Below are positions 1-64,000 of a stretch of 64,000 nt of DNA, piece by piece. Made by a program: the position numbers and the translations under genes. Position 1 is the first letter of the stretch; every line of letters begins with the position of its first letter. The notes beneath the pieces are model-generated. The model was not told where the DNA came from. It searched no databases and saw nothing but the letters and a program-made list of their open reading frames with translations. The DNA comes from Chrysophaeum taylorii (Eukaryota; Sar; Pelagophyceae; Pelagomonadales; Pelagomonadaceae): positions 62,001-126,000 of the forward strand of contig JAQMWT010000322.1 of the NCBI GenBank assembly GCA_029834535.1. Direction: 5' to 3'.

Positions 1-1050
1 GAGATAACGCAGAGTGTGGGATAAAGCGTGCCAGTGGGGTTTACCAGGATTGGGGGAAAAACGCGCACACTGAGTGACGGACCAAGTGATATCAGGGCGA
101 GTCATGATGGAGATGAAGAGGACACAGCCAACAATACGGCGAAAAGGGATGCGCGCCATGAAGATGTGATCTGGAGAACCAGGAGCAGGACAATCAGCCG
201 CAGAAAGATGAAGACCTTTGGGAGCGGGAGTCAGTTCAGGTTTACAGTTGATGAAGCGATGTTCGGTAAGGATTTCAAGGACAGCATGGGATTGGTCAAG
301 AGTTAGGGTTTTCTGATAGCGATCACGCGTAATGCGAAGACCAACGTAAGAGGTGAGATCAAGCTCATTGACGTCAGTGAAAGCGCGGAAACGGAGGAAA
401 AAGGCTTGGTAATGGCCAATGCAATGACGAGGGCGCGCCACAAGAAGATCATCAACGACAAGAACGAGGCGCAGGACAACGGTAGAATTGAGCACGAGTT
501 TGTAATTGCAAGTGCCACCAGATCCGCGGACGAAGCCACAATCATTGAGAAGGAACCGTTCCAAATAAAGCCACCAATTGCGACAAGCTTGTTTGCAACC
601 ATACCAAGAGCGACGGAGCTTGTAAACGAATTTGGAACCATCGGTGGGTTGGCGAGGAGCATAGCCTTCGGGTGGCCAGACATAGATGTCTTCGTCGATG
701 GGAGCTTGGATAAAAGCGGAGCTGACATCCAACTTGTGCAAATCCCAGTCATGAACAGCGACAAAGGTTAGAAAGAAACGAATCGTGACGATGTTAGCAA
801 CCGGTGAGTAGGTGTCATGATAATCAATGCCGTGAACCTGGGTGTAACCGCGGACGACGAGGCGAGCCTTGTATGATTTGAAGCGGCCAGAGTCATAATT
901 CTTGCGGGGGATCCACTTGAGGGTACAAATGTTGCCAGAAAAAGTCGAAGGAAGGCGAACAACATCCCAGCAACCAAGCTGACCAAGGGAGCTATACTCT
1001 TTGGCGATGGCTTGCAACCAGCCAGGAACGCTCAGGATTGGTCGAAGCTA
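1..1050 (-). pseudogene. C1 reverse transcriptase (partial, off left edge)
   Basis: The correct minus-strand frame has no ATG, so it does not appear as a conventional ORF. It is nevertheless open from about 1035 to position 1. It shows the RVT_2 hallmarks KARLVVRGYTQ, GIDYHDTYSPV, DVSSAFIQAP, the YGxKQ-like motif and the catalytic VLVVDDLLV, then ITRDRYQKTLTL and SIMTRPDITW. A fragment at 992-1225 in a neighbouring frame carries the residues just upstream, so another frameshift sits near 1030. RNase H should begin beyond the window's left edge. Confidence 0.85.
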
Positions 1051-1299
1051 AAGCTTGTAAATGGGTGGAAGTAATGGTAGTTTCGTCAATGTATGAATAC
1101 TGAGAGGTTTCTTCGGAAGCAGAGTAATAAACATGTGCATGGGGATCAACAAGGGTGTTAGCTAAACAAAGGGGAAGGAAGACATAATGAACTAACAAAC
1201 GAAAGCTAACATAAGAGACGTACAAAGAGTTACAGGAGGAAACAGAAGCGACGGAGGAAACAGAAGCGACAGAGTGACAGGATGAAACAGAATCGCCCG

Positions 1300-1897
1300 T
1301 TAAAAGTTTGTTGGTTGTTGTAACGCGCGTTGGTCGACTTTGCGCGGTCGGCCCCGTCTGGCTCGACGTAATGGTGCACGTTTCGTATTGTCCGGGAACG
1401 GTTGTGTATGGTCCGGTGACGGTTGAGATATTGTTTCAGGGGTGATCAGTCCCGATAAGGCCGGCTCCTGAACATCAAAAACAGAAGACAAGGGAGCAAC
1501 AGCGGAAGATAAACGAGGGTCGTAATAAAATAAGTCAGGAAAACGAGAATCCACAAGAGACGGAGAAAGGGGTTGAGAGGACAGAGACTTAAGCAGAGCA
1601 AAATTTTCATCAAAAACAACATCAATCGAGGTGTGGATGACAGGACCGGTGGTGCGTTGAAGCAATATGCGATATCCAGGGCCTGCAGAGGGATACCCAA
1701 TGAAGATACCGGTTATAGCTTTGGTAGGCCATTTGTCGCCAGTAAGAATTGCAGCAGGACAGCCCCAAACACGAAGAAAATCAACACGGGGGAGAGTTTC
1801 ATGTAGCATTTCATATGGCGTCATATATCCAGGATTAGAGGCATTTGGCATGCGCTCAGAGATGAAGTCAGCCGTTTCCATGGCCCAACGCCAAAAT
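1300..1897 (-). pseudogene. C1 integrase C-terminal segment (frameshifted)
   Basis: This minus-strand frame continues the C1 integrase after a single-base frameshift near 1895. It shows the late-integrase signature of copia elements: residues around TPYEML and FLRVWGCPA, then KAITGIFIGYP, followed by a basic tail of the type RRARRGRPRK that could act as a nuclear signal. The stop at 1300 precedes a short spacer with a small tandem motif (GGAAACAGAAGCGAC, about 1244-1270). Confidence 0.8.
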
Positions 1898-4367
1898 CAG
1901 GTGGACGGTGCGCATGTACCAAAAGAGTGCGAGTAATATCAGCAGTTGCGCGATGAGAGCGTTCCACAACACCAGAAAAAGCGTGCGCCTGTGAAGTTTT
2001 GGACTGAGCTGCAGGAGCACGTTTGAGAGCGATGTTGTTGCCCAGACAGAAGGTTTCGAATTGGCCCATAAGAGAGCGGTCACGATCGGTGTAGATGAGG
2101 GCAATGCGATATCCGAATGGGCGAACCACGGTAGAAAGTTCGAGTTGACGAGCGTTCGTAAGTGCATCATGTCGTGGAGCAAAGTAACGTGTGCGGCGGC
2201 GCGTATGATCATCGACAAACGTGAGGATCGCGCGATCTTGATATATGAAGGATGGGGCGCCTGCAAACATAAGATCGGCGTGGATAATAAGGTAGGGCGC
2301 AACGGCACGTGGACGAGACAAAGGCTCGGAGGCAGGAAGCGAAGTGGAAGCGGGAGCATGGGCTTTACGTTGGCCAACATGCGCAGCATGCATTTTACCG
2401 AGAGCACAAGCAAGACAAAAAGAAAGAGACGCGGAACTTGGGAAGAGCGGTGCGCCAACAGCGAGAGAAGACAAACGTCGGATATAAGAGGGACTGTAAT
2501 GACCAAGACGAGCATGCCAAAGGTCGAAGGTAAGTTGAGTGCGTTGAGACACAGCGGGAAACGCACAAGGGTCATGGACACGGGGGCAAGAAGAAAATGC
2601 CACAAAAGGTGAAACGAAGTCCGCGTAGGGCGCAGCGGTCGTATTGCCGATCCAACAGACGATCGAAAGAAGACCACAGCGACGAAGCAGGGGAATAACG
2701 TAATGCGTTTGGCGGTGACATAAAATACGTTGCGGATGAGCAGGGCCAACGGCCTGAATGGTGTGGCAATCGTAACCAACTTGCTCAAGGGCATGATCCG
2801 AAAGAATCCGTTTGTCGCCAAGGCCAGGAGAGATGAGGGTATGCGGGAACGCGACATGGATGCCATGAGGGGCGGAAAGAGTGGGTGCAGGAGAAGGAAG
2901 ACCACGATTGTCAAGAGGACCAATTGAAGGGAACGTTAAGTGAGCAGTGCCAGAACCAGAAACAGAGCCAGTGCCGATAGCAGAAGTGATGGAGTGCTGT
3001 TGACTGTTGTCAAGGTCAGTGAAACCTGCTGCGGAATTGAAGAGATTGACGTTGGCACCGGTATCGTAGACAACGAGACGAAGGTTGGTGCTGTGAAGGT
3101 AGTCGCGCTCACGGGCGGTGAGCAGAGCGGCAAGGGCATTGGTGGAGGAAAGGACTTGGTGAATGGAGGGGGAGATGGAAAGAAGATGGAAATTGAAAGA
3201 CGGATAGGTGGGTGCAGAAAGAGATGGGTCAGGAAGGGAGACAGCGGTGGAAGGCGGGACAGAGGGTGTGGTGGAGGGTGGCAACGCAAGAAGCGGCGGA
3301 GAGGATTGAGATGGAGGCAAGAGTGGGATGGGGGCGGAAAGACAGTTTTGGTAGAAGGGTGGATGGGGCCTAGGTGGGTATTGGGGATTGGACCGAGGTG
3401 GGTATTGGGGATTTGACCGACGTGGGTATTGATATTGTTGCCGAGGGCGGGCGGTGGCATGTGAGAGCAAATAGCGCCGGCGCTTATGACAATCTTTCTG
3501 GTGATGGCCAGGAATACCACAAAAGTGACAAAGGCCAGTATGGCGTGGGCGCTTGCGATGGAAACCACGGGAAAATGAAGATGAAGGTCGGTTACGGAAA
3601 GATGTTCGAAAAAATGGGCGAGGGCTAGAACGTTGTTGAGAGCGCAAAGCATTGAGGCGATGAAGGTATTTATCAGAAGGATGGTTAGTACGACCGTAAA
3701 AGTTGCAACGTTCACGATGACGGGGACTTTCACGGAACGTAGCATGGACAAGCGCAGACTTGGTCTGAAGATAATCAAAAACTTCACTGTGGAGGCGATC
3801 AACGAAACCATCATATGTGCGCAGTTTAGGATCAAGTGCAATGAGATCTTTACACAAGAGGGAGTCGGGGATTTTCGTCTGAAACAATTGCAATGCAAGT
3901 GTGTCAGGGAAATCTTGATGATGCCGAGCAACTTGAACACCAGTGATGATATTGTTAAGAAAAGACTCAAGTTCATCGATATTGTTGCACACCAAGGAAA
4001 GCAATGAAGCAATTGCAGACTGAGCGACACGATCTCCATGGCCCATGTAAACATCAGTAATGCGCTTGTAAAGCCGCGTGAAGTTCATATCGCGGTTTTC
4101 ACGGATATCCGCACGATCAGTATCATGCATTGGTAGTGCCATGAACAGTGCAGAGTACCAACGTTGCTGCTTAAGACCAAATTCTTCTTCAGAGCAGCCA
4201 GAGGCGGAAATGCTAGTCCAAGTGTCATTGGTCAAGATAGTGCGATCACCGGTGGAAATGATCATGTTTTCCAGGTGCCGGGTCCATTGGTGAAAAAGAT
4301 GTCGCTCACCACTGAAGGCATCGAGTTTTTGCGAAAGCTTGCTATCTTTAATTTCGATCGAGGACAT
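1821..4367 (-). pseudogene. C1 Gag-protease-integrase polyprotein, N-terminal part
   Basis: The open frame has no stop over about 848 residues from the ATG at 4367, which was chosen because the upstream extension lacks an ATG. Seen in order: a copia-type Gag N-terminus; a canonical CX2CX4HX4C zinc knuckle (C-H-F-C...H...C) followed by a long Pro/Ser-rich stretch; an aspartic protease active site VYDTGAN; the GAG-pre-integrase motif LWHARLGH; and the integrase core with HADLMF and FVDDHT. The frame leaves the integrase homology near 1895, where a one-base shift moves it to the adjacent minus frame. Processing of such polyproteins by their own protease is family knowledge; activity of this copy is not expected. 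Confidence 0.88.
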
Positions 4368-4471
4368 GATAAACGATAACGAACCGAACACGTAGCAATG
4401 AACTGAAGCCGATGAGGAGTCGCCGTGAAGTCAAGCACAGGTTCGATCGAAACGAATGAGCACCTCTACCA

Positions 4472-4567
4472 TGTGACAACTGGAATGAGGCGTTACAATA
4501 GCGATAAGAGAATGACGTAGGGATACTGGATACGTGGTGAAGGGGTAAGTGTCATAGCTTCCTCACA
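4472..4567 (-). repeat. 5' LTR of copia element C1 (96 bp)
   Basis: On the minus strand the segment starts TGTGAGGAAG and ends GTCACA, the usual TG...CA ends. A near-identical 96-bp copy lies at 51214-51309 on the plus strand. Directly after it on the minus strand comes TGGTAGAGGTGCTC, a plausible primer-binding site beginning with TGG. At 96 bp this is very short for a copia LTR. The 11 bases between it and the LTR of element A (4568-4578) hold nothing recognisable. Confidence 0.8.
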
Positions 4568-4578
4568 TGAAGTGTTGT

Positions 4579-4785
4579 TAGAGATAGAAAATCTGGATTA
4601 GGGTTAGTACCCCCTATTCTAGGGTTAGTTCCCTTAACTTTGCCATCCTTTGAATCAAGTTTGATTTAACAAAACGCTGTGATATTCACACCGGCTGTCC
4701 TCGTTTAGGAGACAGATTCGAGGACAGACTACCACTGTTCTCACGCTCTGCTGAAGGGTAACACAGTTGTGATTACTGTTCTCTA
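4579..4785 (+). repeat. 5' LTR of element A (207 bp)
   Basis: Starts TAGAGATAG and ends GTTCTCTA, giving perfect 6-bp inverted ends TAGAGA/TCTCTA instead of TG/CA. The same sequence recurs inverted at 28487-28680 and, more diverged, in the same orientation at 35014-35208. Internal marks shared by all three are the AGGGTTAG...CCCC block and CACTGTTCTC- or ACTGCC-type blocks. Confidence 0.82.
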
Positions 4786-4790
4786 GGTAT

Positions 4791-4804
4791 TGGGCACCAG
4801 TCCC
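4791..4804 (+). promoter_or_regulatory. Putative primer-binding site of element A
   Basis: TGGGCACCAGTCCC begins five bases after the LTR end. It starts with TGG, the complement of tRNA CCA, as expected for a minus-strand primer site. The tRNA species was not identified. Confidence 0.5.
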
Positions 4805-4870
4805 GGTATCAGCAGAGCCTCAGGATTTCCAGACGAGTCCCGCTCACTGACGTTCCTGAACCCAAGCAAA

Positions 4871-6473
4871 ATGCCAACCAATCAAGAACTCCAAAAGGAG
4901 ATGCGAGAACAAGAAGCTCGCATAGAAGCTCGCTTAGAAGCCAAGCATCAAAAAGAGATGCAAGACCAAGAAGCTCGCTGGATGGCTCAAATAAGCGCGT
5001 TGTCCGCCCAAGTGCAAGCATTGCAAGCACCACCACCTGCCGTCGCTGCTGCGGCTCCGCCTCCCACTCCGGCTCAGCAAGATCCCAATACTAAAGTTAA
5101 CACCTTTAATGACCCACCAAGCGCCGTCCTCAAGTCAATGGACAACGCGCAAGTCACACCCCAAATGCTTTCGTTTCGCGTGATGCAGTTGTTCGTCGAA
5201 CATCTGATGCCTGAAACAGGCATAACTCAGTATTTCCTACAAGGCTTCTACACGTGGGAATCCGTCTTGCGCGGATCTAATGATCTCGCTGACGCTCTCC
5301 TAAGCCACTGTATCGACGAATACGACAAGGACCCCGACCACCACTCTACCGCCGGGAACACGCAAGATGTCCAAGGCCGTTACGTCTACCACAAGGGTGT
5401 CTACCGCAAGTTCGGTAAGCACTTCCTGGAGAACGTCTACGAGCCAAAGCCCCAAGAACTCAAAGACAAAGACAAGGACCCGACCGATATGACAAAAGGC
5501 AAGTTATATCCGATAACCCAACCTCACCTCCAAGGAAAAGAAGCCGACTTCATCGTATATCTCCGCGAGACCGTACACCCCCTCTTTCGCCGTTTCCTAC
5601 ATGCCGGTAGCGACTCCGTCAAGCACCCAGCATACGACGAAATCGATGCACTCGGATCTTCCTATCCGATAGGACTCGAATTTGTGCTTCAAAATCGCCT
5701 AGCACTCGACAAGCACACGGGCCAGAACCACATCCACCATGCGCATTACGTCTATAATTCCTTTCTGGACACGCCGTTCAACCCAGAAATACATGAGCCT
5801 GCTCACTACATTGACTACATGCGCCATGTCCAGCAGCAACTGCGCCAGATAACAACCGATGCTTCTCTCCAACTTTCCGACGATAAGATTCTCGAGGAAG
5901 TCCACCACATACTTCGCTTTAAGTACCCTCCAAGTTTACTTGACTCCCGCGCCCGAACACACATCAAGGGCTTCGCGCGTCTTGCTAACTGTCTGCGCAC
6001 TCCCAACGACTCGCTGTTATTCGACGAAGACAAGGAAGCCATCCACCGCCTTCCTAAGCTCATCGCTCGCATCACCGTCATTTCCACGTTTGAGCGCAAC
6101 TTTTGGGCTCACCTCCAGCCTCACCCAACTCTCAAATTCAAGCCTTTGCGCTTCGTTACGGACTTTGCTCGTCTGCCAACAAAGGACAAAGACAACCCCG
6201 TTTTCGCTCCCGCCGTCATGGTCTCCACCTCACCGAAGACGATAAAAACACCTCTCCCTCTGAAGACGACACCCCACCGGACCCCGATGAAGACACCGAC
6301 CCCGTCGCTGTTTTTCTCACGGAGGCCAACCTTGATCAAGATGAAGACAATGACCTCGTTCACCAACTCCACGCCTACCGCAAAAAGCAAATTTCGCGGC
6401 ACCCCAAGAAGCCCCCTCCTAACAACAAGAAACCCCCAAATCCTCGCTCCCCGTCATATTACGACATCAATGA
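4871..6473 (+). pseudogene. Element A gag, 5' portion (split by gypsy1)
   Basis: The ATG at 4871 opens a protein with an N-terminal coiled coil of Glu/Gln/Lys-rich heptads (residues about 1-45), an Ala/Pro linker, then about 350 residues of globular sequence. I do not recognise it beyond its Gag position and length. No CCHC knuckle is visible. Near 6225 the likely frame shifts to one that is acidic and Pro-rich, and this second frame is the one that resumes after the gypsy1 insertion at 14015. The join is exact when the 5-bp duplication AATGA is discounted, which shows both halves belonged to one gene. Confidence 0.72.
6469..6473. repeat. Target-site duplication AATGA (left)
   Basis: AATGA sits immediately left of the gypsy1 LTR and again at 14010-14014 immediately right of the other LTR. 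Removing gypsy1 and one copy restores the gag frame of element A. Confidence 0.9.
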
Positions 6474-6807
6474 TATGGCGGCACAGAAAAAAAACTTCCC
6501 GACCCCCGGGTGACAAAGGGGGTACTCACCGACTCGTCCGAGACCTCACTGAACGAGGAAAACACGGACGCGGGGTCGGATACGCTCGCCACACACCTTG
6601 CTCACGCTCACCAAGCCTCTCAACAAGATGGAGAGATGGAATATGATAGCAAGGAAACTACAAGAATACAGCAAGAATGCTTCTCACAATTTGACACAAA
6701 AGAGAGGTGTGATGTCACTAAGAAGATCGGGAAAGGTGTCCCGTTGAACGGGTATCAAGCCTTGAGAGAGGGGGGGTAAGCCTTAGCGGTCAGGAGTTGC
6801 CGCCACA
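6474..6807 (-). repeat. 3' LTR of gypsy1 (334 bp)
   Basis: Minus-strand sequence starts TGTGGCGGC and ends GCCGCCATA, a 9-bp imperfect inverted end. It matches 13686-14009 with about eight mismatches and one roughly 10-bp insertion near 6690. Upstream on the minus strand is a purine-rich tract, CTAGGGGAGTCC (6808-6819), closely similar to the tract before the gypsy3 LTR at 50453. Confidence 0.92.
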
Positions 6808-6819
6808 GGACTCCCCTAG
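6808..6819 (-). promoter_or_regulatory. Polypurine tract of gypsy1
   Basis: On the minus strand CTAGGGGAGTCC directly precedes the 3' LTR start TGTGGCGG. gypsy3 has AGTAGGGGGCTCC in the same place before TGTGGCGG at 50453, so the site is conserved between the two families. Confidence 0.65.
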
Positions 6820-6973
6820 TGAGAACACGAGCTGCCCTCAGCGAGTCCGGCGAGAAGCACGAGCCTTGGCTGAATGAGCATCTCGAGAACGAATCTTCTT
6901 GTAGGCACGTTCAACGACAGGCCCAGGAACGCGTCCACCACGCAGAGTGAACTTAGGAATCAACACATCGATC

Positions 6974-7282
6974 TCATGCGGAGCGAAGTCGGTGACACAA
7001 GGAGTGGTACTGTTGTTGACCTTGGTCTACCTTGGTCTTGTCGGTGAAACTGCGACCGTCCACGTCCTTGTATACCGGCTTAAGCTTGCGGGTAGAGAGA
7101 TGTGAAGTAGGCTTGTAATAAGAAACCTTGTCATGGGGACCGAGATCAGCATAGAAATGCAGAGCGACTCGATCATTCACAAAACCATAGGGTTCATAAA
7201 CTTCAGCGACATAAATCTTCTTTCACCAATCGGACCGTTTATTATTCGGAATCCGAAAAATAACGAACTTACCATGCTTGTA
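6974..7282 (-). pseudogene. gypsy1 post-integrase module (conserved, unknown)
   Basis: After the integrase C-terminus the minus strand encodes HGKFVIFR, a short variable loop ending in W, then KIYVAEVYEPY, NDRVALHFYADLG and LKPVYKDVDG. The same module occurs in gypsy3 at 50000-50417 with matching residues KRIYVAEVYED, VALHYYTDLG and LRPEYKDRDG. A TGA at 7220-7222 interrupts it after the W here. The alternating hydrophobic, aromatic-rich pattern resembles SH3-barrel readers such as chromo, Tudor or BAH domains. That is inference only; no family match could be tested. Confidence 0.55.
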
Positions 7283-8168
7283 ATCATCCCGAAAGGTCTC
7301 CTTAGGCTTGGGCACAGCTCGATCGACCACTGGAGAAAGCATCACAGGGGTAATCTGACTGGCATGAACACAACGGCGTTCGGGAGGAGAATCAAGAGAC
7401 TCAATCCTGTAAGTGACCGGGGACAAGCGTTCCAAAAATAACGAATGGACCGCGCCATTCCGGTCGAAGCTTGTTCTGAAGAAAAGGGATGTAGAGCAGA
7501 ACATGTGAACTTTCTTCATACTCCACATCAACATGGTCCGCATTATAGGCGAGACGTTGTTTACGAAGAGCCTTCTCACGAGCTTCGTTCACCGTAGAGG
7601 TATAGAACTTCAGCCTCTCGCGAGTCTCTGCCACAACATCGGAGCGAGGTTTCGGCAGGCGGCGGACATCAAGATCCATGATCGTGTAATCGGCTGGCAA
7701 TAAAGGCTGCCGGTTAAGACGAAGCATGAAAGGTGAGATCTGAGTCCCCGGAATAAATTTACGATTGTAACAGAAAGCAATGTACTCCGCGAATTCGGGC
7801 CATTCCGTGATCTTGCGGTTTTGAAGGCACGCACGGAGGAAAGCCTTGATAAAGCGGTTGACCCTTTCCGCAGGATTAGCCTGAGCATGATACGGAATCG
7901 TGGTACTATACCGAACATTGAAAAGATGACAAAACTCTTCCATCAACTTGTTGACGAACTCTTTCCCATTGTCGGTACGAATCCTCTGAGGTAGATAACC
8001 TTTGAGTAATATATTCGCGACAAAAGACTCGAGGATTGACTCAGCAGTCTTATGGTGTAGTACGTCGAGAATCAAGAAATGAGAAAATGGATAAAAAAAA
8101 CGATGAGATATGTCTCGGGACCAGCACTGGGCAAAGGTCCAAACAAATCCATACAAAGGACGACACAA
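7223..8168 (-). pseudogene. gypsy1 integrase, catalytic and C-terminal part
   Basis: Minus-strand frame with the second catalytic Asp in RTDNGKEF and the catalytic Glu in NPAERVNRFI, spaced as in the DDE integrase core, then AYNADHVDV and WRGPFVI of the C-terminal domain. The first Asp is in the adjoining frame (8072-9406), so there is a frameshift near 8120. A second shift near 7420 moves the C-terminal domain to the frame ending at 7223. Confidence 0.85.
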
Positions 8169-9406
8169 TCACCATCATACACCGGTTGCTGAAGCAGACC
8201 TGCTCTCTTTGGTTCAGGCGTACGAGCTTTCTTGCACACTATGCAACCAGCAATGTAAGCACCCACCTCATTAGACATATGAGGCCACCAAAAACGTTCA
8301 AGTATCGACTGCACTGTACTTTGACGACCCATATGACCACCATTGAGAGGTGTGTCATGGTACAATCGGATGATGCGCGTCCGTAAAGTTCGGGGTGCGA
8401 CTATCATCGGGTGCAAGTCGGGTGCGGCACGGTAGAGAACTCCTTTCACCACTTGATAGCGATAATTGGCTCCGTACCGACGAAGAGAATGGCCCTGAGC
8501 CATGCGATAACGAATGTCCTCGCAAGTAGCATCAGTGATCTGCTCTTTGGCTATCTCTTCCAAAGTCAAATTATCCGGAATCTTGTCGATGTACTCTTGG
8601 TAATCATCGGCATCACGGAAAATACTAGGCTGGGTCTGAAGTCGTTGCTTCTGACGTTGTTTCGTAGCATGAGACGTGACCAATTGCATCGGATCATCGA
8701 GGTCTTCTTCCTCTTCCTCCACAGGCAACTCAGTCGTAACAAACGACAGAATGACATGGCACCCAGGTAAAGGTACTCCTTCATCATCAACAGAACGAGG
8801 GAGTTCTTGGCACACTAGATACGCGTGGTTCAAGGGTTCACCAAACTCGTCCGTCTCGATGACATGATCTATAGGATTGCGAGAGAGACAGTCAGGGATG
8901 CTCATTCCCGGCGACTTCCCTGGCTTGTAACCCAATTCAGGATCAAAATTGGCGAGCCGCATCGCCCATCGAGCCAACTGCCCAGACGAGTGCTTCGCCT
9001 TTCGTAAAAACGTCAAGTTGCGATGATCTGTTTCAAGGATCGTCTTGTGACCTTCAATATAAGAGCGGAAATGCTCAAGAGAAAGAATAACTGCCAGGAG
9101 CTCTAGCCGGCGAGGCTCATAGTTCCGCATCTCTTTCGGCACAGCTCGGCTCCAATACTCAACTACTCGTTCCTCTCGTGTCACCTTGCCGGTTTCGTCC
9201 TTGATTTCCACGAGCTGAAAAAGATACGCACCCAGACCATCCTTGGAAGCATCCGAGCGGATCTGAAAAGGAAGATCGTAGTCAGGATGATAAACTCCAC
9301 GAGAATCCACCAAAGCTTCGATGATCGTGTCCCATGCCTTTTGGCACTCAGGCGTCCACTCAAACTTAAACGCCTTCAAGACACAATCGCCTAAGCGGCT
9401 CCACAA
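8072..9406 (-). pseudogene. gypsy1 RT connection, RNase H and integrase N-terminus
   Basis: The 444-residue frame starts in the RT thumb-connection (FEWTPECQKAW). It contains the gypsy RNase H with FQIRSDASKDGLG, YWSRAVP, LELLAVILSLEHFR, TDHRNLTFL and DCLSRNP. An acidic linker leads to the integrase HHCC finger (H-D-T...H...CIVC) and the first catalytic Asp in CMDLFGPLP. It ends by frameshift before the rest of the integrase core. All key RNase H acidic residues are visible. Confidence 0.88.
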
Positions 9407-9900
9407 TCTTCGAATAATTCTTCACATATCGGCGGCAATAGTTGCTCATACCAATGAAAGATCGAATCTGGGTCTTCGGGGACGTATTGGGCAACGTACC
9501 GGGAATCGGCATCTGCTGCAACGCTTCTAACGTCTTGGGATTCGGCTTCAAGCCTTCCGGAGTCGAAATATGTCCCAAAACTCGATTTCATCCTTGAGGA
9601 GGTGGAACTTCGAAGTTCGTCCACTATATCCTCGCTGTGCTAAATGGCACAACACTTCAATCAAAACTTGTAAATGTCGATGGAGTTCATCCGATCCCAT
9701 CATAATATCGTCGACAAACGCGACCAAGTCCTTATACATCCATGTGGACAAATCGCTAGCCATCTGCTTACAAAAGAGAGCTCCTGCTGTTTTTACTCCT
9801 AGAGGCAAGCGCAAGAAACTATGGGCTCCAAGTGGACTAACCATCGTAACAGCGTCCTGAGCAGCGGCGTCCAACGTAAGTTATGATAACCCCATCGAAT
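9366..9900 (-). pseudogene. gypsy1 RT palm and thumb fragments
   Basis: Two overlapping frames continue the RT. One carries LGAHSFLRLPLGV and the catalytic FVDDIMMG (about 9700). The other carries GHISTPEGLKPNP and IRSFIGMSNYCRRY of the thumb (9366-9578). One-base shifts near 9850, 9580 and 9400 separate them from the neighbouring pieces. The YxDD motif reads FVDD, which is normal for gypsy elements. Confidence 0.82.
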
Positions 9901-12900
9901 ATCAATGCACGTCCGCCAACGGCGCATGGCAAGAAAAGCCAAAGCATCATCTTGACGAATATTCGGCCAACTGTCATTGACCAGCTGATCATTGAGCTGA
10001 CGCAAGTCAACGGCAGCACGAAAAGCATTCGACGTCCCGGCCTCGGCTCCCTTCTTAGGCAGCATCAGTACAGGAAATCCCCACGGAGAGTTCGCCGGTC
10101 GGATGACTCCATCGCGACACCACTCAGTGATCTGCTTTCTGAGACACTCGAGCTTTGCTGGCGTCAACCTATAAGGCGTCATCTTGATCGGTCGTGGGTT
10201 TGCGTCTTTAAAGCGTAAAGAAACCGGTGGCGAGTCCACGGGTCTCATAATCGGATCAAAGAAAGCCCACGCGTATTGCACGCAATGGCTCAACATCATC
10301 TTCGCATCATCATCCAGATGCGGGTTGTCGGGAATTCCTAGATCTCGAACAACCTTCTCAACTTCTTCCTTCGTCGGAATTACGACTTTCATCGCATCAT
10401 TGTCCTTGACGTGCTCGGGAATCTGCGGTAACGGTACACCGTCCGCATCGCGCGGTGCATCCTTCCATGGCACATCGAACTTTTCTTCGTATTTGAACCT
10501 CACCTCAGGGTGGCTCTTATTGATCTTTTCACCTTTGACGCGCACATTCGGCTCGCTCCTTACTTTCGGCTCCTGTTCAGGTTCAGGATCCGGCGGAACG
10601 TCCACTTTTGATTGTCGGGGGGGGGCAGCAGAAAAAGCATGAGCCGTCCCCGGCGCATCAGTTGGAAGCGGAAGCATAGGAACTTCTGGTAATCGTCGTT
10701 TCTCGTCCATCAAATCGGACATTCCCGTCAACTTCACCTCCATCGGCGCCGCTGTGGTCTGCTCTGCTGCGACCAAAACTGTATCGGCTAAAACATCGGC
10801 TAAAACGGCTAAAACGGTCTCGGCTAAAACGGTCTCGGGGGGCCCCGTAGGAAAAGAAGACGTCGTCCCCGACGTCAACTCAAAAGGTCTAACGTCATCA
10901 TCGTGAACTGCCCTGCAAGACATGCACATTGACGAATGGGGGGACACTGGAACCTGCGGCATGGGTTCGTCGGTCTCCAAATCTGAGTCTTCCCAATAGT
11001 GCGGAGAATCCCAAGTAGCATCTGACATTGCTTCCACATACGATGTAGAAGGCCACCGAACGATCCGAGCGTTGGTGGTATGTTGCTCCTGTTGCAAACG
11101 ATGGCTGCTCGTCACAGCGACATCGGCAACATCATCGGAGACTCGGGCAGGGCGCGCCGTCGGGTAAAAGACAACCCCCGACATTGGCGGCGCGTCGCAT
11201 AAAGATTGGAACGCGAAAGATGCGCTCGAATGTCCCGAACTATCCTGATATCTGCCTCCGTCATACTCGTCATCGTAATGTCGATGACGTCGGCGCCGGC
11301 GCGAATTGCGACTAGAGCTCCGGTGACGGCAAGGACTCGGGCTGTCTTGAGCAGTATGGGCTTTTCGATTAGGGCTCTGGCTTCGATGTCGGCGTGACGA
11401 TCGTCTAGAAGGTGATCGTCCGTCTCGCTGTCGTGTAGAAAACGACGTAGTATCCTTGATGCTTCTGACCTCGCTCACCATGGTCGCCATTGTGGTTCCA
11501 AGATCGGTGAGGGCCGTTTGAATTTCATTAGAAGGCTCCGATCCGTGCGTGGCGTTCGCATTAGATGCATCATCACGCTTTGCCCAATCGGACCGCGATA
11601 TGGGCTGCTTCTTCTGCTTACGAATTCTTTTCCACATCGCACAGTAGTAACGATCCGGATCGCGGTTGCAAACTACGCGATTTCCGTGTTCATCTTCATC
11701 ATGGGTGGTCCAGAAGAACCCACAGTGCGGGCACGTTCTCTTGCCCCACAAAAAAGGATCTCGCAAAATCAGCGGATCCGTATTCCCAGACGGTTTATCC
11801 GCATCTTGCTGGACTTGTTGATCGGAGGCCATAGCTCGACCTCCCCGCCCTCGCGGCGGTTTATTCGATTTCGGATTAGGTGGGCCTTGGTCCTTCTCCT
11901 CCTCCATCAACTTTCGTAAGTCGTTCTCGAGCCGCGTAATAAGCGCTACCATCGACTTAAAAGTCACGTAACTATCAGGATGTCCGCTCCTCATAGTCCG
12001 CACACGGGTCCTCAACTCCTTGGACGTCAATCCACTGATAAGCTGGTCGAGGATATCGACATCATCCATCGTGCGGCTGGACACGGAACAAAACTCCAAG
12101 GCTTCAGATTGGAATCGGGTACAGTACGTTTGGACGTGCCGCTCCCCAGACTTCTTCGGAACTGAAGCCTGGGTGACCTTCCGCAGCTTGTCAAGCAGCT
12201 CCTGCTGCGTGCGTGGAGGTCGGCAAGTCGATCTAAAATAATCCAAAATCTTGTCGCAATACGTCTTGTTAAGACGACGGATACGACGAACCGAGACTCC
12301 ATGCTCTTCATCGTCAATATCTAATTTCAAGTAAAACGACGGACCGTGTGGTAGCTCATCGCAGAGCTCCTCGTATTTCTGCAAGTGTTCCTCAAAAATT
12401 GGTGCAACGGTGTCCCGTAGATGCACAGGTAGTAAATAACGTAATTTCTCGACCGAGTAATGGTCATCTGCTAAAGTATGCATCATCGCCGCCGAATCCA
12501 AATTAAATTGCCGTTGGTCTCGGCCGTCGATGACGAGTTTGAAGGTATCAGGCTTCAAACTGGAAGTGGGTCGATGGGATCGGCTCAAGTTGCCCTTTTC
12601 GAAGGCGTTGGCAACCGTCTGCGATATTCCCCGCGATAATTCCCGTAAAATTTTCGTACTTTCATTCTCAATGTCCGCCCTACCCTCATTCTCCGTATCG
12701 ACTCGGGGCGGAGGTTCATTCCCCGTTTCAGTGTTCCTTTCCGGTTCAGGCGGCCTCACGGGCGTTTCCGGTTCGGGTCGACTCACGGGTCGTTCGCGGC
12801 TACTCTCCCGACGCGCACGTTCGGCTAACAATTCATCTCGTTCACGACGAAATCGTTCAACCTCTTCGCGTAGGGTCTTCGAAGTCTCGATCTCTTGCTG

Positions 12901-13254
12901 TAATGCATCATTGAGCATATCAACTTCTCGTCGAGCCGCTTCCTCTTTCGCTTCAGCCCTTTCACGAACAAAAAGCTCAGCTAATCGTTCATTTTCGCGA
13001 CGTCTCTGCTCGAGGTCTTCACGAAGTCGAATTCGGGCTGCAGATCCGCGCTCAATAGTAACACGCTCGCCACGATCCGGAGTCGTTGGACTCAACGGCG
13101 GAAAAATGGCAGCATCCGGAGGCACATCGGGGGGCATGTCAGCAACGTCGACTGCCTTGGCCTCTCTTAATTCACCTTCCTCGCGGCCTATCTCAGGGGC
13201 GGCGGGAAGAAGTGGAGGAGATTCTTCCTCACGCACGTCTGCGTTTATCTCCAT
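9799..13254 (-). CDS. gypsy1 Gag fused to RT N-terminal part
   Basis: An uninterrupted 1151-residue frame starts with ATG at 13254. Residues about 60-150 form a charged coiled coil. A capsid-like region follows (about 230-440). An unusual zinc-binding segment (about 500-545) reads CPHC, then H, C and C residues, in place of a CCHC knuckle. An Arg/Ser-rich basic stretch (about 615-680) comes next, then an acidic linker with short VLAxTVLA repeats. The RT begins with VRFKYEE...DVPW, RPVDSPPVSLRF and WGFPVLMLPKKGAE, plus AAVDLRQLN and CIDIRWGYH. No D(S/T)GA protease lies in the linker, where gypsy2 carries one. The RT homology is lost by frameshift near 9850. Confidence 0.87.
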   Translation of the reverse strand: MEINADVREEESPPLLPAAPEIGREEGELREAKAVDVADMPPDVPPDAAIFPPLSPTTPDRGERVTIERGSAARIRLREDLEQRRRENERLAELFVRERAEAKEEAARREVDMLNDALQQEIETSKTLREEVERFRRERDELLAERARRESSRERPVSRPEPETPVRPPEPERNTETGNEPPPRVDTENEGRADIENESTKILRELSRGISQTVANAFEKGNLSRSHRPTSSLKPDTFKLVIDGRDQRQFNLDSAAMMHTLADDHYSVEKLRYLLPVHLRDTVAPIFEEHLQKYEELCDELPHGPSFYLKLDIDDEEHGVSVRRIRRLNKTYCDKILDYFRSTCRPPRTQQELLDKLRKVTQASVPKKSGERHVQTYCTRFQSEALEFCSVSSRTMDDVDILDQLISGLTSKELRTRVRTMRSGHPDSYVTFKSMVALITRLENDLRKLMEEEKDQGPPNPKSNKPPRGRGGRAMASDQQVQQDADKPSGNTDPLILRDPFLWGKRTCPHCGFFWTTHDEDEHGNRVVCNRDPDRYYCAMWKRIRKQKKQPISRSDWAKRDDASNANATHGSEPSNEIQTALTDLGTTMATMVSEVRSIKDTTSFSTRQRDGRSPSRRSSRRHRSQSPNRKAHTAQDSPSPCRHRSSSRNSRRRRRHRHYDDEYDGGRYQDSSGHSSASFAFQSLCDAPPMSGVVFYPTARPARVSDDVADVAVTSSHRLQQEQHTTNARIVRWPSTSYVEAMSDATWDSPHYWEDSDLETDEPMPQVPVSPHSSMCMSCRAVHDDDVRPFELTSGTTSSFPTGPPETVLAETVLAVLADVLADTVLVAAEQTTAAPMEVKLTGMSDLMDEKRRLPEVPMLPLPTDAPGTAHAFSAAPPRQSKVDVPPDPEPEQEPKVRSEPNVRVKGEKINKSHPEVRFKYEEKFDVPWKDAPRDADGVPLPQIPEHVKDNDAMKVVIPTKEEVEKVVRDLGIPDNPHLDDDAKMMLSHCVQYAWAFFDPIMRPVDSPPVSLRFKDANPRPIKMTPYRLTPAKLECLRKQITEWCRDGVIRPANSPWGFPVLMLPKKGAEAGTSNAFRAAVDLRQLNDQLVNDSWPNIRQDDALAFLAMRRWRTCIDIRWGYHNLRWTPLLRTLLRWLVHLEPIVSCACL

Positions 13255-13685
13255 ACTGTATCAAATATCGATCAAGAATCTCGAAACACGTCCGGATCCG
13301 ATCACTCGAAGTAATTCACGTTGATTCCAACAACGCTATCTGTCGCTGTAAAAACAGCACTCGCGGAATTCCAAACCGCTGGCAATTCAAAAATGCCCGT
13401 GGGTAGCGATCCCACTCGCTAAACAGCTTCGACCGTTCAGCTATACCAAAATCAATTCCCGGGAGAATGCGCTGCGATTTCCAACTCGCACGCGTGTTCG
13501 TCGTCACTCGGATCGTACGAACACAAACAACGTTCGCGTATATTCTCAACGCAAACCGGTCCAATGGAACTCCGTGTGCTTGATCAGGGCGCACGTACAA
13601 ATCCGGACCTCGTAATACAACACGTACGGCAGCACTCGCTCGTCGGCGACCGATGTAGTCGCACGATCTCGTGTCCTCCACCACG
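13255..13685 (-). other. gypsy1 5' leader and primer-binding site
   Basis: Untranslated leader between the 5' LTR and the gag ATG. Two bases after the LTR end, the minus strand reads TGGTGGAGGACACGAG (about 13668-13683), a primer-site candidate beginning with TGG. The same leader, including the GCTTGATCAGGGCG block, recurs in gypsy2 at 28200-28345. The tRNA partner is not identified. Confidence 0.6.
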
Positions 13686-14009
13686 TATGGCGGCACAGAA
13701 AAAAAACTTCCCGACCCCCGGGTGACAAAGGGGGTACTCACCGACTCGTCCGAGACCTCACTGAACGAAGAAAACACGGACGCGGGGGCGGATACGCTCG
13801 CCACACACCTTGCTCACGCTCACCAAGCCTCTCAACAAGATGGAGAGATGGAATATGATAGCAAGGAAACTACAAGAATACAGCAAGAATGCTTCGCACA
13901 AAAGAGAGGTATGATGTCACTAAGAAGATCGCGAAAGGTGTCCCGTTGAACGGGTATCAAGCCTCGAGAGAGGGTGGGTAAGCCTTAGCGGTCAGGAGTT
14001 GCCGCTACA
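13686..14009 (-). repeat. 5' LTR of gypsy1 (324 bp)
   Basis: Partner of 6474-6807. On the minus strand it starts TGTAGCGGC and ends GCCGCCATA. It is flanked on the right by the AATGA target duplication. Confidence 0.92.
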
Positions 14010-14014
14010 AATGA
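14010..14014. repeat. Target-site duplication AATGA (right)
   Basis: Partner of the AATGA at 6469-6473, adjoining the 5' LTR of gypsy1. Confidence 0.9.
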
Positions 14015-14579
14015 CAGTCCTAAGCCCAAGGCCACCCCTGTCACCCCACCGAAGAACAAGCAACGTCCACGTGCTCCTCCAGTCACCACTGACAAACGCG
14101 AGCACCCGCATCTTCGCAAGGTCACCTTCCCCACACAACCTCATCCACCCAAACCATCTACTCCTGACCAGCGCTTCAAGGTCCCCCTTCGTGAAGTCCG
14201 TCCCAAGCTCCAAACCATACGGAATCTTAGCCAAGCCGGTCGCCAGCATACGTCCAGCTCCGAGCGAACGAACAAGCTAATCAACCTCATCACCACCATC
14301 TCCGACGAGATACTTCTCTCCGAAGCCGAAAACGATGCAGCAGAATTTCTCCAGATGTTAACGTCCGATCCCCAGGACCATCCACCTGATGAGGGCGAAG
14401 CCGAAACCGATGAACAAGACGACAAAGGACACCTCGGTTTCTATGACGACAACGGTCAGATAAACGTCTACGACGACACCATTCCCGAAACCAATGATGA
14501 AGATGACTCCGCCGAAGACTACGCACGACGTCACACTGGCTACATGCGTGCTCTCCACCAGAGTCGGCTTTTTCGCTGA
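14015..14579 (+). pseudogene. Element A gag, 3' portion
   Basis: Resumes the gag frame immediately after the AATGA duplication. It is basic and Pro-rich at first (KPKATP, PPKNKQRPR), then strongly acidic with DPQDHPPDE and YDDNGQIN, and ends with TGA at 14577-14579. The acidic end fits the C-terminus of a Gag. The frame joins that at 6103-6473 exactly once gypsy1 is removed. Confidence 0.75.
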
Positions 14580-15125
14580 TGGTTGCCGACGACGCCTGTG
14601 CCGTCAACCACATCTTACTCCATCAGGCACCAAACCTCAAGATGACGAATTTCCCGACCTCATCAACTATCTCACCCAGAGTCGCAGATTTTCTTTGTGC
14701 AACTTACACTCCAGGAAAGACCTCAAAGAAGACTAACTCGCTGCACGGATGCAATGGACCCGGCACTGAAACCTCATTGATTGACGGTGGCGCATCTTTT
14801 TGCTTTAAGCACAATACACAACTTTGTTCCTGAGACCACACGCCGGATTCCCGAACACACCATTCATATGGGACAAGGCACCCTCACCAGCCACTTCATC
14901 GGTGTTAAACCGTTGTATTTGCAGGCTGCAGGTCTCTCATCAAAGGATACCAAAGACTCAACCGGTTACGCTTTATATCTCGTATTTATGGTCGTCCCGC
15001 AATTCAGACAAGGTCTTCAAGTTATCGCAACATCTCAGCTCAAAGCTCTGCATGTACAAGCCACGAAGCCACAGATCCGCCACTGCCCCACGAGCCATAT
15101 CTCTATGCACTTCTAAAGTCCTCAA
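14580..15125 (+). pseudogene. Element A aspartic protease region (frameshifted)
   Basis: The frame through 14783 reads TSLIDGGASFCFKHNTQL. LIDGGAS corresponds to the D(S/T)GA active site of copia retropepsins (usually LDSGAS), with Gly in the second position. The rest of the domain continues in neighbouring frames: FVPETTRRI, HIMGQG-like and LYLVFMVV (14830-15000). At least two small shifts occur before the methyltransferase frame starts near 15116. Confidence 0.6.
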
Positions 15126-15199
15126 CCTTCGACCCGCACGATTATAAGACACTTCTAGGAAAAACCGCCGTCGTATACGCCACTCGCAAACCAAACGGC

Positions 15200-16030
15200 T
15201 TGTTGTCCCTACCGTCCCATCCAAAGCAAACATTCGCAACTGTGCTCAGTTTCCACGCAAGAAAACGAATGTCACTCAAGGATGAGATTGCACACATCAC
15301 ACAGCATGTCGCCAAGACACGCTCAAAATCGCACATGCTTGATTTCGCCAAGTTACAGAATCATTCCCTGTATCTAAACGAACTGCTCAACCTCCAACAT
15401 ACTGTCGTCCACTACGCCTTCAATGGCTCCGCAGACCTCTCTGTGCAAACACAACCCCCTCCGCTCAAAACAGCCATTATTGCAGGTGGACTTCACCAGG
15501 AAGGTTTCGACACTTTTCGCAAACGATTCGACAAACGCCTTACTGTCGTGGTCACCTGCGAAATGAACGATATAATGCGCACCCGTGCGCAACAACTCTT
15601 TCCGCACGCTCAGCACTATGCGGACCTAAGGAAACTCAATGCCGCACTCCAAACCGGCAAAATACGACAACCTCCATTCGACTTAGCAGTTTTTACATTG
15701 CCCTGTCAACATCTGAGTGTAATGAAACAAGACGACGGCAATGCCACTCCGGTCACCGCCGACCTTTTCGTCCAAGAACAAATCCGCTTCGTTCGTTGCA
15801 CGCTCCCGACCTACGCCATTGTCGAGAACGTACCTCCCAACCCCCGAACTCACCACGAGTATGCCCAACTCGCTAAAGGTTATCAGCGCTTAGGCTACTT
15901 CCGCCACTCCGGTGTATACAATGCCTCTGCTTTTGGTGATGTCATCATTGCAAGACACGCTATCTCGCTGTGTATGCCCGACACCCGCTCACCGGCTACA
16001 ACCTCGAAAAAACCGCCTCTACTTGGTTAA
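15200..16030 (+). CDS. Cytosine-C5 DNA methyltransferase, motifs I-VIII (in element A)
   Basis: Open frame containing the catalytic half of a C5 DNA methyltransferase. Motif I-like AIIAGGLHQEGF is at 15472-15507, followed by a motif II-like strand VVVTCEMND. Motif IV reads LPCQHLS with the nucleophile Cys codon at 15704-15706. Motif VI reads VENVPP, with Glu at 15824-15826, and FGDVIIAR is at the expected place of motif VIII. Spacing between Cys and ENV (about 40 residues) fits the family. The enzyme transfers methyl from S-adenosylmethionine to C5 of cytosine. The upstream 90 residues are an unassigned linker from the protease. A one-base shift near 15965 moves the continuation into the next frame. 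Confidence 0.82.
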   Translation: MLSLPSHPKQTFATVLSFHARKRMSLKDEIAHITQHVAKTRSKSHMLDFAKLQNHSLYLNELLNLQHTVVHYAFNGSADLSVQTQPPPLKTAIIAGGLHQEGFDTFRKRFDKRLTVVVTCEMNDIMRTRAQQLFPHAQHYADLRKLNAALQTGKIRQPPFDLAVFTLPCQHLSVMKQDDGNATPVTADLFVQEQIRFVRCTLPTYAIVENVPPNPRTHHEYAQLAKGYQRLGYFRHSGVYNASAFGDVIIARHAISLCMPDTRSPATTSKKPPLLG

Positions 16031-16530
16031 CCTCGCCTCCGAGCATGGTTCCTCTCCTGGACCCCAGTCACACCATCCCTGACGATCTCTGGATCGCCAA
16101 ACCCGCCCTTCGTGGTACAGTGCCCCGCTCCACCTTGGACTACTACCAGCACAAGGCCACCTACTCCTACAAGCCCGCCAACGCCTCGAAACTCTCGATT
16201 TCCGAGAATGCCCGCATCTGCCAAATGCTCGCACGCCTCACCGAGCCCTTCACGGATCTCGGTCTAGACGCCGACGGCACCTCCTACGTCACAATGGAGT
16301 CCATTTCCTACCTCCTGGTTTTCACATTGCTGCACAACCATTTATCGCAACACCCAACTCTCGCCGCTTGGAACACCCTCCGCTGTTTTCATGCCTCTGA
16401 GTCTCAATGTGCTTACCATTTGGATGGAGCCATCACCGGCACCGCCGCTACTGCCGTCGCAGGTGGCTACTTCTCGCGCGCCTCCCTAACACTACATTCC
16501 AGGCCTCACACTACATTCCAGGCCCCCTCC
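15970..16530 (+). CDS. Methyltransferase target-recognition region (frameshifted)
   Basis: Continuation in the next frame: AVYARHPLTGY, MVPLLDPSHTIPDDLWIAKP and STLDYYQHK. The LLDP...PDDLWI pattern resembles the start of the target-recognition domain in bacterial-type C5 methyltransferases. The region is variable in the family and sets sequence specificity, which cannot be read here. A local duplication of ACACTACATTCCAGGCC near 16490-16520 accompanies the shift back to the original frame near 16530. Confidence 0.6.
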
Positions 16531-16534
16531 GATA

Positions 16535-19006
16535 TTGGACCGTCCCCATCAACCCGCAGTCTTCTCCCCAACGCACTTCTTTTCCCTGGATGTTCCCAAG
16601 GGCACCGCCTTTCTGGTCGTCGCCTACACCACCTCCTTGGCCGCCGCTCACAGCTGCTCGCGCCCGTCCACTTGGGTCCACTATATGAATCGTTCGCATC
16701 CTGGCTTTGCCGCGATCGACTCACGAGGGCGAATTGCTCTCGATGACCCCAAGGGACTCATTATGTCCAAAGCACGTCCCACTTACGCGGACTACGTCGG
16801 CCACATCGGAGACACGCTTCAGAAAAGCACTAAATGTTACTCGGTCACTGGCTCGTTCCCAACCAACACGAGCTACTCCAACGCCTTGCTGCTGATCTCT
16901 CCAGACCACATCCGCTATGCGACCCTCAACGAAATCGCAAAGTTTGGACACCACTCGGACCCGGAACTGCTCCGACTGTTCCAACAGCACCCGCCGTACT
17001 TCGCGTTTAAGGCACTGGCCAACGCCGTCCCGCACCACATGCTGCAGGCAAAGTACAGCGCTGTCCTCGCACTCCACGAATCGCACCACCACGTGAACCG
17101 TCACGTCGAATGGGCCACGATACGCCATGGCATCCCCAGCCCCGGAGACATCAACCAGGTTGCAGAATTCTTCTCGGCCATCTCCAGCCGTCTCTTAGCA
17201 GAGGAAGACCTGAACCTCACCTCCCTCTTCAATGCTGTTGCAGATGCTCACCATGATGCGATCCGCAAATCAAGCAAATCGACAAACCTCGAGACGCTTC
17301 TTGCCGAGGCAACCGTCGCCAAAATCCGAGTCGACAAGCGACCCAGCCCCCCCAGCGCTTCGACTGCTGCTCTGCCTCCCTTGCACAAGCCCGGCACCAG
17401 TCAGAACGTTAAAAGAGTGCTTCTGGTCACTCGCTGGCACCGCATACACCACCAGCAACCAGAGATTCTGCGCCGCACGATTGCCGCTAATGTAACGAGT
17501 CTTCGCCCAGGTGATGATCGGTATCTGCAAGACTGCAGCGAATGCAAGCGCTGTCAATCGCATGTCAGCTTCCGTCACAACAGCACTTCCTGGTCACCTG
17601 ATGAACAAGCCTATGCTCCTGGCCAACACCTCCACATGGATGTATCATACCCGAGCATCAGCAAGTGCTACGGCGGATTTCGCTACATCATGCACTTCGT
17701 GTGTATTATCTCAGCACACAAGTGGGTCTATTTCCTGCGGAAATTAGACGCACAGGATGTTCTGGCCGGCATCCTCTATGTGGTCAATGTGATTAAGGTC
17801 GAATTCGATGTCAGTGTGAAGATCATATCGTCCGATGCATTCTCAACTTTCCGCTCTGAAGTTTTCTACCCCCTCAACGTGCAACTTGGCATCCAGTTTC
17901 AAATCCTTGGTCGCCACCTCCACCAGAGGAAGTTTGCTGAAAACAATATCAAGGAAAACACCCGAGGCACCGTAGTTCGTCTCCTCGGCCTTCGTAGTGT
18001 ACGCATCGAAGGAAAGTCTATTACCGCCGAGTATTATCATCCATTTACTCTCCTGCATAAGATCCAAGCCGACAACCAGCGCTCTCATGGACTGCCCTCG
18101 CGCACAAACATGACATGCACCGTTCCCCGGCGTATCATGTCACCCATGGCACCGCTCTTGAAGCTTCTCCCCTTTGGCGAACCTGTCACTTTTGTCTACC
18201 CTCAAAGTCACAAGCTGGAACCCTCCAGCGTCTCCGCCTCCTACTTTCATATTAACAACTATCTCCCGAACCTCCCCGGAACGGACCGATTTATCCGAGA
18301 TGTTCACAGCTCTATCTTGCTTGTACATCAGGGGCGATATGGAAAAATCGTCACCTCTAATGACTTTCATGTTGACGCAGACATGCCAGTCAAGCGTAAC
18401 AAGGAGCTCGAACGGATAAAAGCACTCGCACAGATCCCAACAGAGGCACGACAAGAGGACCCGCTACCAGCTATAAGCGAACAGCAATTGCCGGAAGTTA
18501 GACAGGAATCGCAAAATGAGGGCGAGACTCACGATGACGAGCACGATGATAAACCTAGCGATGACGACGAACACAAAGAACTAGATCCAACTCCCGCTGC
18601 TGATTCAAGTCCCGTCAGCGACGAGACACCTGAACAGGATTTTTCGTTATTCAACCGGACACCTCCGCCGGATGGTAGCATTCCGATGCCCAAACGAAAA
18701 GATCGCCTAGAGGTTGTTCTCGACGATTCAGGTTTTACCCCAGTTCTCGTGCATCGCAACCAGAGCGATAAGCTCAAGACAGATCTCAAGGACCAACGTG
18801 GATTTCGCATCCCTACGGATCAACTATATACCACTCATCTGTATTGGTTGACCACCTTGATAACGACAATTCTGTTCTCGAGAACTATGTGTGCCACGAC
18901 GAACTGTCACCGGCAGAGTACTATGCGCGTCAATGGAACCAAGAACTCTGTTGTATGGGTTCCTCTCTTTTGCGGGACATCTCCGCGCATCAACACTACC
19001 ACCTAG
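16535..19006 (+). CDS. Methyltransferase motifs IX-X joined to copia integrase
   Basis: The frame is open for over 800 codons. First come the last methyltransferase motifs: IRYATLNEIAKF (motif IX type, 16910) and KALANAVPHHM (motif X type, usually GNAVP, about 17010-17040). The integrase HHCC finger follows with H-R-I-H-H and CSECKRC (17425-17550). Then the DDE core: Asp in HMDVSYP (codon 17639), Asp in SSDAFS (17834) and Glu in FAENNIKEN (17939). All three catalytic residues are present. An acidic linker ends in RT, after a shift near 18840. A methyltransferase directly ahead of the integrase in one frame makes a host-gene origin for this copy unlikely. Confidence 0.8.
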   Translation: MDRPHQPAVFSPTHFFSLDVPKGTAFLVVAYTTSLAAAHSCSRPSTWVHYMNRSHPGFAAIDSRGRIALDDPKGLIMSKARPTYADYVGHIGDTLQKSTKCYSVTGSFPTNTSYSNALLLISPDHIRYATLNEIAKFGHHSDPELLRLFQQHPPYFAFKALANAVPHHMLQAKYSAVLALHESHHHVNRHVEWATIRHGIPSPGDINQVAEFFSAISSRLLAEEDLNLTSLFNAVADAHHDAIRKSSKSTNLETLLAEATVAKIRVDKRPSPPSASTAALPPLHKPGTSQNVKRVLLVTRWHRIHHQQPEILRRTIAANVTSLRPGDDRYLQDCSECKRCQSHVSFRHNSTSWSPDEQAYAPGQHLHMDVSYPSISKCYGGFRYIMHFVCIISAHKWVYFLRKLDAQDVLAGILYVVNVIKVEFDVSVKIISSDAFSTFRSEVFYPLNVQLGIQFQILGRHLHQRKFAENNIKENTRGTVVRLLGLRSVRIEGKSITAEYYHPFTLLHKIQADNQRSHGLPSRTNMTCTVPRRIMSPMAPLLKLLPFGEPVTFVYPQSHKLEPSSVSASYFHINNYLPNLPGTDRFIRDVHSSILLVHQGRYGKIVTSNDFHVDADMPVKRNKELERIKALAQIPTEARQEDPLPAISEQQLPEVRQESQNEGETHDDEHDDKPSDDDEHKELDPTPAADSSPVSDETPEQDFSLFNRTPPPDGSIPMPKRKDRLEVVLDDSGFTPVLVHRNQSDKLKTDLKDQRGFRIPTDQLYTTHLYWLTTLITTILFSRTMCATTNCHRQSTMRVNGTKNSVVWVPLFCGTSPRINTTT

Positions 19007-20643
19007 CTTCTCGTCACAGGCATGCCTTCATGCATGATTCTGGCGAACTCGGACACCTCTTCCTAAGTCAAAGTGATCCGAATCAAGATATTCTACTAGA
19101 AGTCCTGGACAATGATCTGCAGTACATCGATCACGTCGTGTTACAGCTCGTGACCACTGAAGATACTGTCTATGAGCCCGAAAAGATTGTCGAACTAAAA
19201 GGACTCAGCGAAGAAGATAAGTTAAAGCATATCGTTTCGATTCGCAAAGAAATTGAAGGATTGTGCTCCAATGGTGTCTTCAAGCTTGAGCCTTTACCGC
19301 CAGACCGTTCGTCTATCTCGACGAGCCTCGTGCTGAAGATCAAGTATTTTGCTGACGGCACTCCAGACCGCTATAAAGTTCGTCTAGTCGCCCGAGGTTT
19401 CTTGGCACGTGTAGGCATTGACTTTTATGCCACATCCTCCCCGACCGCAGTGCTTGCCACCAACCGGCTACTGCTCGCCATCGCTGTGAAGCACAAGCTC
19501 CCGGTCGCGCACGCGGACATTCCTCAGGCATTCATCCAATCGGCACTCGATCGCCCAGTATGGATTGACTTCCCTCGAGGAATACGTGTCTCGCAAAATC
19601 TTATCCAGCAGATACAGAACAACCATCCAGAGTCCAAGCTCGCTCTCCGGCTCGTCAAGGCTCTCTATGGCCTCAAACAGCCAGCTTTGTTGTGGAATAT
19701 CAAACTCGACTCGTTTCTTCGACAACATGAGTTCGAACGCTCACAAGTCGACACTTGCCTCTATATCAATTAGGATCGATCTATCAACAAATTGGTTTTA
19801 CTATCCGTTTCAGTCGATGACCTATTGATCACTGGTACCAACACTGCCAAAATTACGTCTCGTCGCACTGCTCTGGAGAAGGAATATGGCAAAGGTACGT
19901 GGCATGACAACATCAGATCCTTTCTTGGCATCGATGTTCACTACAATGTCTCCGCTGGTCATCTCACTATGAATGTAGCAGCGAAGATCACCAAGATGCC
20001 TGCTGAGCATAAGCTCAACCTACATAGTCTAGACGTCCCCTATTCGGACATCCTCACCCAAAAATCTTCTACTAAGCTTCTCTCAGACTTGGCTACTACC
20101 TTAGACGTATTACGCCAAAACTTTCCTTACTACTGTGGCACTAGCACTTACTTGTCTATCACATGTCGGCCTGATATCACCACTTTGTGCAACAAATGCT
20201 GCAAGGGGATGCACAACCCCGACCAAACCCGCCTTCTGCACTTATATGTTCTATTTCGCTACTTAAAGGGCACTCCGAATGATTCACTCGACTATTCATC
20301 CGACAGCCCCTCTATTACCCCCTTTATTCAGCATCTGATCAACCGATATCCTGAACTGCATCATCTTCGTTCACCTATTATTTGTTTTACTGATGCAAGT
20401 TTTGCTGATCGTTCTGACCCTCGCTTGCGATCCAATTCTGGTGCATGTATCTTCGTCTTTGGCAATCTCGTATTTTGGTCTAGCAAACGACAAACTCTTA
20501 CTGCCAAAAGCACCATGGAAGCTGAACTCATCGCCGCCAGCGCAGCCGCCGATGAATGTCACTGGTTTTACAAGCTTTTCTCCTCTCACCCTTATCTGTT
20601 TTCGTGTGATCAAGCTCACTCACGCTCCCCCCCTGCTTATTGA
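18844..20643 (+). pseudogene. Element A reverse transcriptase and RNase H
   Basis: Copia-type RT: YKVRLVARGFLARVGIDF, HADIPQAFIQSAL, KALYGLKQP, an in-frame TAG at 19771-19773, then the catalytic VSVDDLLITG and a shortened palm and thumb. RNase H follows with CFTDASFADRSD, NSGACIFVFG and SKRQTLTAKSTMEAE (about 20385-20540). The frame before and after the TAG is identical, so a single nonsense change separates two otherwise open halves. A shift near 20620 moves the RNase H end to another frame. Confidence 0.87.
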
Positions 20644-20971
20644 TAACGCTCGCGCATTACATGTCGCTAATCATCCTAAAGTCAGTGCTCCTTCTCGTGA
20701 TATCAATTTACGAGAATTTCGCATTCGTGACTACCAAGCTAATTCGATCATTAGACCTCTCTGGTGTCCTACTCACTACCAGGTCGCTGATCATTTTTCA
20801 AAGCTCCTACCACGCAATTTATTTCACAAGTTCAAAAACTCCTACGGTGTTCACTCCACCTTATCCTCACCACCATCACATCAAGTTACTCTTTCAGATA
20901 CTCTTCCACCGTACGACTCTGTCCAGAACACTCTCTACATTCTTGTCGATGGTAAGGCGCTTCCTGCTTAG
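20620..20971 (+). pseudogene. Element A RNase H C-terminal tail
   Basis: Continues the copia RNase H after a frameshift: LLIDNARALHVANHP, NLREFRIRDY, WCPTHYQVADHFSKLLP and a stop at 20969-20971. QVADHFSKLLP corresponds to the conserved copia ending (usually NxADxLTKxL). Confidence 0.78.
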
Positions 20972-21020
20972 TTTGATCCAGATTTCGCTCACCGAGTTCA
21001 ATCTGCGAGTTCAATCTGTG
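20972..21020 (+). promoter_or_regulatory. Element A 3' end with polypurine tract
   Basis: CCAGATTTCGCTCACCGAGTT, a duplicated AATCTGCGAGTTC block and GTGAGGGCG lead to the expected LTR boundary. Element B has the matching block CCAGATTTCGCTCATC...TGCGAGGGCG immediately before its LTR at 35014. Here the LTR is absent and gypsy2 sequence follows instead. Confidence 0.6.
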
Positions 21021-21970
21021 AGGGCGCAGCGCAACAACGTCAGATATCGACGAGCCGTCTCGGATAGAGTCCCTACTTCGATAGAAACTCGAAAATGCTC
21101 CAGAGGGAAAAAGACAGTCCACAGTTCCAAACGGAGGGGCTCATAGAGTCGTATTTCCTCCGACATAACACAGCTACAATATTCAATCGTTCGCTTATCT
21201 TGAGTGACTCTTCCATCGTCGTCTTCGACATTCGTCAGCAATTTAAGTTTCAGAGCTTCACTATCCTTCACGTGCTCTGGCGTCGGCAACAAGGGTACAC
21301 CATCCAAATTGCGCGGTGCGTCTCTCCAAGGAACATCCAACTCCTCCTCATATTTGAATCTGACTGCAGGATGCCTTTTATTAATCTTCTCGCTTTTGAC
21401 TCGCACGTCTGGCTCGCTCACCATTCTTGGTTCGCGATTCTGCTCAGGATCTGGCAGAATGTTCAAATGCGGTTGTCGGGGGGGGGCAGCAAAAGAAGCA
21501 TGTGACGGCCCCGGCGCATCTATCCTAAGCGGCGATAAAAGCACCTCGGGAGGTTTCCTTCGAGTGGGATCTTGTAAATCCTGAGTTGGCACCCTCGTGA
21601 CAACTCGGGTGCACGTGGTAATCGGCGGAAAGTGCCAACGGTAGTAGGTAATCTCGGTACTCTGCACGGAACCCGTGGAGAGCTGCCTAACAAGACAAAT
21701 CACTGTCTGTGGCTCAGCAGCGTAGAGATCGGTAGCCAAAATAGCCAGAAAATCCAGAGGGACGAGGGACGCCAAAGGGATAAGCGAAGCGGTTTGCCAC
21801 AAGCTGTCCCAGTCAGCACTTGGCGGCAGAGTCGTCAATTCGACGGTCATCGGGTGAGTCAGCGGTTCGGGGACAGAGCAACAAGGTCCCATGCGGTGAG
21901 GGATGCGCGCGATGGTGTAGCCAGCGGCGGTCGAAATCCGTGAAGGAATTACCTTGGTCAACGAAAGCAA
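21021..21970 (-). pseudogene. gypsy2 pre-RT region fused to RNase H (RT deleted)
   Basis: The frame runs through a Pro-rich linker, then KSEKINKRHPAVRFKYEEE and DVPWRDAPR, which match the start of gypsy1 RT. Within about 40 residues it jumps to RNase H: RTIEYCSCV, RLYEPLRLELWTVFFPLEHF. The 300 or so residues of RT expected between are missing with the frame kept. It stops near the junction with element A. The catalytic YxDD is therefore absent from this copy. Confidence 0.75.
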
Positions 21971-22770
21971 GTGCGGTTGTCACCCTGGCCTAACGGATTC
22001 GTAGGCGTGGGCTGTAGATACACACAAGTCTGAGGAGCTCCTTGCAGATGCAAGGGAAGATCAGAGACTGACAACCGCACGCGGCAGCTCATCAAGTTAA
22101 GTGTCATGTCGTGGGGATCAACAACGTCAACAAAAGAATATGATCGGACCACAGGGGAGATAATTCCTGCTTCTCGCTCGATCAACCATAGCGGAAAACC
22201 TGTCCTCTCTCGCGGCTCCATGGTCCAGCGGTTCGCAGTAACACTTGGGCCGGGATCACAGGAGGTCAAGCCGCAAAGTCCAGAATGCACACAGTGAGGC
22301 GATGCAACGCCCATCAATGACGACCAATCCTTCTCATGAGAGTGTTCGTGGATCCAGCGTAAGGTCGGGGCCATAAAGCCCACAAAGATGAGGTTGAACC
22401 ACTGGGGTGTTCGGAAGGTTCGCGCGAGGACTTTTGGTCGCTTTTTCGAATAGTATCCCCTGCGAATTCGACACGAAAAGATGTGCCACGCCTTTCGTTC
22501 GCATGCTGCAGATTCAAGTGCAGCCTTTCAGTACACTAGATATCATTGTCAATTTCACCTGCGCGGGCCACAGCCAGAGAACCTTCTCATATCTTCGGCG
22601 AATCTCGCCTTCTGTGGCCTCTCGGCACTTCTTTTCATCTTCGTCGGATCGTCAGTCGAAATCATTGTTGCCAAGCGATCTTTGACGGGAGGTCACGTCC
22701 TTTTCGGCGGAGTGGGCCGTCTCTTGTACCGAGCTCAAGAGCATCGGTGAGGGGACTGCGTCGCACTGCG
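21971..22770 (-). other. gypsy2 linker remnants, no recognised domain
   Basis: Minus-strand frames are short and overlapping. Continuity with the flanking gypsy2 pieces on the same strand suggests a decayed linker between protease and RT. I see no other feature. Confidence 0.35.
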
Positions 22771-22804
22771 TCATATGGCATGCGACCGCGACGGTGAACG
22801 ACAG

Positions 22805-23540
22805 GCTCGCCTTATCGTAGGTTGCTTCACAGTCTTCGTAACTATTCGAAGGTAGAGACGTTCAACTCGTCCTGGTAACGAACAATATCGCCGAGTGCGA
22901 GCACTTCGCCTTGAGTAACCACGGTCGGCACATCTTGGGTGGATGAAATCGCCACGCGAGCGGCTGACTTGTCGTGATCCTCGCAAGAAGAACACATTCC
23001 ACCGACTACCCCGAACTGCTCGTATCCAGAGGACGACTGACTGACTGACTTCAGACCTCTCCCGAGCATGGGAGCCAGGCCGGACCGACAGGAGCCAGTC
23101 CGGAATCACGGGCCTGTAGACGAGGAGCGCCGAAAGGTCGGTCGGCGGAGAGTGACCATCAAGCTTGTCGCCATGCGACGAGGAGACCGCGATGTGATTG
23201 ACAACCAACTCGTCGATAACCTTCCGTCTTCGCCCCCCGGCCATACCCCGTCCCACTGCGACGAGGACGTAGCAACAAAAACTTGCCCGTCTTCCAAGGG
23301 CTCGGAAAGTGTGACAGGTGCGCTGTAAGTGCGTCCAGGCTCGACCTTCATTGTGCGCGCAGCGTAGGCAACCACTTCGTGGGCAGTGCTGCTCGAAACT
23401 TGAGAAGGGATATCGTTTGAGACTCCCCAGGTCGTCGAAGCTACCGCTCGTTCTGGCGATGGACGATGGAGGTCTCTAATCGTGCACAAGCGAGCGTAAA
23501 CGTGATCCTCGACCGTGTTCAGGCCCTGCCTCATCGCGGG
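22805..23540 (-). pseudogene. gypsy2 post-protease domain, split by SINE-like element
   Basis: Removing the insertion at 23036-23262 and one GAGGACG copy joins two minus-strand halves in one frame: KVEPGRTYSAPVTL and EPLEDGQVFVATSS, then GYEQFGVVGG and VVTQGEVLALGDIV. This pattern, in which a residue pair near the end reads G-D/E-x-L-A-x-G-D, is typical of the region between protease and RT in gypsy polyproteins. Confidence 0.6.
23036..23262 (-). mobile_element. SINE-like retroposon, copy 1 (5'-truncated)
   Basis: About 98% identical over its whole length to the longer copy at 48943-49312. Flanked by GAGGACG at 23029-23035 and 23263-23269, a 7-bp target duplication. Read on the minus strand it ends in tetranucleotide repeats (GTCA)n, and relative to copy 2 it lacks about 140 bp at the minus-strand 5' end. 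That is the truncation pattern of target-primed reverse transcription. No tRNA-like A/B boxes were recognised. Confidence 0.72.
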
Positions 23541-23579
23541 TGCAGGGTGTCGTAAATCAGAACTACCACGGGGTTGCGC

Positions 23580-24712
23580 TCATAAGTCGACCTGAACGTT
23601 AGGACAGGGGGAACAGACTCGTTGATCCTGCACCTTTAACCATTTGCGCCCATATGCGATTTGCGTGCGGTGAAGCGCAATGCGATTGTGCGGGTAGTCC
23701 ACCACGGCTCCCAGCACTCGAATGTCGCGCGCTCTTAATATAAATAAATGATTCGTATCAGCCACGATGGCAACCACCGGGACTGCAACGTCGTCCGCAA
23801 GAGCAACTCGTACACGAATCGTAACGCGACCCGTTTGTGGATAGTCGTCGTATTCAACCCCGACCCGTACAGGGTGCGCTCGATTGGGAGTTCGCCTTGG
23901 TCGAAGATTATCTTGTCCTTCGCCAACTTGGCGACCATCTCGCGGCAAATATAGGAGACATCAGCCATTCCATCAACGCCGATGGTCGTTGCGAATTTCG
24001 GCCCGTCTCCTCTTATATAAATATGTCCAACCATGAACGTCAACGTGCCAGTGTCCAGACATCCGGTGGTCGCGAGGTCATTCTCGATCGTTTTCCCATC
24101 GCGCGGCGACAGAGCGGTATGATGGCATCGCCCCTTCGGATCCGCGTCGCCCGGCATCTGCATCGTCACAGCTGCCATCTCATGCGTCATGCGTCTCGCC
24201 TCTGAATCTACATCGACACCAACAGCTGCATCTTTGTCTGGTGGCTTTCTCTCTTTTTCTATCGAGAACTCGGGTGGGCTTGGCACTTCGGCAGCTTCTT
24301 CATCTCTAAGTTTCGCTGATGCCTCAGGGTTCTCCCATATGGCGTTCATTTCGTCTTCCCACGACACTTCCATCAGCTCGTCCCCGCGTCGTCGATCTCC
24401 ACTTCCGATTCCATTCTGGTCTCGGTTCGTCGCGGCATCTTCGCTGCAGCTCAGCGATCGACTCCTTCTTTGCTCGAGCGGTTCCTTAAGCAGGAAGCTC
24501 TGAGCCTTCGTCCACAATTGCTGAAAGCTCCACGTCGTCTCATTTCCGCGAACGCTGTCTGACTTCATCCAGCTCACGTATTCATCATTCGTGCCCTTCT
24601 CAGCTTCATCGGCGCTTCGACTGTTCTCATCGGTCACCGGTAGCGAGTTCTGACACTTCTCAATCGGAGGCACATTAACTTCCTCCTTCGTTTCATCGGA
24701 CGTCTCTTGCAA
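23580..24712 (-). pseudogene. gypsy2 aspartic protease with N-terminal extension
   Basis: An acidic N-terminal segment precedes the protease. The active-site region reads TTIGVDGMADVSYI, so the D(S/T)G triad appears as DGMA, a departure from the norm. After a frameshift near 23840 come RVALADDVAVPVV, TNHLFILRARDIRVLG and AVVDYPHNRIAL, which match the flap and the ILGxDxL...VxDY region of retropepsins. Short AU-rich interruptions (IYLY near 23745) suggest decay. Confidence 0.65.
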
Positions 24713-26450
24713 TCGCTAGTCCGTCACTTTCGGCGTTTCTGCCTTCTTCTCTTCCATCGGAGCACCTGTGGTCTGATGGGCGTGGTCTGATCTGCCGTGA
24801 CCAAAACCGTTTCGGGGGGGTCGCAGGAAAAGAAGACGTCGTCCCCGACGTCAACTCGGTTGGCATGACGTCGTCAGTGTGATCGTCCCTGGATGACGCA
24901 CACTTTGACATAATAGAGGACACTGGATCACGAAGCGCTGGTTCATAATCCTCCGACTCTGAGTCTTTCCAGAAGCGCGAAGATTCGAGAGCTTCGATTG
25001 ACATGCCTTCCATCGCCTTTGTGGAAGGCCACCGAACGATCCGAGCGTTGGTGGTCGTCTCCTCCGGTTGCGAACGATGGCTGTTCATCAGTATGGCATC
25101 GGCAACAGCGTTGGAGAGTTGGTTGGAGCGTGCACTCGCCCTCAGGTATATCACGATTGCAAGCGGCAATTGCGCTTCGCACGGGGTTTGGAACGCAAAC
25201 GTGGCGCTCGAATAACCCGAATTATCTTGCTATCGGCCACCGTCGTATTCGTCGTCGCGCGATCGACGTCTTCTATGCCGGCGCGAGCTTCGACTGGGGC
25301 TCTTGTTATCTTTGTCTCTCTCTGGCGTCAGTTCGGCAGGGCCCAGTATCTCTGGATCGGCTTCATCCCTGTAAACGACTGGTGCTTCCAAGTCTTTCCG
25401 AACTGCCTCAATCGTCTCGTCTATCGAAACATCGACACATACGTCATCCTCTCGCCAAAACTCCGACCAAACGTAAATCAACTTTCCATTGGCAAATAAA
25501 TCCATGCCTCGGGGTCGGAATCGCACTTCTTTCCGCTCTGGCGGTTTCTTCCTCAGGAAACTGTAAGCTCGTATCCGTATCTCCTGTATGCTCAACTTCC
25601 TCTTATCCGTGCTGATCGTCCCATCCAAATTCGTTTCTGGGAGGTAGCTACTCTCATCCCTCATAGTCTTCTCGGGATCTTTCTTCATCACACAGCCATC
25701 ATTACCTGCAGGCTGTAAATCTTTGAACTCTTCGTTCGTGAGTAACACACCAGAGCTTTCGCAGAGCCCCAAAGGCGGTTCATGCATTATATGGTTCTTC
25801 ACCTCTTCAGATTCCGTATTCTTTTTCTCGGCCACTTCGCTCGGCCTGTCCTCAGCTCCGTCGCTTACTATGTCGGCAATCGCCTCGTCACTAAAAATGT
25901 CTGCTCACGAAACGTCTGCCATCGGCAAAAAGAACAAAATGTCTGCAATCGGTTCGTCGTGGGACCCTGCAAAAGAAGAAGGCGTCGTCCCCGACGTCAC
26001 ATCCGTCAAGAAAGGGCCATCAGAGGGGACGTGACGTTCGATGGGCGCATCAAAAGATGCGCGCTTCTCATTCGAGATAATCCTCTCCGACACATCGTCG
26101 ATCGATTGGGAAGACGAAGTGTCATCCACGTGAATGTCCGGAGGTAGACTCGTAGCGTCGAGCGTAGCAGCGGCGGGTCCACTCTTTTGGGCGTCATCGG
26201 CTGCACGGGGCTCGGGAGTCGAATTCAAACATAACTCCGTAGCGTCGTCAAAAACAAGGGCTGTGTTAGCGGACGACGAATCATATTGTGCCACAGAAGG
26301 TGATACCGGCTCCGAAATGATTGTTTGCTTCGGCCCGTAGTTTAGCGACGTTTTGGTCGAGTCAGTAGCCAGCGGAAATTGCCGCTGATGAGGGAGACTC
26401 CACGTTGCAGTCTCCGATCCTGTGGGGATTTTGGTTTGGGTGAGCGTCAC
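24693..26450 (-). pseudogene. gypsy2 Gag C-terminal and linker segments
   Basis: Three minus-strand frames (24693-25169, 25230-25835, 25905-26450) share landmarks with gypsy1 Gag-linker: TNARIVRWPST, ELTSGTTSSFP and RHRRRRSRDDEYDGGR. They are separated by frameshifts. The gypsy1-type zinc-binding segment was not found in this copy. Confidence 0.6.
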
Positions 26451-26720
26451 GGTCTCCGCTCCAGTGGGGACTTTGGTTTGTGTGAGCTCGTTCGACTTGG
26501 ATTGTTTAGGACCGTAGTTTAACGACGCTTTCGGTCGGGTCCAAAGTCAGCAGGAACTGCTGCTGATGGGGGGGTGCGCATGCAGCGCCCGAATGACCGG
26601 ACTTGGATTGCTCCGGCTCGTAGTTTAATGACGTTTCGGTCGGGTCGGAAGTCAGCAGGAACTGCTGCTGATGGGGGGTTGCGCATGCAGCGCTCAAATG
26701 ACCGGAATGGTCGTCGCAGT
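26350..26720. repeat. Three-unit tandem repeat in gypsy2 gag
   Basis: A unit of about 100-110 bp containing CAGCAGGAACTGCTGCTGAT and GCGCATGCAGCGC occurs at about 26538-26610 and 26640-26705. A more diverged copy lies near 26360-26400 (GCGGAAATTGCCGCTGAT). On the minus strand each unit encodes residues like HQQQFLLT and DPTETSLNY. Confidence 0.7.
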
Positions 26721-26843
26721 CGTAAGTGCATCGACGACCCGGGGATCGACACACCCTATCAGGGTCGTAGTCGGCGTCCGCGTAGTCAGTCCGCTCGGCT
26801 CGTTTCTCGTCATCACGGCGGCAGGAACTTCGCGCGGGTTTTA

Positions 26844-27580
26844 TTAATTCAGGCCTTCGCTTCTTCGCGAGTGAAAGAGTCGACCCCCGTTATCGGGCGG
26901 TCGGTTCGGTTTCGAAGCCGCCGGTGATCGCGTTCCGCGGTCATTCTGCTCTTCCAGCGACGTCGAGTGCTCGTGTGCCCAATGCACATGTCGTCCTCCG
27001 GACTTCTTCGGCATTGGGCTTTGGGTGGTCTTCCTTAATTTCCGGATCGACCCCTCTCTCGTAGTTTCCGCTTTACGCTCCGGTACGGTCCACTCCGCGG
27101 GTGGTCGGTGCTCCCGATCCGCATTGTTCGAACGTCTCGCGTTTATTTCGGTTTCCAACGACTCTCGTTCTCGTCGCAGTTGTCGAGTCTTCTCTCGTAG
27201 TGCTTGCGATTGGCGTGTTCTCGGCGAAGCTCGTCTTCGAGCTCTCGCAGCTCTTTTTGACGTACTCGTTCTCGCCCATCTTCGGCTTCTCTACTAGCCG
27301 ATGAAACTCCGGCCAAGCGCACTCTCTCGCGCTTCGTTCCCTCGAGCCTGGCTCGGAACCATGTTATCGTGTCCGACTCTTTACTGCTTAGAGGGCTTTC
27401 ACCACGCGCGGGTGTCGACGCCATATTTATCGGTGAATAAATCGCTGCTTCTTGTGCAGGTACTTCGCTCGCGTCGACATCTTCGTCGTCGCTAACGCCT
27501 CTCTCCACGCGGCTTGCTTCCGCGGCCGCGAGAGGAACTGGAGGTTGTTCTTCTTCATGCTCGTCAGCTTCCTCCATCAT
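26844..27580 (-). pseudogene. gypsy2 Gag N-terminus
   Basis: Minus-strand frames starting near 27580 with an acidic N-terminus, IYSPINMASTPARGE and a Glu/Arg-rich coiled coil (RELEDELRREHANR). This parallels gypsy1 Gag, whose N-terminus is acidic and followed by a coiled coil. A frameshift near 27150 separates the continuation. Confidence 0.6.
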
Positions 27581-27860
27581 ATCGATGATGAACCTCCAAG
27601 TCCAGTTAGGATTCGTTCACTCGTCGTAGCACACGTCGTAGATATTGACGTGATCTTCCACTGCCCAAACAAAATCTGGGAACAGCGGGTGCGGTACTCC
27701 TGTCCGCTCGGTACTCTTTTGATACCGCGTGGGTAGCGAGCCCACCTGCTAACAGCTTCCGCCGTTCAGCAGGTTTCCCGGGTTTCGCGCTGCGATTACC
27801 GACTCGCACGTGTTCGTCGTCTCTCGGGACGCACGAACGAAACACCTTTCGCGTGGAAAC

Positions 27861-28200
27861 TGTGACAGTAACGCCCATCCCCCCACTTGCCTGCTTGTTA
27901 CTTTATACTTACCTTGCGTGTTGCTTTGGTACTGACCTTGCAATTGTGGGGGGGGGTGTCATCTTGACACCCTCACCTGCTATTCCACCGAAACCAATGT
28001 ACCAAGAATTTGTATTGCTTCTTGCTATTACCCTCAAAATACACTTGTCTGATCTCGTGATGGCGTGAGCGTATACTACAAAATAATATACGCGGAGATC
28101 GGGCGTGTGGTGGTATCACCCGTGGTTTGGACTGGGTGAAAGGGTTCGTCGTGACTTCCGGTCCGGCCAAGAGGGGCTGGTGTTCTGAGTTACCACTACA
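27861..28200 (+). repeat. Solo LTR of a gypsy3-related family
   Basis: Starts TGTGACAGTAACGCCC and ends CCACTACA. It closely matches the LTR at 44200-44529 (shared GTAACGCCCATCCCC, GACCTTGCAATTG and GGTCCGGCCAAGAGGGGCTGG). No primer site follows, and the flanks are two halves of the gypsy2 leader, so it is a solo LTR. A clean target duplication was not found. Confidence 0.8.
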
Positions 28201-28345
28201 GAACTTTCCAACGCAGATCGGCCTTCTGGAACTCGGCACGCTTGATCAGGGCGTGCACGTGGATCCGGACCGCGTAGTAGTGCAATGCGAGCACTCGTTC
28301 GTTGGCGACCGGTATAGTCGCACAATCTCAAACTCCTCCACCACT

Positions 28346-28486
28346 TATGGCTCGTATCCTCCACCATTTGTGGCGGCTCTAAAACACGTTCCCGGCCCGT
28401 GGACACTGGGGGTACTCACCAACACGCCGGAGATCCCTACACTCAAGGTAGGCTCGGGCTTGGGGTCGGCTACTCGTCGCCACAAC
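28346..28486 (-). repeat. Truncated 5' LTR of gypsy2
   Basis: On the plus strand it reads TATGGCTCG, then GGGGGTACTCACCAAC and GCTACTCGTCGCCACA. This aligns block by block with the gypsy1 LTR (TATGGCGGC..., GGGGGTACTCACCGAC, CGCTCGCCACACA). It is cut after about 140 bp by the inverted A-type LTR at 28487. Confidence 0.68.
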
Positions 28487-28680
28487 TAGAGAACAGTAAC
28501 CACAACTGTGTTACCCTTCAGCAGAGCGTGAGAACAGTGGTAGTATGTCCTCGAATCTGTCTCCTAAACGAGGACAGCCGGTGTGAATAACACAGCGTTT
28601 TCTTAAATCAAAGGGCGGCAAAGTTAAGGGAACTAACCCTAAAATAGGGGGTACTAACCCCAGTTCAGATTTTCTATCTC
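28487..28680 (-). repeat. Inverted A-type LTR
   Basis: Reverse complement of the element A LTR at 4579-4785. It starts TAGAGAACAG, contains GAGGACAGCCGGTGTGAATA and ends TTTTCTATCTC. It lacks only the terminal two bases. It is opposite in orientation to both element A and element B, so it cannot be a normal LTR of either. Confidence 0.85.
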
Positions 28681-28682
28681 AC

Positions 28683-29047
28683 CGACGCCGCCCTGGCTTT
28701 CGCCACTGCCCAGCTCGCCATCCAAGCCGACGAACTGGTCTCCACCCAAGCCGAACACCATCTCACCCACAGCTCAAGGCACTCGAAACTGCCCACGCTG
28801 ACATCCGCAGCTCCCACCTTGAAACCAACGCCGCCGTTCAAACCATTCTTACCTCATTGGATGCCACTCACCCCACCCAAGATGCTGCATCGCATCTTTC
28901 ACCTCCTTCCCCCATCCACAACCAACCTTCATCCCCTTCCGAACCAACCTCCACTGCCTCTCCCCCGATTCTCCCCGAGCATCATCACCACCTCCACGGA
29001 TGCCCCGGACCTGGTTCTCCTGGTTCACCACCCACTCCGTCTCTCTA
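28683..29047 (+). pseudogene. Element B Gag-like coiled-coil frame
   Basis: Reading from 28683 the frame gives Ala/Gln/Glu-rich heptads (ATAQLAIQADELVSTQAEHH). After one likely shift near 28765 comes TLKALETAHADI-type sequence, then DATHPTQDAAS and a Pro/Ser-rich tail to the stop at 29046-29048. The layout of coiled coil then Pro-rich tail resembles the N-terminus of element A Gag, but the sequences do not align by eye. Confidence 0.4.
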
Positions 29048-29548
29048 ATCTCCACATCCCGCCATCTCTGGCCCCTCCTCCTCTGCCAAATCACTCTTCG
29101 CTTCTCTGGCACCCCCTGAACCCCTTTGCACCCGCTCGCCTTATCAGCCACCTGGTTCATTCCAACTCGACCACATCCCGCGTCCGAGTTGCGAGGGCGT
29201 ACATCCAACACCGGCGACCGTACCCCTACCACCAGCGACGATCACCACGTGCAAAGTCCCACCAAGAATCAAGACCACCCACATCAAGAGTCGACAAGTT
29301 CCGAACTATCAAACGACAGCTCTTTGCCAGATGGTCATGCTCACCATCATGCTGCCAAGACATGCATAAGGGCTCCTTCTCTCTTCGGGCACAACGGCCC
29401 AGGAAGCAATCTTGTCGAAGAAACACCAAGCAATCTCGTTCCCACTTTCGACAAGTAAAAGACCAAGACACCTCGAGATGTTCCCGAGTATTATGCCTAC
29501 ATCGACTATGGCAACCACACCCAAGAATCAAAAGCTCCGCCGTATTCC

Positions 29549-30274
29549 ATGCACCGGGCGCAAGAGCCGCAGGCCACTGACAACATCCCCTCTGATTCAG
29601 TCCCCTGGTATGATGCATACAGCGAAGAAGCAAGACCCACTTCACTAGTCTCGAAGATGGTCTCCTCGACCATTCCAGATCACCCGCCTGATCCAAGCAC
29701 CATCAATGCCCCTGCAATGCCGTATCCACAAGGACAAGACACGCTGTCAACGGTCCCACGGTCGCCATACTCGCAGGCACTCACCGCACCTGCAGGTATC
29801 AGCTCAGATTCACAAGGCATTCCCGCCTTATTCGATATCTCTCGATCAGCAGCTCCCGATCACTTCGAAGCTGGTCCCGCCTCGCCGCCTCCCCTCCTCG
29901 AAGACAGGCACGCACTGCCGCTCACCGGCGCTTGCTGCTGCACCCACCATCCACCTTCTCGGTCGGATGCACTGGATGACACTGCTCAGCAGGTTGCATG
30001 GACCCATATACGACCACCATGTAACGATTTGATGGATGTCTTCGCACGAGCACCAGTCGCAGCACCTGATCACTCGCTCCCTGACTTTCGGTCAAAGGAC
30101 CCACTCCTTTTTGACTGCCGATCCTTATGTCTCACCGCGACCAAGCCTCTGGAAAGCTTTCCCCATGGCTGCAGTAACAGACACAGATTTCGAGAGTTCC
30201 GAACGACCCGATCAGCCGCAAACTATGCACAATTCCATTGCGACCACTTCGGTCCTGTGTGTCCCCTTGCATAG
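29549..30274 (+). pseudogene. Element B frame, unknown product
   Basis: The frame is already open upstream of 29549 (EYYAYIDYGNHT, about 29489). It reads Pro/Ser/Asp-rich sequence such as VPWYDAYSEEARP. The Tyr/Asp-rich part loosely resembles the acidic Gag C-terminus of element A. No domain recognised. Confidence 0.3.
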
Positions 30275-32714
30275 CTTTCTTCTGGACGCCACACGCTTGC
30301 GCTGCCTCCGGAAAATCGACGTTGCGCTCTCAGGAAACATTCTCCGCACACTATGCACAGACTCGCTCCAACTAAACCACCTCTGTAAGCATTTTCGCAT
30401 CACTGGAATGCACGACAAACGCTCCACGCCAGCAGCCGGCTCCACCACAAACATGCACCCAAGTCACGTACGTTGCCTCCCTCAAAAGCGTCTTATCGCT
30501 CAGCAAGTCACTCCTCATTTGAGGACGCAAGTCACATGCCCGCACTTTCGAATGCTCTACACGCCTAAGGGAAACCCTAGTCACTACGGCACTCACCGCT
30601 CTGGTCTCAGCATCTCCGCTATTGAGGATGCACCCAGCAGGACTGGCCCTTACATCGCCTTTGGTTCAACTGCACTCTCCCTCAGCGACCCCTCTTTTCG
30701 ACTTCCCGCACTGGACCCCAAGCATTTCAGGCCGGATACTCTCCACCGCGGGATCCCAGCTCACGTGCCCATCTGCCGTACCTTGCAGACAGGTCAGCCG
30801 CGAGCCACACCCCTTTTGGCACTGACTTCGGACCACCCGCATCACGCGCTTTCGCTCTTGGAGCATGACACGCTTTTCGATGCTCTCCGCGTCACCGCCT
30901 TTAACGCCACGACACTCCTCATTTCCACCGACGCTCCGCGCCGAAACATATCTCACGACCTTCAGATCACCAACCTAAGTCGCTCGCGCCCGCACCACGT
31001 CGCGCACGCCTTACGAGGGCGTATTTTAATTGGTGACCTCACAGGTATTTCGATGCATTTTCCGACGTCCGACTTTGAACTTACGAGTTACTTTATGGCA
31101 ATGTCCAATGCCAAGACGTCTGAAGCTGCGTAATCATGTCTCTGGAGCAACAAAGCAACAGAAACTGCCAGACAAGAGAGCACTCAGCTCTCAACAGCTG
31201 CTCACCAGCTACTTAAAGTCGCGCACATAGCAACGAGTACTATCTCGCAGTCTCTATTGGACGACAAGACGAAAGATGAGACCACAACGGCTAGCTACAC
31301 CAGCCAGCTCATTGATGTAGCAGACGAGACAACGCAAACCAACTGCACAGCACGGTTCCAGACTATGCAGACGATGCTCAGGTCCAACGCTCAATTACTC
31401 GACCACGCAAACGTTCTGTCACCTGACCTTGCACTGTTACTGGCTCCTGTCTCATTCATAGCTGATGCACCCCATCCGATGGACCAATCCCTAAGAAAGG
31501 TCCCGCTCGCAGAAGCACCACCACAGGACACAAATGTACGTCATGAAGACACAGGTAAGCGCACCACGATCATGCGCACAAGCTCATTGCGCCTATCCGA
31601 TCACGATGAGACGAAGCTACAGCTTTGCTTGACCCCTTCGCCTCAGGAAGACAAAGGCCGCCTCTCAGCCCCCCAGGCACCCGAACCTTCCCTGTCGCTG
31701 CAATTCGTATTAGCACAGACGATCTCGCCTCCCTGCACGACGGCAGATCAGGCACAAGCCAATGTCAGCACTCTGCAGAGTTATGCGCACCCGCTGGAAT
31801 TTTACCAGCACGGCTACCTCAGCCAGTCAGGTCACTGCACCACCTCGGTCTCCCCTGACACCAGGTCGACGTATCGCTCATTCGCGACCACCTCAAGTCA
31901 TCTAATGGACGACTATGATCTCGAGCATGAACTCATTGCAACGCTTGAGTCATACCCAAGAAGGAATCCTAGTTTGGAGTCACCTCAACCACTCCCACAG
32001 GAACTTTAGCCACCAGACGCCACCCATGTGCTCATGGTTTCTCCATTGGTTTCCTCCAAAGCATCTGACTGCAGATGAGACAAAATGAAACCTCCCCATG
32101 CGACTATAACCGCATTCTCGTTTGGGACACAAGCATTTACTTCATGTCATTTGTTTACGCCCATAGTACCGCGACACACGGCAACCAAGATAGAAGTGGA
32201 CTGCGTTCCACCCTCATCTCTGAGCGCCACCCCCGACATGCTGCTCCCGGCACTACTAGCCAGTCCCATCACGTCTGATTCAGCTCCCATCGCTTTGTAT
32301 GACGTCATATGTCATATCCCGATTAAAGGCCAGACACCGCACAGACTACAATGCACTCGCGACGGCTCGCTCGCCGCCCCTCTCGGTTTAGACTACGAAC
32401 ATTGCGCCACACCCCTGGTACACTCACAGTCAACTGAGACGCACGCTCGCTTGTCGCACAGTACGATGCCCAAACACCTTTTGATTCATGATACGCAGAA
32501 CACTGTCGTCTCAGCCACCGCTGAAGCACCCCCTCCGACCGCCGCCCGGCTCTGCGCTCGTTTCGCAATCATGGTCTCTCGGTCTCACCAGCAATTCGAA
32601 GATCCCACCCAGTTCGAATTACGAGGGCGCTTTAGTATTCCACCGACGACAAGATTCGTTTCGATTCGTATCAGTCATGCCTCCTATGGCTACTCTGGCT
32701 ACATCGGAACTTAA
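30036..32714 (+). other. Element B central frames, no recognised product
   Basis: Three consecutive stretches in the same frame (30036-31133, 31257-32009, 32085-32714) are broken by single stops. Composition is rich in His, Pro, Ser and Thr and poor in Gly and Lys. I see no catalytic motif, zinc finger or membrane segment. The short block TACGAGGGCG recurs at about 31011 and 32619. Confidence 0.3.
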
Positions 32715-32860
32715 TTCAAGGCATGTACCGAAGTCCCTCTTTCTAAGGACCTCAGTCACACGCCAAGACCTGATGAGTATTCGTCGTTCCTCCCCGCTTC
32801 AACGCGACTCCCGACGACCAAATCCCCGACGATTTGTGATGACAATAAGTTCCGTCATCA

Positions 32861-34705
32861 ATGCAGTTCAGAGCCTCCCACGCTCCTCGTCAGTCTCTCG
32901 CAGGTCACACCTCCCAAGTTTCAGCATTCCACCCTCGCTCGATTTTTTCCAGCATGCTGCCATATGCAAACGAAATTCAGTCACGCCAACGCCACACTTC
33001 GCAGTTATCGCTAGTCTCGCGCAATAAATGCCCGCCACCAAATGATAGCCGCGCGCAGAGTCCTTTGCTCACCTCTCTTCACGTCCCTCCCAGCACTATG
33101 CTCGACGTTGAAGCTCTGCACCACTATGGTTCGGTTACAACACAACTTCACGCGAAATCCTCGTCCAGTTCTGATCATATCTCGCATCTGTCGACATTAT
33201 TATCGGAATCATGCTTCGGACACAGCTCAGACAGCACCAGCGTATTACGCTCTTATGACGCACTCGGTTCGCTCCTCTCCGTTCGCACTGCAGGTTCCAT
33301 CTTGCAGAACTCTGAGCCCAACAGCCGCCATTGCGTTTCGCACCCAGCCGACGCTTTCCGTAGCACCCGCGAGGATAACTTCCAATCTCCACAGATTGGA
33401 CTCGCGCTCTGCTCTAAGCATTCCACCGCGTCTCACTGCCGCACACCGCTAGCCCCACCCAGTTGTGTTACGAATCAAGGGAAGTTAACTGCCATGCCTA
33501 CCTACTTCTTCATTCCCACACACTCGCTGCTAGCCACAGTTTCACATGACTCATTGCCGGACCGTTCTCTCACTATGGACAGGACGTCACATCGTGTTCA
33601 TTCTTCGGACACCCCCCGTCCACAGATTAATCCTATCTTGAAACATACGCTCCCTACACGTTGTAAACTGTACAGCTCTCGCATATCGACAACACCCTTC
33701 TGTCGAATGTCTCCCCTTTCAGTCACTGCACGATTCACCAGGGATGCACCACGCTCCCTCGCGCTTGTACATCAAGGGAAGTTTGATTCTTGTGAAAACG
33801 CTTCGTTTGATTCTGATGTCAACGACTCCGGACATGAAATGAATGGATCAGTCGATTGTCACAGTTCAGGATCACTTTGCAACATAGAACACGAAAGATG
33901 CGACTTTGACCATACCTTCGAAGTCAACTCTCCCCCTGGCACGGACGCTATCTTCAAACAGTCCATCGCCTTCAGGCATTCTCTTCTGTTGCCCAACTCT
34001 TCTGCATTTTCTGCACAGGGCACCAACTCGTCAGCATAGGACACACGCCTGTACACACCATCATACGCGATACACTCGCAAACCTCAGTCTCCGCCAAAT
34101 CATCTTTTGATGATAGCCACTGGCTACTTACACGAGACTACGAAACCAAACCTACAGCAAAATTAGAGTACGAACCCAAAGCTACAACAAATTTAGAGTT
34201 TTCATATTTATGGCCAACCTCGGACGACTATACAAAGATATCACCATTGCACTACGATTACACCCACATCAATTTAGACGCTCATAACCTAGCTTCAGCT
34301 GTCCCACGCTACACTCAGGACGACAGCTTTGACACGTATGTGACAGGCACTTCTGGTTCCCTCATCTTCCAGAAACAGCTCCGCCTTATTCGCTCTCATT
34401 ACGACGATTACCTTACCATGTCGAAACCGATTTGGTTAAATGGTCATATCTCTTCATGGGATCACGCTAGCGCTCCGTCACATCGTCAAATCTTTACTAG
34501 CCCAACATTAGCCACAATAGAATCTCATCCCTACGACCACTTTCACTATTCGCCTTTCGATCAACCATTGGTCTGCTGCACAATTCCCGACTGCCTGACC
34601 CCGGATCCCTCCTGTTGTTATTCGTTAGCTTGCCTGCTCTACTCAACTGCTCCCCCAGACACTTCGGCTTTATCCACCGGCACACACCGCCCCCTATATC
34701 ATTAG
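32861..34705 (+). other. Element B 3' frames, no recognised product
   Basis: Two plus-strand frames (32861-34039 and 34247-34705) in the same phase, Ser/His-rich. A segment near 33765-33830 (LVHQGKFDS...DSDVNDS) matches the order of residues in element A just after the integrase, which is the only internal link to an autonomous copia element. Confidence 0.3.
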
Positions 34706-35013
34706 CCACAGAGCAAGATGACGATCTGCTCTCTCGCACAACATTCGCCATACTCCATCGTCAGCCTACTTAGCATCTTCCTCCACTTTTCTTCTTACTC
34801 ACGATCGATGCTTTCTCCTTTCTTTGATCTTACGCTCATTCTCCTTTCTCACTTCACACCCCATCTGCGTTTCGTTTTCCTCTATCTCTTTCATGCACTT
34901 CGCACACTTTCCTTCAACGCCTCCTCACGACTCAACATCCATTTGTCCTTGGCCAGACATTTGTTTTGTTTGTTCCAGATTTCGCTCATCACCGCGTTCA
35001 ATCTGCGAGGGCG

Positions 35014-35208
35014 TAGAGATAGAAAATTCTATTTAGGGTTAGGAACCCCCCCCCCCCCTTAACCTCATCACTTTCACACCTACAACCACTATAATTCGCT
35101 GTGTCGCACACCGTGCTGCTCTTTGTGTCGTTAGAGGACAGGACGAAAGGCAGCACTACCACTGCCATCATTCTCTACCAGAGGCACAGTGATTTTTACT
35201 GTTCTCTA
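35014..35208 (+). repeat. 3' LTR of element B (A-type)
   Basis: Starts TAGAGATAGAAAATTC and ends ACTGTTCTCTA, as in element A. It is more diverged inside (TTAGGAACCCCCCC, CACCGTGCTGCTC), so the two are older relatives. Preceded by TGCGAGGGCG, the putative polypurine tract. Confidence 0.78.
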
Positions 35209-35660
35209 AAGGTGTGGGGGGACTTGTGCGCGGAGTTCACCAAGGCCACCAAAAATGAATAATTGAATTGGGGCAACAAAGATCCGCGGATGGTCGGGGC
35301 GGGTCGGTGGTGGCACGGCTTTGCCACCGTAGGACGCCCGCACGGCGCGCATCGCCTTGTGCAGGTTGCGGCGAATTGGCTTGCGGAATCGCACGCGTGT
35401 CACTTTCCCACGCGTTTTCGGGGGGGGGGCAAACTTATCTGCATGCTGCGAGTTTATCTCGGCGTCGAGGCTGTCGTGGCTTTCGAGCAAAACGAGCTCA
35501 TGCTGCGAGCTCGCAGAGTGCGGCACAAAGCAGAGTGCGGCACAAACTTGAAAAGACCGGTGGCGTGGAGCACGAGGGACGTATATCTCGTGGGGGAGCT
35601 GCGTGACCAGGTCTTCACGTACACCGGGTCGCAGGTTGACGTCAAAGCAACGGACTGAAA
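35209..35660. other. Unassigned segment with a weak minus-strand ORF
   Basis: A minus-strand frame (35206-35751, 181 residues) contains RCFDVNLRPGVREDL and TRVRFRKPIRRNLHKAMR. It has no family I recognise, and its start lies inside the tandem repeat at 35661-35819. It could be a decayed exon. Nothing else is visible here. Confidence 0.25.
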
Positions 35661-35978
35661 CCGGCTCTCCTATATTTTTTTCGGCTCTGTCCTGCGGAAT
35701 CTCACTAACTGATGAGTCAAAAACAAAAAAAATTTTCTTATCGGGCCACATAGTCTAAGGATAGACCTCGCATAAAAGAAAACAGTTTTACAGAGACCAT
35801 GCTCACAAGCTTACTGATACCGGCTCTCCTAAACTTATTTCGGTTCTGTCCTGCGGAACCTAACTAACTACTGGGTCGAAAACAGAAAAGAATGTTCTCA
35901 TGGGGCCACATAGCCTAAGTATACACCATGAATTAAGAAAATTGATTTACAGAGGGCTTGCTCACAAGCTTACGTCGG
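35661..35978. repeat. Two tandem 159-bp diverged repeats
   Basis: Copy 1 (35661-35819) and copy 2 (35820-35978) each run from CCGGCTCTCCTA or CGGCTCTCCTA through CGGTTCTGTCCTGCGGAA, GGGGCCACATAG and CTCACAAGCTTAC. They differ at roughly one base in five. They lie just downstream of the tRNA-Thr gene. Confidence 0.75.
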
Positions 35979-35989
35979 AACAGAACTGC

Positions 35990-36061
35990 AGCTCGAACCG
36001 AGATTTGAACTCGGGACCTTCTGATTACTAGTCAGATGCTCTACCGCTGAGCCATTCGAGC
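35990..36061 (-). tRNA. tRNA-Thr(AGT)
   Basis: On the minus strand 72 bases fold into a complete cloverleaf. The acceptor is GCTCGAA/TTCGAGC (7 bp). The D stem GCTC/GAGC encloses an AGCGGTA loop. The anticodon stem TCTGA/TCAGA has loop CTAGTAA, so the anticodon is AGT. The T stem CCGAG/CTCGG has loop TTCAAAT. There is no intron and no encoded CCA. AGT reads threonine codons ACU and, after A34 editing, ACC and ACA. Confidence 0.93.
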
Positions 36062-36121
36062 CTTGAACCCCGCGAAGCGACCAGAGGCATCTACAGAAAT
36101 TAAAATATATATTGTTACTCA

Positions 36122-36319
36122 TTGGGGCCGGTTGGAAGCCGGAACGTTCGCATCGGGTCTCTGCCTCTGTGGGTGAGACTCCTCTCAACGGTCGTTCGAT
36201 GTCTGAGCCCAACTCCGAAATGTGGGCCGTTCGCCCGTGATTACGCGGCCCGTGTGCCGCGCGTGGTCGTGATACGGGTGTCGGAACTTCGCCAACGCAA
36301 ATCGAAGCATGTCGGCCGG
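36122..36319. other. Spacer with a motif shared with the SINE-like element
   Basis: GGCCGGTTGG-AGCCGGAACG followed by TTCGCA (36124-36150) also occurs in copy 2 of the SINE-like element (minus strand, about 49168-49200). The similarity fades after about 30 bp. Nothing else is recognised before the TBC fragment. Confidence 0.35.
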
Positions 36320-36333
36320 CCACCGCCGAGGCC

Positions 36334-36805
36334 ATGGACGTCGACTCGATCAACGCGACCGCCCTGCAAGCGCCTCCAGCGAAGCCGTCGAAACCGCGGA
36401 TTACGAAAGACGCAATTTTCGAGCGGCGTCGTTACTTCGAACGCTGTCGGAGAGGAATCCCTTGGGGTGCAGGTGTCGAGGCTCCCTTTCAGCAACGAGT
36501 TTTTCTTTGCGAAGCTGCAACGCGTCCGTGGACGCAACTCGGCGAGCGCCGACACCTCACGCTCTGTCCACTCCACACCTTCATCGCCCCAAGCACCCTT
36601 GTTACGAGACGATCGAATCAGAAGAATGCTTTCTCGGCTCCTGTACATCTGGGCAATGCGACATCCGGCTTCTAGCTACGTTCAGGGCATAAATGATCTC
36701 GCGACGCCCCTGATTGTGACATTTCTGAGTGAAGAAGGTTTCTCAGTTGAAGCGGTTCTTGAAGCAAAAATGATGGACCAAATCTCTGACCGTCCTCTAA
36801 AGGAA
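36334..36805 (+). pseudogene. TBC (Rab-GAP) domain gene fragment, TBC1D22-like
   Basis: The frame near 36620-36745 reads MLSRLLYIWAMRHPASSYVQ followed by GINDLATPLIVTFLSE. This is the IWAxRHPxxxYVQGxNDL core of TBC domains and looks closest to the TBC1D22 subfamily. TBC proteins accelerate GTP hydrolysis by Rab GTPases at membranes. After PLKE at 36804 comes GTACGTG, a possible splice donor, but no further TBC sequence is seen; the Arg and Gln finger motifs upstream are not evident and frames shift. A truncated gene or retro-fragment is likely. Confidence 0.6.
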
Positions 36806-36943
36806 GTACGTGTGGTGACGATTGTTTGCAGCTTGGATTTGTGTCAGGTTTCACACAATGATGAACTCAACAGAAAGTATGACGAGCCCGGCGATACCGA
36901 TACCATCCACACCAACGACGCGATGGTGGCTAGAGTTCGATGA

Positions 36944-37186
36944 AATTTTTGGGGGAATCGAGGGGGAACTTGTATTAGGATATATACTGACCTTGTGCAC
37001 TTAAGCTTTTGAGTGACGCTCGTCGGGAACCGAGTCAGAACTTCAAAGTTAGGGCCTAGTTTCAGACTTTGGGGTCACACAAGGACTGCGCCGTGCGTCA
37101 AGTCACGAAAACGTCAACGTCAACATTTAACGGTCGTTTGACGTCAACACTTTGACGACCTTGACGTCAAGGTGCAGCCCTACATA
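36944..37186. other. AT-richer spacer with CGTCAA/GACGTCAA words
   Basis: Contains several GACGTCAA and CGTCAACG words (37080-37180) and no coding signal. Confidence 0.3.
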
Positions 37187-37575
37187 AAAATTTAATTGGC
37201 ACTTTGGGGCATAGAACAAAAACTGACCGTTAATTGGCTAATGGCGCCCGCATTCAACTTCAATGATGCACTCAGAATGCACTCAGCCGCATACTGAATA
37301 AATGGACGTTCGAAAGATTAATTCAAAAAAGTCAGTAAGAGATCCTAGGATTTATGTTCAAATACACTTATTTGTAGCTTCAACCATGACCGTATCAAAA
37401 AAATTGGAGCCAAACACTTTGTCAAACAAATTTGATTGGCTCTTTGGGGCACATAGCAAACCTGATTTGAGGCCACGTGTTGATTCCTGACTTCAATGAT
37501 GTACGCTGGATTTAACGTTCGAAAGATTAAAGGTAGTAACAAAAACTTCAACTATGACCGCATCAAAAAAAATTT
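37187..37575. repeat. Two diverged tandem repeats upstream of the oxidase gene
   Basis: Copy 1 (about 37187-37410) and a shorter copy 2 (about 37428-37575) share in order TTTGGGGCA, ACTTCAATGATG, CGTTCGAAAGATTAA and ATGACCGNATCAAAAAAA. Copy 1 carries extra sequence in the middle. The second copy ends just before the Kelch-oxidase gene and may be part of its promoter region. Confidence 0.65.
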
Positions 37576-37650
37576 GTTTGTGGCGTGTTGCGCCGTTCTC
37601 TATTCCAAGATTTCTGGGACTTTTGGGTTGTTGGACGCGGCACGACGACT

Positions 37651-40407
37651 ATGTACACTGCAACGCTGGCGGTACTTGCGGGCGCGGTGTGTGCGGGCGA
37701 GCTGCACTTCAACTCGTCTGTCGAGCCCCTCGGCGCACCCCTGGATGCCATGGAGGCAACTTATGTCCACGATGCGACGGCCGGGCTCGTGTACAGCGTG
37801 GGTGGGTTCAAGGATGCGTACGACGACGACACGGGGTTCCTCCAGATCTTCGATGCGTGGCAGAGTGCATGGTCTTCGGAAAAGATCGTGCTCCCCCAAG
37901 GCGTGGCGACGAGCCATCATGGAAGCGCGCTCGACGAGGAGCGCGGTCTTTTGTATATTATTGGCGGCCAGGAAGGTCCGGGCTGCAGTCTGCCAACGAC
38001 GCGGGCGGTCATTTGGCGCCGGCCGCGCAGGTGCGACGTCGATGGTTGCGGCGGCTCTGCGTTCGTCGACTTGCCGAACCTTCCCGAGCCAAGGTATACG
38101 CCGATGGTCTCGGTTTTCGAGAACGTGGCGTTCGTGTTCGGAGGTGAGGCAAGCTCGAGATTCGAGCAGGCGTCCGGCGGGAGCTGGAAGCTTCGCCTCG
38201 CGGAGGACGGCTTCTCGAGTGCCGACGACGCGTCCTGGACGGCGGTCGCGCCGATCCCCAATTGGGCCACCGGTGTCCACGGAATGGCAATGGCGTTCGA
38301 TGGTTTCGTGTACGCGTTTTCGTCGTGCGTCGCGGACATTCCATCGCGCCAGGGATTAACCATGGAAGAGTGCAACCGTCAGGCCCTGTTCGAGCGAGGC
38401 ATGACGGTTTACCACACTCCGACGGGAACGACCATGCGCTATCGGATCGACGCGAACGAATGGGAAGACCTCGAACGACCTTTTCCGGTTCCGAGCTGCC
38501 AGTACGTAGTTGTTCGCGTGAGCCCCGACGTGGTCGTCTTCTTTGGAGGCGTGCAGGAAGGGAGCTTGAGCCCTAAGAAGAAGAAGAAGAAGAACAGCAA
38601 CAACAACAACGACGGAGGCGTCGGAGTTTACATAAATATGAACGTTGCCGACGCCGTCCGCGCGTGGAACTTCAAGACGCTCGAATGGACGACCCCCCCG
38701 GTCCGTATCCCGAAAGCGAAGATCCGCAACGCGATCGCGTGGATCGACGCCAACCGCACCATCCGGCTGATGCGACCCTCGGAATATCATCTCCCGCGCA
38801 CGCCGAGTGCCACCAACGTCGACGTTTTTTCGATCGACTCCTTGGCGCTCGCCAAGGAGACCGTTGGCAACCGCCAACTCGAAAGCTGTTTGAACGCGAC
38901 GTGCTCGGGCTGCCGCGTCGTTTATCCGAGCGACGCCGACTACGCCGCCGCCCGACGCGTGCACAACCTGGCAGCCGACGACAAGGCGTTTCCCCAGGCG
39001 ATTGTCTACGCGTCGACCGAAAGCCACGCGTCTGTTGCCGTCGCGTGCGCGGCCCAGAACGACGTGACCGTCTGTGCTCGAGGCGGCAGGCATCACATGG
39101 ACGGCGATAGCGCCTGCCCGGGGGGTCTCGTCGTCGACGTCCGCGGCATCAATCACGTATCATTGGTGTCGTCAGCAAAAAATTCGACCGTCGTCGTGGC
39201 GATCGGGGCGGGGCACACGATCGGCCAAGCAGTCCTCAATCTCTCCAAGCTCGGCTTGATGGTCCCCACCGGCCATTGCGCGACCGTCGGCATGGCCGGC
39301 GTCGCGCTCATGGGTGGCCAAGGTATCTTGACCCGGATGCTGGGCCTCACTGCCGACAACGTGCGCCAAGTCCGGTACGTCGCGGCCGACGGCGAGATCG
39401 CGACCGCGAACGCGACGACGAACGCCGACATGCTCTGGCTTGCGCGAGGAGGCGGATCGGGCGACTCCTATCCCGGCGTGTTGACGTCGCTCACAATGGA
39501 CGCCGTCCCGATCGTCGAGGCCTGGAGCGAAGTCTCGATCAATTTTTTTTCCCGGACGAAGAAATCGCCGCCGACGCCCTGGGATGCGACCGAACTCTTC
39601 ATGGCCTGGCAGGACTTCGCGCCCGACCACCCAGATCGCCGCCTGACAATGGAATTCTGGCTCTGGTCGTGGGCGACGTACAGACGCAAGACGTGTTACG
39701 TGGTTGGCTTCTACCCGGGTCCGTCGTCCGAGCTCGAACGAATCATCGCGGGCGGTTTCCTCCCAAAGCTGAGCCAGGCCTTGAGGTCGAAACTCACCAT
39801 CACCTACCGCACCTTTTCCTCGCACCTCCAAATCACGAAACATTTAGCCCGCACGTCCCTTCTGGCGAACGGCGAGTCCGGAACCGACGCTGACCCGAGA
39901 GATGGTCAGTGGAACCGCTGGAAATCGAGGTCGACAGTCGCGTACCAAAAGGTCCCTGCCGCCTTCATCGAGGCCTTCATCCTTCTCTACTGGAGCAGAC
40001 AGAATCTGCCCACGCGTGCCTACGTCGAGTTCAAGCCGCTGGGCGGCGCCATGGCCGACGTAAACGAAACAGCGACGGCGTTTAAGCACAGGAAGGGTCT
40101 CTTTTGGTTGTTGGGGAACTTTTTTTGGACCAGCGCGACGCCGTGGCCGACTCGCCGTCGCGTCTGCCAAGCCTCCGCGGATCTCTTCTTCCTCTTGAAA
40201 AACATTAGCGGCGAGACTGGTCAGTACGGTGGCTACGGCGACCACTCGATCGCCAACTCGGCCGACGCCGAGAGGGCGGCGTACTACGGCGCGAATGCTG
40301 AACGAATCCGGCGCATCAGCCTCGACCGCGATCCCACGGGGCGCTTCCGACGCCTTGAGACTCTCCGGGCCTCGGGCTCGGCTACCGGCGTGTGCCGTGA
40401 ATTCTGA
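37651..40407 (+). CDS. Secreted Kelch-propeller plus FAD-linked (BBE-type) oxidase
   Basis: Intact 918-residue frame. The ATG at 37651 was chosen because it starts a signal peptide (YTATLAVLAGAVCAG). Residues about 30-390 hold Kelch-like blades (GLLYIIGGQ, VAFVFGGE, VVVFFGG). A lysine/asparagine run at 38576-38613 comes from (AAG)n(AAC)n. Residues about 420-900 form an FAD_binding_4 domain (GGRHHMDG, GGLVVDVRG, GAGHTIGQAV, PTGHCATVGMAGVALMGGQG, LARGGGSGDSYPG) and a BBE C-terminus (YGGYGDHS, YYGANAERIRRI). The typical substrate of BBE enzymes is a sugar, alcohol or alkaloid, not predictable here. The His of GGRHH may bind FAD covalently, by family analogy. The fusion with a galactose-oxidase-like propeller is unusual. 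Confidence 0.85.
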   Translation: MYTATLAVLAGAVCAGELHFNSSVEPLGAPLDAMEATYVHDATAGLVYSVGGFKDAYDDDTGFLQIFDAWQSAWSSEKIVLPQGVATSHHGSALDEERGLLYIIGGQEGPGCSLPTTRAVIWRRPRRCDVDGCGGSAFVDLPNLPEPRYTPMVSVFENVAFVFGGEASSRFEQASGGSWKLRLAEDGFSSADDASWTAVAPIPNWATGVHGMAMAFDGFVYAFSSCVADIPSRQGLTMEECNRQALFERGMTVYHTPTGTTMRYRIDANEWEDLERPFPVPSCQYVVVRVSPDVVVFFGGVQEGSLSPKKKKKKNSNNNNDGGVGVYINMNVADAVRAWNFKTLEWTTPPVRIPKAKIRNAIAWIDANRTIRLMRPSEYHLPRTPSATNVDVFSIDSLALAKETVGNRQLESCLNATCSGCRVVYPSDADYAAARRVHNLAADDKAFPQAIVYASTESHASVAVACAAQNDVTVCARGGRHHMDGDSACPGGLVVDVRGINHVSLVSSAKNSTVVVAIGAGHTIGQAVLNLSKLGLMVPTGHCATVGMAGVALMGGQGILTRMLGLTADNVRQVRYVAADGEIATANATTNADMLWLARGGGSGDSYPGVLTSLTMDAVPIVEAWSEVSINFFSRTKKSPPTPWDATELFMAWQDFAPDHPDRRLTMEFWLWSWATYRRKTCYVVGFYPGPSSELERIIAGGFLPKLSQALRSKLTITYRTFSSHLQITKHLARTSLLANGESGTDADPRDGQWNRWKSRSTVAYQKVPAAFIEAFILLYWSRQNLPTRAYVEFKPLGGAMADVNETATAFKHRKGLFWLLGNFFWTSATPWPTRRRVCQASADLFFLLKNISGETGQYGGYGDHSIANSADAERAAYYGANAERIRRISLDRDPTGRFRRLETLRASGSATGVCREF

Positions 40408-40840
40408 CAAGGTTGGATGGAGGTTCGGACGGAGACCCCTCCGTCGTTTGAACAGTTAGAAAGGCGACGCTTTTGACGTCAACCTCGGCGCAAGAACCCC
40501 CCTCTCTTAGCAGTCGTCCTTTTAAGACCCGCTGCGCACCCCGCAATCATCATCTCTTTACGACCTAGAGGTGGGCGTGCCTTCCTAACTAGCTTCTTGT
40601 AATAAATACTATCGGTGCTCTTCTCCGTCCATAGTAGATTCGTGCGTGCTCTTGCGCGAGAATCTGTCTCATGGCCTCGCTGCTGTAATACACACTAGAG
40701 CTGCATCATTTTGTGGCTGCTGTTGATCCGCATGTTTCGCCGTTCTTTAGAACATTATTATTGGCCCTGAGCCGTAGTATCACTTCGCAGTTTACTTTTT
40801 TCACTGGATTAGGGCCGGCGCGGGAGGGGGTTTATCGGTA
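40408..40840. other. Intergenic region without recognised features
   Basis: 3' flank of the oxidase gene, then AT-richer sequence. The last 40 bases are the trailing part of the Helitron fragment (CGGGAGGGGGTTTATCGGTATTGCGC). Confidence 0.4.
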
Positions 40841-41420
40841 TTGCGCAGCACGTGTGGGGTAGGGTGGAGTCGTCGACCCAGAAGAGGATATCCTCGGGGT
40901 TGCCCATCGACAGAGAGCCACGTAGAGCTGGACGTGGCAGAAGACGGGCATTTGCAAGAGGACACCGACCATGCGGGGCGTCTGCCCCTGGCTCTTGTTG
41001 ATCGTTTGGCGTCGGTGGGGCTTAAGGGATACTGGTTGGAGGAGCCTCGGTGACATGACACGATCGATGATGTATCGGGTGCCGTTGCAGTGGCCGTGCG
41101 ACGGGTCGAGGTTGCGAAGACTTTAAGCTCGAGATCAAAGTCAGCATGCCGTTGGTTGTCAGGGAGTTGAAAACTCGACTGTAAATAGCGAGGCGTCGTC
41201 TTCCGACCCAACCTGGTCGGCCAAAAAGAACTCCGACGCCTCGTCTCCGGAAAAGGCCGCGGTCATGCGCGCGTTGTCAGCATCGACGACATCGTTTCGA
41301 CGGGGCGTGAGAATGGCGCGCTGAAAGAGCCGCCGCGGGTCGTGGAAATAGTCTGCGAGGTCGCCGTAGACGGCTTGGGGATCAATGTCTGGCTCGCGCG
41401 CCTACCTGAGTCTTACCCTG
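40841..41420 (-). pseudogene. Helitron helicase C-terminal fragment
   Basis: On the minus strand the pieces are DIDPQAVYGDLADYF, AILTPRRNDVVDADNARM and, after frameshifts, FNSLTTNGM, TINKSQGQTPRMVGVLL and QLYVALCRW. These match late PIF1-type helicase motifs of Helitron Rep-Hel proteins (AILTPxNxxVxxxN, [17 protein letters not shown]). The helicase unwinds DNA during rolling-circle transposition. Rep and the early helicase motifs are absent. The 3' flank CTGCGCAATACCGATAAACCCCC also occurs at 44551. Confidence 0.78.
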
Positions 41421-41599
41421 ATTTGGGGAACTTACGGGCGGGGCCCGTCCGTTCTTCGCCTGCCCCACGACGATGACCCCGACTAGGTCCCGCATACCTA
41501 TCTACGCCCGTCAGGCACATCCCTCCCACCCCACAAAACCACGCACATCCTTCATGCACCACACACACCCCCCCCTCTTTGCAGTCGACCTTTAAAGAC

Positions 41600-41625
41600 A
41601 AACAGACAGACAGACAGACATGACA
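41600..41625. repeat. (GACA)n microsatellite
   Basis: About six ACAG/GACA units beside the hAT transposase upstream region. Confidence 0.8.
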
Positions 41626-41958
41626 TCGCCAGTTAGCCAGTTAGTAGTAAGGACATACTGAAACACCGAGCAAACTCCCCGGTGTCGCGAGAGAATCAGC
41701 CGAAGAGCTTTGGTCAAAACCTCCTCTCTTCGAGGGAGCTAGTTTTCCAACACAAGGATTATAATAACGGCCCTTTCACTTTCAAATTAGAAAAACTCAT
41801 CAGCGTTTGGAATTCACTGGGCTCACCACACTAGGTTCACTGAATTTGGTTCACTTCACTTCACTTCACCGAAGTTTTTTGTCCGAAGTCCAATATTCAC
41901 TTCATATTCATTCACTTTGGCTGACCGCCTGACCCTGACCCTGACCCTGACCCCTCTG
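41626..41958. other. Upstream region of the hAT transposase
   Basis: AT-richer sequence with short direct repeats CACTTCACTTCA (about 41845-41870) and (CCTGACC)n at 41925-41952. No terminal inverted repeat could be assigned with confidence. Confidence 0.35.
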
Positions 41959-43344
41959 ATGAGCGAAGTCGAGCCGTGCTACCTGGAGGTGGAGGATAAT
42001 GTTGATGATGAGGAGGAATACGCGGAACAGAAGGAGGAGCACAAGAACGAGCCGATTGCGACGTCGATGCTGACGTGGAACACACCCGGCAAAAGTGGAC
42101 GATCAACCAGGTCCGAGGTGTGGGACTGCGTGCGTCGACTGCAGAAACATCATCCTGACCGCGTCAGTGGGAAGGCGACGCATGTGTGTGTCCTGTGCTG
42201 GGAGCGCCTGAAGGTGACGAGAGACTTCAAGAAAGGCACGTGGCAGACGACCAAGCCTCTTGCCCACTTCAAGGCTGCGCATCCGGAGGACGAGCTGGGA
42301 CGTCAACAGCTCACCAAGAAACAGAAAACAGACCAAGAAAAGGAGGGCGTTATGACGGCCATGGGTGTTGTGGCAGCCTCGAAGGGTAAGTCGGATATTA
42401 CGAGATATTTCATGGATATGCCCAGCCAGGCAAAGCACTCTTCCCAGGTGGCATTCTTGGCTCGGCACTACGTGTACACGTCGCAGCGGATTTCCAAGCG
42501 CACCTTTGACGACGAAGATCATCGCAACCTTCTTGGAGCGTATTGCCGTGGCGGTGGCGGGAAAGGCAAGTGCCCGTTCATGACTCGAAAGGCGCTGTTT
42601 TTATGGGTGGGCGCTGAATATCGTTGCTTTGTTCGAATCTTGAAGCACGTCATTAAGGAGTGCTATGAAGCGGCTTTCGGTAATCCATTCGCCCAGGTGC
42701 TACATGACGGCGGGACACTCAATGATAAGTTCAAGCGACAGGCCATTGGCCTGTCCTTCATCTGGCCCGATTGGAGTGGCGTTGAGACGGTGTGCGTGGG
42801 CCTCGTTCCAGCTGGCGACGGAACCGATTCCGGCACGGCTTCCCTGCTCCGTTCTGTGGTCGCGGAGCGTGCGGGATTCGATATCGATTTTGCGGCCGCA
42901 ACCATTGTTCACGACCGGGCTGCAATTGGCGTCGCCGAAGAACTTTTTGTTGAGGTCGAAGCGTGTGACATGCATGATATCTCGAAGATGTCTGCGGCGG
43001 CATGTGGCGACTTGACACGATCCAGAGGCAAGCAGGTGATCAATCCACTCCCAGCTGGCCAGGAGCTGCTGAACAGTGCCCACAATGGAGCCAAGTACTT
43101 TTCGTACGGCGCACGTTTGAAGGACCTGCATGCGCTTTTGCCATTACAGCCGGGGAAATCTCCGAAGCTCAAGCTCAAGCTCGACCTCAATACGAGGTTC
43201 CGGGCGCGCTACCAACTTATTCGTTCCTTGCTGCGTATGCACCACGTTCTCAGACTGTACACGCCTACCCACATTGGACTCCCTTGGACAATCAGTAGTG
43301 AGCAATGGTGGCGTTGGCTGAATTCGAGGCGATTTTTGCTATAA
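41959..43344 (+). pseudogene. BED-finger hAT transposase, N-terminal and central part
   Basis: Starts at ATG 41959, after an acidic N-terminus. A BED zinc finger follows, with CVLCWERL and, 30 residues on, HFKAAH (C-x2-C...H-x4-H; residues about 72-112). The transposase core shows VLHDGGTLNDKFKRQA (first Asp region), VHDRAAIGVAEEL and CDMHDISKMSAAACG. The latter phrases are typical of hAT-like transposases abundant in oomycete genomes. The frame shifts near 43310. A gypsy LTR interrupts the far 3' end, so the gene is dead. Confidence 0.78.
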
Positions 43345-44199
43345 CGGATGCGGCCGTTGTTTTCGAGCAACATGAACACTTATACCTGGCGTGCGCCGCA
43401 TTGATCAAGCAGAACATGATCGAGTCTCTGCGAGCTGGGACGCTAGAAGTCATTGATCTCCCGAACATAACTGCGAAATCCATGCCACGTAAGACTGTCG
43501 ATGTTGACGACCTCAGCGAGACCGGCAGAATCCGTCTTGAGCGGGCTATACTCGAATGTGAGCGTCTGTTTTGAGGGAATAATGAAAACTACGAGCGTCA
43601 CTTCAACTACGAATTCAACAATCGCGAGCTGATTGCCTTCCTTCTTGACTTTCGGACTATCAACCGCTGGCGCCTGTCGTCCAATCAGAGAGCTCGGGCC
43701 AGGAAGTTGATCAAGGAAGACTAAGTGCTTTACGCACGGACTGCATTCCACCACGAAAAGGCAAAGACTTCCTCCGAGCCTGCGCCTGCCCGCAATCTCC
43801 TGGCGGCTCTCGACGCACCCGGCGCTTGGGACGACATTTGTGGCGATGAGCCTTTTGCTATGCCTGAGAACCAGATGCCCGATTTCAATGTGGAGTTTGA
43901 ACAGGTCTTCACTCAATGGATCAGTCTCTCGAGATCGCTCAACAGGAAAGAGCATTATCCTGAGCTTGAGAAGAAGGGCGAAGTTGGCTTCACAGATCTG
44001 GCTGTGCTCGACGTTGGAAAGCTGTATCGGCCGCTTACCAAGAAGCAGTATGGGTTCTTTCCGGACATGGCGAGAGCCTCTAAGGGTTCAATTGGTACAC
44101 ATGGCGTGCAGAGCAACTGTGAGCGCTGCCTGGGCATTGGAAATCTTGTCCTGACCGAGGGAAACACGTTGCTCGGCGCGGACGAGACGGACAAAGTTG
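43305..44199 (+). pseudogene. hAT transposase C-terminal part (frameshifted)
   Basis: Continues in other frames: EAIFAITDAAVVFEQHEH and LSETGRIRLERAILECERLF (43305-43574), then YRPLTKKQYGFFPDMAR and QSNCERCLGIGNLVLTEGN (to 44195). The latter matches the hAT dimerisation region (usually SERxFSxAGxIVT), with Cys in place of Phe. The frame is cut at 44199 by the LTR, three to four residues after DETDKVV. Confidence 0.72.
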
Positions 44200-44529
44200 T
44201 GTGGCGGTAACGCCCATCCCCCCTCTTGACTGCCTGCCACCTGACTTACCCTGGTTGTTGCCCTGGTACTGACCTTGCAATTGCGGGGGGGGTGTCACCT
44301 TGATACCCTCACCTGCGCTTCCACTGAACCCAATGTACCAGGCATTTGTATTGCTTTCTTGCTGTATTCTTGCTATTACCCTCATTTGATTGTCCGATTT
44401 TAAGATGGCGTGAGTTTGCGCTGAGATCGGTGGTGTGATGGTTTCACCCGCGGTTCGGGTTGGGAGAAAGGGTTGTTGAGGCCTCTGGTCCGGCCAAGAG
44501 GGGCTGGTATCTGAGAGAAAACCACTACA
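44200..44529 (+). repeat. gypsy3-related LTR inserted in the hAT gene
   Basis: Starts TGTGGCGGTAACGCC and ends CCACTACA, 330 bp. It closely matches the solo LTR at 27861-28200. It is followed by a primer site but no element body; sequence switches to a Helitron 3' flank at 44551. Confidence 0.82.
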
Positions 44530-44530
44530 G

Positions 44531-44550
44531 TGGTCTCAGAAACGGGAATC
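44531..44550 (+). promoter_or_regulatory. Primer-binding site complementary to tRNA-Gly(GCC)
   Basis: TGGTCTCAGAAACGGGAATC, one base after the LTR. It is identical to the first 20 bases of the tRNA-Gly copy at 45753-45821, so the primer tRNA of this family is identified from the sequence itself. Confidence 0.8.
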
Positions 44551-44960
44551 AATACCGATAAGCCCCCTCCCGGCGTCTACACGCGTACTGTAGGTGAACT
44601 TACTGGGGCCAGGTGAACTTACTGGAACCAGGTGAACTTACGGAGGTTAGAGTTTGGGACTAGGTGAACTTTAGTGACCAGTCGAACTTACTGAGACCAA
44701 GTGAACTTACTGGGGTTTTAAGAGTAAACTAAAAGGTTAGCGGCGTGTGCGGATCAAAGCAGCTTAGATTGGCGGGGGTGAGAGCGACGAGTTCAAATGA
44801 GAGTGGGGTGAGTGGATGTGAGCACGAGTGGGCTTACGCCGAATTTACTGATGTTAGAGATTGGGACTAGGTGAACTTAACGGGAACAGGTGAACTTACT
44901 AGGGTTAGAGATTGGGACTAGGTGAACTTACTGGCCTGCACTTGTTCAGGATTAAGGACA
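44551..44960 (+). repeat. Helitron 3' flank with GGTGAACTTACTGG minisatellite
   Basis: Begins AATACCGATAAGCCCCCTCCC, the block that follows the helicase stop in the fragments at 40841 and 51376. From 44590 to 44700 about six imperfect 18-22 bp units of AGGTGAACTTACTGGGACC occur. They recur at 44860-44935, interleaved with GTTAGAGATTGGGACT. A shorter version lies at 51790-51865. Confidence 0.65.
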
Positions 44961-45053
44961 ACATCGGCTAAATGATTAACATGGGGTGTTATTAAAGGGT
45001 TTATAACATTAGCACCACATAAGTAGATGTAAGGACGACATCGAGGCGCATAT

Positions 45054-45302
45054 TTATGAAATTATAAATTCGGTAGGTTCCAAATGCAGATAACAAACAG
45101 AACCAAGAGGTTTGAGGTAGTCCTGTTGGGGAACATTACATTGGTCTAACAAAACTTGTTGGGGGCTTAGGACTTTATTATAAATACGATCGAGGGAAAC
45201 GTTAGGGAGGAGATTATACGATTGGATAGCATGTATAACAGCCCACGGGTAGTGCGGTGCCGGATCTGTTAGGGGGTGACCTTTATAGGATACATTAAGC
45301 AT
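45054..45302 (-). pseudogene. copia integrase C-terminal fragment
   Basis: The 82-residue minus-strand frame includes HAIQSYNLLPNVSLDRIY and LKPLGSVCYLHLEP. This corresponds to the stretch after the catalytic Glu in copia integrases (YLxNRxP...LKxFGCxxYxHxP). It is isolated between the minisatellite and the gypsy3 LTR. Confidence 0.6.
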
Positions 45303-45391
45303 ATGCCTGAGTCGTGTAGACGCGGCAGTGGCTATGTGACCAACAGCGGCTTCTACTTATTGATTAAAGACATGTAAGTAAGGGGGGAACG

Positions 45392-45750
45392 TGTGGCGGT
45401 AATAACCATTCCCCCCCCCACTTATGTGCCTGTTACCTGCCTGTTACCTTGAATTTGGCGGTGTCATGCTTGACACCCACACCTGCTTCTCCAAGGATAC
45501 TCCTGTACCGAGGACCTGTGTTGCTCTTGCCGATCTAGCATATCTTGCTGGATCTCCCTTTGGAATCTATCGATTCTTGCTGTTTCCTTGAAATTACCCT
45601 CATTTAAAATGTTCGACACCATGGCGTGAGCGGAGTGTGAGCGCTTGGTTGGACGTGTGGTGGAACCACCCGTGGTTCAGGACAGTTGAGCGGTCACGTT
45701 GTGACCGACGGTTAGGCGAAGAGGGACGGGTGATCTGAGTTTCCACCACA
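45392..45750 (+). repeat. Left LTR of gypsy3 (359 bp)
   Basis: Starts TGTGGCGGTAATAACC and ends TTTCCACCACA. It is immediately preceded by AAGTAAGGGGGGAACG, which resembles a polypurine tract. It differs from the right LTR at about ten positions. Confidence 0.9.
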
Positions 45751-45752
45751 GG

Positions 45753-45821
45753 TGGTCTCAGAAACGGGAATCGAACCCGTGGCAAGCCGATGGCAACGGC
45801 TTATGTTACCACTACACCATA
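45753..45821 (-). pseudogene. Copy of primer tRNA-Gly(GCC), 5' acceptor strand missing
   Basis: On the minus strand: D arm GGTGTAGTGGTAACA, anticodon stem AGCCG/CGGCT with loop TTGCCAT (anticodon GCC), T arm ACGGG-TTCGATT-CCCGT, acceptor 3' strand TTCTGAG, discriminator A and an encoded CCA. The matching 5' strand CTCAGAA is absent, replaced by gypsy3 RNase H sequence. Its CCA end abuts the LTR with a two-base gap. This is therefore a reverse-transcribed primer and not a chromosomal tRNA gene, which would lack CCA in a eukaryote. Confidence 0.82.
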
Positions 45822-45823
45822 CC

Positions 45824-45920
45824 ACTACTCATTGCCGTTCTACATTCGGACGGATGCATCTGCGCATGGATTAGGCGCTTACTTGTTTCAGAAAGTGCCA
45901 GTCGTTGGTGACGATGGAAA
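45824..45920 (+). repeat. 97-bp inverted repeat, arm 1
   Basis: Exactly the reverse complement of 46035-46131. It carries RNase H sense sequence (SLPFYIRTDASAHG region). The loop between the arms is 114 bp. Confidence 0.95.
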
Positions 45921-47464
45921 TTTTCGAGAGCAGAGAGTACTGCGAGGAGTTCCAAGCGCCGAGGATCATACTTCCTCATCGACTTAGGCACGGTTCGACT
46001 CCAGTACTCGATAACTCTCTCCTCCACCCGTTCTTTTCCATCGTCACCAACGACTGGCACTTTCTGAAACAAGTAAGCGCCTAATCCATGCGCAGATGCA
46101 TCCGTCCGAATGTAGAACGGCAATGAGTAGTCCGGATGGCAAATGCCCTTAGAAGTAACAATAGCTTCGATGATGGCATCCCAGGCCTCTTGACACTCTT
46201 TCGTCCACTCGAACTTAACATCTGGCAAAATCAACTGTCTTAACGGCTCCGCGACTCGCGCGAGATTGCGCACATAACGACGACAAAAACTCCCCATCCC
46301 AAGGAAGGAGCGGACTTGCTTTTTGGGATCAGCATCTGACAAAGTACCAGGGATTGGCATATGCCGGATGGCCTCCGTCGATCTTGGTGACGGGAGAAGT
46401 CCATTCGGGGTAGACAAATGCCCCAAGAACTCAATGACCTCCTTCATGAAGTGGATCTTCTTAACCTTGCCGCTATACCCTTTCGACGCCAAGTGGGGAA
46501 TGACTTGAACAAGGCATTGCAAATGACTCTTAGTGTCTGCATGCCCAGCCAAAATGTCGTCGATATAAGCCACTAGGTCACGGTACAACCACTTCGACAG
46601 ATCGGTGTTGAGTTGCTTGCAGAACAGGCTGCCAGCAGGCTTGACTCCCAAAGGTAAACGCATATAGCTGAATGCTCCCAAAGGACTAGTGAAGGTCACT
46701 ACATCCTGCGCGTCCGCTGACAATCGCAAATTGTGGTAACCCCATCGGATGTCCATGCTAGAACGACGGAACTTGTCGGTGAGAAACATCAACGCGTCGG
46801 TCATGCTCACGCTCCGCCAACTGTCATCCTTGAGCAATTTGTTGAGGCGCCGCAGGTCGACAGCCGCTCTGTAAGCGTTGGAAGTGCCTGGCTCAGCCCC
46901 TTTCTTAGGCAGCATCAGGATAGGAAAACCCCAAGGAGAGTTCGCGGGACGGACAACTCCGTCTCGGCTCCATTCCTCGATTTGAAGTCTCAAGCACTCG
47001 ATCTTCTCCTTTGACAACCGATACGGCGACAACTTAATCGGGCTCGGATTGTCCTCTTTGAACCGGAGGGTGACCGCAGGCGAATCAACGGGTCTCATCA
47101 CGTCATCAAAGAATGCCCACGAGTAGGAAAGCAAGTGTCGCATCATCCGTTTTCCATCCTCATTTAAAGCGGGATGGTCTGTAATGCCCAGCGTAGCCAT
47201 CACCTCTTCGACCTGCGCGACGGTCGGAGGGATGACTTGCATGCTCTCTTGATCAGCTAAATGAGGAGGCACCACTGGTACAGGATAACCATGTTCGTCG
47301 TTAGGCGCGTCCGCCCACGGAACTGCGTACGTCTTGAAATACGCTGGTCGCTCCTTCAATGTGCCTTCCTCTTCAGCGGTCTTAGAGACTTGGTTGCTCT
47401 GCATCACAGCAGTGGCGACGGTGCCCCCTGAAAAAGATTGTGCCGTCCCAGGCGATACAACCAA
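45921..47464 (-). pseudogene. gypsy3 inverted pre-RT, RT and partial RNase H
   Basis: The uninterrupted minus-strand frame reads pre-RT (KTYAVPWADAPNDEHG), VDSPAVTLRF, WGFPILMLPKKGAEP, AAVDLRRLNK, DIRWGYHNLRL, RLPLGVKPAGSLF, catalytic VAYIDDILAG, the thumb (FLGMGSFCRRYVRN) and RNase H as far as LSALENF. It then turns into the antisense of its own RNase H. Gag and protease are absent upstream. All RT catalytic residues are intact in this piece. Confidence 0.88.
46035..46131 (-). repeat. 97-bp inverted repeat, arm 2
   Basis: Perfect partner of 45824-45920, within the inverted gypsy3 pol segment. Confidence 0.95.
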
Positions 47465-47488
47465 CGGGGGTGGTGGGGTGGCGGTGGG

Positions 47489-48937
47489 AAGTCCGCTCCT
47501 TCCTTGGGATGGGGAGTTTTTGTCGTCGTTATGTGCGCAATTTCGCGCGAGTCGCGGAGCCGTTAAGACAGTTAACTTTGCCAGACGTTAAGTTCGAGTG
47601 GACGAAAGAGTGTCAAGAGGCCTGGGATGCCATCATCGAAGCTATTGTTACTTCTAAGGGCATTTACCATCCGGACTACTCATTGCCGTTCTACATTCGG
47701 ACGGATGCATCTGCGCATGGATTAGGCGCTTACTTGTTTCAGAAAGTGCCAGTAGTTGGTGACGATGGAAAAGAACGGGTGGAGGAGAGAGTTATCGAGT
47801 ACTGGAGTCGAACCGTGCCTAAGTCGATGAGGAAGTATGATCCTCGGCGCTTGGAACTCCTCGCAGTACTCTCTGCTCTCGAAAATTTCCGATTTTATAT
47901 CGAAGGTCATCAGACAAAGTTAAAGACGGATCATCGTAACTTAACGTTTCTGCGGGATTCGAATCATACGTCTGGACAGTTAGCACGATGGGCTATGCGG
48001 CTTGCTGCGTTCGACCGGGAGCTCGGATACAAACCTGGAAATTCCCCGGGCATGCGCATCCCTGATTTCCTGTCGCGCAATCCAATCAACAAGTTAATCG
48101 AGCAGGACGAAGACGGAGAACCGATCAATGAAGCGTATCTGATCTTCCAGGAGATCCCCACCGATGTTCCGGGCACAGCGTGCTTCACCTTCTCATCAGT
48201 GACGATGTCTCTGTTGGCAGACAGGAAGTATACTGCAGCTCTAGCAGCAGTTAGTACGCGTCGGAGCGCGCCGCCGCCTCAATTTGCGTACGAAGCCGAA
48301 CCGGTAGACCCCGTGGAACGGCTCCCTTTTGCTGATCAAGCTGAGGATGAGATCACTCTCGAGGAGATAGCTAAAGAACAGATTGAAGACAAGACTTGCA
48401 CGCAGATCCGTCAGAGCCTCGATTCGGAGCAGAAGGATCCACGCGATAAGCCACCCCTGCCATACGAGATCGAAGACAACGTCTTGTACAAGGTTGACGA
48501 GTCAGAATCTCGACGTCTGATTGTGGTCCCACAGTCGATGCAGGAGCGTGTGATCACCATGCACCATCGAGGGCTGTTCGGAGGCCATGTGGGACGAGAT
48601 TCGACAGCGAGCCAGATTTTGGAGCGATACTGGTGGCCCAACGTCATATCGTCGGTCACCGACTTCATCAAGGCCTGCATCATCTGTCAGAAAGTTCGAT
48701 CCACTGTGCCGAAGCGCTATGGCCTCCTTTGCCAACCGAATCGCATTGGTGATTGCTATGTCCTAGGAATGGATCTCTTTGGACCACTGAGAGGAGCTGA
48801 CTTGCACACGTATATCCTCGTGATGTACGATGCTGCGTCGCATTTTCTCAAGCTGGCGTTGATAAATACCAAGCATGACTACGCGATCTTGAATGCATTT
48901 GTTGACAAGATTGTCCTCGAGGGATGTCTCCCGCGGT
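47489..48937 (+). pseudogene. gypsy3 RT thumb, RNase H and integrase N-terminus
   Basis: The plus-strand frame picks up at VRSFLGMGSFCRRYVRN, duplicating the thumb of the inverted copy. RNase H follows (FYIRTDASAHGLG, TDHRNLTFL, DFLSRNP), then the integrase HHCC finger (H...GGHVGRDST, CIICQKV) and the first catalytic Asp in GMDLFGPLRG. It ends at PRCI, where the SINE-like element is inserted in codon phase. Confidence 0.87.
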
Positions 48938-48942
48938 GTATA

Positions 48943-49312
48943 ACTAACTAACTAACTAACTTCAGACCTCTCCCGAGCATGGGAGCCAGGCCGGACCGAC
49001 AGGAGCCAGTCCGGAATCACGGGCCAGTAGACGAGGAGCGCCGAAAGGTCGGTCGGCGGAGAGTGACCATCAAGCTTGTCGCCATGCGACGAGGAGACCG
49101 CGATGTGACTGACAACCAACTCGTCGATAACCTTCCGTCTTCGCCCCCCGGCCATACCCCGTCCCACTGCGAACGTTCCGGCTGCCAACCGGCCCGCCCG
49201 GGAGGCGAATAGGTGCCAACCTACGCCGGGAGGGCGGACGCCCTCGCAAGGCTCAGGATTCATGAGGCACCGTCCTCCATCGCAACCGCAGTAGGCGATC
49301 AGGGTAAGGGTA
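48943..49312 (-). mobile_element. SINE-like retroposon, copy 2 (longer)
   Basis: 370 bp flanked by GTATA (48938-48942 and 49313-49317). Removing it restores the integrase reading PRCI-VTDNGSEF. On the minus strand it starts TACCCTTACCCTGATCGC and ends in (GTTA)n. It shares 227 bp with copy 1, whose tail is (GTCA)n. Gly/Arg-rich minus-strand frames inside look incidental. RNA polymerase III boxes were not identified. Confidence 0.75.
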
Positions 49313-50000
49313 GTATAGTTACGGATAATGGTAGTGAGTTCGCGAACAAGTTGTTCCGGACGTTCGTTCGTCAATTCAACGTTCGATACTGCACGACCAT
49401 TCCTTATCACCCACAGAGTAATCATACTGAGCGAGTCAATCGGTTCATCAAGGCCTTCCCCCGGGCCGCGATGGATGAGCAGCGCCAAACGGACTGGTCT
49501 ATTTTTGTCCAGTACGTGGCTTTCATGTACAACCGGATGTACATCCCCGGAACGAAGATCTCGCCGTTAATGATGCGTACCGGCAAGCAACCCCTGTTAC
49601 CGCCTGATTATAACATCTTGGGCGAACAGCGTGGTCTGCCTCAATCGCGTCAACAGATCCTGACGGATTTTAAGCACAAGTTTGAATTTTACAGTCAACT
49701 CGTCACTCGGGCACATCAAAAGGCCCAGGAGACTCAGAAGATCAACTACGACGCCCATCAGATCGACATCCAGTTCTCTCCTGGCGATTATGTCTTGCGT
49801 TTTGTGCCTAAGACGCGTCATAAATTGCGGCCTATTTGGCGTGGCCCATATATTGTTACCAAGAAGAAGTCTCCAGTCGTTTACGAAATTAAAGACGTGC
49901 ACGACGACAATGCCGAACCCGTTGTGGTATCCGTGCAGCAGATTGTGCCTTTGAAAGTGCCGATAATCGACACCTCCTCGGCCGCCTGCACACGCCTTCA
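49313..50000 (+). pseudogene. gypsy3 integrase, catalytic and C-terminal part
   Basis: From the target duplication the frame reads IVTDNGSEF (second Asp), YHPQSNHTERVNRFI (catalytic Glu), YNRMYIPGTKISP, VLRFVPKTRHKLRPIW and RGPYIVTKK of the C-terminal domain. It is open to 50151, but the conserved module is in another frame from about 50000. Confidence 0.87.
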
Positions 50001-50417
50001 GACCGCGACCACTTTAAGCACGGCAAATTTGTCATTTTTCGGGTCAAAGCACGAGGTAATGCGTGGAAGAAACGTATCTACGTTGCCGAGGTCTATGAAG
50101 ACTATGATCACGACAATGATACTGTGGCATTACACTATTATACTGATCTAGGTTCACGCGATGACCCCCGTGTTTTCGACCCTACCAAGCCTCTAACTGA
50201 GCGACACCTAAGACCAGAATACAAAGATCGTGACGGATGCAGTTTCACTCGTTTTCGAGCGAACATGGATGGCTGTGAGCCTTGTGTCAACGATTTCCGC
50301 CCTGAAGAGATCGATACCCTTGTCACTAACTTCAGCCTCCCCAGCAACAAAGTCCCTACGGACATCGCTGAACGCGCTTATCGTCTCATTCGTGAGTGCG
50401 ACCTTCGTCACTCTTGA
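50000..50417 (+). pseudogene. gypsy3 post-integrase module
   Basis: The frame through 50003-50417 reads FKHGKFVIFRVKARG, WKKRIYVAEVYEDYD, DTVALHYYTDLGSRDD and ERHLRPEYKDRDG, then a hydrophilic tail to the stop at 50415-50417. It aligns with the gypsy1 module at 6974-7282. It lies after the integrase C-terminal domain, where chromoviruses carry a chromodomain. It does not show the chromodomain WxxWxP core. Function unknown. Confidence 0.6.
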
Positions 50418-50439
50418 AGTCGAGGACGACTTCACCTTA

Positions 50440-50452
50440 AGTAGGGGGCTCC
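50440..50452 (+). promoter_or_regulatory. Polypurine tract of gypsy3
   Basis: AGTAGGGGGCTCC immediately precedes the right LTR (TGTGGCGG). It is nearly the same as in gypsy1. Confidence 0.7.
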
Positions 50453-50810
50453 TGTGGCGGTAATAACCACCCCCCCCCCCCCTTATGTGCCTGTTACCTG
50501 CCTGTTACCTTGAATTTGGCGGTGTCATGCTTGACACCCACACCTGCTTCTCCAAGGATACTCCTGTACCGAGGACCTGTGTTGCTCTTGCCGATCTAGC
50601 ATATCTTGCTTGATCTCCCATTGGAATCTATCGATTCTTGTTGTTTCCTTGAAATTACCCTCAATTGAATGTTCGACAGCATGGCGTGAGCGGAGTGTGA
50701 GCGCTTGGCTGGACGTGTGGTGGAACCACCCGTGGTTCAGGACAGTTGAGCGGTCACGTTGTGACCGACGGTTAGGCGAAGAGGGGCGGGTGATCTGAGT
50801 TTCCACCACA
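50453..50810 (+). repeat. Right LTR of gypsy3 (358 bp)
   Basis: Starts TGTGGCGGTAATAACC and ends TTTCCACCACA. Partner of 45392-45750. Confidence 0.9.
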
Positions 50811-51047
50811 CTCCCTCGTCACACGGTACCAATGTATGTCGATAATAGTACCACCGTCACCCGCAACCACATCATTGATCTCCAACACATTACTCGCTTT
50901 GACAACCTTAGTGATATCTTCACCCGCAGTACGGAAGCTCCTTCCTTCCTCCGGCTTCGTGCTCGTTACCTCACCTCGTGACTTCGCCCTGATATCTCTT
51001 GTCTCTTTCTGCCACAATGCCTCTACTGACGTCTTTCTTCAAGCTTC

Positions 51048-51213
51048 TCCTCTGTGAGCGTCTCACTTACCCCTTTTCCCTTCTTCCTTTTTCTTTCTTT
51101 TCCAGCACCTGTGTGAGGACCTCACTTACCCCTTTTCCCCTTTTCTTTCTTTTCCAGCACCTGTGTGAGGACCTCACTTACCCCTTTTTCCTTTCTTTCT
51201 TTTCCAGCACCTG
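51048..51213 (+). repeat. Tandem repeat upstream of the copia LTR (three units)
   Basis: Units of about 50-58 bp: GTGAGGACCTCACTTACCCC followed by a T/C-rich stretch ending TTTCCAGCACCTG. Each unit start resembles the start of the LTR (TGTGAGGAAG...CACTTACCCC), and GTGAG/CTCAC is palindromic. They look like duplications of the LTR's 5' edge. Confidence 0.7.
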
Positions 51214-51309
51214 TGTGAGGAAGCTATGACACTTACCCCTGCACCACGTATCCAGTATCCCTACGTCATTCCCTTATCGCTAGTCTAACGCCCCATTCCA
51301 GGTGTCACA
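51214..51309 (+). repeat. C1-family LTR (96 bp)
   Basis: Starts TGTGAGGAAG and ends GTGTCACA. It is the same length as, and nearly identical to, 4472-4567. Confidence 0.82.
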
Positions 51310-51375
51310 CCCCAAGTCCCCCCCCCCCCCAAAAAAAATCCTCGATTCGCAAACCCGCATATTCGACATAATGTT

Positions 51376-51534
51376 TTTTTCCCTTGCGGCCCGCCTTCGC
51401 CATAACGATCAACAAGAGCCAAGGCAAGATTCTCCGCAAGGTCGGCGTCCTCTTGCCCAAGCCCGTCTTCAGCCACGGCCAGCTCTACGTGGCTCTCAGC
51501 CGAGTCGGCAAGCCAGAGGACATCGTCTTCTGAG
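51376..51534 (+). pseudogene. Helitron helicase C-terminal fragment, second copy
   Basis: The frame reads [34 protein letters not shown] and [14 protein letters not shown] before a TGA stop at 51532-51534. This is the final PIF1-like helicase motif of Helitrons. It is truncated upstream at a C-run/A-run junction (51321-51341). The post-stop block CGCAATGCTGACAACGCCCCTCCC matches those at 40841 and 44551. Confidence 0.8.
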
Positions 51535-51917
51535 TTGACGACTCCACCGTACCCCACGCGTGCTGCGCAATGCTGACAACGCCCCTCCCCCGGCGCCTAC
51601 ACGCGCAATGTCGTCTACCGCGAGGTCGGTCCTCGGGTAGCCGCCCTCTCTCTCGCAGCAGAGCTGTCGAGCGCAGAGCCCAGCAGGCCGCAGCACCGAC
51701 TCATGTGTGTTGAACAGAGAACGAAGATGTGGAGCACGTTTAGAAGGACGAGTGTCTAAGAGGGACCGGGTCGAAGTGAGCGCAGCACGACAGGGGTTTA
51801 TTTAAGATTTGGGACCAAGTGAATATGGGGTTCGAGATTTGGGACCAGGTGAACTCACCGGCCAGCCACTCCTTACAACCCGTATTATTTGATGTAGGGG
51901 CGGCACCACCACCGAAT
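51535..51917. other. Helitron 3' flank with minisatellite
   Basis: After the helicase stop comes GGCGCCTACACGCG, shared with 44575, and at 51790-51865 two to three units like GATTTGGGACCAGGTGAACTC, related to the minisatellite at 44590. No gene is seen. Confidence 0.5.
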
Positions 51918-51977
51918 CCAACAACAACAACAACAACAACAACAAGAAGAAGAAGAAGAAGAAGAAGAAGAAGAAGA
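51918..51977. repeat. (AAC)n(AAG)n microsatellite
   Basis: About nine AAC units run directly into about eleven AAG units. A similar AAG/AAC run lies in frame inside the oxidase gene (38576-38613). Confidence 0.9.
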
Positions 51978-52038
51978 ACAAAAATCAAAAGGGGAAGAAA
52001 AGGTCGGCCCTCATCCATTTCGGCGGAATGTCCGTCAT

Positions 52039-52536
52039 TCAGACGGAGGTGATGAGGATGAAGAGGCAGAGGAGGAGGATAGGCGGAAGCCAGACGCGGA
52101 GGAGGTCGCGCGGGAGTTTGACGTGGCGGCCGGCGAAGAAGACCGCGGCGGCGAGGAAGACTTTGTTATGGTAGGAGCAGCCGAGGTAGCGGAAGAGATT
52201 GAGGGCACGGGCGACGTGCGAGTGGCAGTCGTAGCCGCAGCCCATGCAGTGAAGGTGTCGGGAAAACTCGTCGTCGGCCTGAGAGATCGCCTGGTTCCAG
52301 CGCTCGAGGTCAGCCGGCGGGGGGTTCTTCGCGAGCACCAGGTATCGCGCGGGCTCCCCGAACAACATGTCCTTCGGGGGGTTGGGGTGGATAGGCGTGC
52401 CGTGCCAGTCGTGGAGATAGCCGTCGCCGTCAACGATGCCGAGATGGCCGACGAAGGGCAGGCACCAGGAGATGGGGGGGATGGGCGTCCAGACGATGCT
52501 CAGAGGCGGCACGGCGGCCCTTCGCTGGTCCATCAT
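52039..52536 (-). CDS. TMEM222/RTE1 family (DUF778) membrane protein
   Basis: 165 residues from the ATG at 52536; the upstream open extension lacks an ATG. It carries the family's conserved run: SIVWTPIPPISWCLPFVGH, LHDWHG, MLFGEPARY, then the Cys/His cluster CMGCGYDCHSHVARALNL and a C-terminal hydrophobic helix (VWLPPILLLCLFILIT). Animal TMEM222 and plant RTE1 are endomembrane proteins; RTE1 modulates the ethylene receptor ETR1. Here the role is unknown. The C-terminus ends close to the AAC/AAG repeat. The gene is divergent from the phosphatase gene, with 82 bp between starts. Confidence 0.88.
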   Translation of the reverse strand: MMDQRRAAVPPLSIVWTPIPPISWCLPFVGHLGIVDGDGYLHDWHGTPIHPNPPKDMLFGEPARYLVLAKNPPPADLERWNQAISQADDEFSRHLHCMGCGYDCHSHVARALNLFRYLGCSYHNKVFLAAAVFFAGRHVKLPRDLLRVWLPPILLLCLFILITSV

Positions 52537-52618
52537 CGGATTATTGAAGATTCGGGCCGACTTGTTATTATTAATAAGCCGGGTGTGGTTCCCTTCCCTC
52601 TGCAACCAAGGGTAAGTA

Positions 52619-53437
52619 ATGTTTGCGTTGTTGCCGCTCGCGATGACTCAGCTCTACACGGAGAGTGCCAAGGCGACCGCGAAAATCGAATCGGCGCAGC
52701 ACTTGGAGGAGCTAAGGCGGCAGGGTGTGCTTGGTCTAGATCGGAGCGTAAAGATCCGCGCGACCCCGTGGAGAGCTGGGACGGAAGTTCCTGCGGGTGC
52801 TAAAGTGGTGCACCTGATCCGCCACGGGCAGGGGTTCCACAACTTGTTGGGGGACCTCTATCGGGACTTTGGGGTGAAAGTGGACTCGACGGGAAAAGAA
52901 TCGGCGAGCCCCTACACGCGACCGGAGATCGAGGACCCGCCGCTGACTGCGATCGGGAGGGAGCAGGCCAAGGCGCTCCGGTCGACGACGGCCGAGCTAG
53001 AGGTCGAGCTAGTCGTGACGTCGCCGCTCGCGCGCGCAGCGCAGACGGCGCATCTCGCCTTTCCGCACCTCAAGGGAAAGGTCAAGTGGATCGGCCACGA
53101 AGACGTCGTCGAAACCTCCGGTAAGAATCGCTGCGATAAGCGCCGCGACTTAGACGAGATTTCCGACGACTTTCCCTACGTCGACTGGTCCCTGGTCCCT
53201 GAGAAGGACCGCTGGACCGCCGACGCCCGCGAGACGGCGCGCAGCGTCTCGGACCGTGCCCACAACTTTCTCCTCTGGCTCCGAACTCGCGCCGAGACTC
53301 GCGTCGCCGTCGCCACGCACTCCGCCTGGCTCTTCACGCTCCTCAACACGGCCGTCACCTGCGACCCTCCCGACCTCGCCTCCTGGTTCATGACCGGCGA
53401 ACTCCGGTCCCTAATCCTCGAGTACGAGGAAAACTAA
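52619..53437 (+). CDS. Histidine phosphatase superfamily (phosphoglycerate mutase-like)
   Basis: 272 residues. The phospho-acceptor motif LIRHGQGFHN (about residue 66) is followed by TAIGREQAKAL, TSPLARAAQTA and the second catalytic His in VATHSAW (about 231). This matches the PGAM-like branch of histidine phosphatases, close to eukaryotic homologues with the R-H-G-x-x-x-H-N signature. The substrate is not predictable. The ATG at 52619 lies in GGTAAGTAATG, which also looks like a splice donor; with an acceptor at ACTCAG (52650) a 40-bp intron is possible, which would change only the N-terminus. Confidence 0.87.
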   Translation: MFALLPLAMTQLYTESAKATAKIESAQHLEELRRQGVLGLDRSVKIRATPWRAGTEVPAGAKVVHLIRHGQGFHNLLGDLYRDFGVKVDSTGKESASPYTRPEIEDPPLTAIGREQAKALRSTTAELEVELVVTSPLARAAQTAHLAFPHLKGKVKWIGHEDVVETSGKNRCDKRRDLDEISDDFPYVDWSLVPEKDRWTADARETARSVSDRAHNFLLWLRTRAETRVAVATHSAWLFTLLNTAVTCDPPDLASWFMTGELRSLILEYEEN

Positions 53438-53799
53438 AAATGTAAGCTCACAACATCTCTGTCTCCGCGCGCGGTCTGGCTGGCTTTGTATTATTTTTTA
53501 CGGGGTGGGTTGCTTGTTCGTTCCCGTGTAGTTGCCAGGCGTCGGGGTGTGCAGCGGGCCGCTGAGCGCTCTCGTCTGTGTCGCGACGGGGGAAATGGAG
53601 GAAAGCACAGCAGTCTGCTTCGGTTTTGCCGCATCGACGACGATGATGACGAGCCCGATATAACGAAGCTCGGAGCTGTCTGCGGTGGTGCGCTACTACC
53701 CTACGGCGTCGTGGGTGGTATGTCGGGGGTCGGTCGGGTCGGGTCGAATCGAATCGAATCGAATCGCGGGGGAGGGCGGACTGATACTGATTCACACGC
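53438..53799. other. Convergent intergenic region
   Basis: Between the 3' ends of the phosphatase and the TAZ gene. It contains (GAATC)n at about 53744-53766 and no gene signal. Confidence 0.5.
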
Positions 53800-53957
53800 T
53801 CAGCCGATGATGGCCTGATGGTCGTCGAGGGGAGCATCGTAGGTGCTTTGGAGGGAGTCCCAGTAATCGAGACCGGGTTGTTTTAACCTGCGCGGGGGAG
53901 GGGGCATGTCGCGGGGGAAGTCGGCGTCGGCAAGCGGCGTCCGTCCTCCCTTGGCGG

Positions 53958-53988
<31 letters not shown>

Positions 53989-55607
53989 GGCGGCGGGTGG
54001 TGGTGGTGGTGGCGGGTGCGGTTCGCGGCACGGCGGGGGCTTGCGGATGATGATCCGCGGGATCGCGCGCCCCATCATCTCCGGACCGGCGCTGTCGGCG
54101 TTGGCGGTGTTGAAGGTTAGGGGTTTCCGCCTCGCCGGTAGCTCGGCGCCGTCGTCGCGTCCTGTGTCTGTCGGCACCGCGCGGGCGGCCTCTGCACCGC
54201 AGACGACGCAGGAACGCCCGGAACATCGCACGACGTGGGCGAGGAGTCGCTTGACGGGCCCGCACCAGTCGAAGGCACATCCGCCCGGGCAATCGCGCGC
54301 GTGGAGCATGACGTATTTAGCGGCGGTGCATACGTTAGCGTGACGGCGCGACGCGTGCAAGCCCGGGCAGGAGCGCGCGTGGTCGAATAATGCGAGCAAG
54401 GCGGTCGCCTGCGAGCGCGAGAGGCGCGCTCCGTCGGGGGCGTCCGCGAAGTCGCCCTCGTCGTCGGGCAGCGCCGAAACGGAGGAGGCGGCAAAGTCGA
54501 CGACGACGTCGTCGTCGGTCGTCGGCGCCGATGACCTCTCGAGGATCAGGAATGCCTCGTCGTCGTCGTCCTCCTCCTCGACGTCCACCGCCGGGCGCGA
54601 CGGCGCGGTCGCGTCAAACGTTTTCGCGACCTCCTCGTCGTCATCGTCATCGTCGTCGTTGTTGTTATCATCGGCGGGTTCGGGCGCCGCCGCGTCGTCG
54701 TCGTCGTCGGCCGCGAAGGGGCGATGGGTGATCTGGTTGATCGCCGAGGAGATGTCGATCCACGGGAACTGGCGCTGCTCGCACTTGGGACAAGCTTGTC
54801 GCACGAGAGACCACCACGGGTTGTAGACGGTCGAGCAGCGCGAGGTGTAGACCTCGCCGCAGTTGGCACAGTGATACTCGACGCGTTCGGGCAACACCTG
54901 GATCGAGGCCGTCCGTTGCCTGAGGGCCGGCGGCCGGGAAACCTGCAGGACGGGCGCCGAGGCCGCGCCGTGGACGAGCGGGTCCGGCTTGCCGGCGGTA
55001 CTATCGCCAGAATCAGAAGACTCCGTGACGACGGGGACGTCGTCCCACGACCTCTGTCGTCGTTTTGGCGAATCCGCCCCGAAGAAATCAGAGATGCACC
55101 CCAAGGCATCGGCCTCGTCGTCGTCTTCTGGTCTGTGGCGCTTCTTCGTCGGCCCCGTCTCGGGAGACTCGCGAGACTCGGGAGACGCGGGCTCGTCGCC
55201 ACTACGCTTCGAGAGGTCGCCGCTGCTGCCGCTCGTGGGAAGCGGAATGTGGGGGGTCTGCCGCAGCTGGGACTCGAGCCGGCGTTTGACGGGCAAGAGC
55301 GTCTTCTCGAGGTGTCTCTCGAGCTCGTCGAGAGCTTGCTCGCTCGGGATAGGTCGGTGCAGCTGGTCGATCGTCTGCTGCAGGTGCCTGCGAGAGAGAC
55401 GACGTCGTCTCGTATTATTCTCGATCGATCTACTCACGGAATGAAGGAGGAGAGGCGAGAGTGGTTCCCCGCGATCATCAGCGGGGAATTGCCCTTCTCG
55501 GCAGCCTTGAGCATCTGGGTAAAATGGTGCAGCATGAACTGCAGTTCCCCGAGCACCGTCTTGCGGAGCTTGGACTGGCGCCTCTCGAGCCCGCTCGGCG
55601 CGCCCAT
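53800..55607 (-). CDS. TAZ zinc-finger protein (two exons)
   Basis: Exon 1 is 55607-55438, the intron 55437-55388 (50 bp, GTGAGT...CAG) and exon 2 55387-53800. The joined length is 1758 bases, exactly 586 codons. A helical N-terminal region spans the splice. It is followed by a CxxC zinc pair (YHCANCGEVY...ACPKCEQRQ), acidic runs, and a TAZ-type finger (ARSCPGLH...C...HARDCPGGCAFDWC, HVVRCSGRSCVVC) at about residues 400-470. A Pro/Ala low-complexity tail from GCG-type repeats ends the protein. TAZ fingers are found in CBP/p300-type acetyltransferases and plant BT proteins, where they bind transcription factors; no HAT or BTB domain is seen here. A nuclear role is inferred. Confidence 0.8.
55388..55437 (-). 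other. 50-bp intron in the TAZ gene
   Basis: Minus strand GTGAGTAGATCG...CTCTCTCGCAG. Splicing keeps the frame across a CC|G codon. The exon 1 frame would otherwise stop inside the intron. Confidence 0.8.
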
Positions 55608-56049
55608 ACTGCCTCTGACTCCTCGGAAGAAGAAGATTAAGAAATACCCATCACCTCTCGATCCCAACACATACCACGCGTGTTGGGCAAAATCCGTCTT
55701 TCGAATTGCGCTACAATTCCGTTGAATGACGTCCAATGCATGCGTCACTCCGTGTTGGGGGTCACAACAGCTTTATTTCAGCGTTCAGAAGAAGTGCGAA
55801 CGTGTTGGTTGTGTCCTGATGATGTCGAGCCTCGTCGTCTTCGCGTTGACGAGCTTCCCGCCCGTCGAGAAGGACCGATTGTTGCTCGACGTCGGCATCG
55901 CCCTCGAGGACGGCTTGCTGCTGCCCTTGTTTAAACGGGGGGACGCGGTCCCGGCCTCGCGGTGCGCCGTGCTCGCCGCTTCTTCTGGCGCCGTGGAGGT
56001 GGGTGCCGAAACCTTGTGAAAACAAGAGCGGACGCCGGAAAAGGTCGCG
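55608..56049. other. Ambiguous segment, overlapping ORFs on both strands
   Basis: A plus-strand ORF (55814-56019) ends in TGA in the same frame as the methyltransferase downstream. A minus-strand frame (56216-55785) begins MAVATERLRSTLETVSQTAE. I could not choose between an N-terminal exon of the methyltransferase and a small divergent gene. No family match is visible. Confidence 0.3.
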
Positions 56050-56895
56050 GTGGTCGCGGGAGCGCGTTCCACGCATGCCGATGGCCGGCAGCTGCTTGTC
56101 GCGCGCCACGATATCGGCAACGCATCGCACTGCGTCGCGAAAGTCAGGCTAAGACGCTCGGCCGTCTGGCTGACCGTCTCGAGCGTCGACCGCAAGCGCT
56201 CCGTGGCGACGGCCACCGACTACAACGCGGACCGGCCCCTCACCGCGCTCCCGCGCCCCTTCCGCTTCGACCGCGCGCCCGCGGACGACGCTTACTGGCT
56301 AAACGACGTCGTCGTCGTCAGAATCGATACTCTCCGAGTCGGCCAACCTTCCACCCGCGACGGCGACGTGTGCCCCGAGTTCACGGCCTCCCGCCTCTGG
56401 CCGGCCGCCTACGACCTCGCGCGGTTCCTCGAGGCGCACCTCGATCTCGTCCGCGGCGCCCGGGTTCTCGAGCTCGGCGCCGGGACGGGCTTTGTCGGCA
56501 TTTCCGCCGCAAAACTGGGGGCTGCCCGGGTGGTCCTCACCGACTTGCCCGAGAACCTCCCGCGCCTCCGCCACAACCTCCGCCTCAACGGTCTCGATCC
56601 CGACGCGGCGATCCCGCTCGACTGGACCTCGTCCACCGTCTTCCTCGAGGAGGAGGTGGAGTTCGACCTCGTCCTCGCGGCGGACTGCGTCTTCTGGCCC
56701 TCGCTCTTCGATCCGCTCCTCGCCACATTCGCAGCGATTGCCGGGGGGCCCACCGTCCTCCTTGCCGTCACGCACCGCCTCGATCGCACGAAGCGTTTCT
56801 TCGACTCCCTCGCCGCCAAGGGCTGGACCGCCACCGACCTCGACCACCCCGCAACCTCCGCGAATACGAGGGTATACGCGATGACTCATTTCTAG
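56050..56895 (+). CDS. METTL21-type protein lysine methyltransferase
   Basis: 281 codons of open frame, but no in-frame ATG before the core, so the true start is unknown; a GTG at 56050 is nominal and a spliced upstream exon is likely. The core starts near 56340 with ASRLWPAAYDLARFLEAH. The AdoMet motif is VLELGAGTGFVGISAAKLGA, followed by VVLTDLPENLPRLRHNLRLN and LVLAADCVFW at the family's DCVY/DVIY position. This family methylates lysines in chaperones and translation factors. The target is unknown. Three bases past the stop comes a TCTAGAGC-type 3' flank, and the next gene follows after 118 bp. Confidence 0.83.
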   Translation: MVAGARSTHADGRQLLVARHDIGNASHCVAKVRLRRSAVWLTVSSVDRKRSVATATDYNADRPLTALPRPFRFDRAPADDAYWLNDVVVVRIDTLRVGQPSTRDGDVCPEFTASRLWPAAYDLARFLEAHLDLVRGARVLELGAGTGFVGISAAKLGAARVVLTDLPENLPRLRHNLRLNGLDPDAAIPLDWTSSTVFLEEEVEFDLVLAADCVFWPSLFDPLLATFAAIAGGPTVLLAVTHRLDRTKRFFDSLAAKGWTATDLDHPATSANTRVYAMTHF

Positions 56896-57013
56896 AGCTA
56901 TCTAGCCCTCGCATTCTTCTTCTTCCTCCTCTCGGAACGGTATTTTTGTTTCGAAGAAGAAGAAGAAGAAGAAGCGCTTCCTTCTCGTTTCGTCACAAGT
57001 TTTTGTTCGTTCG

Positions 57014-57709
57014 ATGAGGAGTCTGCGCGAGCATGCGCTGTGGTTCGTGACCGTCGGCGCTGTCGTGAGCGCAATCGCGTCGCTCGCCGCGAACTTCGAC
57101 CCCGGCTCGGCCGCATATCGCGTCGGCGGCATCGTCTTTCTCGGCTACGTCCAGTACCGCAACCTCCTCGCCACTTGGCGCGCCGACGAAACCAATCTGT
57201 GGTGGGCCGTACTCCCCGTGCGCGCCGTCGGGGGCTGGCTCGCGACCATCGCGCTCCTCGTGACGGGGTGCCACAGCCGTCTCGTCGACGTCGTCCTGCG
57301 GTGCAACGGCGCGCTGCCCGCGGACGGCGGCGCCGCGACGGCGTTCGCCGTTGGCGTCGCGGGCGTCAGGGCCGCGAGACTGCGACCCGACTGGCCCCAA
57401 GAGGAGGCGAAGGGCTGGCGCCCGGGCCAGTTGTGGACCGAGGCGGCCGCGTTGCACGCGGCCGTCGCCCTCGTCGCGATTTCCGACCCCGCGAGCGTCG
57501 CGAGCCTCGTCGCCCTCGTCTTTGCCGCCGCCGCCTTGGTCTTCGAGACGTACCTCTGTTGCCTCGAGGAGACCCACGACCTCCTCAAGCGCGGCCACGT
57601 CCTCGACCTCGAGTACGAAGACCTCGACGACCTCGAGATGGCGGCATCCAAAGCGGCTGCCGCCTCAGAGGACGAGATCAAAGAGGAGAGACTACCGCCT
57701 AATTTCTAA
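57014..57709 (+). CDS. Multi-pass membrane protein, unknown
   Basis: 231 residues from the ATG at 57014. Hydrophobic segments are visible at residues about 8-28 (FVTVGAVVSAIASLAA), 33-50, 65-84 (AVGGWLATIALLVTG), 105-118, 144-160 and 165-183. An acidic C-terminal tail (LEYEDLDDLE) ends it. I do not recognise the family. The last 18 bases overlap, tail to tail, the methyltransferase gene on the other strand. Confidence 0.7.
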   Translation: MRSLREHALWFVTVGAVVSAIASLAANFDPGSAAYRVGGIVFLGYVQYRNLLATWRADETNLWWAVLPVRAVGGWLATIALLVTGCHSRLVDVVLRCNGALPADGGAATAFAVGVAGVRAARLRPDWPQEEAKGWRPGQLWTEAAALHAAVALVAISDPASVASLVALVFAAAALVFETYLCCLEETHDLLKRGHVLDLEYEDLDDLEMAASKAAAASEDEIKEERLPPNF

Positions 57710-58306
57710 GATAGACACGGGCGCGAGGGGATTTGAGGCGGTGTCGTCCCGTTCGACCACCCGCAGGCCGCGGCGGCCCGCGACCTCTCTAAAGCTCGCG
57801 AGCTGCCCGCGACCCGAGAGCGCCGACGCGAGCGGCCGGTGCTGGTGCGCGAAGATCGCACGACCGCCGCGGAGGACCACCTCCCCAAGCGTCCAACATA
57901 GGGCCTCGTGACTCTCGATGTCGTAGGTGATGTCCGAGCCGAGGACCAGGCTAGGGCAAAACCCGACTGGCTCGCCCCAGCGATACCGGCGCACGCGCAC
58001 GTTCGCGAGACCCGCGGCGTTGCGCCGCGCGAGATTGAGGACCTCCTCGCTACGGTCCGTGATCTCGACGCGTTCCGCGCCGAGCTTTGCCGCGAAGATC
58101 CCGACGGCGCCGTGGCCGGCGCCGAGCTCCAACACCTCCTCGCCCGCCATCGACGGCTCCTCGATCAACAAGTGGCGGCACAGGGACTCGGCAGCCGGCC
58201 ACACGCGGCCGCCCGTGCCGTAGGTACCCGTCCACCCCGGCGCTTCGATGCTCACTTCTTCGCCCCAAGGTAGTAACGTCGGCAAGACAAAAGCGAGTAA
58301 CAACAT
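57692..58306 (-). CDS. METTL21-type methyltransferase, second gene
   Basis: 204 residues from the ATG at 58306, with a hydrophobic N-terminus (LLLAFVLPTLLP) that may be a targeting signal. The core shows GGRVWPAAESLCRHLL, VLELGAGHGAVGIFAAKLGA, VEITDRSEEVLNLARRN and LVLGSDITYD at the DCVY position. It resembles the gene at 56050-56895 in motif layout only; sequences between motifs differ, so this is not a recent duplicate. Lysine methylation is inferred from the family. Confidence 0.83.
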   Translation of the reverse strand: MLLLAFVLPTLLPWGEEVSIEAPGWTGTYGTGGRVWPAAESLCRHLLIEEPSMAGEEVLELGAGHGAVGIFAAKLGAERVEITDRSEEVLNLARRNAAGLANVRVRRYRWGEPVGFCPSLVLGSDITYDIESHEALCWTLGEVVLRGGRAIFAHQHRPLASALSGRGQLASFREVAGRRGLRVVERDDTASNPLAPVSILEIRR

Positions 58307-58866
58307 TATGTGTCTTGTAACAACATTATGTGTCTGTCAAAAGGGTAAAGTTAAGAAGATGGGCAGCTCGTGTCTGGGCCGAAGAGGCGAAAAACACGAC
58401 GTGTGCGCTGTTTGTTGTTTTGATCTTGGTGACTGAGACCTACTACTAATAAGGCCGACATGATCATCTATCGCGCCGCGGATTACAGCACCGGACAAAC
58501 TATAGCTTGAACGACGATTTGCTGGTGCTTTATATAAACCGCGAGGGACCCGGTCGCTTTTGTTGTCTGTCTGTCGACCACACCACAACAACCACAAAAA
58601 CAAGAAGCAGGAAAAAAAAATAGACCCGCCCGCCCGCCCGCCCGCCCGTCCGTCCGGATCCCATAAATATATAGCCGTCCGTCGCTGGCGACTCAACAAC
58701 GCAAGACGCGCGCGTCCAAAGAAAGAAGCTGGGCGTAAGACGAGAAGTCGCAACAAAAGGCGGCGAGAGAGTAGTCGTGTCTCATACTCTGCTGTTGAGA
58801 GGAAACGTGGCAGAAGAGTGTGAATTCATGAAGGAGGGAGAAGAAGAAGAAGAAGAAGAGGAAGAG
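58307..58866. other. Intergenic region upstream of the methyltransferase
   Basis: Holds a direct repeat AACAACATTATGTGTCT (about 58300-58337), a (CCCG)n run at 58626-58656 and a TATAAATA-like word near 58668. No coding signal is convincing here. Confidence 0.45.
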
Positions 58867-60074
58867 TCAGCGGAGGCCGAAGCCCTCGCACTCCTTGATC
58901 GCGCGCTTGAGGAGGGGCGCGAGCTTCGAGGGAGGGTTGTAGTCCGGGAGACTGCGGCGAGAGTGGGGGAAAAAAAAAAAGAGAACTACTCACAGGAGGG
59001 TGTGGAAGCAGACGTGGGCGGTGGGGAGTCTGTCCGAGTCGCAGCCGGCGCGCTGGAGCCTGAAGGGTACGTGCTCGGGCGGCTTGAGGGCGCCGAGTCC
59101 GCCGAGGGGGGGCGTATTTGATCCCGTGATGAACTTGAGAAAGTCTCTCGCGTTGGAGGGGTCGAGGTCGTAGACGGCATCCCAGAAGGCGGCAACGACG
59201 GGGTGGGCAGAGGCGTCGGGATCGTCCGACGGCCAGCCGTCGTATCGAGTGACGCGTCGGAGGGCCGCCCAGTCGAGGTCGGCGTGGTCGCCGCGGCAGC
59301 AATCGCGGAAGTCCTCGGGTTGGAGGAAATCGACGAAGGCGTCCTTGGCGGCGGTTCGCCAGAAGCCCTTTGCGAAATTGGAGAACTGGTCGTCGACGGA
59401 GGAATGGAGGACGCGGGTCGCGACGAGGCGGACGAAGTGGCGTCGGTTGGAGCGCGTGACGGGGATGCGGTCGCCGCCGGGGATGAGGGGGACGGGGGGA
59501 TCGCCGTAAACGAAGGCGCGCTCGTAGACCCGTTCGACGTGCTTTTTGGGTTCGTATTCGAGGAGGCGGCGGAGGCCTTTCGAGAGGAGGCGGTCGACCT
59601 CGTCGAGGTCCCGGAGGAGTTCGGGGAGGGGTATTTTTGCATCGACGGAAGGGGGCGAGCGCCAGGCGAGGAGTTTTTTGAAGGCGACGGTGGGGAGGCG
59701 GGCGGCGGTTAAGGGAATGCCGTTGGCGAAGGCGAGGCCGCAGAGCGCGCCGACCTTGTCGTACTGGTCGAGGTACCAGTCGCAGCGCGGGTTGAAATAG
59801 AGGGCCTGGTCGAGGGAATCGCCGACGTAGACGAACATCCCGAGGCCGGGGTCGAAGAGCTGGGGCGAGACGAGCTCGAAAAATTCTCTTTTGACGCCGC
59901 CCTCGTCCACGCCCGGCTCGCCTTCGAACATGACCCGGAGTTCGCGGCGGCAGAGGTCCTCGTCCGAGGCGCGGGCGAGGGCCTCGAGGGCGTCGTGGGC
60001 CATGGACTCGCCGCGGCGCGCGCGCACGACGAAATAGGGAGCGGTCGCGCGTCTCGGCGGCATTTCGCCGCCGC

Positions 60075-60110
<36 letters not shown>

Positions 60111-62688
60111 CGACGTCGTAGGCCGCGCGACGCACGGCCCGCGCGGCGGCGTCGGTTCCGCCGCCGCCGCCCGTTCCGCCGCCGCCGGTCATGGCGACCA
60201 TCATCTCCCGGAGAACGTCGCGGCTCTCGTCGCGGCGGGGATCGGCGGCACTGGCGGCGGCACTGGCGGCGGACGCGACGTCGCCGTCGTCGGCGAACGC
60301 GTCGCTCGTCGCGTCTCGCGAGGCCGCGAGGAGGGCGAAGAAGGGGGAAATCCAAGCGAGGCCCGCGTCGGCCGCGTGGTCAGCGAGGAGGCGGGCGCGG
60401 GCCTGGCGGGCCGTCGCGTCGCGGCGGGCCTTTTCGTCGACGGCGAAGATCGAGCGTCGCGTCGCGGGCGAGTAGGCCCACGAAAACCGCGAAAAAAACC
60501 AAATCGGGTCGTCCTCGCCGCCTTCGTCGGCGAAGCGGTAGCGGCGAAAATCCAGGAGGAGGGGACCGGGTCGGGGTTCGCGGCCGGGTTCTTCGTCGAC
60601 GAGGGCCCCGAGACGGTCGACGGGCTCGCACTCGAATCGCACGTCCGAAGCGCCGCGCGTCTCGGCGTACGCTCGCAACGCCTCGAGGACTCGTCCCGCG
60701 CGCTCGGCCGACGCGAACACCCCCGGGAGCTCCTCGAAGTCGTCGTCAGACGACGACTCCTCGAAGAGGCCTTCGTCGTAGAAATCATCGTCCTCCTCGT
60801 CGTTTTCGGAGGAGGCGGACGGCGGGAGGTGGGCGATCGATTCGCCGCAGGGCAGAGTCATGCGCGCGCGCGCCGCGGCCGCCGCCTCCGAGAGGAGAGC
60901 GCGCATCGGGGCCGCGAGCCGCCGGAACAAGTTTGTGGTCTCGCCGCGCGCGAAGGCCGCCGCGCGCGCAGTGGCGCACCTTCGATACCCCGACGGCTTG
61001 GCGCGCCCCGAAACGAGCTCCAGCACCTCCAAAGCGGCGCGCCGGAGCGAGTTGTCCGTTTCTCGTCGCGCGGGCCAGAACGTCGACGACGCCGCCCAGA
61101 GCGCGACGACGCACCGCCCGACGTCGTCGTCGCCTCTCCTCGCGCGCCGCGGCGCGAGGGCCGACCGCAGCCGCGCCGCGCCCCGCCGACACGCCCGCGC
61201 GATCTGCCGAATCGCGCCGGGATCGCGCGGCGGCTTGGAGAGCGCCGCGTCCAGCGCCGTAGCGTCCAGCCGCTTGAACGCCTTCCATCGCCGCCGCGGC
61301 GGCCCCGGCGAAGAAGCAGACTCGTCTTCGCTCTCGGCCGGCTCGAGCTCGGGCAAACTCTCCTCCTCCTCCTCCTCCTCCTCGTCGTCGTCGTCGTCGT
61401 CGTCGATAGAAAACGCCCGGCAGTCGCCGTCCGTTTCCTCGTCGGTGAAGGATGCGCCTTCGGCCTCGCGAGACGCGGCCGCGTCGAGGCGCTTGGCGCG
61501 CGCCTCCTCGGACTCCGACTCTTCGTCCTCAGACTCCGTGTCCTCCGAGGACTCCGAGGACTCCGACGACGAATCGCTCGCCTCGTCGCCCAAGACGCTC
61601 GCGGCCTCGCTCGAGTCGTCCGTGTCGGGCGGCGACGCGAGAAAACTGCCCGCGAGCACGCTCGGCGACGCGAGCGAGGCGACGAGCCGCGAGAGACTCG
61701 AAGAGGAGGTCGGCCCGTCGTCCCGGAAAAACGTCGCGCGCAGCAGATGGTCCGGCAGCTCGCAGCTTTCGCCGCCGCCGCTGCACCTTTCGATGCTTCC
61801 GTCCCGAGTCAGCACGATCGCGGCCGCGCCCGCGGCCGAGACGGCGACCCCGTCCGACGCGCGCAATGTCGAAACTCCGTCGGGAGATCCGACCCGAACC
61901 ACCCGGCCGCCGGGCGCAAGCACGAACGCCGAGTGGCGGTCCCCGCAGGCGGCGTCGCGGAAGCGCTCGCGGGGACCCAAGACCGCGTCCACCGCGCGCG
62001 GGCGCCAGAGGACGCGCCGGCGACGCACGCCGCACCTCCCGTCCCGATTCTCGCCCCACGCGTATCCCGAGCCCGAGAGCGATACGGCGCACGCGTGCGC
62101 GCGCCCGGCCGCGACCCTCACCACCGGCACGCCCACGAGTCCCTCCACGAGCCGAGCGCTCGACAGCGTCGTCCCTCGAAAACGCCGCCGCCGCCGCTGC
62201 TGCTGATTCCTGCCGCCGCCGCCGCCGCCGCCGCCGCACCCGAGTCCCCTCGTCTCGGTCCCCCACGCGTACACCTCCAGCTCGCTCGTCCTCGCGAGAG
62301 TGAACTTGTGGCCGCACGAGACCTCTACCACGATCTGGCGGTGGCCGATCCACGCCGGCCGCTCGGGCACCACCAAGTCCTCGTCGTCGCTCCGGTCCCA
62401 GCACATCACCGAGGCCCCGTCGCTCCCGACCGCGCAGCAGTGGGTCGCGCCGACGCTCGCGCACAGGCAAGACTCGCCGGAATCGCCGCGGAGCGCCCCC
62501 CCCACCCGCGCGGCGCTTCCCCCCGTCCGCACCGTCCCGTCGCTCAGCACGGCGAGCCATCCCGACGCCGATACGTCCGCAGTCGCGATCTCGTCCTCGC
62601 ACAGGTAATTCACATCGGAGGACCCATCGTCTTCCTCCGACGACATATTGCTATAGGGAAAAGGGAATTCCTCCCAGCTCATCATCAT
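58867..62688 (-). CDS. RCC1-repeat HECT E3 ubiquitin ligase (two exons)
   Basis: Exon 1 is 62688-58994, the intron 58993-58952 (42 bp, GTGAGT...GCAG) and exon 2 58951-58867. The total is 3780 bases, exactly 1260 codons. RCC1-type repeats occupy residues about 40-300 (VYAWGTETRGLG, GYAWGENRDGRCG). Long acidic/Ser runs follow. The HECT domain starts near residue 880 (LRVMFEGEPGVDEGGVKREF, FNPRCDWYL, FANGIPL). The catalytic Cys is in LPTAHVCFH, and exon 2 supplies LPDYNPPSKLAPLL and the GFGLR end. HECT ligases take ubiquitin on this Cys before transfer. HERC-type proteins have the same domain pair. Without splicing the protein would lack its last 28 residues. Confidence 0.92.
58952..58993 (-). 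other. 42-bp intron in the HECT gene
   Basis: Minus strand GTGAGTAGTTCTC, a T-run, then CTCGCCGCAG. Joining the exons restores the standard HECT C-terminus in frame. Confidence 0.85.
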
Positions 62689-62764
62689 ACTCTCGAGAGA
62701 GAGAGACTACTACTACTACCACGATACGTTTTGGGACGTGGAACAACAACAACGGACTACCAAT

Positions 62765-64000
62765 TTAGTAGTCCCCGTCGGCGTCGCGGAGGTTAAGAAC
62801 GGACATGAAGGCCTCCTGGGGCACCGAGACCTTTCCCATCTGCTTCATGCGCTTCTTCCCCTTGGCCTGCTTCTGGAGGAGCTTCTTTTTGCGCGAAATG
62901 TCGCCGCCGTAGCACTTGGCAAGGACGTCCTTCCGGAGGGCCGAGATCTGGACCGAGGCGACCGGCTGTACCCCGACGCAGGCCTGGATGGGAATCTTGA
63001 AGAGCTGGCGCGGAATGAAATCTTTGAGCTTGCGAACCAAGACCTTGCCGGCGGCCTGGGCGTCGGCCTCGTGGACGACCGTCGAGAGCGGCGGCGCGAT
63101 TTCGCCGTTTATTTTCACGTCCAAACGGACGAGAGGCGACTCGCGATACCCGGATATGGCGTACTCCATCGAGGCAAACCCCCGGGTCCTCGACTTGACC
63201 TGGTCGAAAAAGTCGGTGATCACCTCGGCCAGCGGGATGTCGTAGACGATCGTCGTCCGCGTTTGGGTGAGGTATTTCACGTCGACCAGCTCGCCACGCC
63301 TTTCCTGCGCGAGTTCGATGAGCGCCCCCGTAAAATCCGTCGGCGCGATGATCTCCAGCTTGACGTAGGGTTCCAGCACGCGCTGGTTCCGCTCCTTGTC
63401 GGGCATGCGCGACGGGTTGTCGACCGAGACGATCCGTTCGTCCTCCTCGTCGTTTAAGATCTTATCCACGAGCTCCGCCGCCTCGGGTCCAGCAGGAACC
63501 ACCTTGTAGACGACGGCGGGGGCCGTGATCACGAGGTCGAGGTCGTACTCGCGCTCGAGCCGTTCCTGGACGATCTCCATGTGGAGAAGCCCGAGAAAGC
63601 CGCACCGAAACCCGAATCCCATCGCCGGCGAGTTCTCGGTCTCGTACCGGAGCGCTGCGTCGTTCAGCTTGAGCTTGCCGAGGGCGTCGCGGAGCGGGCC
63701 GTACTGATCGGCGTCCACGGGAAACACCCCCGCGTACACCATCGGCGTCGCCTCGGCGTACCCGGGTAGCGCCTCGACGCCGTCCTCGTCGCTATTCGAA
63801 AGTCCGCGCCTCAGGACGGTGATGGTGTCGCCGACGCGCGCATCGTCGACTTGTTTTATCGCGGCGCACAGGTACCCGACTTCCCCGGGCCCCAAAGCCC
63901 GCTCGGTCACAGGAATCCGCGCCGGCGTCATGACGCCAACCTCGGTCGCGTCGTAGGCCTTGCCCGACGCGAGGAACTTGACGCGGTCGCCCTTCTTGAT
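62765..64000 (-). CDS. lepA/GUF1: Elongation factor 4 (LepA/GUF1) GTPase, C-terminal part
   Basis: Partial; the frame runs off the right edge, so the G domain is outside the window. From the edge: [26 protein letters not shown] and LNDAALRYE of domains II-III. Then [20 protein letters not shown], the EF-G-like domain V ([19 protein letters not shown]) and the LepA-specific C-terminal domain ([53 protein letters not shown]). LepA/GUF1 promotes ribosome function and back-translocation in bacteria and in mitochondria or plastids. The targeting peptide is not visible. Stop at 62765, 76 bp upstream of the HECT start. Confidence 0.95.

Follow-up and report, generated by a model that had tools for sequence, protein, structure and literature searches.

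A stretch of DNA of 64,000 nucleotides, here called the window, raises the question of whether a Ty1/copia retrotransposon has taken a cytosine-C5 DNA methyltransferase (MTase) into its polyprotein, and what the element might do with such an enzyme. A sequence-only reading of the window had placed C5-MTase motifs between a copia protease and a copia integrase. Retrotransposon-borne DNMTs are already known – reportedly in dinoflagellates (Symbiodinium) and a charophyte (Klebsormidium) – and DIRS elements carry an adenine methyltransferase. Motif positions, matches to PF00145 and profile comparison locate a C5-MTase domain at positions 15473-17114, between protease and integrase, and the element is a Ty1/copia LTR retrotransposon with a cytosine-C5 MTase as an extra polyprotein domain.

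Layout of the element in the window

The MTase-copia copy in the window is decayed, lies on the forward strand, and begins far upstream of the region first noticed. Its 5′ LTR is at 4579-4787 (blastn with the LTRs of two other copies, L009 and L014, 88-89%), and the first part of gag extends over 5411-6473 (tblastn with L009 gag, 76-89%). The gag gene is split by a nested Ty3/gypsy-like LTR element on the reverse strand (6474-14009), foreign to the copia element, with RT_RNaseH and Integrase_H2C2 domains at 8075-9421 and terminal repeats (6474-6807 and 13686-14009) of 94.6% identity. The matches to L009 flanking this insertion overlap by 5 bp, as expected of a target-site duplication. The second part of gag (14010-14576, tblastn) ends at a conserved gag/pol -1 frameshift site, CTTTTTCGCTGA.

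The pol region is broken into three frames, 14909-16030, 15940-16746 and 16490-19006. The start of pol and an aspartic protease (ETSLIDGGAS at 14768), followed by a linker, span 14540-15400 (motif and tblastn). MTase motifs I-VI and the approach to motif VIII occupy 15473-15952 in the first frame, with AIIAGG at 15473, LPCQHLS at 15698 and VENV at 15821; the codon of the catalytic Cys is at 15704-15706, in agreement with the earlier placement. A frame change precedes motif VIII and a target-recognition-like part (15952-16506, tblastn 94.6% to L009 pol 469-653), which read in the second frame, and the remaining target-recognition-like part and motifs IX-X, with ALANAVP at 17012, follow at 16505-17114 in the third (tblastn 93%). 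The motif order is that proposed by the sequence-only reading, and its further claim that motifs IX-X and the integrase share one uninterrupted frame holds for 16490-19006.

The integrase, recognized by motifs, has its HHCC region at 17438 (HRIHHQQ) and its DDE core from 17633 (HMDVSYP), with an approximate end at 18300. Reverse transcriptase (RT) is at 18829-20073 (RVT_2, 7.7e-28), directly preceded by a loss of about 348 bp of pol (blastn gap at L009 6859-7206). The presumed RNase H part of pol, at 20077-20968, is assigned by position and continuity with RT (tblastn 90-92% to L009 8456-9343); a Pfam search of it gave no RNase H match. A 3′ LTR was not found in place in this copy, and similarity stops near 21009.

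In its RVT_2 reverse transcriptase, PR-INT-RT order, LTRs and 5-bp target-site duplication the element resembles an ordinary Ty1/copia, from which it differs by the additional MTase of about 550 aa. The window itself contains an MTase-free copia for comparison (1-4430, reverse strand), in which about 170 aa separate the protease motif DTGA (aa 456) from the gag_pre-integrs domain (aa 629), whereas the distance from protease to HHCC in the MTase element is about 880 aa.

Identity and conservation of the methyltransferase

Of the three pol frames in the window copy, PF00145 matches the first (E 4.6e-8; 33.3 bits, the cut-off being 22) and has no match in the other two. The MTase of L009 scores 32.1 bits. 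A profile of the intact copies, compared with a profile of seven other MTases, reaches 97% (E 8.8e-11), with PCQ and ENV aligned, and a control using the element's integrase gives 0.2% (E 0.37). This difference, together with matches of PHROGs DNA-methyltransferase families to three copies (9.7e-8 to 7.7e-12), places the resemblance beyond chance. A PDB search with a single MTase sequence found no match, and a PDB profile search found one, a cytosine-specific methyltransferase at E 0.035. Only motifs II-VIII are backed by profiles; the C-terminal half was recognized by none of the profiles used, and motifs IX-X are assigned from the ALANAV motif and conservation between copies. The stretch from motif VIII to X is unusually long. 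A structure prediction for motifs I-VIII of the window copy as a single sequence was discarded (pLDDT 33.5), and a weak MTase match elsewhere in the window (30306-30810, E 6-7e-6) was not counted because it lacks the catalytic motifs.

Intact paralogues exist in the genome, with an MTase free of stops over 519-550 of 550 residues at nine other loci. L009, one of the nine, has an open frame of 1952 aa in the order protease-MTase-integrase-RT; on it the rve profile is sub-threshold (1016-1110, E 0.0061), while RVT_2 matches element pol at 1.6e-38 and HHCC and DDE-type motifs lie upstream of RT. L014 has an LTR pair of about 197 bp with a 5-bp target-site duplication, TCTCC; none was seen in L016, these two being the copies in which both outer flanks were examined. 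As to paralogues without the MTase segment, all 12 stretches of 9.9 kb carry it whole or in part, although motifs IX-X were themselves in the query used to pick these stretches. The nine aligned loci of the main family all have identical PCQ and ENV. Among stop-free copies dN/dS is 0.17 for the MTase (0.14 for motifs I-VIII), compared with 0.12 in integrase and 0.14 in RT. The MTase is under purifying selection similar to that on integrase and RT.

A second copia family, with an RT 43% identical to that of the main family, is homologous and collinear with it from protease through RT, the integrase of the window element included, and carries a diverged MTase homologue at the same position. Its presence in the same place indicates that capture of the MTase is older than both families. 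In the sister family ECT replaces PCQ and EMT replaces ENV, and the MTase has no PF00145 match; the catalytic Cys and Glu are retained at 16-24% identity. Columns invariant among three element lineages (six rows) include Gly (motif I), Glu (II), Cys (IV), Glu (VI) and Arg (VIII), so the predicted cofactor and catalytic residues are retained across families.

Methyltransferase genes of the genome and relatives elsewhere

The PF00145 matches listed for the genome number 57. Two of them are host-like genes, one DNMT2-like and standing alone, the other (L054) DNMT5-like and including an SNF2 part; we name them after DNMT2 and DNMT5 from the signatures of those families and, for DNMT5, the SNF2 match. 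At least 51 of the remaining listed matches resemble the element MTase, and no DNMT1- or DNMT3-like gene was recognized among those listed. The host-like genes share the PF00145 catalytic domain with the element MTase, which groups with neither. Element pol lacks the SNF2 part of DNMT5 (Pfam), and its MTase lacks the PPCQPHTRQ motif of the DNMT2-like protein. In a midpoint-rooted tree of 16 rows, with long DNMT2 and DNMT5 branches and without DNMT1/3/4/6 and published retrotransposon enzymes, three element MTase lineages group together in a single clade that takes in neither the DNMT2-like and DNMT5-like proteins of the host nor the six phage and plasmid enzymes. Descent from either host-like gene is unsupported by this tree.

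Scans of IMG/VR and prokaryote contigs, which rely on short exact peptide patterns, confirmed no outside relative. Seventeen phage records matched with an E value no higher than 1, the lowest being 6e-6; eight of the 10 listed are annotated, all as methyltransferase or methylase by name, some being near-duplicates.

The elements described by de Mendoza et al. in 2018 from Symbiodinium and Klebsormidium reportedly also have a C5-MTase captured within the retrotransposon coding region. The present host seems to be different and looks like an alga with a red-type plastid: its rbcL is red-type, form ID-like, with diatom entries as best PDB matches, while an 18S pattern gave no match. The protease-MTase-integrase order, shown here in copia together with a diverged sister family and dN/dS values, may be a further difference. 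DIRS elements are also retroelements with a methyltransferase but differ in target base, enzyme family and integration enzyme.

Possible roles of the methyltransferase

Selection has preserved the MTase in many copies, so the element may chemically mark its own DNA. Behind gag and the -1 shift site the element encodes, in this order, protease, C5-MTase, integrase, RT and the presumed RNase H. Within the particle or pre-integration complex the polyprotein could be cleaved or could work as a fusion. There the MTase would methylate cDNA of the element itself, probably at CG and no later than integration, such that a new copy would arrive pre-marked, with a mark that a maintenance enzyme of the DNMT5 type in the host could copy. 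That a copia carrying the MTase since before its two families split marks its cDNA in this way, with the host copying the mark, seems to us about equally apt to prove right or wrong. A role on DNA would fit the host's DNMT5-like gene. It would also fit, if weakly, the finding that CpG is lower and TpG/CpA higher in the elements, a contrast confounded by base composition and coding; as a sign of self-methylation or of hiding from silencing, the CpG statistics are only weakly suggestive. Differences between copies are not clearly CpG-enriched, either for C/T (CG 0.135, CT 0.141, CC 0.107, CA 0.066) or on the G/A side (CG 0.103, AG 0.152, GG 0.084, TG 0.071). We count against self-methylation the profile-less motifs IX-X, the long stretch from VIII to X, the failure of the single MTase sequence to match the PDB, and the sister family's loss of PCQ and ENV and of any PF00145 match.

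The split of the window copy over three frames might be taken to mean that host MTase DNA landed recently in one decayed copia copy, by chance or through misassembly. We reject this as highly improbable, since paralogues with intact single frames and the diverged sister family carry the MTase in place, and of the 30 loci excised from the PF00145 search, 28 resemble the element MTase, at 57-100% for the best piece. The replacement of PCQ and ENV in the sister family and its failure to match PF00145 would also suit a domain that is no longer catalytic, serving for example as a module that binds DNA or selects targets for integrase. This we consider unlikely given the identity of both motifs in the nine main-family loci and the retention of Cys and Glu at such low identity; moreover, motif IV likewise contains ECT (LECTHFS) in a phage protein with a PF00145 annotation.

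Selection on the domain shows that its activity or fold matters but is silent on substrate, and an active MTase might instead be directed at loci of the host, at elements that compete with this one, or at RNA, for instance the tRNA primer or the RNA that is packaged. DNMT2-type C5-MTases do use tRNA as a substrate; the element enzyme, however, groups apart from the host DNMT2-like protein and is without its motif, and fusion within pol would put the MTase alongside cDNA. A target other than the element's own DNA appears doubtful to us.

The reading in which the element methylates its own cDNA has a wider form. Lineages with DNMT5 alone may need de novo methylation from outside, and it is conceivable, if improbable in our estimation, that de novo cytosine methylation in this genome comes from these retrotransposons, with the element MTase marking new copies as they arise and the host DNMT5-like enzyme only maintaining the marks. 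Here a selfish element, multi-copy and maintained by selection, carries an enzyme of the class used for silencing such elements, in a genome whose two other identified PF00145 genes resemble DNMT5 and DNMT2. It could show how jumping genes use or evade the silencing system of the cell and, were the wider form true, the element would be an installed part of its host's epigenetic system, more than a parasite in hiding.

Element anatomy in the window and in an intact paralogue

Comparison with L009, a reference paralogue with an intact frame, delimits the copia element in the window: it begins with a 5′ LTR (4579-4787) and ends near position 21009. The motifs of a cytosine-C5 DNA methyltransferase (MTase), previously read from the sequence between protease and integrase, were recovered at the same positions, spread over three forward frames; comparison of the three translated frames with PF00145 gave a match in the first (4.6e-8), and Pfam RVT_2 is matched at 18772-19770 (7.7e-28). 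The gag gene is interrupted at 6473/14010 by a nested Ty3/gypsy-like element (6474-14009) with 334-bp terminal repeats of 94.6% identity, whose RNase H and integrase zinc domains are of the Ty3/gypsy type. The L009 matches on either side of it have 5 bp in common, as a target-site duplication would. Relative to L009, the reading frame of the window copy shifts within the MTase near 15952 and again near 16505, and about 348 bp of pol are lost ahead of the reverse transcriptase (RT); such changes are ordinary decay in a single copy.

L009 encodes a 578-aa gag and a 1952-aa pol frame in the order protease, MTase, integrase and RT, with one stop after RT followed by a part taken for RNase H. Its gag shares 40 nt with pol, which is read in the -1 frame, and CTTTTTC lies inside this overlap in 37 of the 39 entries listed (from 43 input sequences, two being the DNMT genes), or 31 of 33 by distinct place, the exceptions being loci L010 and L029; it is likely, we infer, to be the -1 shift site. 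The LTRs are about 197 bp, starting TAGAGA and ending TCTCTA. Those of locus L014 are 95.5% alike and flanked by a 5-bp duplication (TCTCC); no duplication was visible in the flanks of L016. A reverse-oriented LTR of the same family (28486-28680) begins a repeat region at window 28486-35050, where C-rich forward frames beyond the LTR have 93.8% DNA identity to locus L058 over 3.7 kb; this C-rich region is another repeat family. A weak match to the MTase at 30306-30810 lacks its motifs.

Copies across the genome and conservation of the methyltransferase

The genome examined comprises 70.8 Mb in 697 contigs, the window belonging to contig C322. It contains at least 65 matches to the window's integrase-side frame, which takes in MTase motifs IX-X (54 of 1149 first-look candidates scored), and at least 131 to the L009 RT (127 of 1475 scored), those listed being 130 at 68-100% identity and one at 43%. 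At least 57 PF00145 matches are present (123 of 474 candidates scored). Thirty of these loci were extracted: 28 carry sequence matching the element MTase (57-100% in the best piece), and two are non-element genes, one DNMT2-like and one DNMT5-like. The other 27 were placed by position alone: 23 overlap element-MTase matches, three (on C216, C104 and C670) adjoin places of the main MTase-copia family found with integrase-side or RT queries, and the last (C23) is unplaced.

The sequence-only reading had pointed to intact copies as support and to MTase-less paralogues as refutation. A stop-free MTase frame was found at nine loci, seven spanning the whole 550-residue query and two spanning 519-533, and the MTase was present, whole or in part, in all 12 stretches fetched with the integrase-side query; in L019 it is short by about 167 residues (read from the overlapping locus L044). 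In L011 the MTase is locally shifted and gapped over a stretch past motif VIII. Copia RTs are abundant in this genome (at least 150 listed; 150 of 1670 first-look candidates scored), many in long open frames and scoring above the MTase-copia family. In contrast to that family, a Ty1/copia element on the reverse strand at window 1-4430 (gag_pre-integrs, RVT_2) has no MTase between the DTGA motif of its protease (aa 456) and its gag_pre-integrs domain (629-680).

A nine-row MTase alignment, which leaves out stop-bearing copies such as L010, L016 and L026, was compared by hhalign with seven other PF00145-type proteins (three phage and three plasmid, each from ten listed, and the genome's DNMT2-like protein), giving 97.0% and E 8.8e-11 across motifs II-VIII, where PCQ and ENV line up. 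The element integrase, as negative control, gave 0.2% and E 0.37. PHROGs DNA-methyltransferase families match three copies (9.7e-8 to 7.7e-12), and tblastn against 50,697 phage records returned 17 at E up to 1 (best 6e-6); among the best 10, which include near-duplicates, all eight annotated ones are named methyltransferase or methylase. Motifs IX-X were not covered by any profile used, and a PDB search with a single MTase sequence gave no match.

Selection was estimated as mean dN over mean dS (pairwise Nei-Gojobori) among stop-free copies from 19 loci, excluding segments with a stop or less than 85% present and pairs with dS ≤0.02; pairs are not independent, since the copies are related. With an identical filter for MTase, integrase and RT, the ratio was 0.17 for the MTase (10 copies, 45 pairs), 0.12 for integrase (10 copies) and 0.14 for RT (4 copies, 6 pairs). 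Protease plus linker gave 0.15 (9 copies), and within the MTase the values were 0.14 for motifs I-VIII (16 copies), 0.18 for the middle part (12 copies) and 0.21 for motifs IX-X (19 copies). From these comparisons we conclude that pol encodes a conserved MTase domain under selection.

Diverged relatives of the element methyltransferase

The lone 43% RT match (contig C560) comes from a sister copia family, whose MTase, in the same place, has diverged (L053 1390-3690, reverse strand; L057; L052) and bears ECT for PCQ and EMT for ENV. The stretch ahead of its integrase aligns with the L009 protease-MTase (24%, 2e-21), and in this decayed copy tblastn recovered protease-MTase, motifs IX-X (30%, 7.8e-6), integrase and RT in order but in different frames. 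In the same hhalign comparison the sister MTase gave 68.8% and E 4.5e-5. The MTase search gave at least 130 matches (127 of 520 scored); 30 of those listed, spread over 16 contigs, are matches to the sister MTase (39-100%); they are mostly fragments, and two, L053 and L057, were read.

Two closely similar copies of a third MTase-like lineage, more distant than the sister family, were seen, at L055 589-1500 (reverse strand) and L056 468-1382 (forward strand), with SPCT, EMT or EIT, and GDYQARERW. For L056 the match to the sister MTase is at 2e-9 and that to PF00145 at just 0.059; L055 was matched at 1.1e-6 in the genome-wide MTase search, with no match in the follow-up comparison with the sister MTase or to PF00145, and the main family's MTase matched neither copy. 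Because no copia matches were found in its neighbourhood, we do not claim this lineage as copia. Invariant columns in six rows from the three lineages include G15, E39, D79, C87, E127, G164 and R171, and in a 16-row tree the three lineages group together (100/99), separate from the DNMT2-like and DNMT5-like proteins and from the phage and plasmid enzymes.

Host-type methyltransferases and possible function

The DNMT5-like gene has a 2086-aa frame in L054 1-7501 (G000:C621:15900-23400) with matches to PF00145 (9.1e-17; motif IV TSC) and SNF2 (3.3e-13), and this pairing in one predicted protein is the DNMT5 layout. The DNMT2-like protein is 360 aa. On contig C697, rbcL encodes a form ID-like Rubisco of 488 aa, whose best PDB entries we take to be from diatoms. 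This Rubisco points to a host with a red plastid, most probably an ochrophyte stramenopile.

In eight loci spanning element copies, CpG observed/expected is 0.97-1.04 and TpG/CpA 1.11-1.13, against 1.38-1.46 and 0.63-0.70 in the DNMT5 locus and the GC-rich window end at 52-64 kb, taken to be genic. As a methylation signal this contrast is weak and confounded, and C/T differences between element copies had no clear CpG bias. It is unlikely that the MTase works on other substrates, and a non-catalytic role seems equally unlikely. We favor an enzyme that would act on DNA; its target may be the element's own cDNA, and the element may then gain through host maintenance methylation.
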